Source: Corallium rubrum (Eukaryota > Cnidaria > Anthozoa > Scleralcyonacea > Coralliidae). From it: a DNA stretch of 64,000 nt. Shown here piece by piece: positions 1-64,000 of this stretch (the first letter of the stretch is position 1; each line of letters begins with the position of its first letter). The translations under genes and the position numbers were made by a program. The stretch is from NCBI GenBank assembly GCA_964035015.1, contig CAXIUP010000124.1:77501-141500 (forward strand). Direction: 5' to 3'. The notes under the pieces are model-generated. The model was given only the letters and a program-made list of their open reading frames with translations, was not told the DNA's origin and did no database searches.

Positions 1-62
<62 letters not shown>
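1..62. repeat. (AT)n microsatellite
   Basis: An uninterrupted AT dinucleotide run opens the window, 22 bases past the stop codon of the minus-strand gene that begins at 3918. The run may continue beyond the window edge, so its full length is unknown. Confidence 0.95.
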
Positions 63-68
<6 letters not shown>

Positions 69-83
69 CACTGTATTTCAAAG

Positions 84-3000
84 TCATTTGCATTTTCTCT
101 TGTTCTTTTTTTTTCTGGACTTCCCAATTTTTTTGGCCTTTTTGCACGTTTCCACCTCACTCTCAGCCTGCTTCTCTTCAGGTTCCACTTCAACTACCAC
201 ATTGCTTAGGCAATCCTGCTTTCTCTCCCTGCAGTGTTCTCGCTTCCCAGTAACCCAATAATTGGTATCTTGCTTTGAATATTGCCTTTTAGGACGTTCT
301 CGATGATAAAGGGTTGATTGACGATGCTCCATGCGGAGGACATCTGCAGGACTATCCCAGTTGTTGCATTTTCGCCTCACTACATTGCGAGCTGCATCAT
401 TATTTTTCTCTACAGCTGAAAGAACAATACAGTATTAGGAAAAATACACAGGTAGCATATTGAATCTATTTCAGGCACCTCTGCTTCTTTAAATATTTCT
501 TGTATGTGTACTGTACTGTACTGTACTGTACTGTACTGTACTGTACTGTACTGTACTGTACTGTACTGTACTGTACTGTACTGTACTGTACTGTACTGTA
601 CTGTACTGTACTGTACTGTACTGTACTGTACTGTACTGTACTGTACTGTACTGTACTGTACTGTAGCTTACCTTGTCCAGAAAACTGCTTAATATTTCCA
701 TATTTTTTCAAAAAATAACCAACATGATAAGCAGTAACATGCATGTATGGTGTCACATTAGCTCTTCCATATCCCTTCCTTTTATGGCCAAGGCTAAGGA
801 AGAGATTTACCCATCTTTTGATCTGTACAAATGGGAATATTTAAGCAAACTATGTTAGTCAAAAAATAATAGAATACTCTAAAAGGTTGGTGTACTGCCA
901 AGATAGTGTATAGGAGATCCAATGTTTTTAAGCGATGGCGTTTCATGTATTTCAGTGGTACACCAACCTTTTAGAGTATTCCATTTGTATTTCTACATTG
1001 CGTATGCAGCACAACACATCTATATCACCATATTAGTTATATTCTGGTACTAATAGTTTTGTCCTGGTATGTACAGTATTTAAATCAATGTTTGTTACCT
1101 CATATGAGTAGTTTGTTGTATTTTCTGGCTCCATTGAAGTTATTGTCTTTTTATAGATGTCTGCAAAGTCCTAAATACAGTAATTGAACATTTTCATTAG
1201 GAATTTATAAGACATTTTACTACTTATTTTTCTACAAGAAAACTGTATAAATGTATAAAAACAATTTTCACCTTCCATGTCTGTACAACTGTGGCTCTAG
1301 TATCATTGTGAATGCCCATGTCAGTGTTCAGTATTTTGTCTGGCCAAAGTTCCAAAAGCCTCTTTTTTTCATTCCCCATCAGTGATGTCCAATCCATTGT
1401 GATGACCCCTTTGGCATCGTCTTGCTTTTGCCATACATTAAATGATACACCACAGCTATTTATAATTTTTACAATAGCCTTCAAGTGCACACCCTTTTCC
1501 ATCCCACGCGCCTTCAGATTGTCTTCCTTCTCATCTCTTTCCATGGCATCATCAAGAACATTCGTCAACAAGACATCTGTTATTCGCAGGAGGAGGTGCA
1601 GCTCATCAGGAATTACATGGTCAAGAGGAACATTAAGCAATGGCTTGCAAACACAACAGTACTCCTTTTTGCCATTGCTCGCATACTTTATCACTTCAGA
1701 TAGCGTAAGTGACATTGGAGAAGTGCTGTAGTATGTCTCTTCCATTGACATATTATACCTTTTTCAAGTAGTAATGATAATTAGTGTGCAATACATCAAC
1801 TGACACTCAGGGCTGGATTAAGCATGTGGGGAGCCCTCTAAAGTATATGTGTGTGGGGGTGGGGGGGGGGGGGCATCTTCACCATTTGCACCATGGTCAA
1901 TCTGGCTTGCTTACACTACAGGCGTATGGAAGTTATATAACTCATATACAAGGTATTAGTGTAATTTGTAATTTACTTGCCTGTTGTCCTTATGAATCTT
2001 ACACCAAATACATGAATAGTTGGATGTTGCACCACTGCGGCCGTTTACAATGAGCAAAAACTAATAAATTCTCAAGAATATATGGAAATATATTTCATGG
2101 CTTGGCAGTAATTGTAAGTCAATTACAGAAAAACTAGTCACTTTCAGACTTTTTTTATTCTAACCTTGTAATCACCTCCAAGGAAAATCTCCACAGGAAT
2201 TTTTTGTCCTGGTCGTATTTCCACATGACCCTCCTTAATAATATCATTAATGTCTCTTATTGCATCTGCAAAGCCTATTTTGATACTATCATAGGACTCG
2301 GACCCAGCAAGTACAGCCACTGTAATTGTACCTAATGCAATAAATTGTTAAAAACATCATTTATAGATGAAAAGTATAAATGAATTAAACCGTGTATTGA
2401 ATAAAATCAGGTACATGCGATATACATGTAGTACCAAGAATATGTCCCCATCAGGAATTTTTTCCTACCTCGGCTTGAGAGAATTTCATCTTTTTTCTCA
2501 AGTATGGCAAAACTCAGCAAAACAAACCCAGTCAATCTTGTCATTCTGGCACCATCACCACTAATTTTGACTTTTACAGGCTGATTAATGTTGAGGTATC
2601 CTGCTTTCTCCTGAAACAAAGACACCAGTTAAGTTATGGAATTTAGAAAAGATTTTATTTCAAACCACCCTCCTTTCAAATAGATACCCACCACAATATT
2701 TTGGTGATAATTCTCATATATTTTTACATATGTCATAAAACTAGTTCTGGAACATACCAATGTCTTCAACTTATTTGCCAGTTTCTCTTTGAATGACACT
2801 TGGGCTCCGGGACAACTGCCTGGAATGGGAGAGATCACACAACCGCTGTCAATCTTGTGCCGACATTCCTTAACCAGGTAGGATCTTGGTAGATCTTCAA
2901 ATACCATAGCCATCTCATGCACAAACTTATCGCTCACTCCAAACTTATCTACCAAATATAGTAGGCTTTCCACTTTGGCCTTTTCATCATTGGTCAATTG

Positions 3001-3918
3001 TTCATAGTGCTTGGTCGCTGGTCCTGAAGATACTTGTGTCGTGGCCTGGATATTGGTGGGTTGCGAGTTTTGCTTTAATGCTATATTGTACCTGTTGGCA
3101 TGGTCATCTGTCACATGCATTGAGTCGAGATGAAAACCAAAGGCCTCAGAGAACCACAAGGCTTTCTGTGCTTTTGATGAGAATTCACTTATTCTTCTTT
3201 TCTTTTGTCTACCAGACACAGCTTCCAGAGATGTTAATCTCCGTGATACTCCACCTCTCTCTAGCTGCTTAATTTGGGTTTCCATTCTTTTATTTCCTTC
3301 TTTCTCTATGTCAATTTCTCTCTGCAACTCTTCCATCATTTCTTCAAAAAGTATTTGTGTTGATTCTTCCAAATTATCATACTCCCTTTTCCAATTCTCT
3401 ACTTCGTTCTCTAACTCACAATTAACTTCTTCTAAAGCAGTTTTCTTGTTTTCCAAACAGTTTATCTTGCCCTGCCATTGTTCAGCAGTCACAATATCAC
3501 TGTTTAGGATGGCTAATTTTCTCCAACTGTTGTTAAAATTCTCCCTTTGCTGTTTACTACCACCTCTGTTTAATTTCTTTAGTTGGGCTCTGGCCTTGCT
3601 AACTTCTGCCTTGAGACGAGATTGGAGTCTTAGACTGCTGTTATCAACTTTGAAAGCTTCGCCCGGAATATGACTGTTTAATATATCCAAGTAGTTTTGA
3701 TCTGGTTCTTTCAATGTTTCCCACTCGATAAATGTCTTATTCTTTATAGAAAGGTGACAAAGGACCTGGTCTCCTGTACTTGCTTGTTTTTCGATATAAA
3801 CAAGTTTGTTTCTTGGGCTTTCTCCGTTTATTAGAATATTGACTTCATTAGCATTAATAGCAGCAGCAGCTGACATTTCCTCATTTGCATTTCTACATAA
3901 ATTCAAACTTTCGCGCAC
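84..3918 (-). CDS. RAG1/Transib-fold (DDE) protein, 8 exons, intact
   Basis: I reconstructed eight exons on the minus strand: 3918-2758, 2610-2469, 2331-2165, 2060-1981, 1758-1272, 1170-1099, 822-672 and 415-84. Junctions are GT-AG except one GC-AG (donor after 1981). All phases agree and the product is 863 residues with no internal stop. A start at Met15 is an alternative. Residues ~95-225 are a coiled coil, followed by a basic RQKKRR patch. The C-terminal half has ISGDG (D406), LGGDYK (D488), CIWC (C507, C510), PDELH (H571), YMHVTAYH (H731, H736) and VEKNND (E756). The end is Lys-rich. Known: RAG1 uses D600, D708, C727/C730, H937/H942 and E962. Distances D-C (19), H-H (5) and H-E (20) are identical here. 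Inferred: an RNase H-like DDE protein of the RAG1/Transib/CMC clan, catalytic or domesticated. I recall multi-copy cnidarian relatives of unknown function. No terminal inverted repeats are visible around it. Confidence 0.82.
508..665. repeat. (CTGTA)n microsatellite in an intron
   Basis: About 31 perfect copies of a 5-bp unit fill most of the last intron (416-671) of the RAG1-like gene, directly after its splice donor at 671. All frames through the repeat stay open for long stretches, so apparent small proteins here are artefacts. Confidence 0.95.
871..982. mobile_element. 112-bp palindromic MITE in an intron
   Basis: Inverted ends of about 26 bases (core GAATACTCTAAAAGG and its complement) bracket a short spacer. 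It lies inside the intron between exons 6 and 7 of the RAG1-like gene and does not touch either splice site. No clear target duplication was found. Confidence 0.7.
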
Positions 3919-4059
3919 AATTTAGCCGCCATAATGATTTGAAAAGCCGAGCAGTGTTTGTTTTTGACAAGGACTGGTGATGAGAATTAAGAAAATGGCG
4001 GACAAACGAAAGAGAAGTCTAAATAATCTATGGAAATTGCGATGAAAACCTCGCCAGTT

Positions 4060-4570
4060 TACATTTCTGATCAGACTTTGAATAGAATAATTACAAAATA
4101 GCCCAACTTCAAGATATGAAACCGCAACGACGACAAATAAAAAGGAAAGATGAAGAGTACGATGAAATGCGTAGTTTCGTACACTTGTCAAATAAGATAG
4201 AAACCAAGTCAGAAGATGCTTCATGTACTCTTAATATTGGAAATTCTGAAGAGAAAGGTCAGTCATTATTTAGTTCGCCATGTTGACCGCTGCTAGTGTG
4301 GCAGTCTAAATTTTATATCGAAAACCGCAACGAGCTGAACATCCATGAAGTTTTTATTACAATATTTAAGTACTATATGCGTTGTGCCATCTGTAATAGA
4401 TGGAAACTAATTGTTAACTTCAAAATTGAATGTGCTAGGAAGACATTTTTCCATATTCCCATTGTAAACCTTATTAATCTCACATGAGAGATCTGCCTAA
4501 ATTTTTTCTAAGTGAGCACGCGTTACGCGCATGCGTGTCCATTATTTCTCGCCATGTTTTTTCTTCTTTT
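4060..4570 (+). repeat. Dispersed repeat, diverged copy of 47400-48180
   Basis: The same order of landmarks (AAACCGCAACGA, TTCGCCATGTTG, a second AAAACCGCAACG, then ACGCGCATGCGTG followed by ATTATTTCTCGCCATG) recurs in the same orientation at 47.4-48.2 kb. Divergence is high, so both are old. It lies just upstream of the RAG1-like gene and may contain its 5' flank. I see no gene between 3919 and 4997. Confidence 0.6.
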
Positions 4571-4994
4571 AAGTCTCTCATAGCAAGCGAGTCAAAAGTC
4601 CCAGTCAGTCCCATGACGACTGCTCACAAAGTGAAAATGGAAGTCCAAGATCACAAAGTAAGTTCCTAATGTTGAACTTAAGGTGGCAAAAGACTGTATC
4701 TCAGTATCATCTCATAGAAATTGAGAGCGAATGATCTAATTGCTTTAGTAGAAACTAACTTGTGTACCTTAGTTCTCCCAAATTATTTCAAAAAATCAAA
4801 CGGAGCATAACCATTTTTTCTGTGTGAAAACCAAGGCAAAACAATCTGTCACTCCTCGTGTCCTCCATGTTGTTTCACCGCATGGCCACGCGAGTACTGG
4901 TACTCAATTTGCTATCTATTGAGGAATAGATATCGAGTAGAGTAGCCAATCAGATTGCAGCATTTGCAAAAGAATACTAGCAAGTTTCTACTAA

Positions 4995-4997
<3 letters not shown>

Positions 4998-5042
<45 letters not shown>
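4998..5042. repeat. (AT)n microsatellite
   Basis: An AT run that borders the left side of a 226-bp hammerhead-bearing unit; a matching run lies on its right side. Confidence 0.95.
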
Positions 5043-5044
<2 letters not shown>

Positions 5045-5268
5045 CTCTATGGCCTTTAGGTCATATTGAGTGCTCTACAGGATGAGCCATTGCTGCTTAC
5101 GCATTCGGTGCGCACGCTCACTGCTTGCAGTTTGAGCGCTCTGGCATGGTTTTTGATGTCCCACAATTTGTGAGGCACCAAAGGTGACTGTAAATAGCAG
5201 TTACCTTCATCCTGCTCATCAGCACTACACTGATGAGGCCCGAAAGGCCGAAACGGTACCGTCTGTAG
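5043..5268 (+). mobile_element. Short hammerhead-bearing retroelement unit
   Basis: A ~226-bp unit with no open reading frame lies exactly between two AT microsatellites and ends in a hammerhead ribozyme. Established knowledge: Penelope-like elements and animal retrozymes carry type I hammerheads with very short helix III, and often sit in simple repeats. Membership here is inferred; no second ribozyme copy upstream was found, so a tandem retrozyme is not shown. Confidence 0.55.

Positions 5269-5269
<1 letters not shown>
5224..5269 (+). ncRNA. Type I hammerhead ribozyme
   Basis: All conserved core positions are present: CTGATGA (5230-5236), helix II GGCC/GGCC closed by CGAAA (5237-5249), GAAA (5250-5253), a palindromic helix III ACGG-TA-CCGT (5253-5262) and the cleavage triplet GTC (5261-5263). 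Helix I pairs ACTACA (5224-5229) with TGTAGT (5264-5269). Predicted self-cleavage is after C5263. The tiny self-complementary helix III resembles ribozymes that work as dimers in Penelope-like elements and retrozymes. Confidence 0.88.

Positions 5270-5319
<50 letters not shown>
5269..5319. repeat. (AT)n microsatellite
   Basis: The AT run starts right at the end of helix I of the hammerhead. Confidence 0.95.
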
Positions 5320-5321
<2 letters not shown>

Positions 5322-6600
5322 GTATGCGATATACAGATATACTTGCTTCGAAGCGGAATTTAACATCTTGCAAACTGTATATGTTCTCAAAGAACACGAG
5401 GAGAATATAATGAAGAACTTTACTCTGGTAATATTTACTTTGGATAATTCTGCCAAGAACCTAATGGTAGGACTGTAGGAGACATGTTCATATTGCAAAC
5501 AATGTACTTGTGGGTATGTACTTGAAATGCAATAACCCCTCACCCGCTTTTACAGCAACCCCCCCCCCCTTGCGCTCTTTTTTATTGGAGGCCTGGAAAT
5601 AGCTACTCCTGTCGGAACGATGAAAATATAGTTTTAATTCTGATAGAATATTTGAAATTAAAAAAAAACACTCTATTTTTTGGAAGAAAAATGCCACAAA
5701 TAACAAAGAAAAATTTAAGGGTGATATTTCGTAAAATATATTGAGATGAAGAAAATTGCACGTTGCATCCAGGGTTTGATCTCGATCTCGTTCGCGTTAC
5801 CACCACACTACTGAAGCAGGTGTCAGAATTTTATTAAAATATTAGGGTTATATTTTACAGTTCTTTCTTCCCATGTTGACAAAGAACATTGCTTGGTATC
5901 TAAAAATATTTGCATTTTGAAAACTATTCAAACTGCCTGACTGGCTGCCACGGCTATATTCACTTATGGCATTTTAAATTTATTTAAACTAATATAACAA
6001 AAAGAATTTCTAATTTCGAAATCTGAATTGCTGAAAATGTTTTCATGTTACATGTTAATAAATATTTCGACAGCGTTTGTACGTTTTACAAAAGAATAAA
6101 TGTTCCTTCTCCATTTTTTATGCTAAATTATAAACAACCGCTAAGTCATATGTAGATTTACAATAAGAAAACTATTTAAACTGAAGGAGATAAGACGGCA
6201 GTCACAGGTAAAAAATACAACGTAACGGGCATTGGCAAGAAAAAACATGCAATGGATATGATACGTACTTCAGGGACACACAAAATATAAAACAAAATTA
6301 ACAGTGATAAATGTAAACAAGGAAACTCGAACAGTTTTGCTACTAAGTGTTCGTGATTACTGAGAGCGACTGCTCTATATTTTTACCGTAGGTTAAACTT
6401 TTCGGCCTTTGTCTTCGTTGGTTTTCTATTTTGACTATTTCTTTTTCCTTCTTGGTTTGACGGGTTTCCTTTAGTCAAGACTTTAAATACGTAAACGTTG
6501 ATTTGTTTCTATAGTCTTTTGAAAAGGATGTACGTATCCCAAAAACTCCTTTCTGAAGTCTTTTTGTCAAGACTAATATTAGTTCAAATCCTTTTCAAAT
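5320..6600. other. Gene-free AT-rich stretch
   Basis: Only short scattered open frames occur and none has a recognisable motif. A C-run near 5560 sits in a phrase (ACCCCTCACCCGCTTTTA) that recurs in altered form near 26870. I see no gene here. Confidence 0.6.
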
Positions 6601-6661
6601 CTTTTTTGTGAAGAACTATATTGTTTCCAGTGCCCCACAATCTTCACCGCGCGTGGTCCGT

Positions 6662-6662
6662 C

Positions 6663-6731
<69 letters not shown>
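6662..6731. repeat. (CA)n(TA)n compound microsatellite
   Basis: A CA run passes directly into a TA run and ends at the left edge of the palindromic element at 6732. Confidence 0.95.
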
Positions 6732-6733
<2 letters not shown>

Positions 6734-6875
6734 CCAGGGTTAAGTCACGTTGGCCTGAAAAAAAGGGCCTTCGCTCGAAACGTCGAGAAGATTTTTCTCT
6801 TTTTTTCAGGCCAACGTGACTTAACCCTGGTAATATTTGGATTTCAACCGTGGCCGACGCTGTCCTAGAAGCTTT

Positions 6876-6882
<7 letters not shown>
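6732..6882. mobile_element. Palindromic hammerhead-like repeat, truncated copy
   Basis: TTACCAGGGTTAAGTCACG at the left is inverted near 6833, with CCTTCGCTCGAAACGTCGAG between. The unit belongs to the family at 42840, 62786 and 63040. The hammerhead CTGACGA core segment is missing in this copy, so it should be inactive. AT tracts lie on both sides (6689-6731 and 6881-6928). Confidence 0.75.
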
Positions 6883-6931
<49 letters not shown>

Positions 6932-6969
6932 AATATTCAGATCGCTCAAACTGATTCGCATTTTAACAG

Positions 6970-7035
6970 GCGTGTAAAGTGGAATCCAGACATGTCGAGA
7001 TTAGCACCCTCACCGGCCTCCGGGCCTTCGGCCCT
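6970..7035 (+). repeat. GC-rich interspersed repeat, copy 1
   Basis: It shares GTGTAAAGTGGA, TCGAGATTAGCACC and a CCGGSCTCCGGGCCTTCGG hairpin with the copies at 7201-7287 and 27833-27920. It is truncated after the hairpin and passes into a small palindrome (7036-7107) ending in ATCGTACGCACGCATTT. Confidence 0.7.
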
Positions 7036-7200
7036 AAAATGCGTACGTACGATTTTTATTCACTCGTTGTGATGTCACAACTCGTGGATCAAAATCGTAC
7101 GCACGCATTTACCATGAAGTAATCTATAAACTAGAAATACATGAACGCAACAACCCCACCCCACCCCCTCCCTCCCCTAATTGCTTTCAGCTTTTCATCT

Positions 7201-7287
7201 CGCGTATAAAGTGGACTCCACGCACATCGAGATTAGCAACCCCACCGGGCTCCGGGACTTCGGCCCTCCGTCCGGGCTCGGGGATCA
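7201..7287 (+). repeat. GC-rich interspersed repeat, copy 2
   Basis: It begins CGCGTATAAAGTGGACTCC and ends with the CCGGGCTCGGGGAT segment. The order of blocks is the same as in copy 3 at 27833, with point differences throughout. Confidence 0.75.
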
Positions 7288-7405
7288 ATCATGATAAAAA
7301 TGTGAGATGTATAATTTAAGCTAAATATATATAATATGGGTATTAGATGAGACACGCTGTTAAATCTCAAAAGAACTTTGAAGAAAGCAAACGATATTAA
7401 TAAAA

Positions 7406-7483
7406 GATTGTCCGGAAAGATTGTCCGGAAAGATTGTCCGGAAAGATTGTCCGGAAAGATTGTCCGGAAAGATTGTCCGGAAA
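7406..7483. repeat. 13-bp tandem repeat, six copies
   Basis: Six head-to-tail copies of GATTGTCCGGAAA. Thirteen is not a multiple of three, so translation yields a 39-bp period in every frame; peptides here are artefacts. Confidence 0.95.
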
Positions 7484-7523
7484 GCTCTCGGAACACACGT
7501 TGATTTTATTATACGGCTACGAC

Positions 7524-7660
7524 CTATTTTCCACTTCAACCCGCGTACCGTACCGTACCGTACCGTACCGTACCGTACCGAAGCGCGACGTTTACTCTTC
7601 TCTTGTTTACCGTATGCCACGCGGTACGGTATATGGTACGGTTGAAGTGGGAAATGGGCT
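7524..7660. mobile_element. Palindromic MITE with (TACCG)n core
   Basis: CTATTTTCCACTTCAACC (7524-7541) is inverted at the right end (GGTTGAAGTGGGAAATGGG). Seven TACCG units (7546-7580) expand inside the left arm. Confidence 0.65.
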
Positions 7661-7744
7661 TTACTCATTTCCAACGCCCTGATTGCAAGATATTTGCAAT
7701 CCGTAACTTACGGATGACGAAATGTCGATCTAATGCCAAAAATC

Positions 7745-9870
7745 AACATAATATAATAAAAACTTACTAACCGAGTTGGAGGTCTCCAGGGGAAAGTATT
7801 TGGGTTTTCGTATTTTCGAAGGCAAATATTTACCCATACTGATCGAGAAAAACGTGGTTAATAAGTAATTTGTCTTGGATTTTGGTTGATTTTTGTTTCA
7901 AGTTTTGAACGTTGTTTTCACCTCTGGAATTTTCGTGTTGGTTTACCTGTTAGCATTTTTGTGATATCCAGGTTTTTTCCTTTTTTAAATGAGCTCAGAA
8001 CATGGCCAGAAATTTGGGACATTTCGACTGCGCATACTCGGAATTTAGTAAACAAACATGGCGGAATTACTATATATAAAACATAAGGGTAGCGGCATAT
8101 AATCAAAATTTGAGCAAGTTCAGTTGTAGCTATAGTATTTGCATACGTCCCTGTGATACGAGAAAAACTTCGGTAGTCAAACAAAATTAGTTTCATACCG
8201 TATTTTTATCTCCGTGGCCTTCCATTTCTAGTGTGACTTCAGCATCGATCTGGCTAGTATTAACTATATACTTCAGCCCCATTTCCGCGAGAACGAACAG
8301 TTTAGTCCGGCCGTTATTGATCCGTTTTGTTTCTGGCCAAATATGCATACGTCCCTTCGTAAACAACACATTATCAAGTTTTCCTCCTGCGATTTTGAAG
8401 GCGATCTGTTTAGGTTAAGAAGATCCATTCTTAGCGTGAAAAACCATAAAAATCCTCCGATTCCAAATAACTATATTAATTATTACGCAATTAGTTTGGT
8501 GAGCACGGACGTTCATAAATATTGCCTAAACAGTTTTCTTTGAAACTATTTCGCCATGTTTGAAATCAACAAGAAGCTTAGAAGCCAGGCTTTTCAATAG
8601 TGAATAGTGTAGGATAAATGAGAAAATAGTGTACCGAGAGGGTAGTTAGTACTATTTTGTCCTTCGTACTGCCAGATATCCCTATATTTCCCTGTTAACA
8701 TGTTGTGAACTTGTTAACGCGCCAAGACATAGTGCGCGAAATTTGAATATGCAAACTCAATGTTTTGATATTCTAAATCGATTCAATTTGAATAAATTTA
8801 AGCAAAGGATTTCTTTGTCTACTGAACCTTGTCTACGTTATGCGGGAAAAGCTTCAGTGAAAGATGGTGATATTGCATTGAGTATTAGTATTCCGTACGA
8901 GTATTTGAGCAGTTGGTATGACGTGAGGCAAAGTGGCACATTGGGTGAGTCTAACTCGTTTAATAAAATTTTGAATGCGTTTATATCCCAATTTGGGATG
9001 CGTTTATAGCCATTTTATTTTGTTAATTATCATACAGAAAGTCGCTGGGTAAAAGGCGTGCGGTATCCAATTATCATACTGGAAGCCGCTGTACAACGCA
9101 GGCGCATGTCCCAAATTTTTTATTATTATTTTTTTAATTTTTTTTTTAACGACTTTATTGGACATTTACATAAAATTACTTAAAAATACCCAAACGGAAA
9201 AAAGCGCGAACGGGACTCGAGGACCCATGCGAGGCGCTTTCCCGTTGTAATTACAAATAGATATAAAAACAATCAAAAATCAGTCAATACAGTAAGTTGA
9301 TCATAGACCAATTGCTCGAAATCCACGATGCACCAACACACACGCACAGCCCAAGCCCATTCCTATTTCTGGCCATGTTGTCTCACCGAAACTTACCGGT
9401 CCGACAAAAAAGCATATTTACGGGGCGGTCAATATCGTAGGACCTGATCATTGAATGGAAACAAGCTCAGTCATAAAATATTTTCATGATTTTATTCCCC
9501 AGCTAGACGGACGAAACGGAATCCTCAAGGTGCAACAAAAATCCTGCTCGGCTCAACAAATTTTTCATGTAGACATTTGGCTTCAACAGTGTAAGAAAAT
9601 CATGAAATTTTCTCTTCATGTTTCTCTGAGATTATTCTAATAAATGTTGTTTTCTAACCTCTCACTAACTTCATTTTCTCGGTCTGTATATACCGTAAGT
9701 AACGGACCGAGTTTTTTCTCCTTCGATGGTACGGCCCTCAAACTCAGTCAGCGAGAGGTTGGTATATATACCTCAAAGATCGGGATATAAAATATCTCTA
9801 ATAGAGTCTTAAGAGAATAATAGAGTCCAAAACGGAACTAGCATTTAATTGTTCGTATTTGTCTTTTCCA
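7745..9870. other. Gene-poor repeat-rich stretch
   Basis: A phrase like TTACTAACCGAG...GAGGTCT near 7767 recurs near 10870 and 35030, marking an old repeat family. An 88-residue open frame at 8743-9009 (plus) has no motif I recognise. AAACTTACCGG...GTCAATATCGT near 9395 recurs near 11265. I see no convincing gene before 9876. Confidence 0.5.
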
Positions 9871-9875
9871 TGAAG

Positions 9876-10540
9876 TCCCTGCACCCAAGCAAAGAAGAGT
9901 GGCATCGAGTTCAGCCGCAGACGAGAAGGAATGGAATTTTGAGGATGCCGTTAGTACAACAAAGATGGATTCCTCAAAAAGTATGTTTCATATTACGCAA
10001 TTTAAATTAATTTGATTTAATAAGAATTCAAATTTAATACTGAAATATATTAATAAAACAAACTAAGTTGTGCATTGTACGCGATTCACCGTATTGACCT
10101 TTGATTGGGTTGTTTTCATTTTATAAAAAGAAGATTAGACGGTGGCTTGAACTGATATGACTTTTATCTTCTCTGGTAAAACAATATTTTACTTATTCGC
10201 TACGCGCATTCGTAAAATATTGTTTTCACCACTCGAAGATAAAATTCATACCTTCACGCCACCTCTAATATCCTCTCTCTCTCTACATAGTAATTATAAT
10301 GTATAAACATTTATTCTAGGGCCACAAAAACACCGAGAATGGACCAAATCCGAAAAAAAGGCAGTATTAAATAATTTGGGTAATCTAATCCGTGAAGGAA
10401 GAGTTCCTAATAAAAAAGAATGTGACGCCTGCAAAACGAAGTCAAATGGGGCACTGGATGAGAGAGATTGGAGAGCGATAAAATACTACATTAAAAATCA
10501 AATCTCGAAAAGAAACAAACTCCAGAAAAAACATAAGTAA
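9876..10540 (+). CDS. Last two exons of a gene with W-x-x-E / C-x-x-C domain
   Basis: Exon 9876-9980 ends in a GTATGT donor; exon 10320-10540 follows a TTATTCTAG acceptor and ends in TAA. Phases match and give ~108 residues with no stop. The second exon reads EWTKSEKKAV (residues ~41-50), then EGRVPNKKECDACK, then WRAIKYYIKNQI and a Lys-rich tail. From memory this layout (Trp-x-x-Glu, G-[KR]-V-P-x-K-x-x-C, R-x-W-x-x-[IV]-K) closes many multi-copy cnidarian and fish proteins of unknown function, some joined to recombinase-like domains. It is probably a DNA-binding tail. The 5' exons are not identified, and the upstream acceptor (after 9875) is only plausible. It could be a fragment. Confidence 0.62.
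10134..10269. mobile_element. 136-bp palindromic MITE in an intron
   Basis: ATTAGACGGTGGC at the left is inverted as GCCACCTCTAAT at the right, and the inner arms (GTAAAACAATATTTTAC) also pair. It sits in the intron between the two exons of the 10-kb gene. Confidence 0.75.
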
Positions 10541-10565
10541 CTCCCATATTTATAAGTAATATCAT

Positions 10566-10731
10566 AAAAAGAGGTGTATTAGCTATTAAACGTCAAATCG
10601 AGCGGGACGTTTAACTCATTCCTGTCCGGGGGCTTCCCCAGAGGTGAATAAAATCGTCTGGCGTTAGCCAGAATAAAATACTAAAGACCAATTCGGACAA
10701 GAAAGAGTTAATAGCTAATCACCTCTTTTTA
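10566..10731. mobile_element. MITE with AAAAAGAGGTG ends
   Basis: AAAAAGAGGTGTATTAGCTA is inverted as TAGCTAATCACCTCTTTTT. The interior holds AAATCGTCTGGCGTTAGCCAG, a motif shared with MITEs near 37130, 41130, 56290 and 56400. It lies just 3' of the stop codon of the 10-kb gene. Confidence 0.7.
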
Positions 10732-10796
10732 TGCTATTCCTTTGTAATATCATGTTTGCGGGAATTTCTTTTGTTTGCGGGAATTTCTTTTGTTGT

Positions 10797-10843
10797 CACC
10801 TCCGTTGACGTGAAACCGGGTTGGTTTGACATCAACGGAGGTA
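10797..10843. repeat. Short hairpin
   Basis: CACCTCCGTTGA pairs with TCAACGGAGGT across a ~22-base loop. No function is evident. Confidence 0.6.
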
Positions 10844-10856
10844 GGATTAGTAAAAA

Positions 10857-11640
10857 TGAATATAATGAGGTATATTAAAGACCTATTAACCGAGTGCGAG
10901 GTCTGTACGGGAAAGTATTTGCCCGAGGTTTTCGTACAGACCGAGCGACGAAGGAGCGAGGTTTGTGCGATAAAACCGAGGGCAGACGTTCATTTTATTT
11001 TTAAGTTTCAAGCGTTGTTTTCGTCTTCGGAGTATGCTGTTTTAATACCTTACCTGTTAACTTTTTCGTGTCGCTACTTGGCCTTCTTGTTTTAATACAC
11101 CAGTTCGGCTTTTATTTGTTGTGTTTTTAGATACACACCTTTAAAGAAAACCAGCAGTAATGTTCTAGCACATTTTATTGTTCAGAATATTTCAACTAGT
11201 AAAGATAACCAGTTCAGAGTTCTCTTTTATTTGTATTCAAATCAACTCAGAAATGTTCTCGCCAAAACTTGCAGGGCCGAGAAAAAAAGCGTATTGACCC
11301 GGACACTGACAGGAGGTCAATATCGTGAAATCCCGACCTCTCAGGAACCAATCAGCGTGCGTCGTTTTGCGTACGGATCGGAAATCAAACCCAGCCATAT
11401 AATAATAGTTGTTAATGGACCTGTGAGTACAAAAGAAATCCCCGCAAACATAATATTATTAAATTTAAAGTGCCTATGCAGCAAAATAATCATTTCAGAA
11501 AAATCTCTCCCACTTCCACGAACTTGCATGTGAGACATTTAAGACTGATGCTTACAACTCCTCATATCACTTCATTCTTCGTCAGAGAGAAAAGAAACGT
11601 TTTCCTTCGAATTTCTGTTTGAGGCTGTTCACCTTATTAT
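10857..11640. other. Dispersed ACCGAG repeat, no gene
   Basis: ATTAACCGAGTGCGAGGTCT and inverted GACCGAG/CGAGGT blocks match the repeat near 35030-35150. An open frame at 11231-11533 (plus) has no recognisable motif. I see no gene. Confidence 0.5.
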
Positions 11641-11649
11641 CTGAGTTAT

Positions 11650-11761
11650 AAGTAATAGATACAATATGAGCGGCCGAACTGTATGGGCACTTACAAGGGC
11701 GAGCCGAAGACGAGCCGTTGTAAATCCCATACAGTTCGGACGCGAATATTGTATCTGACTT
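11650..11761. mobile_element. 112-bp palindromic MITE
   Basis: AAGTAATAGATACAATAT at the left is inverted at the right as ATATTGTATCTGACTT, with paired inner arms CGAACTGTATGGG/CCCATACAGTTCG. 11762-12225 holds only a short direct repeat (AATTTTTATTAGGCAATGCT, twice) and no gene. Confidence 0.75.
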
Positions 11762-12225
11762 GTGAAATTCTAAGTGTAAATGATGGAAACTTTGTTTAAG
11801 AGTCGTAAAAAAGGTTAGAAAAGATGATTTACAGTCAGAAAAAGCTCAATTTGAGCCAATGGGTCCTAATTAGTATGCTGTAAATCGTATACAACATTGA
11901 ATTTTTATTAGGCAATGCTGAATTTTTATTAGGCAATGCTGTAAAATATTTCTTATATTATGTTTTACAACATACGTAGTCGTAGGCAAAATACGTTGGA
12001 TAAACAACAAAGCGAAAGGTAAACTGCCGAGAAAATTTTGGGCAAACTATACATACGCGTTTCGAGCAAAAGCATTTTGAGCAGGACCATTCAGAAGCTC
12101 ATACATTTTATTAGGTAATTATTCTTCAAATGTTGATATGACGGAACTGTCTCCTGTTATTAAAATGCAATTCTTCAAAATTCTTTCTTCAGACCACAGG
12201 CATGTAGTTTGGTGTATTTCATTTT

Positions 12226-12271
12226 GATTTATACGACGTTTCGGAGTGTAACTCCATCGTCGTATAAATTA
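12226..12271 (-). ncRNA. Degenerate hammerhead-like motif
   Basis: On the minus strand GACGA, a spare T, a GGAGT/ACTCC helix II and GAAACGTC are present, and helix I arms TTTATAC/GTATAAA pair. The leading CT of CTGACGA is replaced, so this copy should be inactive. It is the left half of an inverted pair whose right half starts at 18752; the BEL element sits between them. Confidence 0.5.
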
Positions 12272-12281
12272 TTGTTGTAAC

Positions 12282-12878
12282 TGTAGGAAATAGTATCGCC
12301 TCCCAATACAGATCTTTCCAACAAGTCACTTATCACAGTTATATTCAAAAGGATTTTTTTACATAATCGCATAAACACGTCGCGTCACATCTCAACCACA
12401 GTCACGATCACAATCACAATAGGGCCATTTAAACGGGAGAAAATAAGTCGCGACTTAATTAAGATGCGTCTTATTTAAGTCGCGAACACACTCGAATAGG
12501 TCCGTATAAACGGTCAATTTGTTTGGGACTAAAGTAAGTCGTGACTAAAATAAGAACAGGGTTGAAAGCTAGTCCAAAATAAGTCGTGACTTACTAGAAA
12601 TTGACCGTTTATACGGGTGTGTTTGCGACTTAAATAGGACGCGTCTTAATTAAGTCGCGACTTATTTTCTCCCGTTTAAATGGCCCTAATATTCTACTCT
12701 CTCAAGTCGCATACCACACTCCCGTTTGCTGTCATCTTATTGGCTAACTCATGTTTACGCAAGACGTGTTCACAATCAATCGTCACTATTTAATTACATT
12801 CTAACCCAACCTAAATATAACCTAACTTATTCTTACTGCAATCATTAACTCATCACTCATTTGGCTCAGTCTCCGACA
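12282..12878 (-). repeat. 3' LTR of the BEL element
   Basis: It matches 18022-18747 block by block (GTAGGAAATAGTATCGCC..., GTCGCATACCACACTCCCG..., CTCAGTCTCCGACA). It is interrupted by a 265-bp MITE absent from the other LTR. Confidence 0.93.
12422..12686. mobile_element. 265-bp MITE with TA duplication, inside the 3' LTR
   Basis: Long inverted ends start GGGCCATTTAAACGGGAG and end in the complement. TA flanks both sides (12420-12421, 12687-12688). The other LTR reads straight across this point, so it inserted after the retrotransposon did. Confidence 0.88.
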
Positions 12879-12887
12879 CACTCCCCC
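12879..12887 (-). other. Polypurine tract of the BEL element
   Basis: The minus strand reads GGGGGAGTG directly before the 3' LTR, the expected place and composition for the plus-strand primer. Confidence 0.6.
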
Positions 12888-13004
12888 ATGAACCTACTGC
12901 AGGAGCTTCATGTCCTTAAAGGAACTGAGCCCTCACTAACAAATAACAATATAAGTTTTACTAATGTTCAATGTCTTAATAGGAGTCTTAACTTATTTAA
13001 ATGT

Positions 13005-13397
13005 TCAAGGTAGTTCATCTTCTTGTTCCACAATCACTTTGATGTTCTCTGCAGCTGCTATGGCTGCTGCACGTTTAGGAACAAATTCCATTGCTTTCGG
13101 ATTCAGCTGCTGTTCTTCCGATGGAATTTCATCACACGCAAGCTCTAAGGGATATAGGTGCTGAATGGGTCTTTCCAGTAAGCCTTTGCTTGTTTCCACT
13201 TGAACTGCTTGCACTACACCGTCACGTCCTAGGTATGTTGCACGTACGATCGCCAATGGCCACTTCCCCCTGTTCTTCTCGTCTGACTTGACAAGCACCA
13301 CGTCTCCCTCAGATACGTCAAACTGAGTTCTTCCATGATTGAGATTGTGTCTTTCTCTCAAAGCGGTCATGTATTCTTTCGCCCATCTTCGCCACAT
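13005..13397 (-). pseudogene. BEL/Pao C-terminal (DUF5641-like) domain
   Basis: An open segment of 130 residues contains RHNLNHGRTQFDVSEGDVVL and, after KNRGKWPLAIV, a GRDGVVQAVQVET stretch ending in RPIQHLYPLE. Known: this layout lies downstream of integrase in Pao-type polyproteins. It is open by itself, but the frame joining it to integrase is broken. Confidence 0.82.
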
Positions 13398-13469
13398 GAC
13401 ACCCTTACAGGACTTTAGATATCTGGCTCGCTTCCGAAGTCCCTCGTCCTCTTCGTGCCACGGCTGCTG

Positions 13470-14644
13470 CTACGGGAGTGAACTTGACCTCTGGAACAGA
13501 AACGTCGAGGGGATCAGTATAGGTATTTCCACATCATCTTCCACGTAGGACAAGGGTCTTCTATTGATTTGGATTTCCACGTCCAGAATCACCTTACTCA
13601 ACTCGGACCAGCTAAGCGTCGCAGCTCCAATCGTCTTGTACATGGCTCCCTTCACCACTCCGATGAGGCGCTCGAATTGTCCGCCCCACCAAGGGGCTCG
13701 GGACAAGTAATATTAGGCAACAGTTTTAGCTGCACCGCTCGGCTCAAACTGCAGGCGAATAGGACGAGATATGCTTTTCCTTCTTTCTTGCACGTTTTCT
13801 TGTATTTAATGGGCCCAGCAAAATCTACTCAAATGACTTCAAACGCCGCGTTCCCTTCAGTTCTGTCTTTTGGGAGGATTCCAGGTGGCGGTGTTCGTAC
13901 TGCTATTGCTCGGAATCTTTTGCAGCCCGAACACTCGCTAGTAATTGCTTTGGTCAACTGCCTCAGCTTCGGAATCCAGTATCTTTCTCTTACCACCGCC
14001 ATAGTGAGACTTACTCCTCCATGAAGGGATTCGCAATGCAATCGCTGTACTAGCCTTCGGGTAAATTGAGCTTCACTGGGCAAGTATATGGGATACTCCC
14101 CTTGGATTCTTCCTCTGCATTCTGCTAGTCCTTGGGCATTGACTTGTAGATTAAGCTGGCTCTTCCTCTGCTCGTAGTCTGGTGTCGTGCTATTGCGGAG
14201 CTGCACGCGCTTTATCCACCAAGTGCGGCTGTTGTCCACCTCTTCTGTGGTTAAGGGGCCACTCCGCTTGGTTTTATTTTTGCAGTTGTACAGGAATCTC
14301 TCGATTAACCAGCAGCTCGTCAAGGGTGTTAGTTGCCGTTTCTGCTTGTGCCACACACAGGACATTCTTGATAATCTTGGCTTCTGCCTCTGAGGCTGGA
14401 GAGCTCTTGGAAACAGGGTTCTCTGGCCATTGGTCGGGATTCTGGAGCCACTTCGGTCCGTTCCACCAAATTGTCGGCTCGCTTGCGGATCCGCCACGGC
14501 TAGCCAAGTTGGCAGGGTTATCTTGGGTGGGGACATGTCTCCACTGGATTTCTGGGTGTTCCCGGATCTTTCGCGCTCGATTCTCCACGAACTGGTTGAA
14601 TTGCCCATTTCCACAGATCCAGTATAGGGCGATCGTACTGTCAA
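13470..14644 (-). pseudogene. BEL/Pao integrase, broken
   Basis: The 13829-14644 segment carries the H-H-C-C zinc-binding region (RLHCESLHGG..., then SECSGCKRF). The 13470-13706 segment carries PWWGGQFERLIGVVK, which is near the third catalytic acidic position of integrase cores. A frame break separates them near 13.7-13.83 kb, so no continuous integrase remains. Confidence 0.85.
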
Positions 14645-15009
14645 GCCAGCCGTAGATGGTTGGTTCAGGGAGGCCTTGTAGGGCGTTGCGCACGTTCGAG
14701 ACCAGATTCGTTGCGACGTGGGCGGATACCAGCTCGAGACAGGGAACGGTTAGGTCTTGCTTAGCCATCCGGCTTTGGCTGCAATTATTGGGTATTCCCT
14801 GAATGTTGTCGAACCACGGAATACACTGCAGCGCCAACTCCTTGAGTTGATGCGTCACCAAACACATGCAATTCGAAACTCGAAACCGATTCTTTGTAGT
14901 CCACAATAGGGCGGGGCACTGTTTCTCCCGTTGGTAGTGATTGCTCCCACTTCATCCAACGTCTTCTCAGCGACCCGTCTAGCTCAGGTGTCCCAAGGCA
15001 ATTTGGCAC
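14274..15009 (-). pseudogene. BEL/Pao RNase H region, broken
   Basis: Two overlapping frames hold it. The first (14785-15009) has ELHVFGDASTQGVGAAVYS, an RNase H strand with its first Asp. The second (14274-14906) has SRMAKQDLTVPCLELVSA and GWLDSTIALYWI, matching the second half. A frameshift lies near 14.8-14.9 kb. Confidence 0.82.
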
Positions 15010-16435
15010 AGCAGACGTCTCGATAGATGAGCTTCCCTTCCAAGGTCGTCGGCGAAACCAACCCTAAGGGATCGTAGATCTTCGCTAGCTTCCTGAGGAT
15101 TTCACGTTTCGTTATTTTGGCGACGGCGCCAGGGAAAGGAACGGTTAGAGTGTCCTTTGACTTTTCCCATTTCAACCCAAGCATCTTTGATTCGTTTGGT
15201 TGTACCCCCAACTGTTGCTTCGCGTAGGATTGTTCATTTTCATCTTTGGGCAAGTCCGCTGCCTTCTCCAATTCCTTGACGTTTGAATTCCACTTGTGTA
15301 GTTTGAAGGTCGCGTCGTTGAAAATCTCGATGGCTCTTTCCTTGCGCTCGTTAGCTTGATCGATAGTTTGTCCTCCGGTAAGTAAATCGTCGACGTAGAG
15401 ACTTCTGCGTAACTCGAGGACCACCTCTGGATATTTCTTCTCCCAGGCATCTAGATGACAGTCGATCACTCCCCTCAAGAGGAAGGGAGATGGGGCCAGT
15501 CCCAACAGTGCTCGCGTAAAACGCAATGTTTGTAGCTCCAAATGTTCTCCACACCAGCAGTGAAAGCGGAGTGCATCGCGCACATTCTCTCATATCCGTA
15601 CTTGCAAAAAAGCTTTCTGAATGTCAGCGGTGACTGCGACAGGATACATACGTTGGTGAACGAGAATGTCCCACAACTTATTCTGGAGAGGCGGTCCAGG
15701 GTACAGACACTCATTCAATAACGGAGCGGTTGGGTTCTCTCTGGTCGATGCGTCGTACACGATTCTTAACTTTGTACTCTCGGAAGATTCTCGGATTACA
15801 GCCTTGTGGGCTATATAAAACTCTACCCCCTTGGCTGGGGCGTTGGCTGCTTCGACCACTCCTTCCTCCTTCTGTTCGTTGACGATGGATGGCATCGTAC
15901 GCGTTAACAACTCCGTCTCGCTGTAATTACTTGGTAAGGCTCTTGAGGCGGCGCAGGCTTCCTAGTTCATTACTCGGTAAAGGTGGATGACTTTCCTTCC
16001 AAGGTAGAGCAGCTTCATACCAGCCATCCGCATCTCTACGCAGTTGTTCTTTGAATTCATCGTAGACCACATTTTGGTCATAGTCGGCTGTATCTTTAAG
16101 TCCCAAGACATCCAAACGACATAAATCTTCATAATCCGATTGGCTGGTTTGGGTTAAAAGCATCATTCTTGGCCTGGGGACGTGATAAACCACCCGAGTT
16201 TGGTGAATTCTGCGACGGGCTCATACTCTTTCCCGACTCTTGGAGGAGTGTTGGTTTTGATTCTGGCATATTCCCCACTGCCAAGCACTATGTGAACCAG
16301 AAGCTGAGACTTTGTGGCACGTTCGGTCACTGTAATTCCCTCCAAGTGTGAGTAGTCGCTGATCAGTTCTCCATAGTTGGGATTATCCACAGACAACAAC
16401 TCGGCTTTGTCGACTTTCATCATTCTGACTTCCAT
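14984..16435 (-). pseudogene. BEL/Pao reverse transcriptase and linker, broken
   Basis: The 15590-15910 segment has KLRIVYDAS and VAVTADIQKAFLQVRI, the first RT Asp. The 14984-15583 segment has SLYVDDLLTGG, the catalytic YVDD. Segments 15927-16193 and 16163-16435 form the protease-RT linker. At least three frame breaks occur between them. Confidence 0.88.
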
Positions 16436-16445
16436 CTCGTGACTT

Positions 16446-16940
16446 CTAATGACGATCGAGCGATTCTATCTTCAACTGATAGGTTTCAAAGCGGACCTGT
16501 TTGTTGCACATCAACATGTCGATCTGCTTCGTCTCCACTTCAACGGGTTTAGCCTTAAGAACGATTAATTTAGCTGAGATGTAGGAGCTCCCTGCACCAG
16601 AGTCAATCAAGGCCCTACACATTACTCCACCAATTCTCACTGTGACAACAGGAAATATTCCCTCCTCGCCCTTGGTCGTGGTGTACACCATTTCTTCTTT
16701 TGTGGTCTGGTCTTCTTGGTCACAAATAGAGGTGTGATGTCGCTTGTCGCAGCGTTGACAGGTAGATTTACTTGGATAGTGAGCAGCTTTGTGGGTCCCT
16801 GCTGCGCAGTTAAAACATAGACGTTGTTTCTCTAACGCTTGTTTGCGGTTGGACGTCGTTATCACCTTGGAACATTCGTTGGCGTTGTGGTTTGTGTCTC
16901 GGCAATACACGCACCCCCGTACGCGAGTATTGAACAGCAA
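16446..16940 (-). pseudogene. BEL/Pao zinc knuckles and aspartic protease
   Basis: A 164-residue frame begins with cysteine-rich knuckles (CVYCRDTNHNANEC, CFNCAAGTHKAAH, CQRCDKRHHTSIC) and continues into CRALIDSGAGSSYISAKL, with the D-S-G of retropepsin-like proteases. The frame is open, but is cut off from gag upstream and RT downstream. Confidence 0.87.
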
Positions 16941-17913
16941 CGTGGTGATTGATCGTCGACAGGTTGCTGGTCGATCGGATTACGTCGGGTCCATGCACAA
17001 GGTCAAGGCTTCGGTCAGCTTCACGAAGTCCCAACTTTCCCACTCTGGATCTGATCGCACTAAATCGCCTCGAATCCCTGGCAGCTTGTCTAGCGTCATC
17101 GCCACATTTCCATTTATTTTCTCCAGACTTCCCATCGTCTCCAGTGACTGCACTGCGTAAGACAAGTTCTCACAAAACTCGTGAATTATTTTGATGTTGA
17201 CATTAGGGATAATTATCGGCAGGTCAAAATCTGTTTGGTATATGCTTTGATAATCTCCGAGTCCTTCCCGTATTTATCCTTCAATATGCTCTTAGCTCTG
17301 TTATAGCCCTCATTGGTGAATGGTAGCGCTTCGACAGTTCTACGGACTTTAGTGTGAAGTAACTCGCGCAAGTAGGAAAACTTTGTCACATTTGGCACAC
17401 TCGTCTTGTCGACAGATCGTCTCACTAAATTGTCCCCAGAATCGAGGCCAGTCTTGGTAAGACCCATCGAACTTCGAAATTTCGAGCTTCGGTGGCGTTG
17501 CCGTTGGTTAATTGATCTTCAGGCTTCAACTCTGCTTGAAACGTCATTCGTGTTTCATGAAGTTCGTGTTCAAATCTGAGTTCTTGTTCTTGTACTTTCC
17601 GTTCACAATCCGTTTTAAAGTCGTCTCGGAATCTTAGCAAACGGACCACTTCAACATCAGCTTCGGCTAATTTCTCCTGAATCTCTGCGACCCAATTTCC
17701 GATTTCATTGAGGTCTTCCTTTGCGGCACTCTTTAGAGCCTCGACTTCTCGCTTATCGACTTCTCGCTTACAGTTATCCACTTCGGAGATGGTCGTTTTT
17801 AGCGCGTTTTCATGGCGTTCGATAGCTTCATACCTTTGCGCGTTGAGTATCTTTTCCGTTCTCCACATAGTTATCTTAAGCTGGAAAAGCTTGGTTTGAA
17901 GCGTTTCTTCCAT
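16810..17913 (-). pseudogene. BEL/Pao gag, broken
   Basis: The 17425-17913 segment starts MEETLQTKLFQLKITMW and is largely coiled coil. Later pieces at 17213-17467 (LLHTKVRRTVEALPFTNEGY, SILKDKYG) and 16980-17165 have the look of Pao-type gag. At least two frameshifts separate them. The Met at 17913 lies ~90 bases inside the primer-binding site and fits the original start. Confidence 0.82.
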
Positions 17914-18002
17914 AATTTGTTGTTGTCACAATTATTCAATGTCGCCTGACGAAGACTGCGTTTCTTTGCTTTGTTTCAAGCTTTATCTCACTCTCACTGC
18001 AA

Positions 18003-18020
18003 TCTCGTTGGACGTGCCAC
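18003..18020 (-). other. Candidate primer-binding site of the BEL element
   Basis: The minus strand right after the 5' LTR reads CG then TGGCACGTCCAACGAGA, beginning with the TGG that pairs with the tRNA CCA end. The tRNA species is not assigned. Confidence 0.6.
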
Positions 18021-18021
18021 G

Positions 18022-18747
18022 TGTAGGAAATAGTATCGCCTCCCAATACGGATCTTTCCAACAAGTCACTTATCACAGTTATATTCAAAAGGATTTTTTT
18101 ACACAGTCACACAAACACGTCGCGTCACATCTCAACCACAGTCACGATCACAATCACAATATTTCTCAAGTCGCATACCACACTCCCGTTTGCTGTCATC
18201 TTATTGGCTAACTCGCGTTTACGCAAGACGTGTTCCACAATCAATCGTCACTATTTAATTACATTCTAACCCAACCTAAATATAACCTAATTTATTCTTA
18301 CTGCAATCATTAAGTGAGGTTATGTAATAACCAAGGTTAATAGCTAGGCAACCATGCGTGACGTATAAAAGGTTGGTGTATGGTGTCAGTCGAGGGCATG
18401 GCTAAAAGACTGGTAAGCCTGTGACCTAATCATTAGCGCGCTTGCACATCAAGTAATCGGACGTACGTTGGAAAATCAGAGAAAAATCATGTACACACCA
18501 TCCCTCCTCTTACTCAATTCACTGAGATGGTAAGTCTTAATTTCCACCAAGCAATTGGTGTGATGGGTGCAAGCTGCTCGAGTGGTTGGCAGTTCAAGAT
18601 ACCACCTTGCATGGATCTTTCCTGAATCCAAGTACCACTACTCGTTTCCAGGCCACCTCGGTCTACAGCTTGCACCTAACCTTCCAAAATGGTAAGTAAG
18701 GTGAACGCAGATATTAACTCATCACTCATTTGGCTCAGTCTCCGACA
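18022..18747 (-). repeat. 5' LTR of the BEL element
   Basis: It is collinear with 12282-12878 but lacks that copy's MITE and instead has a 399-bp SINE-like insertion (18314-18712). Confidence 0.93.
18314..18712 (-). mobile_element. SINE-like repeat inside the 5' LTR
   Basis: It is flanked by ATTAA on both sides (18309-18313, 18713-18717), and the other LTR is uninterrupted here. On the minus strand it is collinear with 25455-26068, sharing AGCTTGCACCCATCACACCA and a TTAACCTTGGTTATT end. No clear tRNA cloverleaf is visible, so the class is inferred. Confidence 0.75.
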
Positions 18748-18751
18748 TAAC

Positions 18752-18780
18752 CTGACGATGGAGTTACACTCCGAAACGTC
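18752..18780 (+). ncRNA. Hammerhead-like motif with an extra core base
   Basis: CTGACGA, a spare T, helix II GGAGT-TAC-ACTCC, GAAAC and GTC are present; helix III is the ACGT palindrome. Known: a viroid hammerhead with one extra base between A9 and helix II is active. The BEL insertion separated this copy from its helix I partner, so self-cleavage now is doubtful. Confidence 0.5.
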
Positions 18781-18809
18781 ATATAAATAAAAATGAAATA
18801 CACCAACTA

Positions 18810-19001
18810 TAGACCTTATTCAAAAATGGCCGCCGAATTAAAATTCTTTTATTTACATATAAATGGCCATAAATTAGCCCTTATGAACTCGTTTTCATGT
18901 GTGAAATTCAAAAGAATTTTTACTTTAAAACGAGGTCATAAGGGATAATTTATATGCGCATAAAAGAATTCTAATTCGGTGGCCATTTTGAATAAGGTCT
19001 A
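18810..19001. mobile_element. MITE with TAGACCTTATTC ends, copy 1
   Basis: TAGACCTTATTCAAAAATGG at the left is inverted at the right with few changes. A second member is at 20500-20641. Confidence 0.82.
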
Positions 19002-19171
19002 AAAGCCTGCATGTGGTCTGAAGATAGAATTTTGAAGAATTACGTAATTATTGTTTTGAAACATTTGATAAGCGAAAATTGTTTTCATTTCCAAAAACAT
19101 TACTTAATTACTCGCGTGAGCTTGGTTGGTTATAATTACAGACGTTGTTTTAAACAACAGGGCGCCCAACT

Positions 19172-19628
19172 CTGACGCCTGTGATGGTTTTTCTCGGTGT
19201 TTCATTGTACAAAGCTTCTGCTTCTGATAGCTACCATGAAAATTGAAACGGGAACGTTTTATTTGAACTTGCTGAAAGCTGAGACCGCGGCGCTTTCTTG
19301 CAACAGTTGAATAAACAAACCATGCACTGCGTTTCTCCTAACAGTTGGGTGCCAGGCAAATTGCAACGTGCAATAATTTGAAACTCGACGCAGCTTCTTT
19401 TTTTTTTGTGCCATGTCGTTGAAACATGCACTTGTCGAGTTTCAAATTATCGCGCGTTGCAATTTGCATGGCACCCAACTGCTTAAAGAAATGCAGTGGT
19501 TTACTCAACTGTTGTGAGAAGTACCGCAGTCTCAGCTTTCAGCAAGTTCACATAAAATGTTTCCGTTCCAATTTTCTTGGCAGCTATCAGAAGCAGAAGC
19601 TATGTATAATAAAACACAGAGAAAATTC
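19172..19628. mobile_element. Palindromic insertion in the left fold-back arm
   Basis: The arm at 22060 reads straight from GACGCCTG to CACCACTTC, while the left arm has ~455 extra bases. They are themselves palindromic: GCTTCTGCTTCTGATAGC near 19210 pairs with GCTATCAGAAGCAGAAGC near 19583, and AATTTGAAACTCGACG near 19374 pairs with CGAGTTTCAAATT near 19436. Confidence 0.75.
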
Positions 19629-20499
19629 ACCACTTCAACGCTAAAAACACGTGCATTGTCACGTGATGCAAGACGTAACAAAGTCGAAAAATGCGGACAT
19701 TGAGCGCGGTGCGTCAATATGGTGGCCACTAAGAAGCGCTTGGGGAACTTGTAAAAACGATTCTCGATACCCCCATTTGATGGTCGAAAATAAGAATGGC
19801 GATCCTGTACACTTTGTTCGATACCGCCTTCTTTAAAAAGATTCGTGTATAAGCGACTGCGATGAATTGCGGCTTGTCGTCGAGGCGATTCGTCTGTCTG
19901 CTCAAAAGACAGCTATATCTGTAGTTTGCACGTCGTTGGAGAGAACCAAAACCCAGATTCCGTTTCGGTGATAGCTAGAAAAGAACAGGTAAGTTGCTTT
20001 TTCTTCAGTATATATACTTGTATTTTTTTCTTAGGTTCATAAGGCTCTCGATCATTGTTTTGTATAGGCAAGGCGACTTCAAAAGAAACGCAGATAAACA
20101 TGCGTGCAGACTCATATTACATGTTGATGACAGATTGTGCAATTTGAGTCTGCACGCTCCCGCAGAGAAGCGAAGACGATTGTCATTGGAGAAACTGCCC
20201 TTTCTCTTTTAAAATTAGGCGAACCTATTCACAACGAAGTTCCAAAACCATCGTGTAGAACTTAAACATCCATGTTTAGTATGGCGGTCGGTCGAACAAA
20301 CGCGAATAATTAAATGGAGGAATTGTCTATTGCAGAAATTTTGGTGGCATTGGGCAGTCTCTCCACGAACAATCGTCTTCGCTTCTCTTCGAGATGCGGG
20401 ATCTGTTCGGACTAGCCGTCTGCGTTTCTTTTGAAGTCGCCTTGCCTATACAAAACAATGATCGAGAGCCTGAGGAACCTAAAAAAAAATATACAAGTA

Positions 20500-20641
20500 T
20501 AGACCTTATTCAAAAATGGCCGCCGATTTAAAATTCTTTTATATACATATAAATTAGCCCTTATGAACTCGTTTTCATGCGGGCTAATTTATATGCACAT
20601 AAAAGAATTCGTATTCGGCAGCCATTTTTGAATACGGTCTA
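20500..20641. mobile_element. MITE with TAGACCTTATTC ends, copy 2
   Basis: It interrupts an inner arm of the fold-back: the opposite arm reads ACAAGTATATATACTG without it. TA is the likely target duplication. Confidence 0.82.
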
Positions 20642-21119
20642 TATATACTGAAGAAAAAGACAACTTACCTCTTCTTTCCTAGCTATCACCGAAACGGAAT
20701 CTGGGTTTTGGGAGATAGTCTGATTGGCGCGCCTCGCGAGTCGCGAGTAAATGGCGCGAGTAGCGACTAAATGGCGCGAGTAAACTTTTGTCGCGGGCTT
20801 TTGTTCCTGCTTTTATTTTGCTTGGGTCTTTTTCTCCGGTTTTGCTACCGGGGGACAAAGAACCTAAAAATATAGATGCAATAATAGATTAACTCAAATT
20901 TCCTCAGCGTGTGTTTAGTTGTCTACGCACAGAAAATGGATGATGTGTCTTCTAAACGCTGTAATCGTCTGTCGTTTCTTTATATCTCCCTCCGTCCAAC
21001 GTACCAATATTACTTAGCCGACTTATATAGTACACAAATTAAAATAACAAGTCATTTTTGCGCGCCGTGCGTCTTTGCGTCATTCCTCACTAACACTTTA
21101 TATTCACTGGTTTGATATA

Positions 21120-21124
<5 letters not shown>

Positions 21125-21193
<69 letters not shown>
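21125..21193. repeat. (AT)n microsatellite
   Basis: An AT run in the loop of the large fold-back element. Confidence 0.95.
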
Positions 21194-21194
<1 letters not shown>

Positions 21195-21233
21195 GGAAAC
21201 AAAGCAAAACCATCCCGTTATCGTCGACAAATG

Positions 21234-21338
<105 letters not shown>

Positions 21339-22295
21339 TATTCATCAAATACCAATACAGGCACATATGAAAAGATATTTACATAAAAGTACAGAACGTA
21401 CCGTAATATGAACTAGATAATACCATACAACTGAACACACGTCACACGCTGAGGAAATTTGAACACACGTCACACGCTCGTATAATTCTGATTTACGAGC
21501 ACTTGAAGGGAGAAATGTATGGAATACTTACGGTATGGCGTTGTGCATCTATATTCTTAGGTTCTTCGTCCCGGAGAAACCGGAGAAACCGGAGAAACCG
21601 GAGAAAAAGATTCAGGCAAAATTAAAGCCGGAACAAAAGCCCGCGACAAACGTTTACTCGCGCCATTCAGTCGCTACTCGCGCCATTCAGTCGCTACTCG
21701 CGCCATTTACTCGCGACTCGCGAGGCGCGCCAATTAGACTATCTCGGGTTTTGGTTCTCTCCAACGACGTGCAAACTACAGATATAGCTCTCTGTTGAGC
21801 AGACAGACGAATCGCCTCGACGACAAGCCGACATTCGTCGCAGTCGCTTATACACGAGTCTTTTCGAAGCAGGGAATCGAACAGGATGGCCATTCTTATT
21901 TTTGACCATCAAATGGGGGTATCGAGAATCGTTTTTACAAGTTCCCCAAGCGCATCTTAGTGGCCACCATATTGATTCACCGCGCTGAATGTCCGCATTT
22001 TTCGACTTTGTTTACGTTTCGCATCACGTGACACTACACGTGTTTTTAGCGTTGAAGTGGTGAATTACCGCAGGCGTCAGAGTTGGGACTCCTGTGGGCA
22101 CACCTTGCCATAAAGTGCACATTATCGTATACGATTGCTGTTGTGCCGTGTGCAATTGTTTGTATACGTGCCCGACACATTTTTTGTTTTTGATTCGATG
22201 CCAATATCGAATGTTGAAAATGTGTGTACAGGTAGTATATCGTTTGTGTCCTTTAGATGCTCTGATGAGGTTCCGAGTAATAACGGGACAAGAGC

Positions 22296-22644
22296 TTAAA
22301 GGGCACATGAATCGAAAATTAAGTTTGTCTTATTTTAAAAAACTCTTAAAATGATGGGGAATAACAATTTATTTTATATACTTGATTTTATATAACAATT
22401 TATATAATTGACTGTTTAGTTTTTTGAACTGTAGCAATCTGCAAAGTTTCAAGTAATTTTGTGTAATAATGATATAGACCATTTTCCAATATTGTATAAA
22501 CAATCTGACGTCAGAAGTTATCTCATTTGAATATCACATAAGTCTAAATATCTCAAGAACTAGGTGAATTCTAGGTTATTCCCCATTATTTTAAGATTTC
22601 TTTAAAATAAGGCAAACTTAATTTTCGATTCATGTGCCTTTTAA
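22296..22644. mobile_element. piggyBac-like MITE with TTAA ends
   Basis: TTAA flanks both sides. The inverted ends read AGGGCACATGAATCGAAAAT and, at the right, the complement. Size is 349 bp with no coding capacity. A TTAA target is typical of piggyBac; the assignment is inferred. Confidence 0.8.
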
Positions 22645-23023
22645 CATATAAATATAATAACCTGCATGGGCTTTCCTCAAAATATACTGTTATTGATCAA
22701 TTTCATCGTCATGTAATTCTTTAAAGATTTGATGCTATGTCTTCTGTTAAAATCCAGTTTGTTAAAAAAATAAAAAAATTAACTAAAACGCCTCTGTCTG
22801 GTTACATAAAATAACTCAAAAAAAAAGTTGATACCCCCGATATTGGTTATGCTCATTAACATGCATGCATGTGCGCCGTTATCATCAGATAACACCATCA
22901 TATAAAGATATATTCACAAGCTTTGGCAAATTTCCTGCATTATGTACACTGCTGCAAGACTATTAGCAACCACGCAATTTGGTTTAGACTATGATTTGAC
23001 TTTTTTTAAACTATTTTGTCTAA

Positions 23024-23557
23024 ATGCCCATTTACACGTGCGATTTCTGATGCGATAAATATCGCCAACTTCTCGTTTAAATGCATGTTAAGTAGAGCGG
23101 AATGCTCGGGGGCTTATTTTCCCACCCTTCTGCTTATTTGGAATTGGTTTTATAAAATAACATGTATACTACGCGAGCCCTGATTGGTCAATTGCCGTGT
23201 TTGGATCAGAGTATCCAAACACGGAAAATTCCCGCCAAAACGATTTTTTGAAAATGTCGGACAGTATATCATATTCACTTGTGATTATTTTATAAAAGAA
23301 ATACCAAATGGTTTTTTCCTTGTTTGGAGACTCTTATCCAAACACTTGGGAAATTGCTCGACTTTCGAAAATCTAAAAACACTCGCCTACGGCTCCGTGT
23401 TTTGTTACGCTTTTCTCCAGTCTCGCAATTTCCCGCGTGTTTGGATCAGAGTACGTATCCAAACACGGAAAACCATGTGGTATTTCTTTAATCATTCATC
23501 CAAACCAGAAGTTGGCGAGATTTATCGCATCAGAAATCGCATGTGTAAATGGGCCTT
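23024..23557. mobile_element. 534-bp MITE with ~50-bp inverted ends
   Basis: GCCCATTTACACGTGCGATT at the left is inverted at the right (GCATGTGTAAATGGGCC). Inside, GTGTTTGGATCAGAGTA and TCCAAACACGG form repeated hairpins. A 141-residue open frame at 23184-23609 crosses these hairpins and the right end, so it is not credible as a gene. Confidence 0.78.
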
Positions 23558-24127
23558 AAAGATTTTTCATAAGTCCTCTGAAGATACACTGATCAAATAC
23601 GAAGAGTAAATAAGGGATCAGTGTTGGCGATAAGGGTAATTAATCGGCGTAATCCAAGACATTTATGTCTTTTATAGGCTGCATGTAGCGAGCATTCATA
23701 ACGCTGGTTTTTCAGTGTTGTGATTTTCCTCATTCATCCAAGATCTTCCTGAGAAAAATTTCTGCTCAAACGGCAATTGATCTGACAGTCTCCTAATGGG
23801 TGAGACGGTCCGCCAATCAAACTTCCGTCAATAACATGTGATACTGGGCCACTGTTGGCCTAACCTGTATATATATTCTTTCGTCTTGTGCACATTATTT
23901 TCGGAGTCTATCGGTTCAAGACGTGTACAGCACGCGAATTTTGTAACTGTGTTTTAAGTCCGCCTGGTCGCTTTATGTTTTGCTAGTCGTGATATACTTT
24001 AAATTTTACCAAACAAAATAATTAAAGACAACACGTGGAAAGGTCTCCATAAGCGGGGACTCAACTAGTAACTAAAGTCGCTTGATTGTATTTGAATATT
24101 AAAAGAACATTCTGTAAAGAAGACACA
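23558..24127. other. Gene-free stretch
   Basis: No open frame with a motif, no clear inverted repeat. A TATATATATTC / TTCGGAGTCTATCGG segment near 23870 could be promoter-like debris of an LTR, without a second copy to prove it. Confidence 0.4.
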
Positions 24128-24440
24128 ATGTCGTCAGAAACCAGACCACACAGTTTCCCCAGAAGCCAAAACACACAATATGTCCCCATAAGTCAAAACA
24201 CACATTGTCCCCACAAGTCAGAACACACAATGTCCCCATAAGTAAAAAAAAAACACACTGTCCCCACAAGTCAGAACACACAACGTCCCCACAAGTCAGT
24301 CCATACAAAACGCGAATATTATCTAGATTTTATTAACTGTGCAAAGAGTCAAGGCAATAAGCAAACTAGAAATGGTTTGTCAACTGCTTGTATGTCTTTT
24401 AACGGGGTGTCCCCACAAGTAGTTGTCCCCACAAGTTGGT
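24128..24440. repeat. Degenerate minisatellite of GTCCCCACAAGTC units
   Basis: Units like TGTCCCCACAAGTCAGAACACACAA (about 25 bases) recur about six times to 24305, with two isolated copies near 24410-24437. A (GT)n run and G/C homopolymers follow (24449-24530). Confidence 0.85.
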
Positions 24441-24458
24441 AATGGTGCATATGTGTGT

Positions 24459-24489
<31 letters not shown>

Positions 24490-24589
24490 GGGGGGCAAAC
24501 ACATTCTGCTCCCCCCCCCCCCCACCACCACCACCAAAAAAAGTGGGGGGCCCAGGCCCCCCCAGGCCTCCCCGCTTCCGACGCCCTGA

Positions 24590-24813
24590 GTAAGGTTAGA
24601 TATACTGCCGAAACAGAGAACGTATAGGAGTCTAACGTCTAACGTAACAATGAGCTTATATAAGCCATGTTGGCTAATTTTTGGTCACATGATTACCTCT
24701 CGTATATAAGCTCATTGTTTGTTTACACTCTTTACGTTTCTCTCTGACGAAAGGCCTTCGCTCGAAACGTTAGACTCCTACGTTCTCTGTTTCGGCAGTA
24801 TATCTAACCTTAC
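24590..24813. mobile_element. Nested palindromes with a hammerhead-like motif
   Basis: The outer arms (GTAAGGTTAGATATACTGCC and complement) enclose a second palindrome whose arms are AACAATGAGCTTATATAAG. The motif at 24744-24771 lies in the right outer arm. Confidence 0.75.
24744..24771 (+). ncRNA. Hammerhead-like motif
   Basis: CTGACGA (24744-24750), spare A, a weak GC-rich helix II, GAAAC and GTT as the cleavage triplet. Helix I is weak here. It is the same family as the motifs near 62.9-63.2 kb and probably has low or no activity. Confidence 0.4.
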
Positions 24814-25047
24814 TATATTTCGCATAGGCGTACGAGCCAGAAAAATAGTCCATTCGGGCAAAAATAGTCTTGTCAATAATATTTTAACGTTATATATAAC
24901 ATTTTCAGGGGTCGGCTGGATTACCTGGTGTGTTGGCCTACCGTGTGTTCAGGTCTTCCGCGTAGAGCTTCGTAGGTGTAGTAACTTGCCCTGATTTGAA
25001 GTAGTTTCATTGCTTAGGCGCGGCTACATGTCATTTACTAAAAATTT

Positions 25048-25293
25048 TACTAACAAAGTTTTTTCAATTCTGACCACGATCCCGGCAACATCCTGCTCCG
25101 CTGAGAGGTTGTTCAGTGCCCTTCGCCGCTTGAAAGCCTATCTTCGAAGCACATGATGGGCCAAGAACGGTTAAGTAGCATCGCTCCTATTAACATCGAG
25201 AGAGCTTATGCAAATATGACGCTAAAGAACGATATGCAAAGGATAATTGACAATTTCGGACAGCGACATAATCGCAGTTCTTATTTCTTCTAA
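25048..25293 (+). pseudogene. hAT transposase C-terminus, frameshifted
   Basis: TIPATSCSAERLFSALRRLK matches the start of the hAT dimerisation domain (S/T-x-x-x-E-R-x-F-S-x-x-[RK]). The frame then stops after RST and resumes one frame over with GQERLSSIAPINIERAYANM, ending at TAA 25291-25293. A frameshift near 25153 and loss of all upstream domains make it dead. It is a different, more diverged hAT than the one at 43578. Confidence 0.85.
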
Positions 25294-25454
25294 AACATTT
25301 GATTAAAACATTTGATTCCCGAATCCCGACTAATTCGTCATTTGTATAAACAAATACTCCTCGAAACTAGCGCCGTGAGACAACTATGAAATAACATGTA
25401 GCTATGTACCCTTTTCCTTTATTTGTAAATAATTGTAATCACTTTGAAATTAAC

Positions 25455-26068
25455 TTATAGTTGAAGTGGTCAAGTGGCTAACGCCCTAAGCTGTTGAGCG
25501 ATGGGGAAGCCTGGGACGAGAAGTGGTATTTGGAATCAGGTCAAGATCCGAGCAGGTGACATCTTGGACTGACCACCCCCTCGGGATAGCTTGCACCCAT
25601 CACACCAGTATAACGATTGGTGGAAAGAAATTTACTATTTGGACCGTTGAATGATCGGTGGGATGGTGGTTGATAAAAGATAAAAAATTTTCCGTGCAAC
25701 TACTTCGCGTGCTAGTGTACTAATGACGAGTATCATCCTCTATCTAGGCTAACCCTTCACCCACCCCACCCATTTCCTGCCACTTTGTGATGCCACACGT
25801 GGTTATACCTTGTTAACGTCGCTGCATATCAATCGATTCGGCGTTATTCCCAAGAAAACCAAAATAAATTCATGGCGGTTAATTTTGGATTTATCGTTTC
25901 CAACTGGTCATAGTGTCAAAAAATATTTCTTTTAACGAGCTGCAGAGACTCCGTGCGTCTACTTCGCGTGCCAGTGTACTAATGACGAGTATCATGCTAT
26001 GCCCTCTGTCACTTTGTGATGCAACACGTGGTTATCTTGTTGTTAACCTTGGTTATTGTATAACACCA
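25455..26068 (+). mobile_element. SINE-like repeat with a duplicated 3' part
   Basis: It is collinear with the insertion at 18314-18712. An A-box-like TGGTCAAGTGGCTAACG lies near the start. The end block (CTACTTCGCGTGCTAGTGTACTAATGACGAG... to ACGTGGTTAT) occurs twice, near 25701 and 25960, ending TTAACCTTGGTTATTG. It sits inside the hAT element and so is younger than it. Confidence 0.68.
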
Positions 26069-26345
26069 ACTAAATAAAGATTATTCTTACGAACTTCGTA
26101 ATGAATTTTAACCCTTGTAATGGCTAATTCTAATCCTAATTCCTCTAGAATGTTCTTGCTTTTAAAGGGAATTATCTATTAGGGATAACGCAGTAGGGAT
26201 AACGATGGAAATTCTTGTTCTTCAGGGCGTTATGTTGTTGATAGCCTCACGATGACGTCATATGTCATATGACGTCACTATTCATTCGAGCAAATTATGC
26301 TCAGCCCCCCCTACAAAATTTTGCTCGTACGCCTATGATATTTCG

Positions 26346-27832
26346 AGAGTCGAGCATTGTAGGCATTGCAGTTGAGAAAAAGCACTCATTCTGCAAAGCA
26401 AAAACATTCATACTGGCATTGCACTAAGCAAAAGCACTCATACAGGCTTCCTTTTGTTTTTCTTTTTTTTTGTCCAGACCCGTTGGTCACCTGCTCAGAT
26501 AATTCGCCCTGTACAGAGCCCGAGTATGTCTTCATCGCGATTCTCGACCGATTTTTTATATTTCTGTGGAATTTGATCCGAAAGTGCCTTGTTCATTTTC
26601 GGCGTTGTAAACACGTCTATCTCTGGAAGTGACGTGTCTTCCGGTAATTTCAGGCTAGGGAAAGGCACTCAAATGGTTTGTCCGTGACCTTCAAATTTTC
26701 TCCCAGGACTTGTCCATAACTCATAAGCGCGCCAGGAGTCCCAAGGTTAGTCCCCTTGACACAGTTACCGCCTGTAACTTGAACTATCTCACGAGTTAAG
26801 ACCATTTCACAAATCAGGATAATCATGTAAAGAAATACAATAGATACTAGAAATACATGAATGCAACAACCCCTCGCCCGCTTTTATTAAATGGTTTTTT
26901 GAAACACCCCCCCCCCCCCCCCCCCACTTACCCACCCTGATTTAAAATAAGCACCCCTGATATACAACCAATATAAAAACAAACAGATTTTAAAACAAAT
27001 ATAATCCTCGAGATAATTTAGCATTTATGGATAGGATGACTAACTGATTTAATGAAAGTCGAACATATCAAAGCAAAACTTAGATCTAGGATTCAAAAGG
27101 GATTATTTTTAGCAAGCACTTAAATGGCTCATGGCTTCCCTGTGTGGCTATGTATACTGTATATATACATGTTTTGCAAAGGCAGAATTAAAAGTTAACA
27201 GCTCAAACTTACATTTATAATAGAGTCTGAGATAACAACAATTCAGTAGAATTGGATCCCAGAAAGAAGTATTAAACAGACCACTTTTCAGTCGAAAATT
27301 TGGAAATACAGCAAAAAAAATCGCCAAAGCCCATGCAAAGTCAATGAATAACACAACATATTAAAGCTTATAAAGGCAGTGTTTTAAGTTAGCTTTAGTT
27401 AAGCTGACTTATGGTTTGGACGAGCAAAGGGAAAGCACGAAAACGTGAAGCTGTATATTGTTAGGTTATTAAGACAACAAGAATCCTACCGTTTATAACT
27501 TTAAAATGATTTGACCACTGAGTGACCACAACCACTGCAATCAGATCGAATTTTGTTTACCATACGGCGTTTGGTTTCTTCAGGTTCTCTGGTTTCACTT
27601 CAAGATATATTAAACAGGCTGTTTGTATCCTTTTCTTCGGTGTTCTCTTTTATTATTTAAGTAGAACAGGCTCCATTTCGTTAAACGAAAGCAAAATACT
27701 ACTGATTTAATATTTTTCTTCGTCGCTAGTCACCAGTGTCCAACTATTCTTACCGCATGACACCGTACCAAACATATATATACATAAATAAATAAACTAT
27801 TTCCCAGATTTCGTCTCCCTCGCTTTTTCTAC
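26346..27832. other. Gene-free stretch with a CRE-like palindrome upstream
   Basis: Short open frames near 26366, 27148 and 27522 have no motifs. A C-run near 26907 follows a phrase also seen near 5530. The palindrome at 26248-26278 (two TGACGTCA boxes) lies just before, inside the hAT element. I see no gene. Confidence 0.5.
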
Positions 27833-27920
27833 ACGCGTGTAAAATGGACTCCACGCGTGTCGAGATTAGCACCCTCACCGGGCTCCGGCCCTTCGGCCCG
27901 TCGCCCGGCTCGGGGATAAG
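27833..27920 (+). repeat. GC-rich interspersed repeat, copy 3
   Basis: The best-preserved copy: ACGCGTGTAAAATGGACTCC, then GTCGAGATTAGCACCCTC, then nested GC hairpins (CCGGGC...GCCCGG around GGCCCTTCGGCCC) and CTCGGGGATAAG. Confidence 0.8.
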
Positions 27921-28186
27921 TAATTAAGGTCAGTAGCAGTGGGGTTTAGAAGAGAGTACGTTACAGGTCGGGATGAAGAACATTTTCAACATTGATCGGC
28001 AAAAAAAACAATTATCGACGTCGTAAGCATTAACTAATAGCATTAATGTAGTGATTAGAAAGTTGAGTCTTAAACTGATTAACTGAGGTAGAATCTGCTA
28101 CTACAAAGTCTGAATATACAGTTCAAGTATTAACTAGGTTAAAAGGTTTAGTACAGCACTTAGAAACTGGCTAGTAGATCTAGTTC

Positions 28187-30107
28187 CAACCTCGTTCCCA
28201 GGGCCTTTTTGAAATTGGCGGGGCGGGAAAAGGCCCTTGGTATCGGCTGGTGGGTTCTGTGTTTTCATTGGTTGATCGGTTTTCTTAAATATTCCTCGTA
28301 AACACACTTAAAGCAAAGTTTCAATGGATTTGGTCATCACCGTAATCGACAATAACTCATAATACGTCCACGTTTAATACCTTGATCTGTTCTTATAGTG
28401 GCGGATGACGTGGAAAACTATTGAACCGACTCGTGAAGAAAATAATTTGCGGCTCGGAGTTCAATCTGCCGTCTTTGTGGCGGTAATACAAAAGCTGTCA
28501 TATGGCTCGGGTATTCAGTAAAAGCTAGCGGCATAATTGACAGGGATTTATGTGCAAATGTGCAGAATATAATACTTGAGGACGATTTGAGTTCAAAGTT
28601 GATAAGCGAGCGAGGTATTTGTTTTCAAGATGAGCTAATTTTATAGGCAAAAGGGCGAAAATATGCAAATTATGATAAACGTTGTGTAGCCACAGACCAA
28701 AAGTGTTATAAGAGCAGTACAAAATCATTTAATTTTAAGAGCACATATGTACGAGTTTGGCATTTTATATGTTCAGTCAGTTCAGATAAAAATAGTTGTG
28801 ATGATTTAATACCATCAACGCGATTTGTATCCAAATGAACAAAGAGTGGTAAATAAACCTCTTGGAAGTGTTAAAATGTAAAATGTAGTCCTCAATGACT
28901 GATATTTATAGTGGTTAATAAAGTTTTTAAATAAATTTAAGAGTATATAATCTCTCAGTTTACTACATATATTTTAGTCACACAACTAACATTAAAAGAT
29001 ATATTAAAAACAATGCGGATATGTCAACAAAAAATACATAAGCCGCACGGAAAATATTATGAACGCTATATTTTTAGCATGTCGTTTCTCTTGATATAAA
29101 AATATAAATATATCTATGCCAAATATAATAAAATAGACATGTAGAACAATTGAAAAGAAGAACGCTTCACTTTATATTTTCCCGGCAAGCTTGGTAGTTC
29201 ATTTTGACGTTCTTGTCAATTTCACTTTCCCAACAGCTATTGTTAATCGTAAACAAGTCGATATGGGATTTTAATTTAGGAAAAACCTGACAGATCTATA
29301 ACACAGTTTTAGATAGAATGGCTAAAAATCAACAAATTAACCACCGTTCATTCATGAAGACTGAATAAAGAAAGGGATACTTTACACTTAATTCAATGAT
29401 TTGTTGCTTTGACGGCGTATTCCAGACACTGCGTGTAAAATGTCTTTGAGAAAAGGTACGTCTACTTTCATATCATTCCACGCATTATCAAAATCAAATT
29501 TCTTATGATTTTCGTAGCTGTTGCCATACAACACTGAACCATCGGAACGTTTGCAAAGATGTTTGCGGGCTGATTTCATCTCGTCTGCGACGGATGACTT
29601 CACAGATGAAAGCACACTATTTGCCGCTAGAATCATTTTCTTCTTCTAAATTTCGGTCAACAAAAACTGTACTTGTGAATTCCAAGAAGAAACTGCGGGG
29701 GAGCTTCGGGTGTTGCTATACTTCTTGAACTTCTTATATAAGCGGCTAGCTTGGAATTTAAAGTTAGCTTCTTTATTTATCACCGCAATACCTGATTTCG
29801 CTTGTCTCGTTTTGATGGCTGCTTGGACGATGAAGAGATCGATGTCTGTGTAACAAGTATTCAAAACACTTGACTTAACATGAAGCGGTTTTAAACAAAA
29901 ACACGGGAAATTTCCGCTATCGAACGAAACTCCAAGACGACGCAATACACAAAACTTCTCAGACGAGTCCGTCATTACCCGGAATAATTTTGCATGCTAA
30001 TTTCCACGCTAATTTATTACACCCTGAAATTCTGGGTGCAGAATCCAGCCGATGCCAGGGCCTTTTCCCGCCCCGCCAATTTCAAAAAGGCCCTGGGAAC
30101 GAGGTTG
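28187..30107. mobile_element. Mutator-like element, 9-bp target duplication
   Basis: CAACCTCGTTCCCAGGGCC opens the element and is inverted at its end; the inverted ends extend ~60 bases. ATCTAGTTC occurs on both sides (28178-28186, 30108-30116), a perfect 9-bp duplication. No transposase is present. It carries the gene fragment at 29388-29975. The 9-bp duplication points to Mutator; the assignment is inferred. Confidence 0.85.
29388..29975 (-). pseudogene. Gene fragment inside the Mutator-like element
   Basis: One frame of ~195 residues is interrupted by a TAG at 29646-29648. The first part (109 residues) has LRRLGVSFDSGNFPCFC and a basic middle; the second (82 residues) has RKHLCKRSDGSVLYGNSYEN followed by FDFDNAWNDMKVDVPFLKD. 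From memory, similar pieces occur in multi-copy cnidarian proteins of unknown function. No transposase motif is seen, so this is either captured host sequence or the remnant of an element protein. Confidence 0.55.
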
Positions 30108-30248
30108 ATCTAGTTCTGAACTGTTTCTAGTGATTCTGACTGAATTATTGAGTTGCACAAAATTATTAATAAGAATATTATAGTGACCTGTATAACGTTT
30201 GAAATAGATGAGATCTTTCAAGTCATTCCATTATGATAATGGTATAGT

Positions 30249-31875
30249 CAGGGGCGGATCTAGCCTAAAATCTGACCGTGGCCCACAATCTATGGGGGTC
30301 CGGGGGCATGCCCCCCCGGAAAATTTTGAAAATTAGAGTCTCTGAAAACGCATTTCCTGCATTTTGAGAGTGATCTAGAGTCATATTGTAGGATCGTTTT
30401 ATGCATGTTTTTCACCGAGGTCTTTGTATAAATTTTACTCAAATCAAAATTTTTCTTTTCTCTTTAATTTTAATTTCAAGTCAAGATCTTCTAATTATAC
30501 AATAAAATTAATGTTTAGGAGGTATGTTTAACGAGTTTTGTGTGACATATAAACTAACCAGTCAAGCAGCTAGGTATCCTTTGGCCATTATTTAGAATTC
30601 GATTGAGTATTCTGTCTAATGCCAGTCAATTTTTACTTGAAACAAGAATAATCAAAGCAACCCCGGCACCCTGCTAGTGTAATATCAATATTAACAATTC
30701 ATAGGTATCAGCTAGCATTTGTCAGATCACTGTTTAGAAATGGAGTCCCTTTACGTTTTATACTGTCTTTCCCTCGATAAAGCGAGAATAACAACAATGG
30801 AGTTGATGAGAGCCAGAAGATGTAAACTGAGTTAGTAAATAGATTCGTAAATATCGTCGCTCTGTACAGTCTGTAAAACGATTAAGAGAGTGTTAAATCC
30901 CGCGACTGACAAGCCTCCGAGTCTTGCAGATAATATTTCAAAGTTGAACCATGATAGAAATGCTGTGTTTCACTCGATGAGAACCGTGATGAGAATTATA
31001 AACAATGTAATGAGAGAGAGAGAGGTCGCGACTCTCGGTTTGATCTCACGCTTGTTCTTCAATTTGATCAATGCTTTAAAGATTTATATAGTCTGAGTAT
31101 AAACACCACACAGTCCTACAGTATTAACTAGCGTCTAACGATCAACAATTTTAGTAGAGAGGAACTCGTACTATAAATAAAGAAACCAAAGGTCACCAAA
31201 CAAACCAACATCTCTTCCTTAATTTTCTTGTGAACTTGTCATCTAGTATTTCGACTATCTGTCACACGCACAATCATTGTCCCTCCATACGCGCAGCCAT
31301 TCTTTAATATCACTCTGAAGAACTCGGTCAAGACAGACTGATGTGCACTACCGACTACCACTACCGGAGCCGACTAGATTTGATTGCATTATTTCGCAAT
31401 AAAATTGTAACAAGATATGGCAAGGGTGGCTGACCGTGGCTCCCGCCAAATTCAGCCACTCTATATTCTGGCTCTCCGATTGGTTTGCACCCCTTAATAG
31501 TCCGCTGACCGTGGCTGAATTTAGCAGATCGCTCCGCTGACCGTGGCTGAATTTAGCAGAAGTGTTCTCCAATTTCTTCAGCGAATTCGTAGCACGTTCG
31601 GTAACTTTTTCGGCCACTCTCGTTACATTCTCGGACTTCTAACTACCTGAGACCGATTGCGGTGTAACTGATTGTCAAGGATGCGAAAATCCGCTGCTAT
31701 TTTGACAATCGGTTTAGTATTTTTACCGTGGCTAATGTCGTCCTTACGTCAACTATCCTTTTGTTATTGATAGTTTTTTAATTTTGAAATATGAATTATA
31801 TTATTTAATTTGGAATAATTAGGAAAATCTGACCGTGGCTCAAGCCACGCTCGCACCCCTCTAGATCCGCCCCTG
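30249..31875. mobile_element. Non-autonomous DNA transposon, CAGGGGCGGATCTAG ends
   Basis: CAGGGGCGGATCTAG and its complement CTAGATCCGCCCCTG bound 1,627 bp, and AAATCTGACCGTGGC lies inside near both ends. The interior repeats TGACCGTGGCTGAATTTAGCAG. No target duplication was confirmed and no transposase is visible. An open frame at 31348-31617 (minus) has no motif. Confidence 0.7.
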
Positions 31876-32013
31876 AATTAGTAGTAGATTAATTGTTTTC
31901 AGATGATCATTCAGATTGTATAAATCATCCTGCCGTTCAAAAACTTAAAATATATTTAGTTGCCCTGCATTGTAGTCTTTCAACTTTACTGATTTTAGTT
32001 ATTGTCTGAGCTA

Positions 32014-32476
32014 CAATCTTGGACAAAACTGCTGTAACACCCCCGCCCCCCAAATCAATGTTGTCACATTGTTGCGTCCCACCGTGAGTCTTTGCGCAAG
32101 CTTTCAAATGACAACATTGAATTGGGGGGAAGGGGGCTGAGTGTTACAACTCCTTTTGTCCAAGATTGAATCTTGGACAAAACTGTTGTAACACCCCCGC
32201 CCCCCAAATCAATGTTGTCACATTGTTGCGTCCCACCGTGAGTCTTTGCGCAAGCTTTCAAATGACAACATTGAATTGGGGGGAAGGGGGCTGAGTGTTA
32301 CAACTACTTTTGTCCAAGATTGAATCTTGGACAAAACTGTTGTAACACCCCCGCCCCCCAAATCAATGTTGTCACATTGTTGCGTCCCACCGTGAGTCTT
32401 TGCGCAAGCTTTCAAATGACAACATTGAATTGGGGCGAAGGGGGCTGAGTGTTACAACTACTTTTGTCCAAGATTG
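32014..32476. mobile_element. Tandem array of three 154-bp MITE units
   Basis: Three near-identical 154-bp units repeat head to tail. Each has inverted ends (AATCTTGGACAAAAC...TTTTGTCCAAGATT), so junctions read CCAAGATTGAATCTTGG. TA lies directly outside the array on both sides. Open frames of 65 residues repeat with the unit and are artefacts. Confidence 0.92.
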
Positions 32477-32765
32477 TAGGTGCCCAAACTTCACATGTGT
32501 GGGCCAGGTACAGATGCACTAGCAAATTCGGAATAGGTGACTAGTAAAATATACCCGCACCCTACATCTTCATACAACGTGAATCCTGATTCCATATTTT
32601 TGCTTTAGAGCATGTTGAGAAGGCTCTTCGACTCTGACGTACTGGTACTGTAGGTGAATGTCAGACACTCTAATTTCTCCGCTATACATTTTGTTACCAT
32701 CAGCATATAACACAGTAACACACACTTGGCTGCTGATGTTATAATGGCCAATATGTCATTAACTT

Positions 32766-32768
<3 letters not shown>

Positions 32769-32823
<55 letters not shown>
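32769..32823. repeat. (AT)n microsatellite
   Basis: A perfect AT dinucleotide run. Confidence 0.95.
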
Positions 32824-32826
<3 letters not shown>

Positions 32827-34059
32827 GAACATGACTGCTTCAAATAAAAGTTGTTTCTACGATAAATATCTTTAATACTCAATCTATGCATCAAAATTTA
32901 TGTCAAAATGAACATCAAGCTGATATGGATAACGTACTTGTGACAAAATTACATACTCAAAGGTTCAAAGCACTTACAACATTGAATATAAATCCTAATG
33001 GATCAATAAGACTACTGTCATTGCCAATCTCAAACTCAAAGACAAGCAACAGTTAGCAAAAACACAGGTGGTACATAGAACATACATAGAACATGCATGT
33101 GTATATACAAGCTTCCTACTCAGCATAACAAATATAAAACTCGTTTAGTAATAAAGCACATAAATAATAATGCAAAAGTACAAAGATACTGTCGTGATCA
33201 ATGTCAACAAACAGGAGAAAGCCGTTAGTAGTTAAACAGTACGTATATGTTCTTTGATATACTGTGGCCTTTCTTCTGTCTCTAGTCTTCAAGTCAAACT
33301 TCGATGCTAGGTACTGATTATGTCAACACACCATTTTTTCGCGTCTGTAATAAATTCGTCTATTCTGTCTTCATGGACAAACCTTGTCAGCAACATTACA
33401 ATGATCAACTACTCAGACAAGAATTCACCAATACCACTGTGCCTTTACAGTTTTGCAAGGCTTGACGGGATGATGCAATAATGCAATTTTTAGATCACTA
33501 TACCTATTCCGACATCTCACCCATATAGTTATGAAAACGCAACCCCGTGACCAGATGCGTCTTTATTATTGGATAATTTGCTCATGAATTTTTAATAATT
33601 TGAGAAACTTTCATGTAAATTCGTGGAGGTTTCCGCAGTTTCTATATTTATTAACTAGTCGCTCAGTAGAATCCCAACCCAGACTTTCGACTTCGGACTT
33701 TGATATATAATTATTATTCTCAAACTCATTAATGATTCATGAGCTAAATTACCAATCAGAGAAAAATATTATTGGTCATGTGCATTAGTTTGAAACCCGG
33801 AAAAGGTCGCGCAAACTGAATTCATAATTAAGAAATAAGATAATAAACGGCGCAAACAAAGAACGTTTATTTATTACCCCATTTCTTAATTATAAATTCA
33901 ACATGAGACATTAGAAACTAACGTACACCATTGTTGTCTAAACTGATATGACCAATATCACCAAGTCCCTCGCGAATTTTACTATAATAAACTATTGAGA
34001 AGTTATTTCATAAACTCGTGTATCGTGATTGCGGGTAATGTGCATTGTACTTATATTAA
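32824..34059. other. Gene-free stretch
   Basis: No open frame worth reporting. AATTAAGAAATAAGATAATAAACG near 33826 and GTTTATTTATTACCCCATTTC near 33867 form a weak inverted repeat around CGGCGCAAACAAAG. Confidence 0.5.
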
Positions 34060-37000
34060 TTTGCTACGTTTTATAAAATTGTTGTTGAAATATTTAGTGA
34101 AATACCGTATTAACTCTATTCAGCATTTCAGCCCCCTCTCATCCAAACTGTTTATACCTTGAAACAACGTTACCTGTTTCGAGAAAAGTCATCACTAAAC
34201 ACTCCTATTTAGATGTATAAATTTGTTAAATTCTCCGCTCCAAAAGGCAAGAAATTGCATCGCGTGCTCGCTAGCATGAATCGAAAGTTCGTGATCAGCA
34301 ACTGAGTTAGTCGCTCTGAAACAAAATGTTCTTAATAGCCCTTAGACTTCTCATCGAAAAAGTCAGACTTGCCAAACGAATATTCTACTTTTATTTTCCA
34401 ACCGCATTTTCGATCTCAGCTTCAGAGTAATGATCACATTTCTTGCTTTTGCGTAGGGAAAACGTTCCGTAGATGATTTCTCGGAGATATCAAACCGAAA
34501 TGAGATAAAGCTATGTTGTCTGCGCTGGAAGTTCTCTTTTTTGATGGCGGCAACGATGTTGTTGACGAAGAAATGTTATAAACATTGGCAGTGATGAACA
34601 TTTTGCAGTTTGTCATTCGGCGTCCGAATACGAAGCTAATCAAATTGGTGCCGCTGTTCAACCCGCCTTGGAAAACCCTGAATCAATAAACCCTGGACTC
34701 TGAGGCTGTTGGCGCAAAGCATTAGCTGAATTATTTTTTCCATAAACCGTTGACAAAAAACGATATCCCATGAGGGGGAGTATAATTTTAGCTTTCGAGG
34801 CTGTCCGGGGAGGGTGGGGTGTTCATTTCGGTCTCAGGATCTCCAAAGAGAGGAGAGGATCCATTTAGCATTTCCTGCAGGGACCCGGGGGTACGGATCT
34901 TTTCTGGACCAATGTTTTGATAAATTAATAATAGTATTTCTATAATATTTATAAGTATTTTCTCTATTTTTTGTTGCATTATGTGGTTAATTAGGTGCGA
35001 CATGTATTATTAACTTCTTATTAACCGAACGCGAGGTCTTTACAGAGAAATATCGGACCGAGGTCTTCTTGGTACAGACCGAGCCCGTAGGGCGAGGTTT
35101 GTACACAAAGACCGAGGTCTGATATTTCTCTGTAAAGACCGAGCAAGCGAGGTTAATAAAAAGTTTATTATATGGCATTTTGAAACAACAAACCTTACAT
35201 TTATACCTTGTCATGATACGTACTTTAGTCAGTTTAGTGTGACCTCGAGCGTGTGACATAAACTCATCGTTTTCAATGTTGTTGCTTTTGTTGTCGTCGC
35301 TTTCGGACTCCTAAACTCGCTTCCAGATTGCTCCCGTCCCAATCATACATAATTTAGTCCTCAGGTTGTTGAATTCACAAAATTCTTGCGGTTTTCTTTC
35401 GTTGTTTAGTTGCAAACAACATGGCTGATAAGAAATTTGTTGGGGGTTTTTCCGTAATGGACCGCTATGGTCCATTACGGGAAAGTAATGGACCGCTAAA
35501 AATGTTTCTAAGAAAATCACAGCGCGCTATTTCACTGGAAGTGACGCTTGCCATATAATAAATGTTTATTATTAATAACATCTAATTAACAATTCAACAA
35601 CGAGACCGAGTTTTCTATGAGCTAATAGTCAAGGAGGCGAAGCCGAGTTGACTATCTACTCGTAGAAAACGAGGGCGAGCTGTCTAATTGTTTTAGTATC
35701 AACCATAAACAACTTTTCGTCAACGTAAATATAAGTCTCATCAGTCTCATCAAACATTGTTCCAAATTTTCAGATAGTTTTACCTTTTGTTTCCAGAAGT
35801 CTCTCCATACAAAACGTAGAGTAACTCGATGGCGCATGATAGACAAACGCTCACAAAAAAAAAACGCGATTGTAATTACTTTGCTTCAAATTTAGTGTAG
35901 ATATACTCCATAGGAAGAAGCGAATTCATTTTCGTATTCGAAAATGTTAAACTGAATAATTTTCCATTACTTATTTTCATGATTTCATCACTCGTATATA
36001 AATTTTAGCGGACGCCATGTTTGGCCTAGTTTTCAGGTTGTGCTTGCAGCGTGAATATGCCGTGGCTTCTGATTGTTCAGAATGGGAGTACTCCAGTTAT
36101 AAGAAGGTTTATCATTAGAAAGCGCTAGCTCGGCCAATCAGAAAGCCGGATTTGTAATAGACCATTGGTTGATACTATTGTCTAATATTTAATACATGTA
36201 TCTAGTTTTACAGGCGATAATGTTGTCAAAGAACTAATCTTTTCAAAAACACCAACAAAATTTTCACTTTAAATCGAGTGAAAAATTCGTTTAAAATTAA
36301 TATTTCTCATTGGCAACCAGATACATTATAAAAAACATATGATCCAAAAAATGCACACATCTGTGGCAAAAAAAAAACAATTGGTAATGTTCTTGTTCAA
36401 AAAGGGTTTCACTCACTCACAAGGCTATATTCAGGGGTGTTGAGATGCTGGTACATGAGTTTGGATACCCAAATACTGTACATACAGTAGGTGCCAAAAC
36501 ACTATAAATCACCAGTAAACTCCAAAATCTCCCAGGTAGGACGCTGCCAGAACCTCCTAAAGAGCTCTAAATATCATCACAACTTTACCATTGACAAGTA
36601 TCAAAATATCTCAGGATATGGCACTTATTCAATACTTGATAACCTTGTATTTGACATATGTGGTTCATACCATCTTAAACCCGCTTAGCTGCGAATTTGA
36701 AAATTCTTCTGTGTCAAAGATAAGAGTGTTAAAAGAGTTTTATTCTAAGAAAAATGCCCACCAGATGACAGCTATTTTGACAGAAAGTAAAGGCAAAAAC
36801 ACAACTCCCATGATGCATTGCTAGAATTTGAATTTTCCATTGCCTGCTAATATTGACCAATCAGAAGAAGACATGACGTTCATGACATCAGACCTGACAA
36901 AGCTTCATTATTATAAAATTTGTTATTGACAAGCATGCAGTATGATATTAATTACAGGTACTTACATCAACCAGGATTTATTGTAAGCAACAATTTTTAT

Positions 37001-37179
37001 GGTGCTCAACCACTACTCATGGTTTCAAATTTACACTGTACCTGTATTACACAAATTCTGCACTTACTTCTGGCAAAATGGACAGAACCACCTTAACCCT
37101 TTCCCCACTAGAGTTCTTCCCTTGACAAGTAAAATCATCTGGTGTTAGCCAGAGTAAAATCCCCAGTAGAAATCCTAAA

Positions 37180-38510
37180 CAGGATCCTATAGGATCCTGT
37201 AGGATCCTGTCAGGATCCTAAGTATGACAGGATCCTAAGCAGGATCCTAACAGGATCCTGAACGTAGCAGGATCCTAGCCAGGATCCTGACAGCATCCTG
37301 AACTTTGCAGGATCCTAATTAAGGTCCTGACAGGATCCTAAACTTAACAGGAACCTAACCTAGGATCCCAAACTTCGCAGGATTCTAGCCAGGATCCTGA
37401 TAACATCCTGAACACTAGAGGAAGAAACTAGAGTAAACTAAATTAACTTTATTTATACTGAAAAGCCTTAGCAGTCATATTTGAACTGTTCTTTTTAGAA
37501 GTCAAGTAACGAGTATCTCTTATTGGTTCAGTGTTAGCACGGGAGGAAGCTATGTAGGATCCTAATCAAGATCCTGACAGGATCCTAAACCTAATATGAT
37601 CATAACGAGGATCCTGACAGGATTCCAAGCTTTACAGAAGCCTATAATCAGAATCTTGGTTAGGGAGCTCAGAATCTTTGTTAGGGAACATCCTGAAATC
37701 AATATGAAGATCTTTTTATGAAGGATACCATTATTTAAAACTAGACATTCTAGGATCCTGAGTAGGGTCCTACCAAGAAAATCTAGGTTCCTGAGTAGAA
37801 TCCTACCAGGAAAATCTAGGGTCCTGAGTAGGATCCAGTACTAGGAAAATTTAGGATCCTGAGTAGGATCCTAGCAGGAATATCTAGGATTCCGAGTAAG
37901 ATCCTACCAAGAAAATCTAGGATCCTGAGTAGGATCTTACCAAGAAAATCTAGGTTCCTGAGTAGGATCCTACCAAGAAAATCTAGGATCCTATCAAGAA
38001 AATCTAGGATCCTGAGTAGGATTTTACCAAGAAAATCTAGGTTCCTGAGTAGGATCCTACCAAGAAAATCTAGGATCCTACAAAGAAAATCTAGGATCCT
38101 ATCAAGAAAATCTAGGATCCTGAGTAGGATCTTACCAAGAAAATCTAGGTTCCTGAATAGGATCCTACCAAGAAAATCTAGGATCTTACAAAGAAAATCT
38201 AGGATCTTACAAAGAAAATCTAGGATCCTATCAAGAAAATCTAGGATCCTGAGTAGGATCTTACCAAGAAAATCTAGGATCCTGAGTAGGATCTTACCAA
38301 GAAAATCTAGGATCCTGAGTAGGATCCTACCAGGATATCCTGAGAAGGATCCCGGGAGAGAGGCAGGTGCATGGGTGGGAGTAGGAAAGGTCGGCACTCG
38401 GCAGGAGCAACTCTAGATCCTACCAGGAAAATTTAGAATCCTGACAATTAATAGCAGCACCCTGAGCAGGATCTTCCTGGGAAAATATAGTGTAGGATCC
38501 TAACATAAAT
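37180..38510. repeat. GGATCCT degenerate tandem array 1
   Basis: CAGGATCCTGA and CTAGGATCCTGAGTAGGAT units repeat dozens of times, with a regular ~27-bp CTAGGATCCTGAGTAGGATCTTACCAAGAAAA phase in 37.8-38.33 kb (quoted here as a pattern). A non-repeat gap lies at 37430-37555. A 193-residue frame at 37816-38397 (minus) reads through the array as LRILDFLGKI repeats; it probably is not a gene. Confidence 0.9.
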
Positions 38511-38552
38511 GACATTAATAACAGAGAAACTGATCAGGGTCATTCCCAGTTA

Positions 38553-39200
38553 AGGTGGCTCCACACAGTTTCTTGAAAAATGGAAAATACAAGTTTGAGA
38601 GTCCAAAACACTACGCGTGCATAAACAATTCGGGAAAAGAATAAAACTAAATGTTATGCATAGTTAAACAGTCTGACAATCAAAAACTGTTACCAAATAA
38701 ATAGCAACAGTTGTTGTTATGGCAAGAATAACGTTTCAAAATGGCTGCCAATTACCCTTCAAACTAATTAAATTTGAAAAAAACTTTTGTGACTCCCAAT
38801 TTTTTTTCATTAAAACGTTTCTTGAAGTATGAGTAATCAATAGGCCGATTTTAGAAAAATTCTGTAGAACGAATAATATTTTCCCGGAAAAATCATGTTA
38901 GTTAGTTTTTAAAAAAATTCGTTCTGCAGAATTTTTTTAAAATCGGCATATTGATTACTCATAACACAAGAAAAGTTTTAACGAAAGAAAAATTGGGGGT
39001 CACCAAAGTTTTTTTCGAATTAAATTAGTTTGAAGGGTAATTGGTAGCCATTTTGAAACGTCATTGTTGCCATAGCAACAACTGTTGCTATTTATTTGGT
39101 AGCAGTTTTTGATTGTCAGACTGTTTAACTATGCATAACATTAGTTTTATTCTTTTTCCGAATTGTTTAATCACCTATTTTGGTCTCTCAAATTTCTCTC
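38553..39200. mobile_element. Fold-back MITE, GGTGGCTCCA ends, copy 1
   Basis: The left arm runs from AAGGTGGCTCCACACAG through AACAATTCGGGAAAAGAAT to GCAACAGTTGTTGTTATGG. The right arm repeats these inverted but is truncated before the GGTGGCTCC end. A fuller copy is at 59547-60233. Confidence 0.82.
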
Positions 39201-40640
39201 TTCGAGTCTTAGACAAATAATGTCAGACACTCAGACAGAGTGATGTAATGAAAGGGCCGTTTTGGTCGGCTCAAGAAAGAATTACTAAGAACTTGCCAAA
39301 TCTTGTAAGATCTTGTAAAATCCAGCCAAAAATCTTGTAGAATACAATATTACATCTGACATACAATTTATCGATCAGTGTATATATATACTCGAAATTT
39401 GGACTGAGACGTGCCATAATGAATATCATTCAACGCAGTGCCACTCAGGTAGGGTTAAACTTATTTTATTCCCGAGATTTAGTGTCATTTCTTTGACTGC
39501 GTGTGCTAGATGCGGCTTATTTTTGGTGCTTGATAGCTAATGTAGCCAATAGCTTCGCATAGACTTCAATTTCAAGATAAATTGTAACTATATATTAAAA
39601 AATCTACAGTTTCAAACCAGTCACAGTTGTTGTTCGAATGTTCTCAGGATGTCGCCGCTTGATAGCGACGTAGTGTACAATATAATTCAGTTTGTAACTG
39701 AGAAAATTAATTAGATTTGACTAGTCTTTTGTAGTTACAGTCTACAGGTATCCTAATTGGTGCCTAGGCTTGCTGAAGGTTGTCCATCTGATGGAACTGA
39801 TGAGTGTAATAGTCTGGCATTGGGCACCCGTAGAAATGGGGTTGTTAATCGTTGATTTATTTGTTGCTGTCTAGGTTTGCTGATGGAGCTTCCTTTGACA
39901 AGTACATGTACAATTGTCTGGAATTATACAGAGTAAAATTACTATGAATACAGTATTAATAAAATAAAGTAATATAATAGCTCAGGGGAGGAATCCAAAC
40001 AGAGTTTTGAATAAAAATAATTTTTAAGCCAATCAACAAACCTAGTGGACTTTCTCATTACTTTGAGGTGTGGATAAATAAAATTGTGTCTGATCACTGC
40101 CTCACTCTACTGCGGCTTAATTGTGATGGATGGTCACTGTAAAATTTTGCATAATTGTTTATTAATTTTAACTTCTTGTCTGTGGATGCTTCCATATTTC
40201 AATTGTTATTATTTTTTACCAGCTTTTGTTTTATATAGCCATGACTTTCTAAGGGCTTATAACAACTGGTATTGCATTGAAATTATTAATGTAATTACTG
40301 TAGATAATGGATGTCTTGGGTAATGGCATTCAGGGGACAAAAATTTGGGAAATATGGAAGTATCCACAATTTATTGTTTACTGGCTAATGTATTATATAC
40401 ACTAGTACTGTAAATTTGTACCTGTACAGTAGTCCCTCAGATATATTGACGATTAATAATGACAAATAAATTATTCTAGCAGGACAATATTTTGTGTTTT
40501 ACTGTATATTTTACCTGCACATTATTCTAGAGGATTTCATATATTATAATCCTCATGCCACAAGATCTAATTAGAGGATTTCACATATTCCAAGAAATCC
40601 TACATTTCATGTATCTTGCACAGGCATGACATTATTGTAT
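39201..40640. other. Gene-free stretch inside copy A
   Basis: A 79-residue open frame at 40084-40323 (plus) has no motif. No clear repeat boundary was found. This stretch has no counterpart in copy B. Confidence 0.5.
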
Positions 40641-41050
40641 ATTGGATTCTGGATAGGAACCCTATGCACCGCAGGATTCTACAGGATGCCAGCAGATTTT
40701 TTTTTATCTTTGTGTAGGATCCTACAAAAATGCCACTTGGATCCTATACAAGATCCTGTAGGATGCTGTACAAGATCCTGTAGGATCCTATACAAGATCC
40801 TGTAGGATCCTGTAGGATATTGTATAAGATCATGTAGCCAGTAGGATCTACATATCCTATAGGATCCAGTATAAGATCCTGTAGGATCCTAAGTAGAATC
40901 CTATAAGTTCTTGTACAAGATCTTACAGGATCCTGTAGGATCCTACTCAGCATCCAGTAGGATCCTAATTTAAGAAAATTTAGGATCCTGTTAGGATCAT
41001 ACCAGGATCCACTAGGATCCTACCAGGATCCTACTCAGGATTTCTACCAG
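40641..41050. repeat. GGATCCT degenerate tandem array 2
   Basis: The same unit type as array 1 (AGATCCTGTAGGATCCTGT, AGGATCCTACTCAGGAT). It ends where sequence shared with copy B resumes (ATAATAAAAGGCCACCATGG), so both arrays and the DNA between them are a net gain relative to copy B. Confidence 0.9.
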
Positions 41051-41215
41051 GGATAATAAAAGGCCACCATGGTAGGAGAGACAGTTTTTAACCATTTTCT
41101 CACTAAGGTTCTTCCCTTGACAAGTAAAATCATCTCGCATTAGCCAAAGTAACTCTGTTCTTAGCCAGAGGAAAATACTAAGAGGCCACCACAGTAGGGA
41201 AATGGTTAATGAAGT
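41051..41215. mobile_element. MITE with TTAACC.TTTC..CAC ends
   Basis: AACCATTTTCTCACTAAGGTTCTTCCC near 41090 (pattern) and GGGAAATGGTTAA near 41197 form the ends. TTCTTCCCTTGACAAGTAAA and TTAGCCAGAG.AAAATACTAA are inside. Relatives lie near 10600, 37093 and 56253-56476. Its right edge borders the 3' end of the zinc-finger gene. Confidence 0.65.
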
Positions 41216-42561
41216 TCAGTCATGTGCTTTACCAATGCATTAGCTAAGTCAAATGTGACATCACATTTCAAGCATATGTACTGCATCCCATTTGGTTCTG
41301 TGGCTTCAAGTTCATGGCTCAACAAATGTCGATCAAATGCTTTATAATGTAAATTCATGTTACAGTAATTACACTTGAAACTTTTTCCTTTGTTACACGT
41401 ATGTGTCTTTTGATGATTTACAAAACTAGATGGGTGGGAAAACGCTTTGTCACAGACATCACATTTGAATGGTTTCTCTCCAGTATGTGTTCTTTTATGA
41501 TATACTAAGCCACTTGACAGGGAAAATGTCTTCTCACAGACATCACATTTGAATGGTTTCTCCCCAGTATGTGTCCTTTTATGATATACTAAGCCACTTG
41601 AGTGGGAATATGTCTTCTTACAGACATCACATTTGAAAGGTTTCTCTCCAGTATGTGTTCTTTTATGATATACTAAGCTACTTGACTTGGAAAATGTCTT
41701 GACACAGAGATCACATTTGAATGGTTTCTCCCCAGTATGTGTTCTTTTATGATATACTAAGCCACTTGAGTGGAAATATGTCTTCTCACAGACATCACAT
41801 TTGAATGGTTTCTCCCCAGTATGTGTTCTTTTATGATATAGTAAGCTACTTGACTGGGAAAATGTCTTGTCACAGACATCACATTTGAATGGTTTCTGTC
41901 CAGTATGTGTTCTTTTATGAGATAGTAAGCCACTTGACTGGGAAAATGTCTTGACACAGAGATCACATTTGAATGGTTTCTGTCCAGTATGTGTTCTTTT
42001 ATGATATACTAAGCCACTTGAGTGGAAATATGTCTTCTCACAGACATCACATTTGAATGGTTTCTCCCCAGTATGTGTTCTTTTATGATATAGTAAGCTA
42101 CTTGACTGGGAAAATGTCTTGTCACAGACATCACATTTGAAAGGTTTCTCTCCAGTATGTGTTCTTTTATGATATACTAAGCCACTTGACTGGGAAAATG
42201 TCTTCTCACAGACATCACATTTGAATGGTTTCTCTCCAGTATGTGTTCTTTTATGATAGAGTAAGCGACTTGAATAGATAAATCTCTTGTTACAGACATC
42301 ACATTTGAATGGTTTCTCTACAGTATGTAATACCATATGACGTCTTAAACTTGCTAAACTGCCAAATGTCTTGGTGCAGGCTGGACACCTACGAGACTTT
42401 TTACCATTCATGCTAGAACTCCTTTTCGTCAAGTCAGAATTATTACTCACAGTAGATCCTTCACGTTTTGGACAGCTCTTCCTCTTATCAACTCTCCCCA
42501 CACTACCTTTTAATTTCCAACAAAATATGTGAAATATAAACTGAAATTCACAACACTTCAA
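41206..42561 (-). CDS. C2H2 zinc-finger protein, 14 fingers
   Basis: An uninterrupted 451-residue frame encodes fourteen C2H2 fingers. The first is CPACTKTFGSLASLRRH, eleven are regular CD[VL]C...YHKRTH fingers joined by HTGEKPFK linkers, and the last two (CNYCNMNLHYKAFDRH, CLKCDVTFDLANALVKH) are irregular. Known: such arrays bind DNA in the nucleus and often act as transcription repressors. No KRAB, SCAN or BTB domain is visible. A basic stretch (KRKSCPKRE, KKSRR) precedes the fingers. Fingers 4-6 and 7-9 are near-identical blocks. The Met at 42561 may not be the real start: an acceptor-like ...AATTAAAAG lies near 42500, so this could be a last exon. Copy B keeps only its 3' end (56472-56569). 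Confidence 0.88.
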   Translation of the reverse strand: MKCCEFQFIFHIFCWKLKGSVGRVDKRKSCPKREGSTVSNNSDLTKRSSSMNGKKSRRCPACTKTFGSLASLRRHMVLHTVEKPFKCDVCNKRFIYSSRLLYHKRTHTGEKPFKCDVCEKTFSQSSGLVYHKRTHTGEKPFKCDVCDKTFSQSSSLLYHKRTHTGEKPFKCDVCEKTYFHSSGLVYHKRTHTGQKPFKCDLCVKTFSQSSGLLSHKRTHTGQKPFKCDVCDKTFSQSSSLLYHKRTHTGEKPFKCDVCEKTYFHSSGLVYHKRTHTGEKPFKCDLCVKTFSKSSSLVYHKRTHTGEKPFKCDVCKKTYSHSSGLVYHKRTHTGEKPFKCDVCEKTFSLSSGLVYHKRTHTGEKPFKCDVCDKAFSHPSSFVNHQKTHTCNKGKSFKCNYCNMNLHYKAFDRHLLSHELEATEPNGMQYICLKCDVTFDLANALVKHMTELH

Positions 42562-42839
42562 AATAGCACATTAAATATCCGCAATCCGCATTCCGCATAA
42601 AGTAAACAAACACTTGACTCACTGAGCCTGCGTTCCAATTGACCTGCGTGACAAAAAGGCAAAAGGGCAAACTACTTCATTTAAGTTCTAATATAATTCA
42701 TTTAAGGTCAAATAACGTTTAGCTTTAGGAAAATATGAAAAAAAATATTAAAATTGATATATTGAAAAAAGACTCCTAGGCCGAAAAAATCAGTATGGAA
42801 ACAAAAGTTAATATGTTGGAAAAAAGCAGGACAGCGTCG

Positions 42840-43008
42840 GCCACGGTTGAAATCGAAATATTACCAGGGTTAAGTCACGTTGGCCTGAAAAACAGAGAAA
42901 AATCTTCTCGACGTTTCGAGCGAAGGCCCGTCAGGAGAAATTAGTGGGCCTTCGCTCGAAACGTCGAAAAGATTTTTCTCTGTTTTTCAGGCCAACGTGA
43001 CTTAATAA

Positions 43009-43013
<5 letters not shown>
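42840..43013. mobile_element. Head-to-head hammerhead-like palindrome
   Basis: CAGGACAGCGTCGGCCACGG leads into ACCAGGGTTAAGTCACG, then CTCGACGTTTCGAGCGAAGG, a centre, and the same in reverse. Both CTGACGA cores are damaged here (GTCAGG without AAG on the left; lost on the right). It ends at an (AT)n tract. Copy B lacks it, so it inserted after the duplication or was lost from B. Confidence 0.82.

Positions 43014-43079
<66 letters not shown>
43014..43079. repeat. (AT)n microsatellite
   Basis: An AT run at the right edge of the palindrome; the corresponding tract in copy B is 60872-60944. Confidence 0.95.
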
Positions 43080-43083
<4 letters not shown>

Positions 43084-43577
43084 AAAGATTTATATATGTA
43101 AATATAGTTTCTTTATTCTTCCTACTTGATATATACGTACTAGCTATACTATCTGAATCAATCCTTGGACATGACGTCCAGACTCAGGGGCGGCGGAAGC
43201 TACCTGAAGCGGCCGGGGCAGTCATTTAAAAAGGGCACCTTTTTCTTGACATTAATTTTTCTGTGCGGTAATGTTCGGTAACATTTTTCTATATGGGTAC
43301 TGGACCACTGGTGATCTTTTGTACGTAATTATTTAATTTGGTTGGATAACACATTTTTTTCATTGATTAGAACAATTTTATCTTTTCCCATCTGATCTCG
43401 TATAAAATTAGATATGTATTTATTGGATATCTATATATATTAGATATATAGATACTTATTACAACGTGTTTTTATACAGTAAATTCTATGATTTTATTTT
43501 ACATATTACTTTACATTGAATTATATTTAAGAAAACACAAAATCTGTTAATATTAATAATGATTAATGAAATATCCT

Positions 43578-46010
43578 TCATTCAAATCGTCCAAAGTACT
43601 TGCGCCGCTGCTCACTTGCTTGTACGAAATCTTTAGCAATTTTGAAGGTACAGACATCGTCAATGCGGTTCTTGTGAATGGTGCTAAACATTCTGTTGTT
43701 TAAACTGTTTGCGGACATTGTTGACCGTAACCACGATTTAATTCGTCGCATGACGCTAAAGCTTCTCTCAGCGGTTGCTGACACTAGAGGCACGGAATTG
43801 TAAAGACATAACAACTTGTCGATTTCAGGAAGGCTTTCTTTTGAACTTTGTTTCTTGTTCAAGACATCACAAATGGTGGAGACCTTGGTAACTTTCCTCA
43901 GAGGAATTTCGGATTCCCTGTTGTAAAGCTTGATGTGAACAGGAAGTTCTTGAAGCTCGTTCTTTAGCTCTTGTAGGTCGATTACCTCCGAAAGATCACC
44001 CAGCTTGTCTACAAGCTCATTGGAACTGGAATATTCCTTATTTGCTCCATACAAAAGACAACTTTCTATTGCCTTCAGAACTTGCAGGTCATCTTGGTCG
44101 AAGCGAGTCTTGATGGCTTCTTTGATAGCATCCAATGTTTCATAATAAATACGTAGTAGCTCTTCTTTCTCATTTAAGGTGACTGGTGCAATTGGAGTGC
44201 TGGAATGGATTACGTAGTCCATCATGTAGGCAGGAGTGGTTCTCTTTCTCTTTGCCAAAATCGGCTCAGTCATTATCACAGTGCTGCTCCTGTCGATTCG
44301 TGTTTTGTTGAACACCGTTTTCATCATGCTGTACTCCAGTTATCTTCTCTGCTTTGGTGAATAGACGCTCGAATTCTTCAGTTGATCTGAATTCCTGTAG
44401 GCGAATGTAATGCTTGTCAATGCTTGCTGTAGCTTGTTCTGCCGTCAGGCTTGCACTTTGCAACTGCTTTGAGTTATTCTCAAGTAGGTATGCTAGCTCA
44501 TTCATTGCAACCAGCTTGAACACTTCAGGAAAAGACTTGAGTTTTCGCAGCAACCCGTTTGATTTTGCTCGGCATTCTGGTGCGACACTTACATCCGTGG
44601 ACAAGGTCTTCAAGGTCTCTTGGAGCTCGCGGTTCTTCTTTAGAATAACATGTGCAGCAGCTCCTCTTGTAGTCCACCGTGTTCTTGAAAGATTTCGCAG
44701 CTTTAAGTTGCTCTGGGTACTTTCAGGATTGTCTGACAGTTCCTTCTGGATATTGTCAAAAAGCAAAACTCTCTTTGGCTTACACCAGCAAGAGCATAAA
44801 TATCTTCACAGAAATCTTGAGCGTCAGCAACCATTCTGGATAGTGATGTTGCATCTTTGTAGACTAGCTCGTTGCAGTGAACAAAGCAGTGAATGTAAAG
44901 TGCATGTTTGCAAACTTCATCTTTTACCAAAACCGCCAACCGTTTCATGGCCGATGCCCCATCAAATGCCATTCCAGCCATCTTTTGTGTGGCCATATTG
45001 CATCGGACCAGTATATCCTGTACATACTTTAGCAGGGCTGCAGATGATAGTCCTTCGTCACATGGTATAACGCCGATAAAATCTTCCAAAATCTCGTAGT
45101 TTTCATTGCAGTGGCGAACAGAAAAAGACAACTGTTCAGTTTTTGAAATGTCACTTGACTCGTCACAAATGATTGCATAAAATCTGCTCGCATTCACGTC
45201 ATTTATCAAATTCTTTCTTTCCCTTAGCACCAATTGTTCTTCTTGCTCGACTAAAATGTCATGAGACATATACTGGTTTTCTTTCAAAAGAAGATTTAAT
45301 CCTGCATGGTCGATGGCCTTGTCTTTGTTGAACTGGAAAATGTTTGATGCTTCGTCGGTATGTCCTCTTATTGCAACGCCCTGTCGAAGAAGTGTTTTCA
45401 AAGTGTTCAAATGCGCTATAAGGCCTTGTCGTCTCAGATTCTGCTGCTCTTTGACCTGATCATCTATCTGACACTCAACTGTCGGTTGGTTTCTTCTTGC
45501 ATGTCTCATGGCACTCTTGTGGTTGTCACTTTCGTCATGATCAGCTAATCGTTCCATACCTTTCTTCCAGTTGCAGAACCCAGGAGCGGAATCAGAGAAG
45601 ATAAATGGTGAAATATCGTGAGCCTGTTTGTATTGAGTACAGACTTCGCAGAAAGCTGCATGCTTCTCACGGTGATACCACAGCCATTTGTATTTTTGGA
45701 GCCATTCAGATTGGAAAAATCTTCCTTTGTTTTTGCTACAAAGCTTCTCTCCCTCGTTAAACTCGCTCCTAACTTTTATCCATGGATCAACAATCACTTC
45801 TGACGTTTCGGGTCCGGATTCAGGAGTATCAGAGCTACCTGATGGAACAGCAATTTCCTTCTCAGGTGTCGTTTCAGCATCTTCTGTTGTCAGTTCACCA
45901 CTTAATTCTTGTGTACAGTTCTTAAAAAAATGATGCGATTGTGGTTTGGCCAGTTGCATTAGCGGTATTTTTATTTTTGTTCTCTGCATCTCTCTTTGCC
46001 CGTTCAGCAC
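43578..46010 (-). pseudogene. hAT transposase, TTF zinc finger type, two frameshifts
   Basis: Three overlapping frames cover the whole protein. 46010-44703 (435 residues) has a TTF-type zinc finger (RFFQSEWLQKYKWL, AAFCEVCTQY) and the catalytic region (FYAIICDESSDISKTEQLS, then MAFDGASAMK). 44766-44266 holds the helical insertion (LSRTRWTTRGAA...). 44327-43578 ends in the hAT dimerisation domain (SATAERSFSVMRRIKSWLRS). Frameshifts lie near 44.77 and 44.29 kb. Known: relatives include ZMYM1/ZMYM5-like and '52 kDa repressor' type proteins, all hAT-derived. The lesions are few, so it died recently or carries assembly errors. Confidence 0.9.
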
Positions 46011-46064
46011 GTGGCATTAATGAATATTTCTATGCAAAAATAAAATAGTACATGCACTACAGTC

Positions 46065-46252
46065 TTAAGCTGGATTTCCATTCAGTGCATTTTGTCGCGC
46101 GATCGACTTTTCTCGATCGCTTTCTTTTGAAATGTGTGTATTCAACCAAAGCTAATGAAATGCGTTCCGCTTGACAACCCACAATTCAAAAGAAAGCGAT
46201 CGAGAAAAGTCGATCGCGCGACAAAATGCACTGAATGGAAATCCAGCTTTAG
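46065..46252. mobile_element. piggyBac-like palindromic MITE, copy 1
   Basis: GCTGGATTTCCATTCAGTGC and complement form arms of ~75 bases that include TCGCGCGATCGACTTTTCTC. TTAA lies at the left; the right reads TTTA. Confidence 0.88.
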
Positions 46253-46412
46253 ATTGCAGTCTAAGATTGGCACATAAATTGACAGTCTCACAGAAAGGTG
46301 GGACCACGAGGCATTTTTCCACAAAAGTCAAAAGATGCCGAACAGAACACAAAATACGAGTTCCTTTATTCGTTTTACGTTTACATTAATCGTTGTAGCG
46401 GAGCCGTACAGT

Positions 46413-46598
46413 TAAGCTGGATTTCCATTCAGTGCATTTTGTCGCGCGATCGACTTTTCTCGATCGCTTTCTTTTGAAATGTGTGTATTCAACCAAAGCT
46501 AATGAAATGCGTTCCGCTTGACAACCCACAATTCAAAAGAAAGCGATCGAGAAAAGTCGATCGCGCGACAAAATGCACTGAATGGAAATTCAGCTTAA
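46413..46598. mobile_element. piggyBac-like palindromic MITE, copy 2
   Basis: Nearly identical to copy 1 and in the same orientation 161 bases away, with TTAA on both sides. The high identity suggests recent movement or local duplication. Confidence 0.9.
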
Positions 46599-46939
46599 GG
46601 CACTGATCAAACGAGAGCGCAAGTCATCGCAAGTTTTAGCTTGTGCATAATCAAGCGCGGGGTTTCTACGGAGCGCTTCGAAAACATTGGTTATTTCATC
46701 AGAAATTTAAATTTTAAAAGTACGTCTACATGCTCATAGAATTTAATACTTTCCAAAAAGATTCATCTGACTCAAAGCTTTCTACCAATACATATATGAT
46801 GTCTGTAGCTGCTGTATTTCAAACATGGCGAGAAATGGTGGACATAGAGAGGCGGAGCTAAAGCCCTTTTAAACTAGCACCTATGTCGTGCGGTCGTCAC
46901 AGTTCCGCGGTTCAGAAGAAAAGAGAACAACTAATTTAT

Positions 46940-47097
46940 GGGTTCAATTCCTGCCGGAGGGCCTGTGTAGTTGCATTTTTCGCAACTGCTCCCGGTTTGG
47001 TCTTAAAATGTATATATTCCACACTCGAATTTTCCTTCACCCTAAATCCTTAGAACATGCCATGTAATCGAGTGAAATGCCCAATATCATTTATAAT
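46940..47097 (+). mobile_element. tRNA-derived SINE, 5'-truncated
   Basis: It begins inside the B box (GGTTCAATTCC) and is otherwise identical to the full copy at 47168, ending at ATATCATTTATAAT. Confidence 0.85.
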
Positions 47098-47167
47098 ATA
47101 CCCAATTCTCTCCTGGCATTACCACCTTATTATATGTACAGAACTCGCGATCAAGCTCTCGGCAACG

Positions 47168-47375
47168 GCCTCCGTGGCTCAGTGGTCAGAGCATTGCACT
47201 AGCATCGCAAGGTCGTGGGTTCAATTCCTGCCGGAGGGCCTGTGTAGTTGCATTTTTCGCAACTGCTCCCGGTTTGGTCTTAAAATGTATATATTCCACA
47301 CTCGAATTTTCCTTCACCCTAAATCCTTAGAACATGCCATGTAATCGAGTGAAATGCCCAATATCATTTATAATT
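47168..47375 (+). mobile_element. tRNA-Ala-derived SINE
   Basis: A tRNA-like head (47168-47240) has an A box TGGCTCAGTGG, an anticodon loop CTAGCAT (AGC, alanine type) and a B box GGTTCAATTCC. The acceptor arms (GCCTCCG and CGGAGGG) pair at six of seven positions. A ~135-bp unrelated tail follows. The mismatched stems and the tail argue against a working tRNA gene. Confidence 0.82.
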
Positions 47376-47399
47376 TATGCAATGTTGGATGAAATCTTC

Positions 47400-48180
47400 A
47401 TTCGATGATCAGAAAATACTGAAGCTTTGAGATTGAAAACCGCAACAACGCCAAATACAGGCTAGAAATGAAGAATATCACCGCAAAGACGGATCGTTAT
47501 AGTAGCCGAATCAGATCGAAACTTGTACGGAAATAGTATACTTCTGTTTGATTTTCGATAACGTGAGCAGCAAGGTCCATTACCAGAAATTTCGGACAAA
47601 ATGGCGCCCGCTTTCGGTTTAATTAATTCTGGATTTTCAAGATGGTGTCGAAATATATACAGTGATGCGTTTCACATCTACTACCCGAAATTTATTCTCA
47701 TATTATTTCTATGTATTTTCCACCTATCCATCTTCGACTTTTATGTATTATCTATGTATTCCTTTACGACTTCGGCGCTTTTCAAAAGGTCTAACATCAT
47801 GAATATCAATTTGAATTTCAATTCTGGAGAACAAGCTGATACCGCTATCACTACATATCACGGGAGCAGAAGTCCTTCGCCATATTGGCTTATGTTAGAC
47901 TTGTGCTCAAAATAGTATATCAAAAACCGCAACGGATTTAATGTCTGTGGCCTATCGCTCATGATATTTATATCGCAGATGTGTTGCACTATACGATTCA
48001 GATTGAAACATTTGAAATAATTTAAAAATTGGCACTGCTACGACGATTGTTTCACTCATCCTCTATCTAAGTCCTATTAATCTTGCAGAACTTTTCTAGT
48101 CAAAATTTTTGTAAGTGGGCATGCATTACGCGCATGCGTGACCATTATTTCTCGCCATGAGTTATAAATTAAAGTGGATG
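47400..48180 (+). repeat. Dispersed repeat, diverged copy of 4060-4570
   Basis: AAAACCGCAACAACG, TTCGCCATATTGGC, AAAAACCGCAACGG and ACGCGCATGCGTGACC occur in the same order as near 4.1-4.55 kb. An open frame at 47601-47915 (plus) has no known motif. Confidence 0.6.
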
Positions 48181-48846
48181 CAGTTCAACATTTCGCAGTT
48201 CGACATTGTTTACATTTGGATATCCAAATTCGGTGAGATCGCAAGCCATCATCACAAGCTAATTGCAGTGACTTGAATTGCAGTGGCTTGAATTCTCGAA
48301 TTTTAGATTAAGATAAGGGACTAAAGCAACTACATCATTCATTCTAAGTAAATTATAAAGCGAAATCTAGACACAACTTCCTCTACTATGAGACGTATAA
48401 AGCCAGGTGCGTGGTATGAGACGTATAATTTAAAAAGCCAGGTGCGTGCCGCGCTCAATTAAACCACAAAATATTCAACATAAGTTAATAACTAAGTCTA
48501 TAGTACTTACATTACAGTCCTGTGCTTACTGCTTCCTTCTATAAACAATTTACTATTTTGAACAGAAGTCAAGGCCAGTGGCTGGTCTGACCGCACGCTT
48601 TCGATAACTGGCGATAAAAAACTATGGACTAATCACACCTACTAAGGCGACTCAAATAACAACTTTAATATAATTAATTATAAACTTAAAATATAATTTA
48701 ATGCAATCGAGTTTATCGAAAATTCCTACAGAAAACAAAGTGCGGTTCTTGCGGAAAAGGGCAACCAGTTGCCCCCGCGCTGCCCCCGCACTGTAAGGGC
48801 AGCGGGGGCAGCTGTCCCCGCTGCCCCAGTGGCTCCGGCGCCCCTG
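48181..48846. other. Right part of the hAT/ZMYM-type element, no gene
   Basis: A short direct repeat (TGAGACGTATAA...AAGCCAGGTGCGTG) near 48388-48445 and GC-rich end sequence (CTGCCCCCGC) near 48780 are present. No coding frame is convincing. Confidence 0.5.
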
Positions 48847-49851
48847 GACTCCAGACCTAGCTGTTTGACTTAATTTTCCTTGTTTGCAGAGGTCTTTATT
48901 GATAACAGACCGGTGGCAAACTTTCCTGTCGCGCATGCGCGAAATTACCTTGACAACGAAGTTCGGAAAAACGAGATATGCGTGAACAACATGCGACGAT
49001 AGCGGAGTGTTTCACCAGCTCTGTAAGTTGTCTAGTTGTAATTTCTCCAGCACTATTTATAAAAACTTTATACCGATCGCGACTCTGTGACAAAGTGTTC
49101 TTATTTATGGAAATAATGTTTTAAATAGTAACTAAAGAGATAAAAACAGGGTTACTGAAGCTAAACGGGTTCCGGAACGCTAATTGTTACTCTAGCGCCA
49201 ACACGTAAACAACTCGTTGGTAACTTAGCCCTTGGACTTCTCTTCTAAAAAATCAGACTTGCCAAACGAATATTCTACTTTTATTTTCCAACCGCATTTT
49301 CGATCTCAGCTTCAGAGTAATGATCACATTTCTTGCTTTTGCGTAGGGAAAACGTTCCGTAGATGAATTCTTGGAATATCAAACAAAAATGAGACAAAGC
49401 TATAGTTGCCTGCGCTGGAAGTTATCTCTTTTTTGATAGCGGCAACGATGTTGTTGACGAAGAAATGTTATAAACATTGGCAGTGATGAACATTTTACAG
49501 TTTGTCATTCGGCGTCCGAATGCGAAGTAGCCTGTGGGCAGACCCTCCAGTTGCTGCCCACGCGTTGGGAGAGCCTGCTCGCAAGCTAAATGCGAAGCTA
49601 ATCAAATTGGTGTCGCTGTTCAAACCCCCTTGTTGGTGAAAAGCATTAGCTGAATTGTTTTGTTTTTTTCATAAACCGTTCACAAAAAACGATATCCCAT
49701 GAGAGAAGTGTAATTTTAGCTTTCGAGGCTGTCCGGGGAAGGTGGGGTGTTCATTTCGGTCTCAGGATCTCCAAAGAGAGGGGAGGATCCGTTTAGCATT
49801 TCCTGCGGGGCCCGGGGGTACGCATCTTTTCTGGACCAATGTTTTAATATA

Positions 49852-50426
49852 TTAACCCTATCCAGACTGGGCTTTTTTTTGTCTTCTGGGACTGGGGGGG
49901 GGAAGTGCCCGCGGTCAATATCTCCTGAACCATTTGGTGTATTCCGACGAAAATTTTACAGGTGGATGGTATGCCTTGTTCAAGTATGTGTTACACTTAT
50001 GTTGTCATGGTGACAAATTATGACGTCATTATGACGTCAGTAATTGGAAAAACCCAGGATTACTAGAATTTCAAAAAACAATTTTTCCTATTGTTTTGTT
50101 AACATAAAAAAGGTAGTATATCAAAAAAATAGTTTCTCTTTATTAAAAAGTGCTTACTTTTATTGTAACTATTATAAAAGCAAACAAAATAAAAATTGTC
50201 GGCTGAAATTTTGTGTTGGTAGGTGTTCACAACTCCGCTGTAACTTTTTTTTGGCGTGATATTTTTTCACCAAATTTTACACACATAAAGCCCATACATA
50301 TTTAGGAAAAGTCATAAAATTTCAGAACCATACCTGTACTGGTTTAGGAGATATTAACTTTTAAATTCAGCGCGGGCACTTTCCCCCCCCCCCCCCCCCC
50401 CCCCCCCCCAGTCTGGATAGGGTTAA
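49852..50426. mobile_element. piggyBac-like MITE with TTAA ends
   Basis: TTAA|CCCTATCCAGACTGGG and its complement bound 575 bp. Copy A reads AAATTAATAATAG at 34924 without the insertion, proving the boundaries. A C-run lies just inside the right end. Confidence 0.93.
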
Positions 50427-51110
50427 TAATAGTATTTCTATAATATTTATAAATATTTTCTTTTTTTTGTTGCATTATGTGGTTAATTAGGTGCGAAATA
50501 TATTATATGTTCACTATTAATAACATATAATTAACAATTCGACAACGAGACCGAGTTTTCTATGAGCTGATAGTCAACGAGGCGAAGCCGAGTTGACTAT
50601 CTGCTCGTAGAAAACGAAGGCGAGTTGACTAATTGTATTAGTATCAACCATAAACAACTTTTCTTCAACGTAAATAAGTCTCATCAAACATTGTTCCAAA
50701 TTTTCAGATAGTTTTACCTTTTTGTCTCCAGAAGTCTCACCATACAAAATGTCGAGTAACTCGATGGCGCCTGATAGACAGTCGCTCACAAAAACCCCCA
50801 CGCGATTCTAATTACTTTGCTTCAAATTTGGTGTAGATATACTCCATCGGAGTAAGCGAATTCATTTTCTTATTCGAAAATGTCAAAAAAATTTCATTAA
50901 TTTCGGGCCAATGTTTTCATGATTTCATCTCTCGTATATCTATAAATTTCAGTGGACGCCATGTTTGGTCTAGTTTCCAGGTTTTGCTTGCAGCATGAAT
51001 ATACCATTGCTTCTGATTGTTAAGAATAGGAGTATTCCAGTTATAAGAAGGTTTATCATTGGATAGCGCTACTAGTGGTCTATAACCAATAGAGCACTAG
51101 TAGTTCGGCC

Positions 51111-54100
51111 TTAGGCAGTGGAGTAGATCCAGTTGGACTGAGTCTACTACGGGAAAAGTAAAACGCTCCCGCCCTCCACGAGTTTGGGATGGCACCTTTG
51201 GCAAGTGACAGTAATCCCTCAGCCACCCCTGTTAGGGTTACAACAACTGTGAAGTCCTCAATGGCAGAGCAAACGGATGAAGATGAATAAATCCCAACGG
51301 TTGCGATGGCAGATGAAGGCAACGCTCTGGAAGTAAGCGTTTTCAAAATGGCGGTTCTCGCTCTTGTTACTTACTTGATCTGAGTTCCGGCAGCTCCAAT
51401 TCCAAGTCCTCAACAGCGATACAGGCGGTAAAAAACAAACAAAAAACATTTTGACCGGCTGGAAAGGTGGAAGAAGGCTGCAACGGGGAAATGGCTCTAG
51501 TCGTCTCGGTTACCGTGCCACTGGAAACAGTCATAAACCGTGAAGATCGTGGGGCCAGCATTGCGCAGTGCTCTCACCACGTTAATCTCATACACGCGCA
51601 GGCCTTTACCAGGCAAACCAAAGTCCTGTGGCGATGAAGGACAGATAACGGGGACAGGGAAGTGAATCCTGGAAGTCTCTAGTCAGAATTCACACACAGG
51701 CGGCGGGTGCCAGATGGTCGTCGGATACTTGTATTGGGATAGGAGTGTCCCCCGGCAGCAGCATCCGTGTCTGAGCAGTCCTATTCAGGATACCCTCTGC
51801 TCACCCTTGGTAAGGGAAGGGGCTAGAAAAGGTGCCTTATACATAGGCTATCCCACATTCTCCTGACTGGGAAACCGCACCCAGTGGGATCACCAACATG
51901 CGGTCGAAATAACCAACGCTATTCAAAAAAAGTTTTTAAACATTATTTTAACCATTTTAATTTTGCAACATGGAACATTAGAACACTTCAGGACAGTGTG
52001 AAAAATAACAGGCCTGAGAGACGGACAGCCATAGTGGCATGGGAGTTGAAGAAAAACAACATCGATATTGCCGCTTTGAGCGAAACCCGTTTTGCGGATG
52101 AAGGCTACCTTCAAGAGCCACGCGGTGGCTATACCTTCTTCTGGAAGGGAAAGCAGCCAACGAGCCACGGATCCATGGAGTCGGCTTTGCAATACGGAAC
52201 GACATTGTCAAGACTCTGCCCGAACTACCTACTGGAATCAACGAAAGACTGATGACTCTCCGTCTCCATCTTGGAAAGAAACAACATGCCACCATCATCA
52301 GTGCGTATGCCCCCACTTTAGACTCCGATGATAACACCAAGGAGGCTTTTTACTCCGATCTTGAAAAGATTCTTTCTGCCACTCCCAAGGAAGATAAGAT
52401 CATCCTAATGGGTGATTTTAATGCTCGGATTGGTCGTGACCATGAGCTGTGGAAAGGAACTATTGGGAAAGATGGAGTGGGTAACATCAATGCAAATGGA
52501 GTCCTTCTGCTAACGAAATGTGCTCAGCATGGCCTAACAGTGACGAATACCATCTTTCGCCAAAAAAATCACCTCAAAACTACATGGAGACATCCAAGAT
52601 CCAAACACTGGCACCTGCTAGACTATGTGATTGTGCGGAGCAAGGACACAAAAGATGTCCTCTTAACGCGTGCTGCCAAAGGATCAGAGGATTGTTGGAC
52701 CGACCATCGACTTGTCCGATCCTCCATGAACATCCATCTTTCCTCGAGGCACCGGAAGTTACAGAAGTCCAAACGAAGAAAGCTCAATACTGCTGCATTA
52801 AAGAATCCTGAAGTGAAGGCCGATTTCCAAGCTCAACTAAACATGACCCTCCGCCATGCTCCTGAAAATATCGATCACACTGTCCATGAGAAATGGGAAT
52901 TCATCAAGAAAGCCATCCTTGTCACCTGCACCCAAACTATCGGGTATGAATGCAGAAAAAACCAGGATTGGTTTGACGAAAACAATGAGGAGATCCACTC
53001 ACTTCTGGACAGAAAACGGAAGGCTTTCATCTCTCTTCAAAATCATCCCCGTACAAGAAGGAAGGAAGCAACATACCGCCAGCTCAAGTCTGAAGTACAA
53101 CGCCGAACTAGGGAACTGAAGGACCAATGGTGGCAGACGAAAGCACAGGAAATCCAGAGTTACGCTGACAAACATGATATGCGAATGTTCTTCCAGGAAA
53201 CAAGATCCATCTATGGTCCCAGAAAGGGTGGTCAAGCGCCGATCCTCTCCCAGGATGGAAGTCACCTCCTTAAAGAAAGCAATGAAATTCGCGAGCGCTG
53301 GAGAGAACATTTTCAACAACTTCTTAACCGTGATTCCATCGTGACGGAGGAGACCCTGGAGGCCTTCCCACAATGTGCAATAAAGGATGCTCTTGATGAC
53401 TCACCATCCATCATTGAAGTCAACTGTGCCATTAGTCAGATGAAATCCAACAAAGCTAGCGGCCCTGACGGGATTCCAGCAGAAATCTTTAAAGAAGGTG
53501 GAGATGTACTAACATCAGCTCTCCACGAACTCATCCTCATGATCTGGGATACTGAAGACCTTCCCGAAGATCTCAGAAACGCTGTCATTGTTACCATATT
53601 TAAGAAAGGTTCCAAATCCATCTGTGGGAATTACAGAGGAATCACACTGCTGTCCATCGCGGGGAAAATCCTCGCCCGCATTCTTCTAAACCGCCTACGT
53701 CCTACTGCTGAAGAAATGTTACCCGAAACGCAATGCGGTTTTCGTCCATGAAGAGGTACTGCTGACATGGTGTTTGTAGAGCATCAAACCCAGGAAAAAT
53801 GCCGAGAGCAACAACAAGAACTCTACCTAGCATTCATTGACTTGACGAAGGCTTTTGACTCTGTGAACCGTAAAGCGCTTTGGACAACACTCCATCGAAT
53901 AGGTTGCCCAAGGAAGTTTATCAACATCCTTAGTCTCTTACATGACGACATGACGGCAACTGTGCTCAGCGGCCAATTTGAGTCGACCCCATTCAAGTTT
54001 AGGACAGGAGTTAAACAGGGTTGCGTTCTTGCTCCAAACTCTATTCACCATCTACCTGACAGTGACACTGGCTCTCATCAAAGATCAACTCCCATCAGGT

Positions 54101-55297
54101 GTCGGCATCCAGTACCGTTTGGACGGAAAACTGTTCAATCTTAATCGATTGAAAGCGAAGACAAAGGTCACGCCAAAGGTCATCCATGATCTCCAATTTG
54201 CTGATGACTGTTGTGTCGCTGCCAACACTGCAAGTGATATCCAAGCCACACTTGATCTCTTCAACGAAGCATATAAGAAACTCGGTCTCTCTCAACATTG
54301 GTAAGACAAAAGTTCTTCATCAACCTGCACCTCGTCAACCGAGCAACCCATCCACCATTTATGTCGATGGAAAACCACTTGAATTTGTGGAACATTTCCC
54401 TTACCTGGGAAGCCATCTGTCTCAGAACGCTACCATCGATGAGGAGATCGAACACCGGATCCACAGCGCTAGCGCTGCCTTCTTCAAACTGCGGCAGCGT
54501 GTTTTTGAAAATAGAGACCTCCGAAAGTCTACGAAGATCATGGTCTATAAGGCTGTTGTCATCACCTCTCTCCTGTACTGCAGTGAAACTTGGACAACTT
54601 ATCGCCGCCATGTCCAAACACTTGAGAGCTTCCATCAACGCTGCCTTCGGCAAATCCTAGGAATCTACTGGGAAGATCGCCGAACGAATACCAGCGTGCT
54701 CCAAGAAGCCAGGTTGTCAAGTATCGAAGCAATGCTCCTGAAAAACCACCTTCGATGGGCTGGCCACTGTGTCAGACTCCCTGAGAATCGGCTACCCCGA
54801 CAGATTCTGTTCTCCCAGCTTACCCAAGGCCAGCGCCCAAGAGGTGGACAGATGAAACGATACAAGGACACCCTGAAGATTTCCCTTAAACATGGTGGCC
54901 TAAACACCGAAACATGGGAAGAATTAGCGGAAGATCGACCTAAATGGCGCAGCGTCTACTCTGCAGCTGAGTCCTTTGAATCTACCAGACTCGTTAAAGA
55001 AGCTGAAAAGCGCCGAAAGAGAAAGGAGAAAGAAGCAAACCCCATCCTCCGCGTCTCCCTTCCTCAGTCAACTTCATGTCCCCACTGCCCGAAGATCTGT
55101 GGATCCAGAATTGGCCTCCTCAGCCACCTTCGAACACACCAAGACTAGTTTGCTACTATTTCGTATTCTACGTATTTGTTATTTTTTCCATTTATTATCA
55201 TCATCATTCTGTTATTTCTTTTCCTTTCTGATACCATTATTATTATTATCCAATATACCTGGTAAACGTCATCCTCGACATCGAGGGACAGCCGACG
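51111..55297 (+). mobile_element. LINE retrotransposon, full length but decayed
   Basis: AGTAGTTCGGCC flanks the element on both sides (51099-51110, 55298-55309), a 12-bp target duplication, and copy A has no element here. The order is ~770-bp leader, endonuclease, reverse transcriptase, C2H2 finger and a ~150-bp 3' tail. The clade is not certain; the endonuclease is AP-like and the RT resembles Jockey/I-group LINEs. Confidence 0.93.
51884..55148 (+). pseudogene. LINE endonuclease-reverse transcriptase, broken
   Basis: The AP-endonuclease starts with FATWNIRTLQD and ALSETR (51884-52250). After a frameshift near 52.18 kb it continues with ILMGDFNARIG, LLDYVIVRSKD and WTDHRLV (52252 onward). 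RT motifs follow: KASGPDGIPAEIFK, NYRGITLLS, a TGA at 53749-53751, FIDLTKAFDSVNR, GVKQGCVLAP, a frameshift near 54.05 kb, LQFADDCCVAA (FADD), and another frameshift near 54.3 kb. The last frame (to 55148) ends in a CPHC...HLRTH zinc finger. Four lesions make it inactive. Confidence 0.92.
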
Positions 55298-55309
55298 AGT
55301 AGTTCGGCC

Positions 55310-56471
55310 AATCAGAAAGCTGGATTTGTAATAGACCATTGGTTGATACTAATATCTAATATTTAATACATGTATCTAGTTTTACAGGCGATAATGTTGT
55401 CAAACAACTAATCTTTTCAAAAACACCAACAAAATTTTCACTTTAAATCCAGTGAAAAATTTGTTTAAAATTAGTATTTCCCATATTTGGCAACCAGACA
55501 CATTATAAAAAACATATGATCCAAAAAATGCACACATCTGTGGTAAGAAGAACAATTGGTAATGTTCTTGTTCAAAAAGTGTTCACTCATTCCCAATGCT
55601 ATATCCAGGGGTGTTGACATGCTGGAACACGAGTTTGGATTCCCAAATACTGTACATAGGTGCCCAAAACGCTATAAATCACGAGTAAACTGTAAAATAT
55701 CCCAGGTAGCACACTGTCAGAACCTCCTAAAGAGCTCTAAATATCATCACAACTTTGCCATTGACAAGTGTGCTCAAAATATCTCAGGATATGGCACTTA
55801 TTCAATACTTGATAGCCTTGAACTTGACATATGTGGTTCATACCATGTTAAACCAACTTCTGAGAATTTCAAAATTCTTCTGTGTCAAAGGTAAAAGTGT
55901 TAATTCAAAGAAAAATGCCCAACAGATGACAGCTATTTTGTCAAAAAGTAAAGGCAAAAAAAAACTCCCATGCATTGCTAGAATGGGAATTGTACATTGC
56001 CTACCAAAAAATTATTGGCCAATCAGAAGAAGGCATGACGTTCATGACATCAGACCAGACAAAGCTTCATTATAATAAAATTTATTATTCACAAACAGTA
56101 TGATACTAATTACAGGTACTTACATCAACCAGGAATCATTGTAAGGAAAAAGTATTATGGTGCTCAACCACTACTCATGGTTTCAAATTTACACTGTACC
56201 TGTATTACACAAATTCTGCACTTACTTCTGGCAAAAAAAGAGACAGAACCAACTTAACCCTTTCCCCACTAGAGTTCTTCCCTTGACAAGTAGAATCATC
56301 TGGTGTTAGCCAGAGTATATAATAAAAGGCCACCATGGTAGGAAAGACAATTTTTAACCCTTTTCTCACTAAGGTTCTTCCCTTGACAAGTAAACTCATC
56401 TGGCATTAGCCAAAGTAACTCTGTTCTTAGCCAGAGTAAAATACTAAGAGGCCACCACAGTAGGGAAATGG
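55310..56471. other. Copy B sequence matching 36125-37160 and 41045-41215
   Basis: No gene. Two MITE segments with TTCTTCCCTTGACAAGTA lie at 56253-56345 and 56350-56472. In copy A the GGATCCT arrays lie between the equivalent segments. Confidence 0.75.
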
Positions 56472-56569
56472 TTAATGAAGTTCAGTCATGTGCTTTACCA
56501 ATGCATTAGCTAAATGAAATGTGACATCACATTTCAAGCATATGTACTGCATCCCATTTGGTTCTGTAC
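56472..56569 (-). pseudogene. Zinc-finger gene remnant in copy B
   Basis: It encodes the last finger (CLKCDVTFHLANALVKH) and the stop of the 41206-42561 gene with few changes. Similarity ends abruptly at GGTTCTGT; the other thirteen fingers are absent. Confidence 0.9.
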
Positions 56570-56951
56570 CATATGGGGCAAAATTTTGTACAAAATGACG
56601 GAAAATGCCCCACCCCCTGGGGAAATGTATGAGCGAATTTATCTCCTGGTGATGAAAGCTTAATAGTATAATTACCAGAAACATGAAAAGATTTGAAGAT
56701 TGTGTATAAAGTTTGCTTTAATAAAAAAATATATAAACACAACAAGATATGCCCCACAACGGGCTCTCGTGCCTTTTGAGAGCTTCAAAACCAAAAGAAC
56801 AATTAATACATATTAAACAAGTGTTTAGCTTTCCACAAGAATAGATTATATGGATGGCTTTATTAACATATAGATAAAAATATTAAAATACCTCTCCGTC
56901 TCACATTCTGGAGAACACGCCATCTTGCTGCTTGACATGGAGTATGGATAC

Positions 56952-59300
56952 CATAGATATAGGAGACCTAGATTGCTGACTCGGTTGAAGAGGCGCGCCA
57001 AATTTGAAAATCCAAGATGGCGGCTCAACCGGTCAAAAATCATAGACAGTGCGTAAGAAAAACGATGTTTTTCGCATTTTACGTCCGCCCACTGTTTCCG
57101 ATCCCGTTCGACCACCTTTTTTTGGGAAGAACTACCTATTGTGAAGGTCTTGGATGAAAATCGTACAATTTGAGTGGAATTAACAACAAAATAATCGATC
57201 GTTAAATGTTGCCGAAACAGTCACTTGCGGTCACTTGGTCGGTTCGAGACTACCCTGGTCCCAGAGGTCCTACGCCGCCCGCCCCCCCCCCCCCCCCCCC
57301 CCGAAATGCTGAAGCGGCGAGAGAACCTCTGGTCGAAGACGCTACTAATCTCACTTTCATGTTGCAGTAATCTAATTAAATTGAACGGGGGGGGGGGGGG
57401 GGTTAAAACTTTTTGCACCACTAATAGAAATTTTTATTTATTAAGGTCATTTAAGGCGCAGGCTAGGTGAAATAAACTATAAAGGTCTAGAAATTTGGCC
57501 GTTTTACCAGTCGAGCAAGGAAAAAAAAACCAACAGTCCAAGAGACAAGACAAGACAAGACAAGACTAGACAAGACAAGACAAGACAAGACAAGACAAGA
57601 CAAGACAAGACAAGACAAGACAAGACAAGACAACTTATTAGTTGCGCTGAATGACTCGCCCGACCGCTTCAGTGATCAAATTATTTGTTCGTTTGATCGT
57701 TTCAAAATCACTTGCAAGCTACAATAACAGGAAAATTCTTATCCATAGGGCATAATTTTTTCCCCATGGCGCTTTAGTTTCTATACCGCTGCTATTCAGA
57801 AAAATTGCGAAAACGAAACCGAATTTTATGTGTACAACTACAAGTCCTACAACGCAAAAATGTCACCCGTTCACAAAGAAATAATATGCATTATTCTAGA
57901 TTTGTGTTTGGGGGCTTGGGGTAAAGATATAACCAGACGTTTTGAATTTTTTCATGTAATGACACGAGAGAAAATACGCCGCAGCCAAATTATACAGGGA
58001 AAGTAAAATAAATTGACACAAATAAAGCGCCATTATCAGTTGTTTACGTTGTTTTCTTTTGAATCAATGCGTGTGAATAATTTGCTTGTGACGCGTTTTC
58101 CGTGCACGTTCTCTTCTTTACAGTGTTCATAAACAACGGATTTTTATTCTTTAGCATGTATGAGATGACTGGATGAGTTAAAAAAAATAAACAGCTATCA
58201 ATTCGTTGGTGGTTAATACAAATACATGGCGCCTTGCTTTTGGCATTTACGACGCCGTCATTATGTTCGTAATAAAATTGGCGATAGGATTTATAAATTA
58301 CAATCACAGAATGATATAACAAGTTCATTTATGCAACAACTGTATTCAAATTAAAAAAACCCGTCATACTTGGATGTTATGGCGAACCCACTAGAGAATA
58401 TTGAGAAAGCTTGCTGAACGACGTTCTCGGTATATATAAATTATAGTTCGGCGGCAGATTAATACTCGATCGCCAAATCCGTGTGGCAACGTAGAAATAT
58501 TTCTTGAGTAGGAGAAATAATAGTTTAGTCTACGCACTGAAATAATATTTATACCTCCACGCACTGCAAACTTGGTGTACTAAGGTACATGTACGGCCCA
58601 GAAATGTGCACCAGCAACGGTGTTTGTTAGTTCTTGTTCTTTACGGCTTTGTTTTGCAATTTACTCCGGAGATTTTAACATAACGATGCTACAAACGCCT
58701 TACAAGATGCAGTACATTTCTTCACGCCTCCACCTTTGACTTGTAGTTCTGTAATTATTTTTTTTAATCCAAACCCCCCTAACAGATCCCTTAGCCAATC
58801 AGAAAATGGGGTCAAGATCTGACCCTAGTGACTTCATTGGCTCGGAGCGATCAAAGAAACGGCCAGTTCGACCAGAGGTTCTCTCGCCGCTTCAGCATTT
58901 CGGGGGGGAGCGGGCGGCGTAGGACCTCTGGAACCAGGGTAGTTCGAGACACGACTGACTCAAGAAACTGACTAAGTTAAGAGGTTGGGAGGCTCGAACG
59001 TCTTGAACCGACCATGTGACTGTTTCGGCAACATTTAACGATCGATTATTTTGTTGTTAATTCCACTCAAATTGTACGATTTTCATCCAAGACCTTCACA
59101 ATAGGTAGTTCTTCCCAAAAAAAGGTGGTCGAACGGGATCGGAAGCAGTGGGCGGACGTAAAATGCGAAAAACATCGTTTTTCCTATGCACTGTCTATGA
59201 TTTTTGACCGGTTGAGCCGCCATCTTGGATTACTCATGTTGGCGCGCGCGTGCGCTATAAATTATATTACAGTCAGCAATCTAGGTCTCCTATATCTATG
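56952..59300. mobile_element. 2.35-kb fold-back with 8-bp target duplication
   Basis: CATAGATATAGGAGACCTAG and its complement are the ends, and the arms pair over ~380 bases (56952-57335 and 58880-59300). ATGGATAC lies on both sides (56944-56951, 59301-59308). C and G homopolymers mark inner positions near 57285 and 57390. No transposase is visible; a 94-residue frame at 58044-58328 (minus) has no motif. The 8-bp duplication suggests hAT or P-like mobilisation. Confidence 0.88.
57539..57632. repeat. (ACAAG)n microsatellite
   Basis: About 18 ACAAG units with one variant (ACTAG), inside the fold-back. Confidence 0.95.
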
Positions 59301-59546
59301 ATGGATACATGTGGATCCACCGGAAGTCCTGGTACAAAATGGCCGCCAACAATCCCCTAACAATCCCCAGAATTCAGTGACATTAAGCCCCTAAATCCCC
59401 ACCATATCCCCACATGGTCCGGGGTGAGGGGGGTCGGGAATCGGGATTAACTTTGACTGGTGCATAAACAAACACTTGACTCACTGAGCCTGCGTTCCAA
59501 TTGACCTGCGTGACAAAAAGGTAAAAGCGCGAACTACTTCATTTAA

Positions 59547-60233
59547 GGTGGCTCCATACAGTTTCTAGAAAAATTGAAAATACAAGTTTGAGAGTCCAAA
59601 ATTCGTGCATAAACAATTCGGAAAAAGAATAAAGCTAAATGTTATACATAGTTAAACAGTCTGACAATCAAAAACTGTTACCAAATAAATAGTAACAGTT
59701 GTTGCTATGGCAACAATGACATTTCAAAATGGCTGCAAATTACCCTTCAAACTAATTTAATTCGAAAAAAACTTTGGTGACCCCCAATTTATTTTTCATT
59801 AAAACTTTTCTTGAAGTATGAGTGATCAATAGGCCGATTTCAAAAAAATTCTGTAGAAGGAATAATTTTTTTCCGTAAAAATCATGTTTGTTAATTTTTA
59901 AAAAAATTCGTTCGACAGATTTCTTTTAAATCGGCCTATATCGATTACTCATATCTCTAGGAATGTTTTAATGAAAAAAAAATTGGGGGTCACGAAAGTT
60001 TTTCTCGAATTAAATTAGTTTGAAGGGTAATTGGCAGCCATTTTGAAATGTCATTGTTGTCATAGCAACAACTGTTACTATTTATTTGGTAACAGTTTTT
60101 GATTGTCCGACTGTTTAACTATGCATAACAGTTAGTTTTATTCTTTTTCCGAATTGTTTAATCACATTTTTTGGACTCTCAAACTTGTATTTCAAGAAAC
60201 ATTTCCATTTTTCAAGAAACTGTATGGAGGCTT
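59547..60233. mobile_element. Fold-back MITE, GGTGGCTCCA ends, copy 2
   Basis: AAGGTGGCTCCATACAGTTT at the left and AAACTGTATGGAGGC at the right close two arms of about 300 bases. It is homologous to 38553-39200 and splits copy B sequence (TACTTCATTTAAG at 59535 resumes at 60713). Confidence 0.88.
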
Positions 60234-60254
60234 AGGTTAGTTTCAGAAATTGCA

Positions 60255-60425
60255 GCTTGATGTTAGTAATAATTGTCAGTTGTTTGCTGTACATGCTGTG
60301 TTAGGTAGTAATACTCAGAAAAACTCTGAATTCTGAGCGGGACTCGAACCCACAACCATCTGAATGTTAACCAGAACATGCTACCCTAACATCAAGCATC
60401 AAGCTGCAATTTCTGAAACTAACTA
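60255..60425 (-). mobile_element. tRNA-derived SINE, copy 1 (inverted)
   Basis: On the minus strand TCTGGTTAACATTCAGA forms an anticodon arm (loop TTAACAT) followed by GTGGGTTCGAGTCCCGC (T arm with B box), then CTCAGAATTCAGAG and a tail ending near GACAATTATT. The D arm is degraded. Short inverted flanks TTAGTTTCAGAAATTGCAGC bracket it. Confidence 0.75.
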
Positions 60426-60568
60426 ACAGTGTTTAACTGGAAACTTACTGTTACAAGGCGACTTGTCGACCAACAAGTACTTGTAACCGAGCGGTTAAGA
60501 CTCGTTCCTAGAGGACTGGGCACAGTCTAAGGTATAAGTACCTTAATTAACCTTGCTCCGCTATCTGA

Positions 60569-60705
60569 GTTCTAGTGGCTCAATGGTTAGATCGTCTGGC
60601 TAGCATTTAGATGGTTGTGGGTTCGAGTCCCGCTTAGAGCTCAGAGTTTTTCTGAGTATTACTAACTAACACAGCTTGTACAGCAAACAACTGACAATTA
60701 TTAAT
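60569..60705 (+). mobile_element. tRNA-Ala-type SINE, copy 2 with full cloverleaf
   Basis: 60569-60641 folds as a complete tRNA: acceptor GTTCTAG/TTAGAGC (seven pairs with two wobbles), D arm GCTC/GATC (weakened), anticodon arm TCTGG-CTAGCAT-TTAGA (AGC), T arm GTGGG-TTCGAGT-CCCGC. The same tail as copy 1 follows. The damaged D stem and tail mark it as a SINE. Confidence 0.78.
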
Positions 60706-60866
60706 ACTTCATTTAAGTTCTAATATCATTCATTTAAGGCCACATAACGTTTAGCTTTAGGAAAATATGAAAAAAAAAATATTAAAATTGATATATTGAA
60801 AAAAGACCCTATGCCGAAAAAATCAGTATGGAAACAAAAGTTAATATGTTGGAAAAAAAAATAAAT

Positions 60867-60871
<5 letters not shown>

Positions 60872-60944
<73 letters not shown>
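60872..60944. repeat. (AT)n microsatellite
   Basis: The counterpart of 43014-43079 in copy A, with one AA interruption. Confidence 0.95.
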
Positions 60945-60948
<4 letters not shown>

Positions 60949-61034
60949 AAAGATTTATATATAAATATGGTTTCTTTACTCTTCCTACTTGATGTATACG
61001 TACTAGCTATACTATCTGAATCAATCCTTGGAAC

Positions 61035-61680
61035 TGACGTCCAGACCTAGCTCTTTGACTTAATATTCCTTGCTAGCAGAGGTCTTTATCGGTAACAGAC
61101 CGGTGGCAAACATCCGACTCCTTTTCTGTTGCGCATGCGCGAAATTACCTTGACAACGAAGTTCAGAAAAACAAGATATGCGTGAACAACACGAGGCGAT
61201 AGCGGAGTGTTTCACCAGCTCTGTAAGTTCAAAACAAGATTTGATTTCGCATTTCGAGAAACAGTACATGTTCTCTGTCTATTCGCGTGCCCATATATAA
61301 TTTCATATACAAACTGTGTAAGTTCAATGAGCCACATGGACCGGCGACGGGGTGTTGCGCAATCAGATGTCGCGCGCGTATTTCTGGCCATGTGCTACTT
61401 GCGGGAAATGTATAGTTGTATTATTTTGTTCCGTTTAATAAAATTGTTGTTGGAATATTTAATAAAATGAAATACCATATAATTAACTTTATTCAGCATT
61501 TCAGGCCCGCCCCTCTTTCACCAAACCTGTTTATACAGCATTGTCACATAGTTTGTCCGATAATGATCGTCACTAAACAATCCCTATTTATTAGACCTAT
61601 GATAGATAGACCTTGTTAAATTCTCTTCTCCAAAAGGCAGGAAATGGCTTTTCAGTGAGGTCTCAGAAATCGAAAATCTC
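61035..61680. repeat. Segmental duplication, start of copy C
   Basis: 61041-61225 matches 48852-49030, and 61430-61650 matches 34070-34250 (ATAAAATTGTTGTTG, ATTCAGCATTTCAG, CACTAAACA.TCCCTATTTA). Homology fades after ~61680. An open frame at 61060-61269 (minus), also in copy B near 48896-49093, has no motif I know. Confidence 0.75.
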
Positions 61681-62785
61681 CTCGGCGACAAGCTGGATCA
61701 CCCCGAGGGACATAGCCAGGGGGGGGGGGGGGAAGCCGTGACTCCCCCCCCTTTAGATATAAAACAACAGACATGTAACTACAAAACTGATGCAATATGC
61801 CATTATGTCAGGAAATAAACTGTAAACAGTGTATTTAATCTACTGAGTCTATGCATTTGAGTATCTATGTGACGTTTGCGTGTTTTGAGTATTTTATATG
61901 ACCTTTTTTAACCTTCAGAGTCTGTAAAATCTTCCTCCAAAAGCCAGGAAATGGCATTTCAGCGACTCGATTTCAAAATTTCCTGGGGGAGCATGTCCCA
62001 GAACCCCCTAAAAATTTATTTTGATTTGGGCTCCCCCCCTTTCAAAATCCGGGCAACGTCCCTGACTACCCCCAATCCCCCGACATGTCGTCACACTGAT
62101 ATGCAAAAGTAAAATTTTGCCCTCCCAAATGAAACTTCGTTCCCATATACGGCATAGAAAAAAACATACGATAAGTTAAAAGGAAAGACACGCCATGCAT
62201 CAAAATGAGAATTATTATATAACCTTTCTTCTAATTCTAAAAGTAAGGGAATGGCTTATTAGCAATGAATTACTAGCCAATTTCAATGGGCCTTGTAGTA
62301 AATTGTTATAAGACATCAATAATACTAACTTAATGCTGAATAGTAATGGTGTACTTTGGCAGTGATTTAACCGTATTTGCTGCCACAAAATCTTCATTAT
62401 ATTTGGGGTGGCTGCTGGTTTGCTAAGTCACATTTATCTTTGGCAAAGGTTTTAAAAATGACATACTATTGGCAGTATTGGGTTCATCGCTATCCTGAAG
62501 AGTTAGTTATGCACGAGATGAAATTAACCAATTGGCTCACTTTGGTATAGATTGGTACAGCTTCGCCAGAGAACTAGTTTGCGTATATAGTAATCCTATA
62601 GAAGAAAAACGATGGACGAGGGAAAAATAGTTGAAATTGATGGAAAAAAATATATTCGGCGAAAAAATATCACCCTGGAAAGCGTTTCGATGGTGTATAA
62701 GTTTTTTTAGGGTAGCCGGGGCGTTGCTATTAATTAAGCATCAAAGAGTTGGTGAAACTGTCTGAACAACTATTATTTCTGATTA
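61681..62785. other. Gene-free stretch
   Basis: G and C homopolymers near 61720-61750 and a GGGCAACGTCCCTGAC end near 62052 suggest debris of a DNA transposon. No open frame has a motif. Confidence 0.45.
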
Positions 62786-62876
62786 AAAGCTTCTAGGACA
62801 GCGTCGGTCACGGTTGAAATCCAAATATTTCCAGGGTTAAGTCACGTTGGCCTGAAAAACAGAGAAAAATCTTCTC

Positions 62877-62910
62877 GACGTTTCGAGCGAAGGCCCGGCC
62901 CCTTCGTCAG
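62877..62910 (-). ncRNA. Hammerhead-like motif with extra A
   Basis: CTGACGA, spare A, a longer helix II region (GGGGCCGGGCCTTCGCTC), GAAAC, GTC. Helix I can pair TTTCTC with GAGAAG. The ACGT palindrome is helix III. Confidence 0.5.
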
Positions 62911-62925
62911 GAGAAACTAATTTCT

Positions 62926-62953
62926 CTGACGAAGGGCCTACGCTCGAAACGTC
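62926..62953 (+). ncRNA. Hammerhead-like motif with extra A
   Basis: CTGACGA overlaps the helix I arm by one base (TTTCTCTGACGA), then GAAACGTC and GAGAGAC. Helix I is a base shorter than in its partner. Confidence 0.45.
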
Positions 62954-63093
62954 GAGAGACATTTCTCTGCTTTTCAGGCCAACGTGACTTTAACCCTGGT
63001 AATATATTATTTCTGATTGCTGTAAAGCATATTCATCTCCAAATATTTCAGGGTTAAGTCACGTTGGCCTGAAAAACAGAGAAAAATCTTCTC

Positions 63094-63121
63094 GACGTTT
63101 CGAGCGAAGGCCCTTCGTCAG
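63094..63121 (-). ncRNA. Hammerhead-like motif, best preserved of its family
   Basis: CTGACGA, spare A, helix II GGGC-CTTC-GCTC (four pairs with one wobble), GAAAC, ACGT helix III and GTC. Helix I TTTCTC/GAGAAG pairs over six positions. Confidence 0.55.
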
Positions 63122-63137
63122 GAGAAACTAATTTCTC

Positions 63138-63165
63138 CTGACGAAGGGCTTTCGCTCGAAACGTC
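63138..63165 (+). ncRNA. Hammerhead-like motif
   Basis: The same core as 63094-63121. The helix I 3' arm is changed to GGAAAG by the rearrangement, leaving only partial pairing with TTTCTC. Confidence 0.45.
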
Positions 63166-63439
63166 GGAAAGTTTTTTTAGGGTAGGTGAGGCGTTGCTAT
63201 TAATTAGGCCAACGTGACTTAACCCTGGTAATATATTATTTCTGATTGCTGTAAAGCATATTCATCTCCTCGGGAAGAAGGATAATTTCATCTTACTGTC
63301 AACCATAGCGCTGAATTCAGAAATCCAGAGTCTGGAGCGTGCACAAATACAATTGAATTGGAGAGACTTGAAAAAGTACGATTCGTATTTCGCCGAGTAC
63401 TGCGTATAAGGAAGCAATGTCTAAATAAGTCAGAAGATA

Positions 63440-63535
63440 TGTTTTATAAATACGTTTTGTGGAAACACCACGTAAAGTATTTCTTTGCTAAGAAATATTT
63501 GCTAAGAAATATTTTACGTGGCGTTTCTACAAAAC
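63440..63535. repeat. Long hairpin
   Basis: ATACGTTTTGTGGAAACACC and its near complement pair across AAGAAATATTTGC. An open frame at 63358-63561 (plus) runs through it and has no motif. 63560-64000 holds nothing I can name. Confidence 0.75.
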
Positions 63536-64000
63536 GTATCTATATTACATTATCGCCATGAAAACTTTCAAATAATTAGATATCAGTGTTTTACTTAGAT
63601 TAATTTTATTAATTGGTTAACTTTTCAATTATTATTAGCCAACAAAACAAAAATAGGTCTTAAAAGAAAGCGGCGTCTTTTGGGAATTAAAATATTACGT
63701 ATATATCCTATCCCTTCAAACAGAACAGAAACAAAGCAACGTTTATGTAGAAAAACAACATCTTGGATAAAAGGAAACTTCCATGTCGAACCGAAACTTG
63801 AAAAAACGTGAAAAAACAACAGCGTAAAAGGAAAACCGACGAACAAAAACGTGAAAAAGTTACGTAAAAATAAAGAGCAGCCGCTATGAGAGTCCATTTG
63901 GCACTTACTGACTAGTACCTGCAGAGGTTTAGTCCTATATACTCAACAATAATTATAATTGCTTTACAAAGCTTCAACAAAGTATTTGCTTTTTGTAGCT

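Follow-up and report, generated by a model that had tools for sequence, protein, structure and literature searches.

A gene near the left end of the window, a 64,000-nucleotide stretch of Corallium rubrum DNA, is the transposase of a recently mobile DNA transposon. Its catalytic core is supported as homologous to RAG1L and to RAG1, the enzyme at the heart of antibody-gene recombination, and the family is best taken, on sequence comparison, for a new RAG1-related lineage of two-gene transposons. The protein is probably a cut-and-paste transposase with a RAG1/RAG1L-homologous core, which joins its ends to the target with little or no stagger and is accompanied by a convergent chromodomain partner. 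How a RAG1-type transposase gained a partner that reads histone marks is central to understanding how antibody-gene recombination arose. A recently mobile element in which a RAG1-homologous enzyme is paired with a chromodomain gene in convergent orientation allows an independent comparison.

No published description of such an element was seen among the first matches of the literature searches, Repbase Reports and subscription journals lying outside the literature covered. Uncharacterised proteins of other cnidarians and of fish and fungi presumably include relatives; if so, the novelty would lie only in describing a transposon family.

Structure of the transposase gene

The gene occupies positions 3876–84 of the window on the minus strand. 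Its eight exons splice in frame to give 849 residues and a stop from an ATG, open throughout, as expected from the earlier note, which had described an intact spliced gene. The 863 residues counted there begin with a GTG at 3918, 14 codons upstream, so that the residue numbers of the note exceed the ATG-based ones used here by 14. All seven introns end in AG and six of the seven start with GT, while the donor of intron 4 is GC (AG/GCAAGT).

2758..3876, minus strand: exon 1, encoding the 373 residues of the N-terminal part, which on visual inspection resemble a coiled coil and have no significant Pfam domain
2469..2610, minus strand: exon 2, with D392 in SGDG as the predicted first catalytic aspartate
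2165..2331, minus strand: exon 3, with D474 as the predicted second catalytic aspartate, its GGDYK aligned to RAG1 GTGYDEK
1981..2060, minus strand: exon 4, predicted zinc cysteines C493/C496; GC donor
1272..1758, minus strand: exon 5, the insertion region, H557 lying in its D-E-L-H
1099..1170, minus strand: exon 6, spliced frame
672..822, minus strand: exon 7, TPYMHxxxxH with predicted zinc histidines H717/H722, aligned to RAG1 TNYxHKTLAH
84..415, minus strand: exon 8, predicted catalytic E742, C-terminal tail and stop; acceptor TCTTTCAG

The residues of the D-D-C2-H2-E core, D392, D474, C493/C496, H557, H717/H722 and E742, indeed follow the order of RAG1. The D-E-L-H of exon 5 is aligned to D-A-L-H in RAG1 and to D-A-T-H in lancelet RAG1L. 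The SGDG with the first aspartate is invariant across the 14-member family alignment; the RAG1 stretches compared do not include the first aspartate.

Comparison with the locus L015 gives dN/dS of 0.11 for exon 5 and 0.13 for exon 1, and the range for transposase exons 5, 1 and 8 is 0.11–0.23, which is read as purifying selection, the values being rough because synonymous sites are near saturation. The intact eight-exon frame and the low dN/dS would also suit a transposase that the host has domesticated. This is very improbable, since another contig has a copy, flanked by inverted repeats at a different locus, with 99.3% identity across 4.6 kb, introns included, and the low dN/dS fits selection on the transposon as well.

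Homology of the catalytic core to RAG1

The family profile comprises the window protein and 13 relatives, all from the same 474-Mb genome; several of the 14 are near-identical, and hhalign retained 11. When the PDB was searched with this profile, the best 16 matches were all RAG1 or RAG1L (16/16), the first with an E-value of 2.9e-5, while the next unrelated match had 0.34. The alignment of the profile by hhalign to human RAG1 and lancelet RAG1L has a probability of 96.7 and an E-value of 3.9e-10 over 282 columns, with the second D, the CxxC, the DxLH, the HxxxxH and the E in register. The earlier note had held the resemblance to be unlikely by chance and had proposed a profile search against RAG1; both E-values and the aligned motifs bear it out. 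Among 25 PDB matches of the profile there is no Transib chain, and the library may or may not contain one.

Searches with individual proteins give lower scores. The single-sequence PDB match to RAG1 is not significant (E 0.31). In Pfam, RAG1 is the best match for the core alone, at E 0.016 and 13.7 bits, below the cut-off of 25, the full-length protein has no RAG1 match, and only 5 of the 14 members reach RAG1 at E up to 1. A Pfam search of the whole protein, with matches considered up to E 10, revealed none of the zinc/RING domains of the RAG1 N-terminus, and the N-terminal domain of RAG1 has no recognised counterpart there. No Pfam family named as a transposase is matched at E 1 by any of the 14 members, the weak matches including DUF1280 and DUF1258, both families of unknown function; IS5/Harbinger-type DDE transposases are absent among the Pfam matches of the window protein and the 14 members. 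The Pfam RAG1 model run directly on the coral genome has no matches, a result that is uninformative, as the control also failed in all 14 genomes (0/14). Relatives were found neither in viral contigs (searched with the single protein, an IUPAC motif and the profile) nor in prokaryote genomes (profile).

The motif spacings that the earlier note had equated with those of RAG1 recur across the family members that reach the regions concerned. The distance from the second D to the first C is 19 in the 12 members where both were found (11 if the near-identical pair L071 and L072 is counted once), and the distances from H to H (5) and from H to E (20) are constant in the 10 members, of 14 examined, that cover that region; the remaining members were left unscored, the stretch being missing or the motif unmatched. 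The RAG1 stretches aligned here carry identical spacings (19, 5 and 20).

RAG1 might rank first only because, within the CMCT clade (named as EnSpm/CACTA, Mirage, Chapaev, Transib, Plavaka, ESTA and Lanisha), it is the member for which a curated model and numerous solved structures exist. That the family is a lineage of this wider clade, no nearer to RAG1 than the other members, is a possibility to which we give somewhat less than even weight. According to excerpts of one source, the motifs C(2)C and H(3-4)H, placed between the second D and the E, are common to CMCT members, ESTA and Lanisha included, most members have CA..TG termini, and ESTA is likewise matched to RAG1 by HHpred (PMC12730594); these motifs and termini are found here too, and members other than RAG1/RAG1L were compared by description only. 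Against this reading stand the D-to-C and H-to-E spacings of 19 and 20, equal to those of RAG1, and the lack of matches to transposase-named Pfam families. Moreover, the excerpts give CMCT duplications as 2–5 bp, that of ESTA being TA (PMC12730594), a length that the 49 copies described below do not show beyond chance, apart from two set in AT repeats, and that is absent from the cleanest empty site, and they name as accessory gene TET/JBP in fungi (PMC12730594), unlike the chromodomain gene found here. The preferred reading is that of a separate RAG1-related lineage.

Ends, copies and target site of the transposon

A complete copy of the element measures 5,928 bp and is bounded by 21-bp inverted repeats CATGGCGAGAAATAATGGACA; in L012 the same 21 bp stand at both ends. 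The window holds the following parts, and the lost 3' part corresponds to the chromodomain-gene region of other copies, so that the partner gene and the 3' end of the window copy are not visible.

4536..4556, minus strand: 5' terminal inverted repeat, reading CATGGCGAGAAATAATGGACA on the minus strand; L007–L010 diverge directly past it
1..4556, minus strand: part of the autonomous element within the window, 5' terminus at 4556, 3' part lost in N left of position 1
46824..48159, minus strand: MITE, a non-autonomous copy belonging to this family, with two inserts nested in it

The end motif occurs 346 times in the genome (173 + 173), the reversed-pattern control not at all. Near-identical copies at other loci have their ends in common with the window copy, and 46 of the 59 places measured are non-autonomous copies of about 614 bp with a mean identity of 98.7% to their consensus. 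Inverted repeats and many dispersed young copies are the marks of a cut-and-paste DNA transposon. The termini, of the CA..TG type, are CATGGCGAG and CATTACCAG. A start with CATGGCGA in elements of subfamily C as well was considered and dropped, since the homology of L074 and L075 begins about 16 bp further out, and of 9 loci just 2 have CATGGCGA close to the 5' end.

Insertion takes place without a clear target-site duplication, although an occasional 1-bp duplication is possible. The cleanest insertion, in a subfamily B element, shows 0 bp of duplication against two uninterrupted copies that are 96.5–98.9% identical.

971..972, no strand: empty site in the window for the non-autonomous copy that is inserted in the homologous locus L016, CCAACCTTT/TAGAG, 0 bp duplication

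Among 49 copies no duplication of at least 2 bp exceeds chance, except for two set in AT repeats: the flanks match at k=2 in 4 copies (4.6 expected), at k=3 in 1 (1.3 expected) and at k=5, the length of a 5-bp duplication, in none (0/49). That CATG might itself be a 4-bp duplication, made from a target with this sequence, was rejected because CATG is missing from the junctions of the empty sites. In the window copy, the nested subfamily B end is truncated and accompanied by a target deletion, and so carries no information on duplication.

A regular 1-bp duplication would account for the excess of 1-bp matches (20 of 49 copies, 13.9 expected, permutation p 0.038), for the one extra base at each of three lower-quality paralogous empty sites and for the match in all three subfamily B copies (3/3). 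With 29 of the 49 copies and L047, which is outside that count, mismatched at this position and 0 bp at the cleanest empty site, it is quite unlikely to be the rule.

The ends and target site bear on whether the family is a subgroup of Transib or of the RAG-like (RAGL) transposons, distinguished by no more than drift of its termini and partner gene. In the PDB the profile significantly matches nothing but RAG1/RAG1L, the RAG1-type core is common to Transib, and RAGL (ProtoRAG, TransibSU) has the same core, with the second D, C2, DxLH, H2 and E in the same order and spacing, and two convergent genes. A Cx2Cx3GHx4C tail, absent in the window protein, ends 6 of the 30 reading frames of relatives (several of them partial), all six from subfamily C; it is weak evidence because the same pattern is that of the common CCHC zinc knuckle. 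RAGL and Transib termini have a heptamer-like CAC start as their consensus, whereas those here are CATGGCG or CATTACC. The RAGL duplication is of 5 bp, that here of 0 (to 1) bp, and the partner is a chromodomain protein rather than a kelch/PHD RAG2L. In the parts of the sources covered, the tail motif defines the C-terminal tail of invertebrate RAG1L (PMC7204232), and Transib is a one-gene element with RSS-like ends that makes 5-bp duplications (PMC7204232, PMC4411706). Such a subgroup is thus unlikely, and the name Transib, which the earlier note had offered, is not supported as such, the 5-bp duplications and CAC termini having both been looked for and not found; its suggestion of a new branch is favoured, as ends, target site and partner gene are all unlike those of Transib and RAG-like elements.

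The transposon Spy prefers AAA/TTT targets, a preference not seen in the flanks here. Like the present element, Spy inserts without a target duplication (title of Han 2014, cited in PMC12730594); the excerpts place it in the PIF/Harbinger-ISL2EU-Spy (PHIS) group (PMC12730594). Within the passages of the literature covered, joining without duplication would be without precedent among RAG1-related enzymes. It would suggest that the ends are joined in a near-blunt geometry, which is biochemically testable.

The convergent second gene and proposed mechanism

In all three full elements in which it was read, the second gene is convergent with the transposase and encodes a chromodomain (3/3 for both; Chromo E-values 9.6e-11, 2.8e-7 and 4e-15). 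The second proteins of two subfamilies are 31% identical (E 4e-35). Of the 58 second-gene matches in the genome, 30 have a transposase match no more than 5 kb away, where 0.11 are expected, and all 30 pairs are convergent; the other 28 have no recorded transposase match within that distance. Kelch and PHD domains were not matched in a domain search of the partner, the C-terminal domain of which is unnamed.

We infer that two transposase copies bind the CATGGCG inverted repeats and that cutting is performed by a D-D-E active site, the RNase H fold around it being stabilised by the C2-H2 zinc site. The ends would then be joined to the target with a stagger of 0 bp, at most 1 bp, and little or no stagger would leave no duplication of 2 bp or more. 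The short non-autonomous copies would be mobilised in trans by the same enzyme. The chromodomain protein probably recognises a methylated histone tail and guides the enzyme within chromatin, which is likened to the role of the PHD finger of RAG2, which is itself a domain of the histone-reader type. The parallel is weakened by lancelet RAG2L, which has kelch and, in the part of the source covered, no PHD (PMC7204232).

The pairing of RAG1-type transposases with a convergent chromatin reader may extend more widely than RAG2, with staggered joining lost in the present lineage, a tentative idea that rests on the chromodomain in subfamilies A and B and a weak MBT/chromo-barrel-like reading in the more distant subfamily C. 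If it is true, RAG1-RAG2 is one instance of an older design, in which each mobile unit carries a recombinase and a reader of histone marks. Homology between the C-terminal domain of the second gene in subfamilies A/B and that in C was considered and is unsupported (hhalign probability 0.6, E 0.093), and no Pfam family of the MBT/chromo-barrel type is matched by the subfamily C gene. Its MBT/chromo-barrel reading comes from one exon, with a best E of 0.007 and no single significant stretch in the top matches. The 17 PDB matches of this exon comprise 14 to L3MBTL, one to EAF3, one to KIAA1798, which we take to be an MBT protein, and one that is unrelated.

The transposase gene and its homology to RAG1

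The RAG1-related transposase gene of the window is a real spliced gene, as the earlier note had it, with eight minus-strand exons (3876–84) that join in frame into a confirmed open reading frame. The protein has 849 residues from the start ATG at 3876; the 863 residues reported before are in the same frame but count 14 extra residues from a GTG at 3918, and the numbers used here are those of that note minus 14. The key residues are D392, D474, C493/C496, H557, H717/H722 and E742. Intron 4 has a GC donor. Intron 7 carries a perfect 5-bp tandem repeat, TGTAC, at 507–665, whose run length varies among element copies (155, 45 and 25 bp). Intron 6 contains a 28-bp inverted repeat at 868–985, with arms at 868–895 and 958–985, and this is the site where another copy, L016, bears a nested short copy.

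Searched alone, the catalytic core has RAG1 as its top Pfam match, under the cut-off (E 0.016, 13.7 bits of 25), and the 14 PDB matches under E 10 (0.31 to 1.2) all come from RAG1 chains. The coral's own genome (474 Mb, 312 contigs) yielded at least 119 core matches; the count is a minimum because 97 of 427 candidates were scored. A family alignment was built from the window candidate and 13 of 30 fetched loci, some near-identical to one another. Against PDB, this 14-member profile placed 16 RAG1/RAG1L sequences on top (2.9e-5 to 0.0031), the first match after them being at 0.34. When compared by hhalign, which retained 11 of the 14 members, with an alignment of human RAG1 and lancelet RAG1L, it gave a probability of 96.7 and an E of 3.9e-10 over 282 columns, with the second catalytic D (D474), CxxC, DxLH, HxxxxH and E in register. 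The match of the profile to lancelet RAG1L is unbroken from the CxxC region through DxLH (there D-A-T-H) to HxxxxH. Searched singly, five of the 14 members reached Pfam RAG1 with an E of 1 or less, the lowest being 0.0031. Among the 14 members examined, the D–C spacing is 19 in every member scored, and the H–H spacing of 5 and H–E spacing of 20 occur in 10/10 scored. These three spacings, noted earlier in the window copy, are kept family-wide, and a profile comparison of the kind proposed with them puts RAG1/RAG1L first in PDB. Judged by sequence, the window transposase is homologous to RAG1, and it probably works like RAG1-type transposases. The family also has weak matches to Pfam DUF1280 and DUF1258, at E 0.022 for two members and 0.015 for one.

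The element and its target sites

The window gene lies in a DNA transposon. Its exon 1 region, used as a DNA query, finds six places in the genome including its own, and copies on contigs C1 and C25 show 99% identity across kilobases, introns included. The full copy L012 is 5,928 bp long and bounded by identical 21-bp inverted repeats, CATGGCGAGAAATAATGGACA; the window copy has its 5' end at 4556, while its 3' part is lost in a run of N. The transposase has a stop in exon 8 in L012 and a frame change in exon 5 in another copy, L013.

Allowing up to one mismatch, the end motif has 173 + 173 hits across the genome, against none for the control. Of 100 places listed, 60 were fetched and 59 measured; both ends were found in 49, and ten were left out, the right end being absent. 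Nearly all two-ended copies (46/49) are 600–625 bp long, with a mean identity of 98.7% to their own consensus. These short copies were probably mobilised in trans, since their end sequence is common to the full element.

Flank matches among the 49 copies number 20 at k=1 against 13.9 expected (permutation p 0.038), 4 at k=2 (4.6 expected), 1 at k=3 (1.3 expected) and none at k=5; the matches seen at k=4 (p 0.047) and at k=6, two in all, come from copies within AT repeats (L035, L095). In the cleanest empty site, a short copy is nested in an element of the related subfamily B (junction CCATAAA-insert-TCAAAC), where two uninterrupted copies, 96.5–98.9% identical to the interrupted one, read CCATAAATCAAAC, so that 0 bp are duplicated. 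The second nested short copy (L016), compared with the window sequence, likewise shows 0 bp, and three poorer paralogous empty sites (88–92% identical) show one extra base each. Together, flank counts and empty sites give no hint of a duplication longer than 1 bp, and in most copies not even a 1-bp one is seen. The transposase would probably bring the CATGGCG ends together, cleave via its D-D-E site and join them to target DNA almost or entirely without stagger.

A convergent second gene

In L012, the spliced product of a convergent gene 3' of the transposase is 216 residues long and carries a chromodomain (Pfam Chromo E 9.6e-11, exceeding the curated cut-off), which matches chiefly CDY, CBX and HP1 chromodomains in PDB. 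L015, a copy of 67% DNA identity, retains the chromodomain gene (Chromo E 2.8e-7), and its transposase is interrupted by stops. Relative to L015, the transposase dN/dS is 0.13, 0.11 and 0.23 in exons 1, 5 and 8, with synonymous sites near saturation; for the second gene, dN/dS is 0.28 in exon 1, and pN is 0.10 and 0.22 in exons 2 and 3, where synonymous sites are saturated.

In subfamily B, transposase identity is 39–44%; two elements measure 4,818 and 4,773 bp, a third copy harbours the nested insert of the cleanest empty site, and the terminal repeats are CATTACCAGAAATTGCGGACA. The subfamily B second protein, read in locus F069 (Chromo E 4e-15), is 31% identical to that of L012 (E 4e-35). 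By eye, both have F, W and Y at the aromatic cage positions of HP1. The C-terminal domain alone is found at 58 places in the genome; at 30 of them, one of the 86 transposase matches entered is no more than 5 kb away (0.11 expected by chance), in convergent orientation every time, and 28 have none of these matches within that distance. A probable role of the second protein is to recognise a methylated histone tail and to guide or protect the transposase complex.

Subfamily C transposases (26–30% identity) form a more distant branch; these relatives (L071–L085, same genome) are mostly single open frames, and six members terminate in a Cx2Cx3GHx4C knuckle. A convergent second open frame is present in all four loci examined (L072, L076, L077, L081), three of the frames having a motif like MBT/chromo-barrel proteins (best E 0.007). 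Kinship of this frame with the chromodomain gene was not established.

Place among known families and other features of the window

The label RAG1/Transib-like, given in the earlier note, is supported for RAG1 by the profiles and not for Transib, there being neither 5-bp duplications nor CAC ends. Both are features of RAGL and Transib, and RAGL has in addition a RAG2L partner; the element is kept out of both groups because all three were tested and found absent. According to PMC12730594, CMCT transposases have C(2)C, H(3-4)H, CA..TG termini and 2–5 bp duplications; the present family shares all of these except the duplications. It could be a CMCT lineage, with RAG1 no nearer to it than to other CMCT lineages. 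The proposed pairing of a recombinase with a convergent histone reader parallels RAG1–RAG2, which may reflect common ancestry of the layout or convergence.

Features of the window (strand is given where noted)
84–3876, minus strand: RAG1-related transposase gene
13008–17925: BEL/Pao-like retroelement (long reading frame, by eye)
37200–40938: arrays of AGGATCCT units
41209–42570: C2H2 zinc-finger-like gene (long reading frame, by eye)
43581–46016: hAT-like transposase (long reading frame, by eye)
46824–48159: non-autonomous short copy of the transposon family, holding two nested inserts
51827–55145: LINE-like (long reading frame, by eye)

Of the inserts in the short copy, one is truncated and bears a subfamily B end (47578); the other, of ~430 bp, has CATAAATTA repeated on both sides and contains a tRNA-Ala call at 47168. 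Inverted ends CATGGCCAGAAAT...ATTTCTGGCCATG lie ~1.38 kb apart at 8001–9377, with a further single end at 61392, and perhaps represent a third related family.
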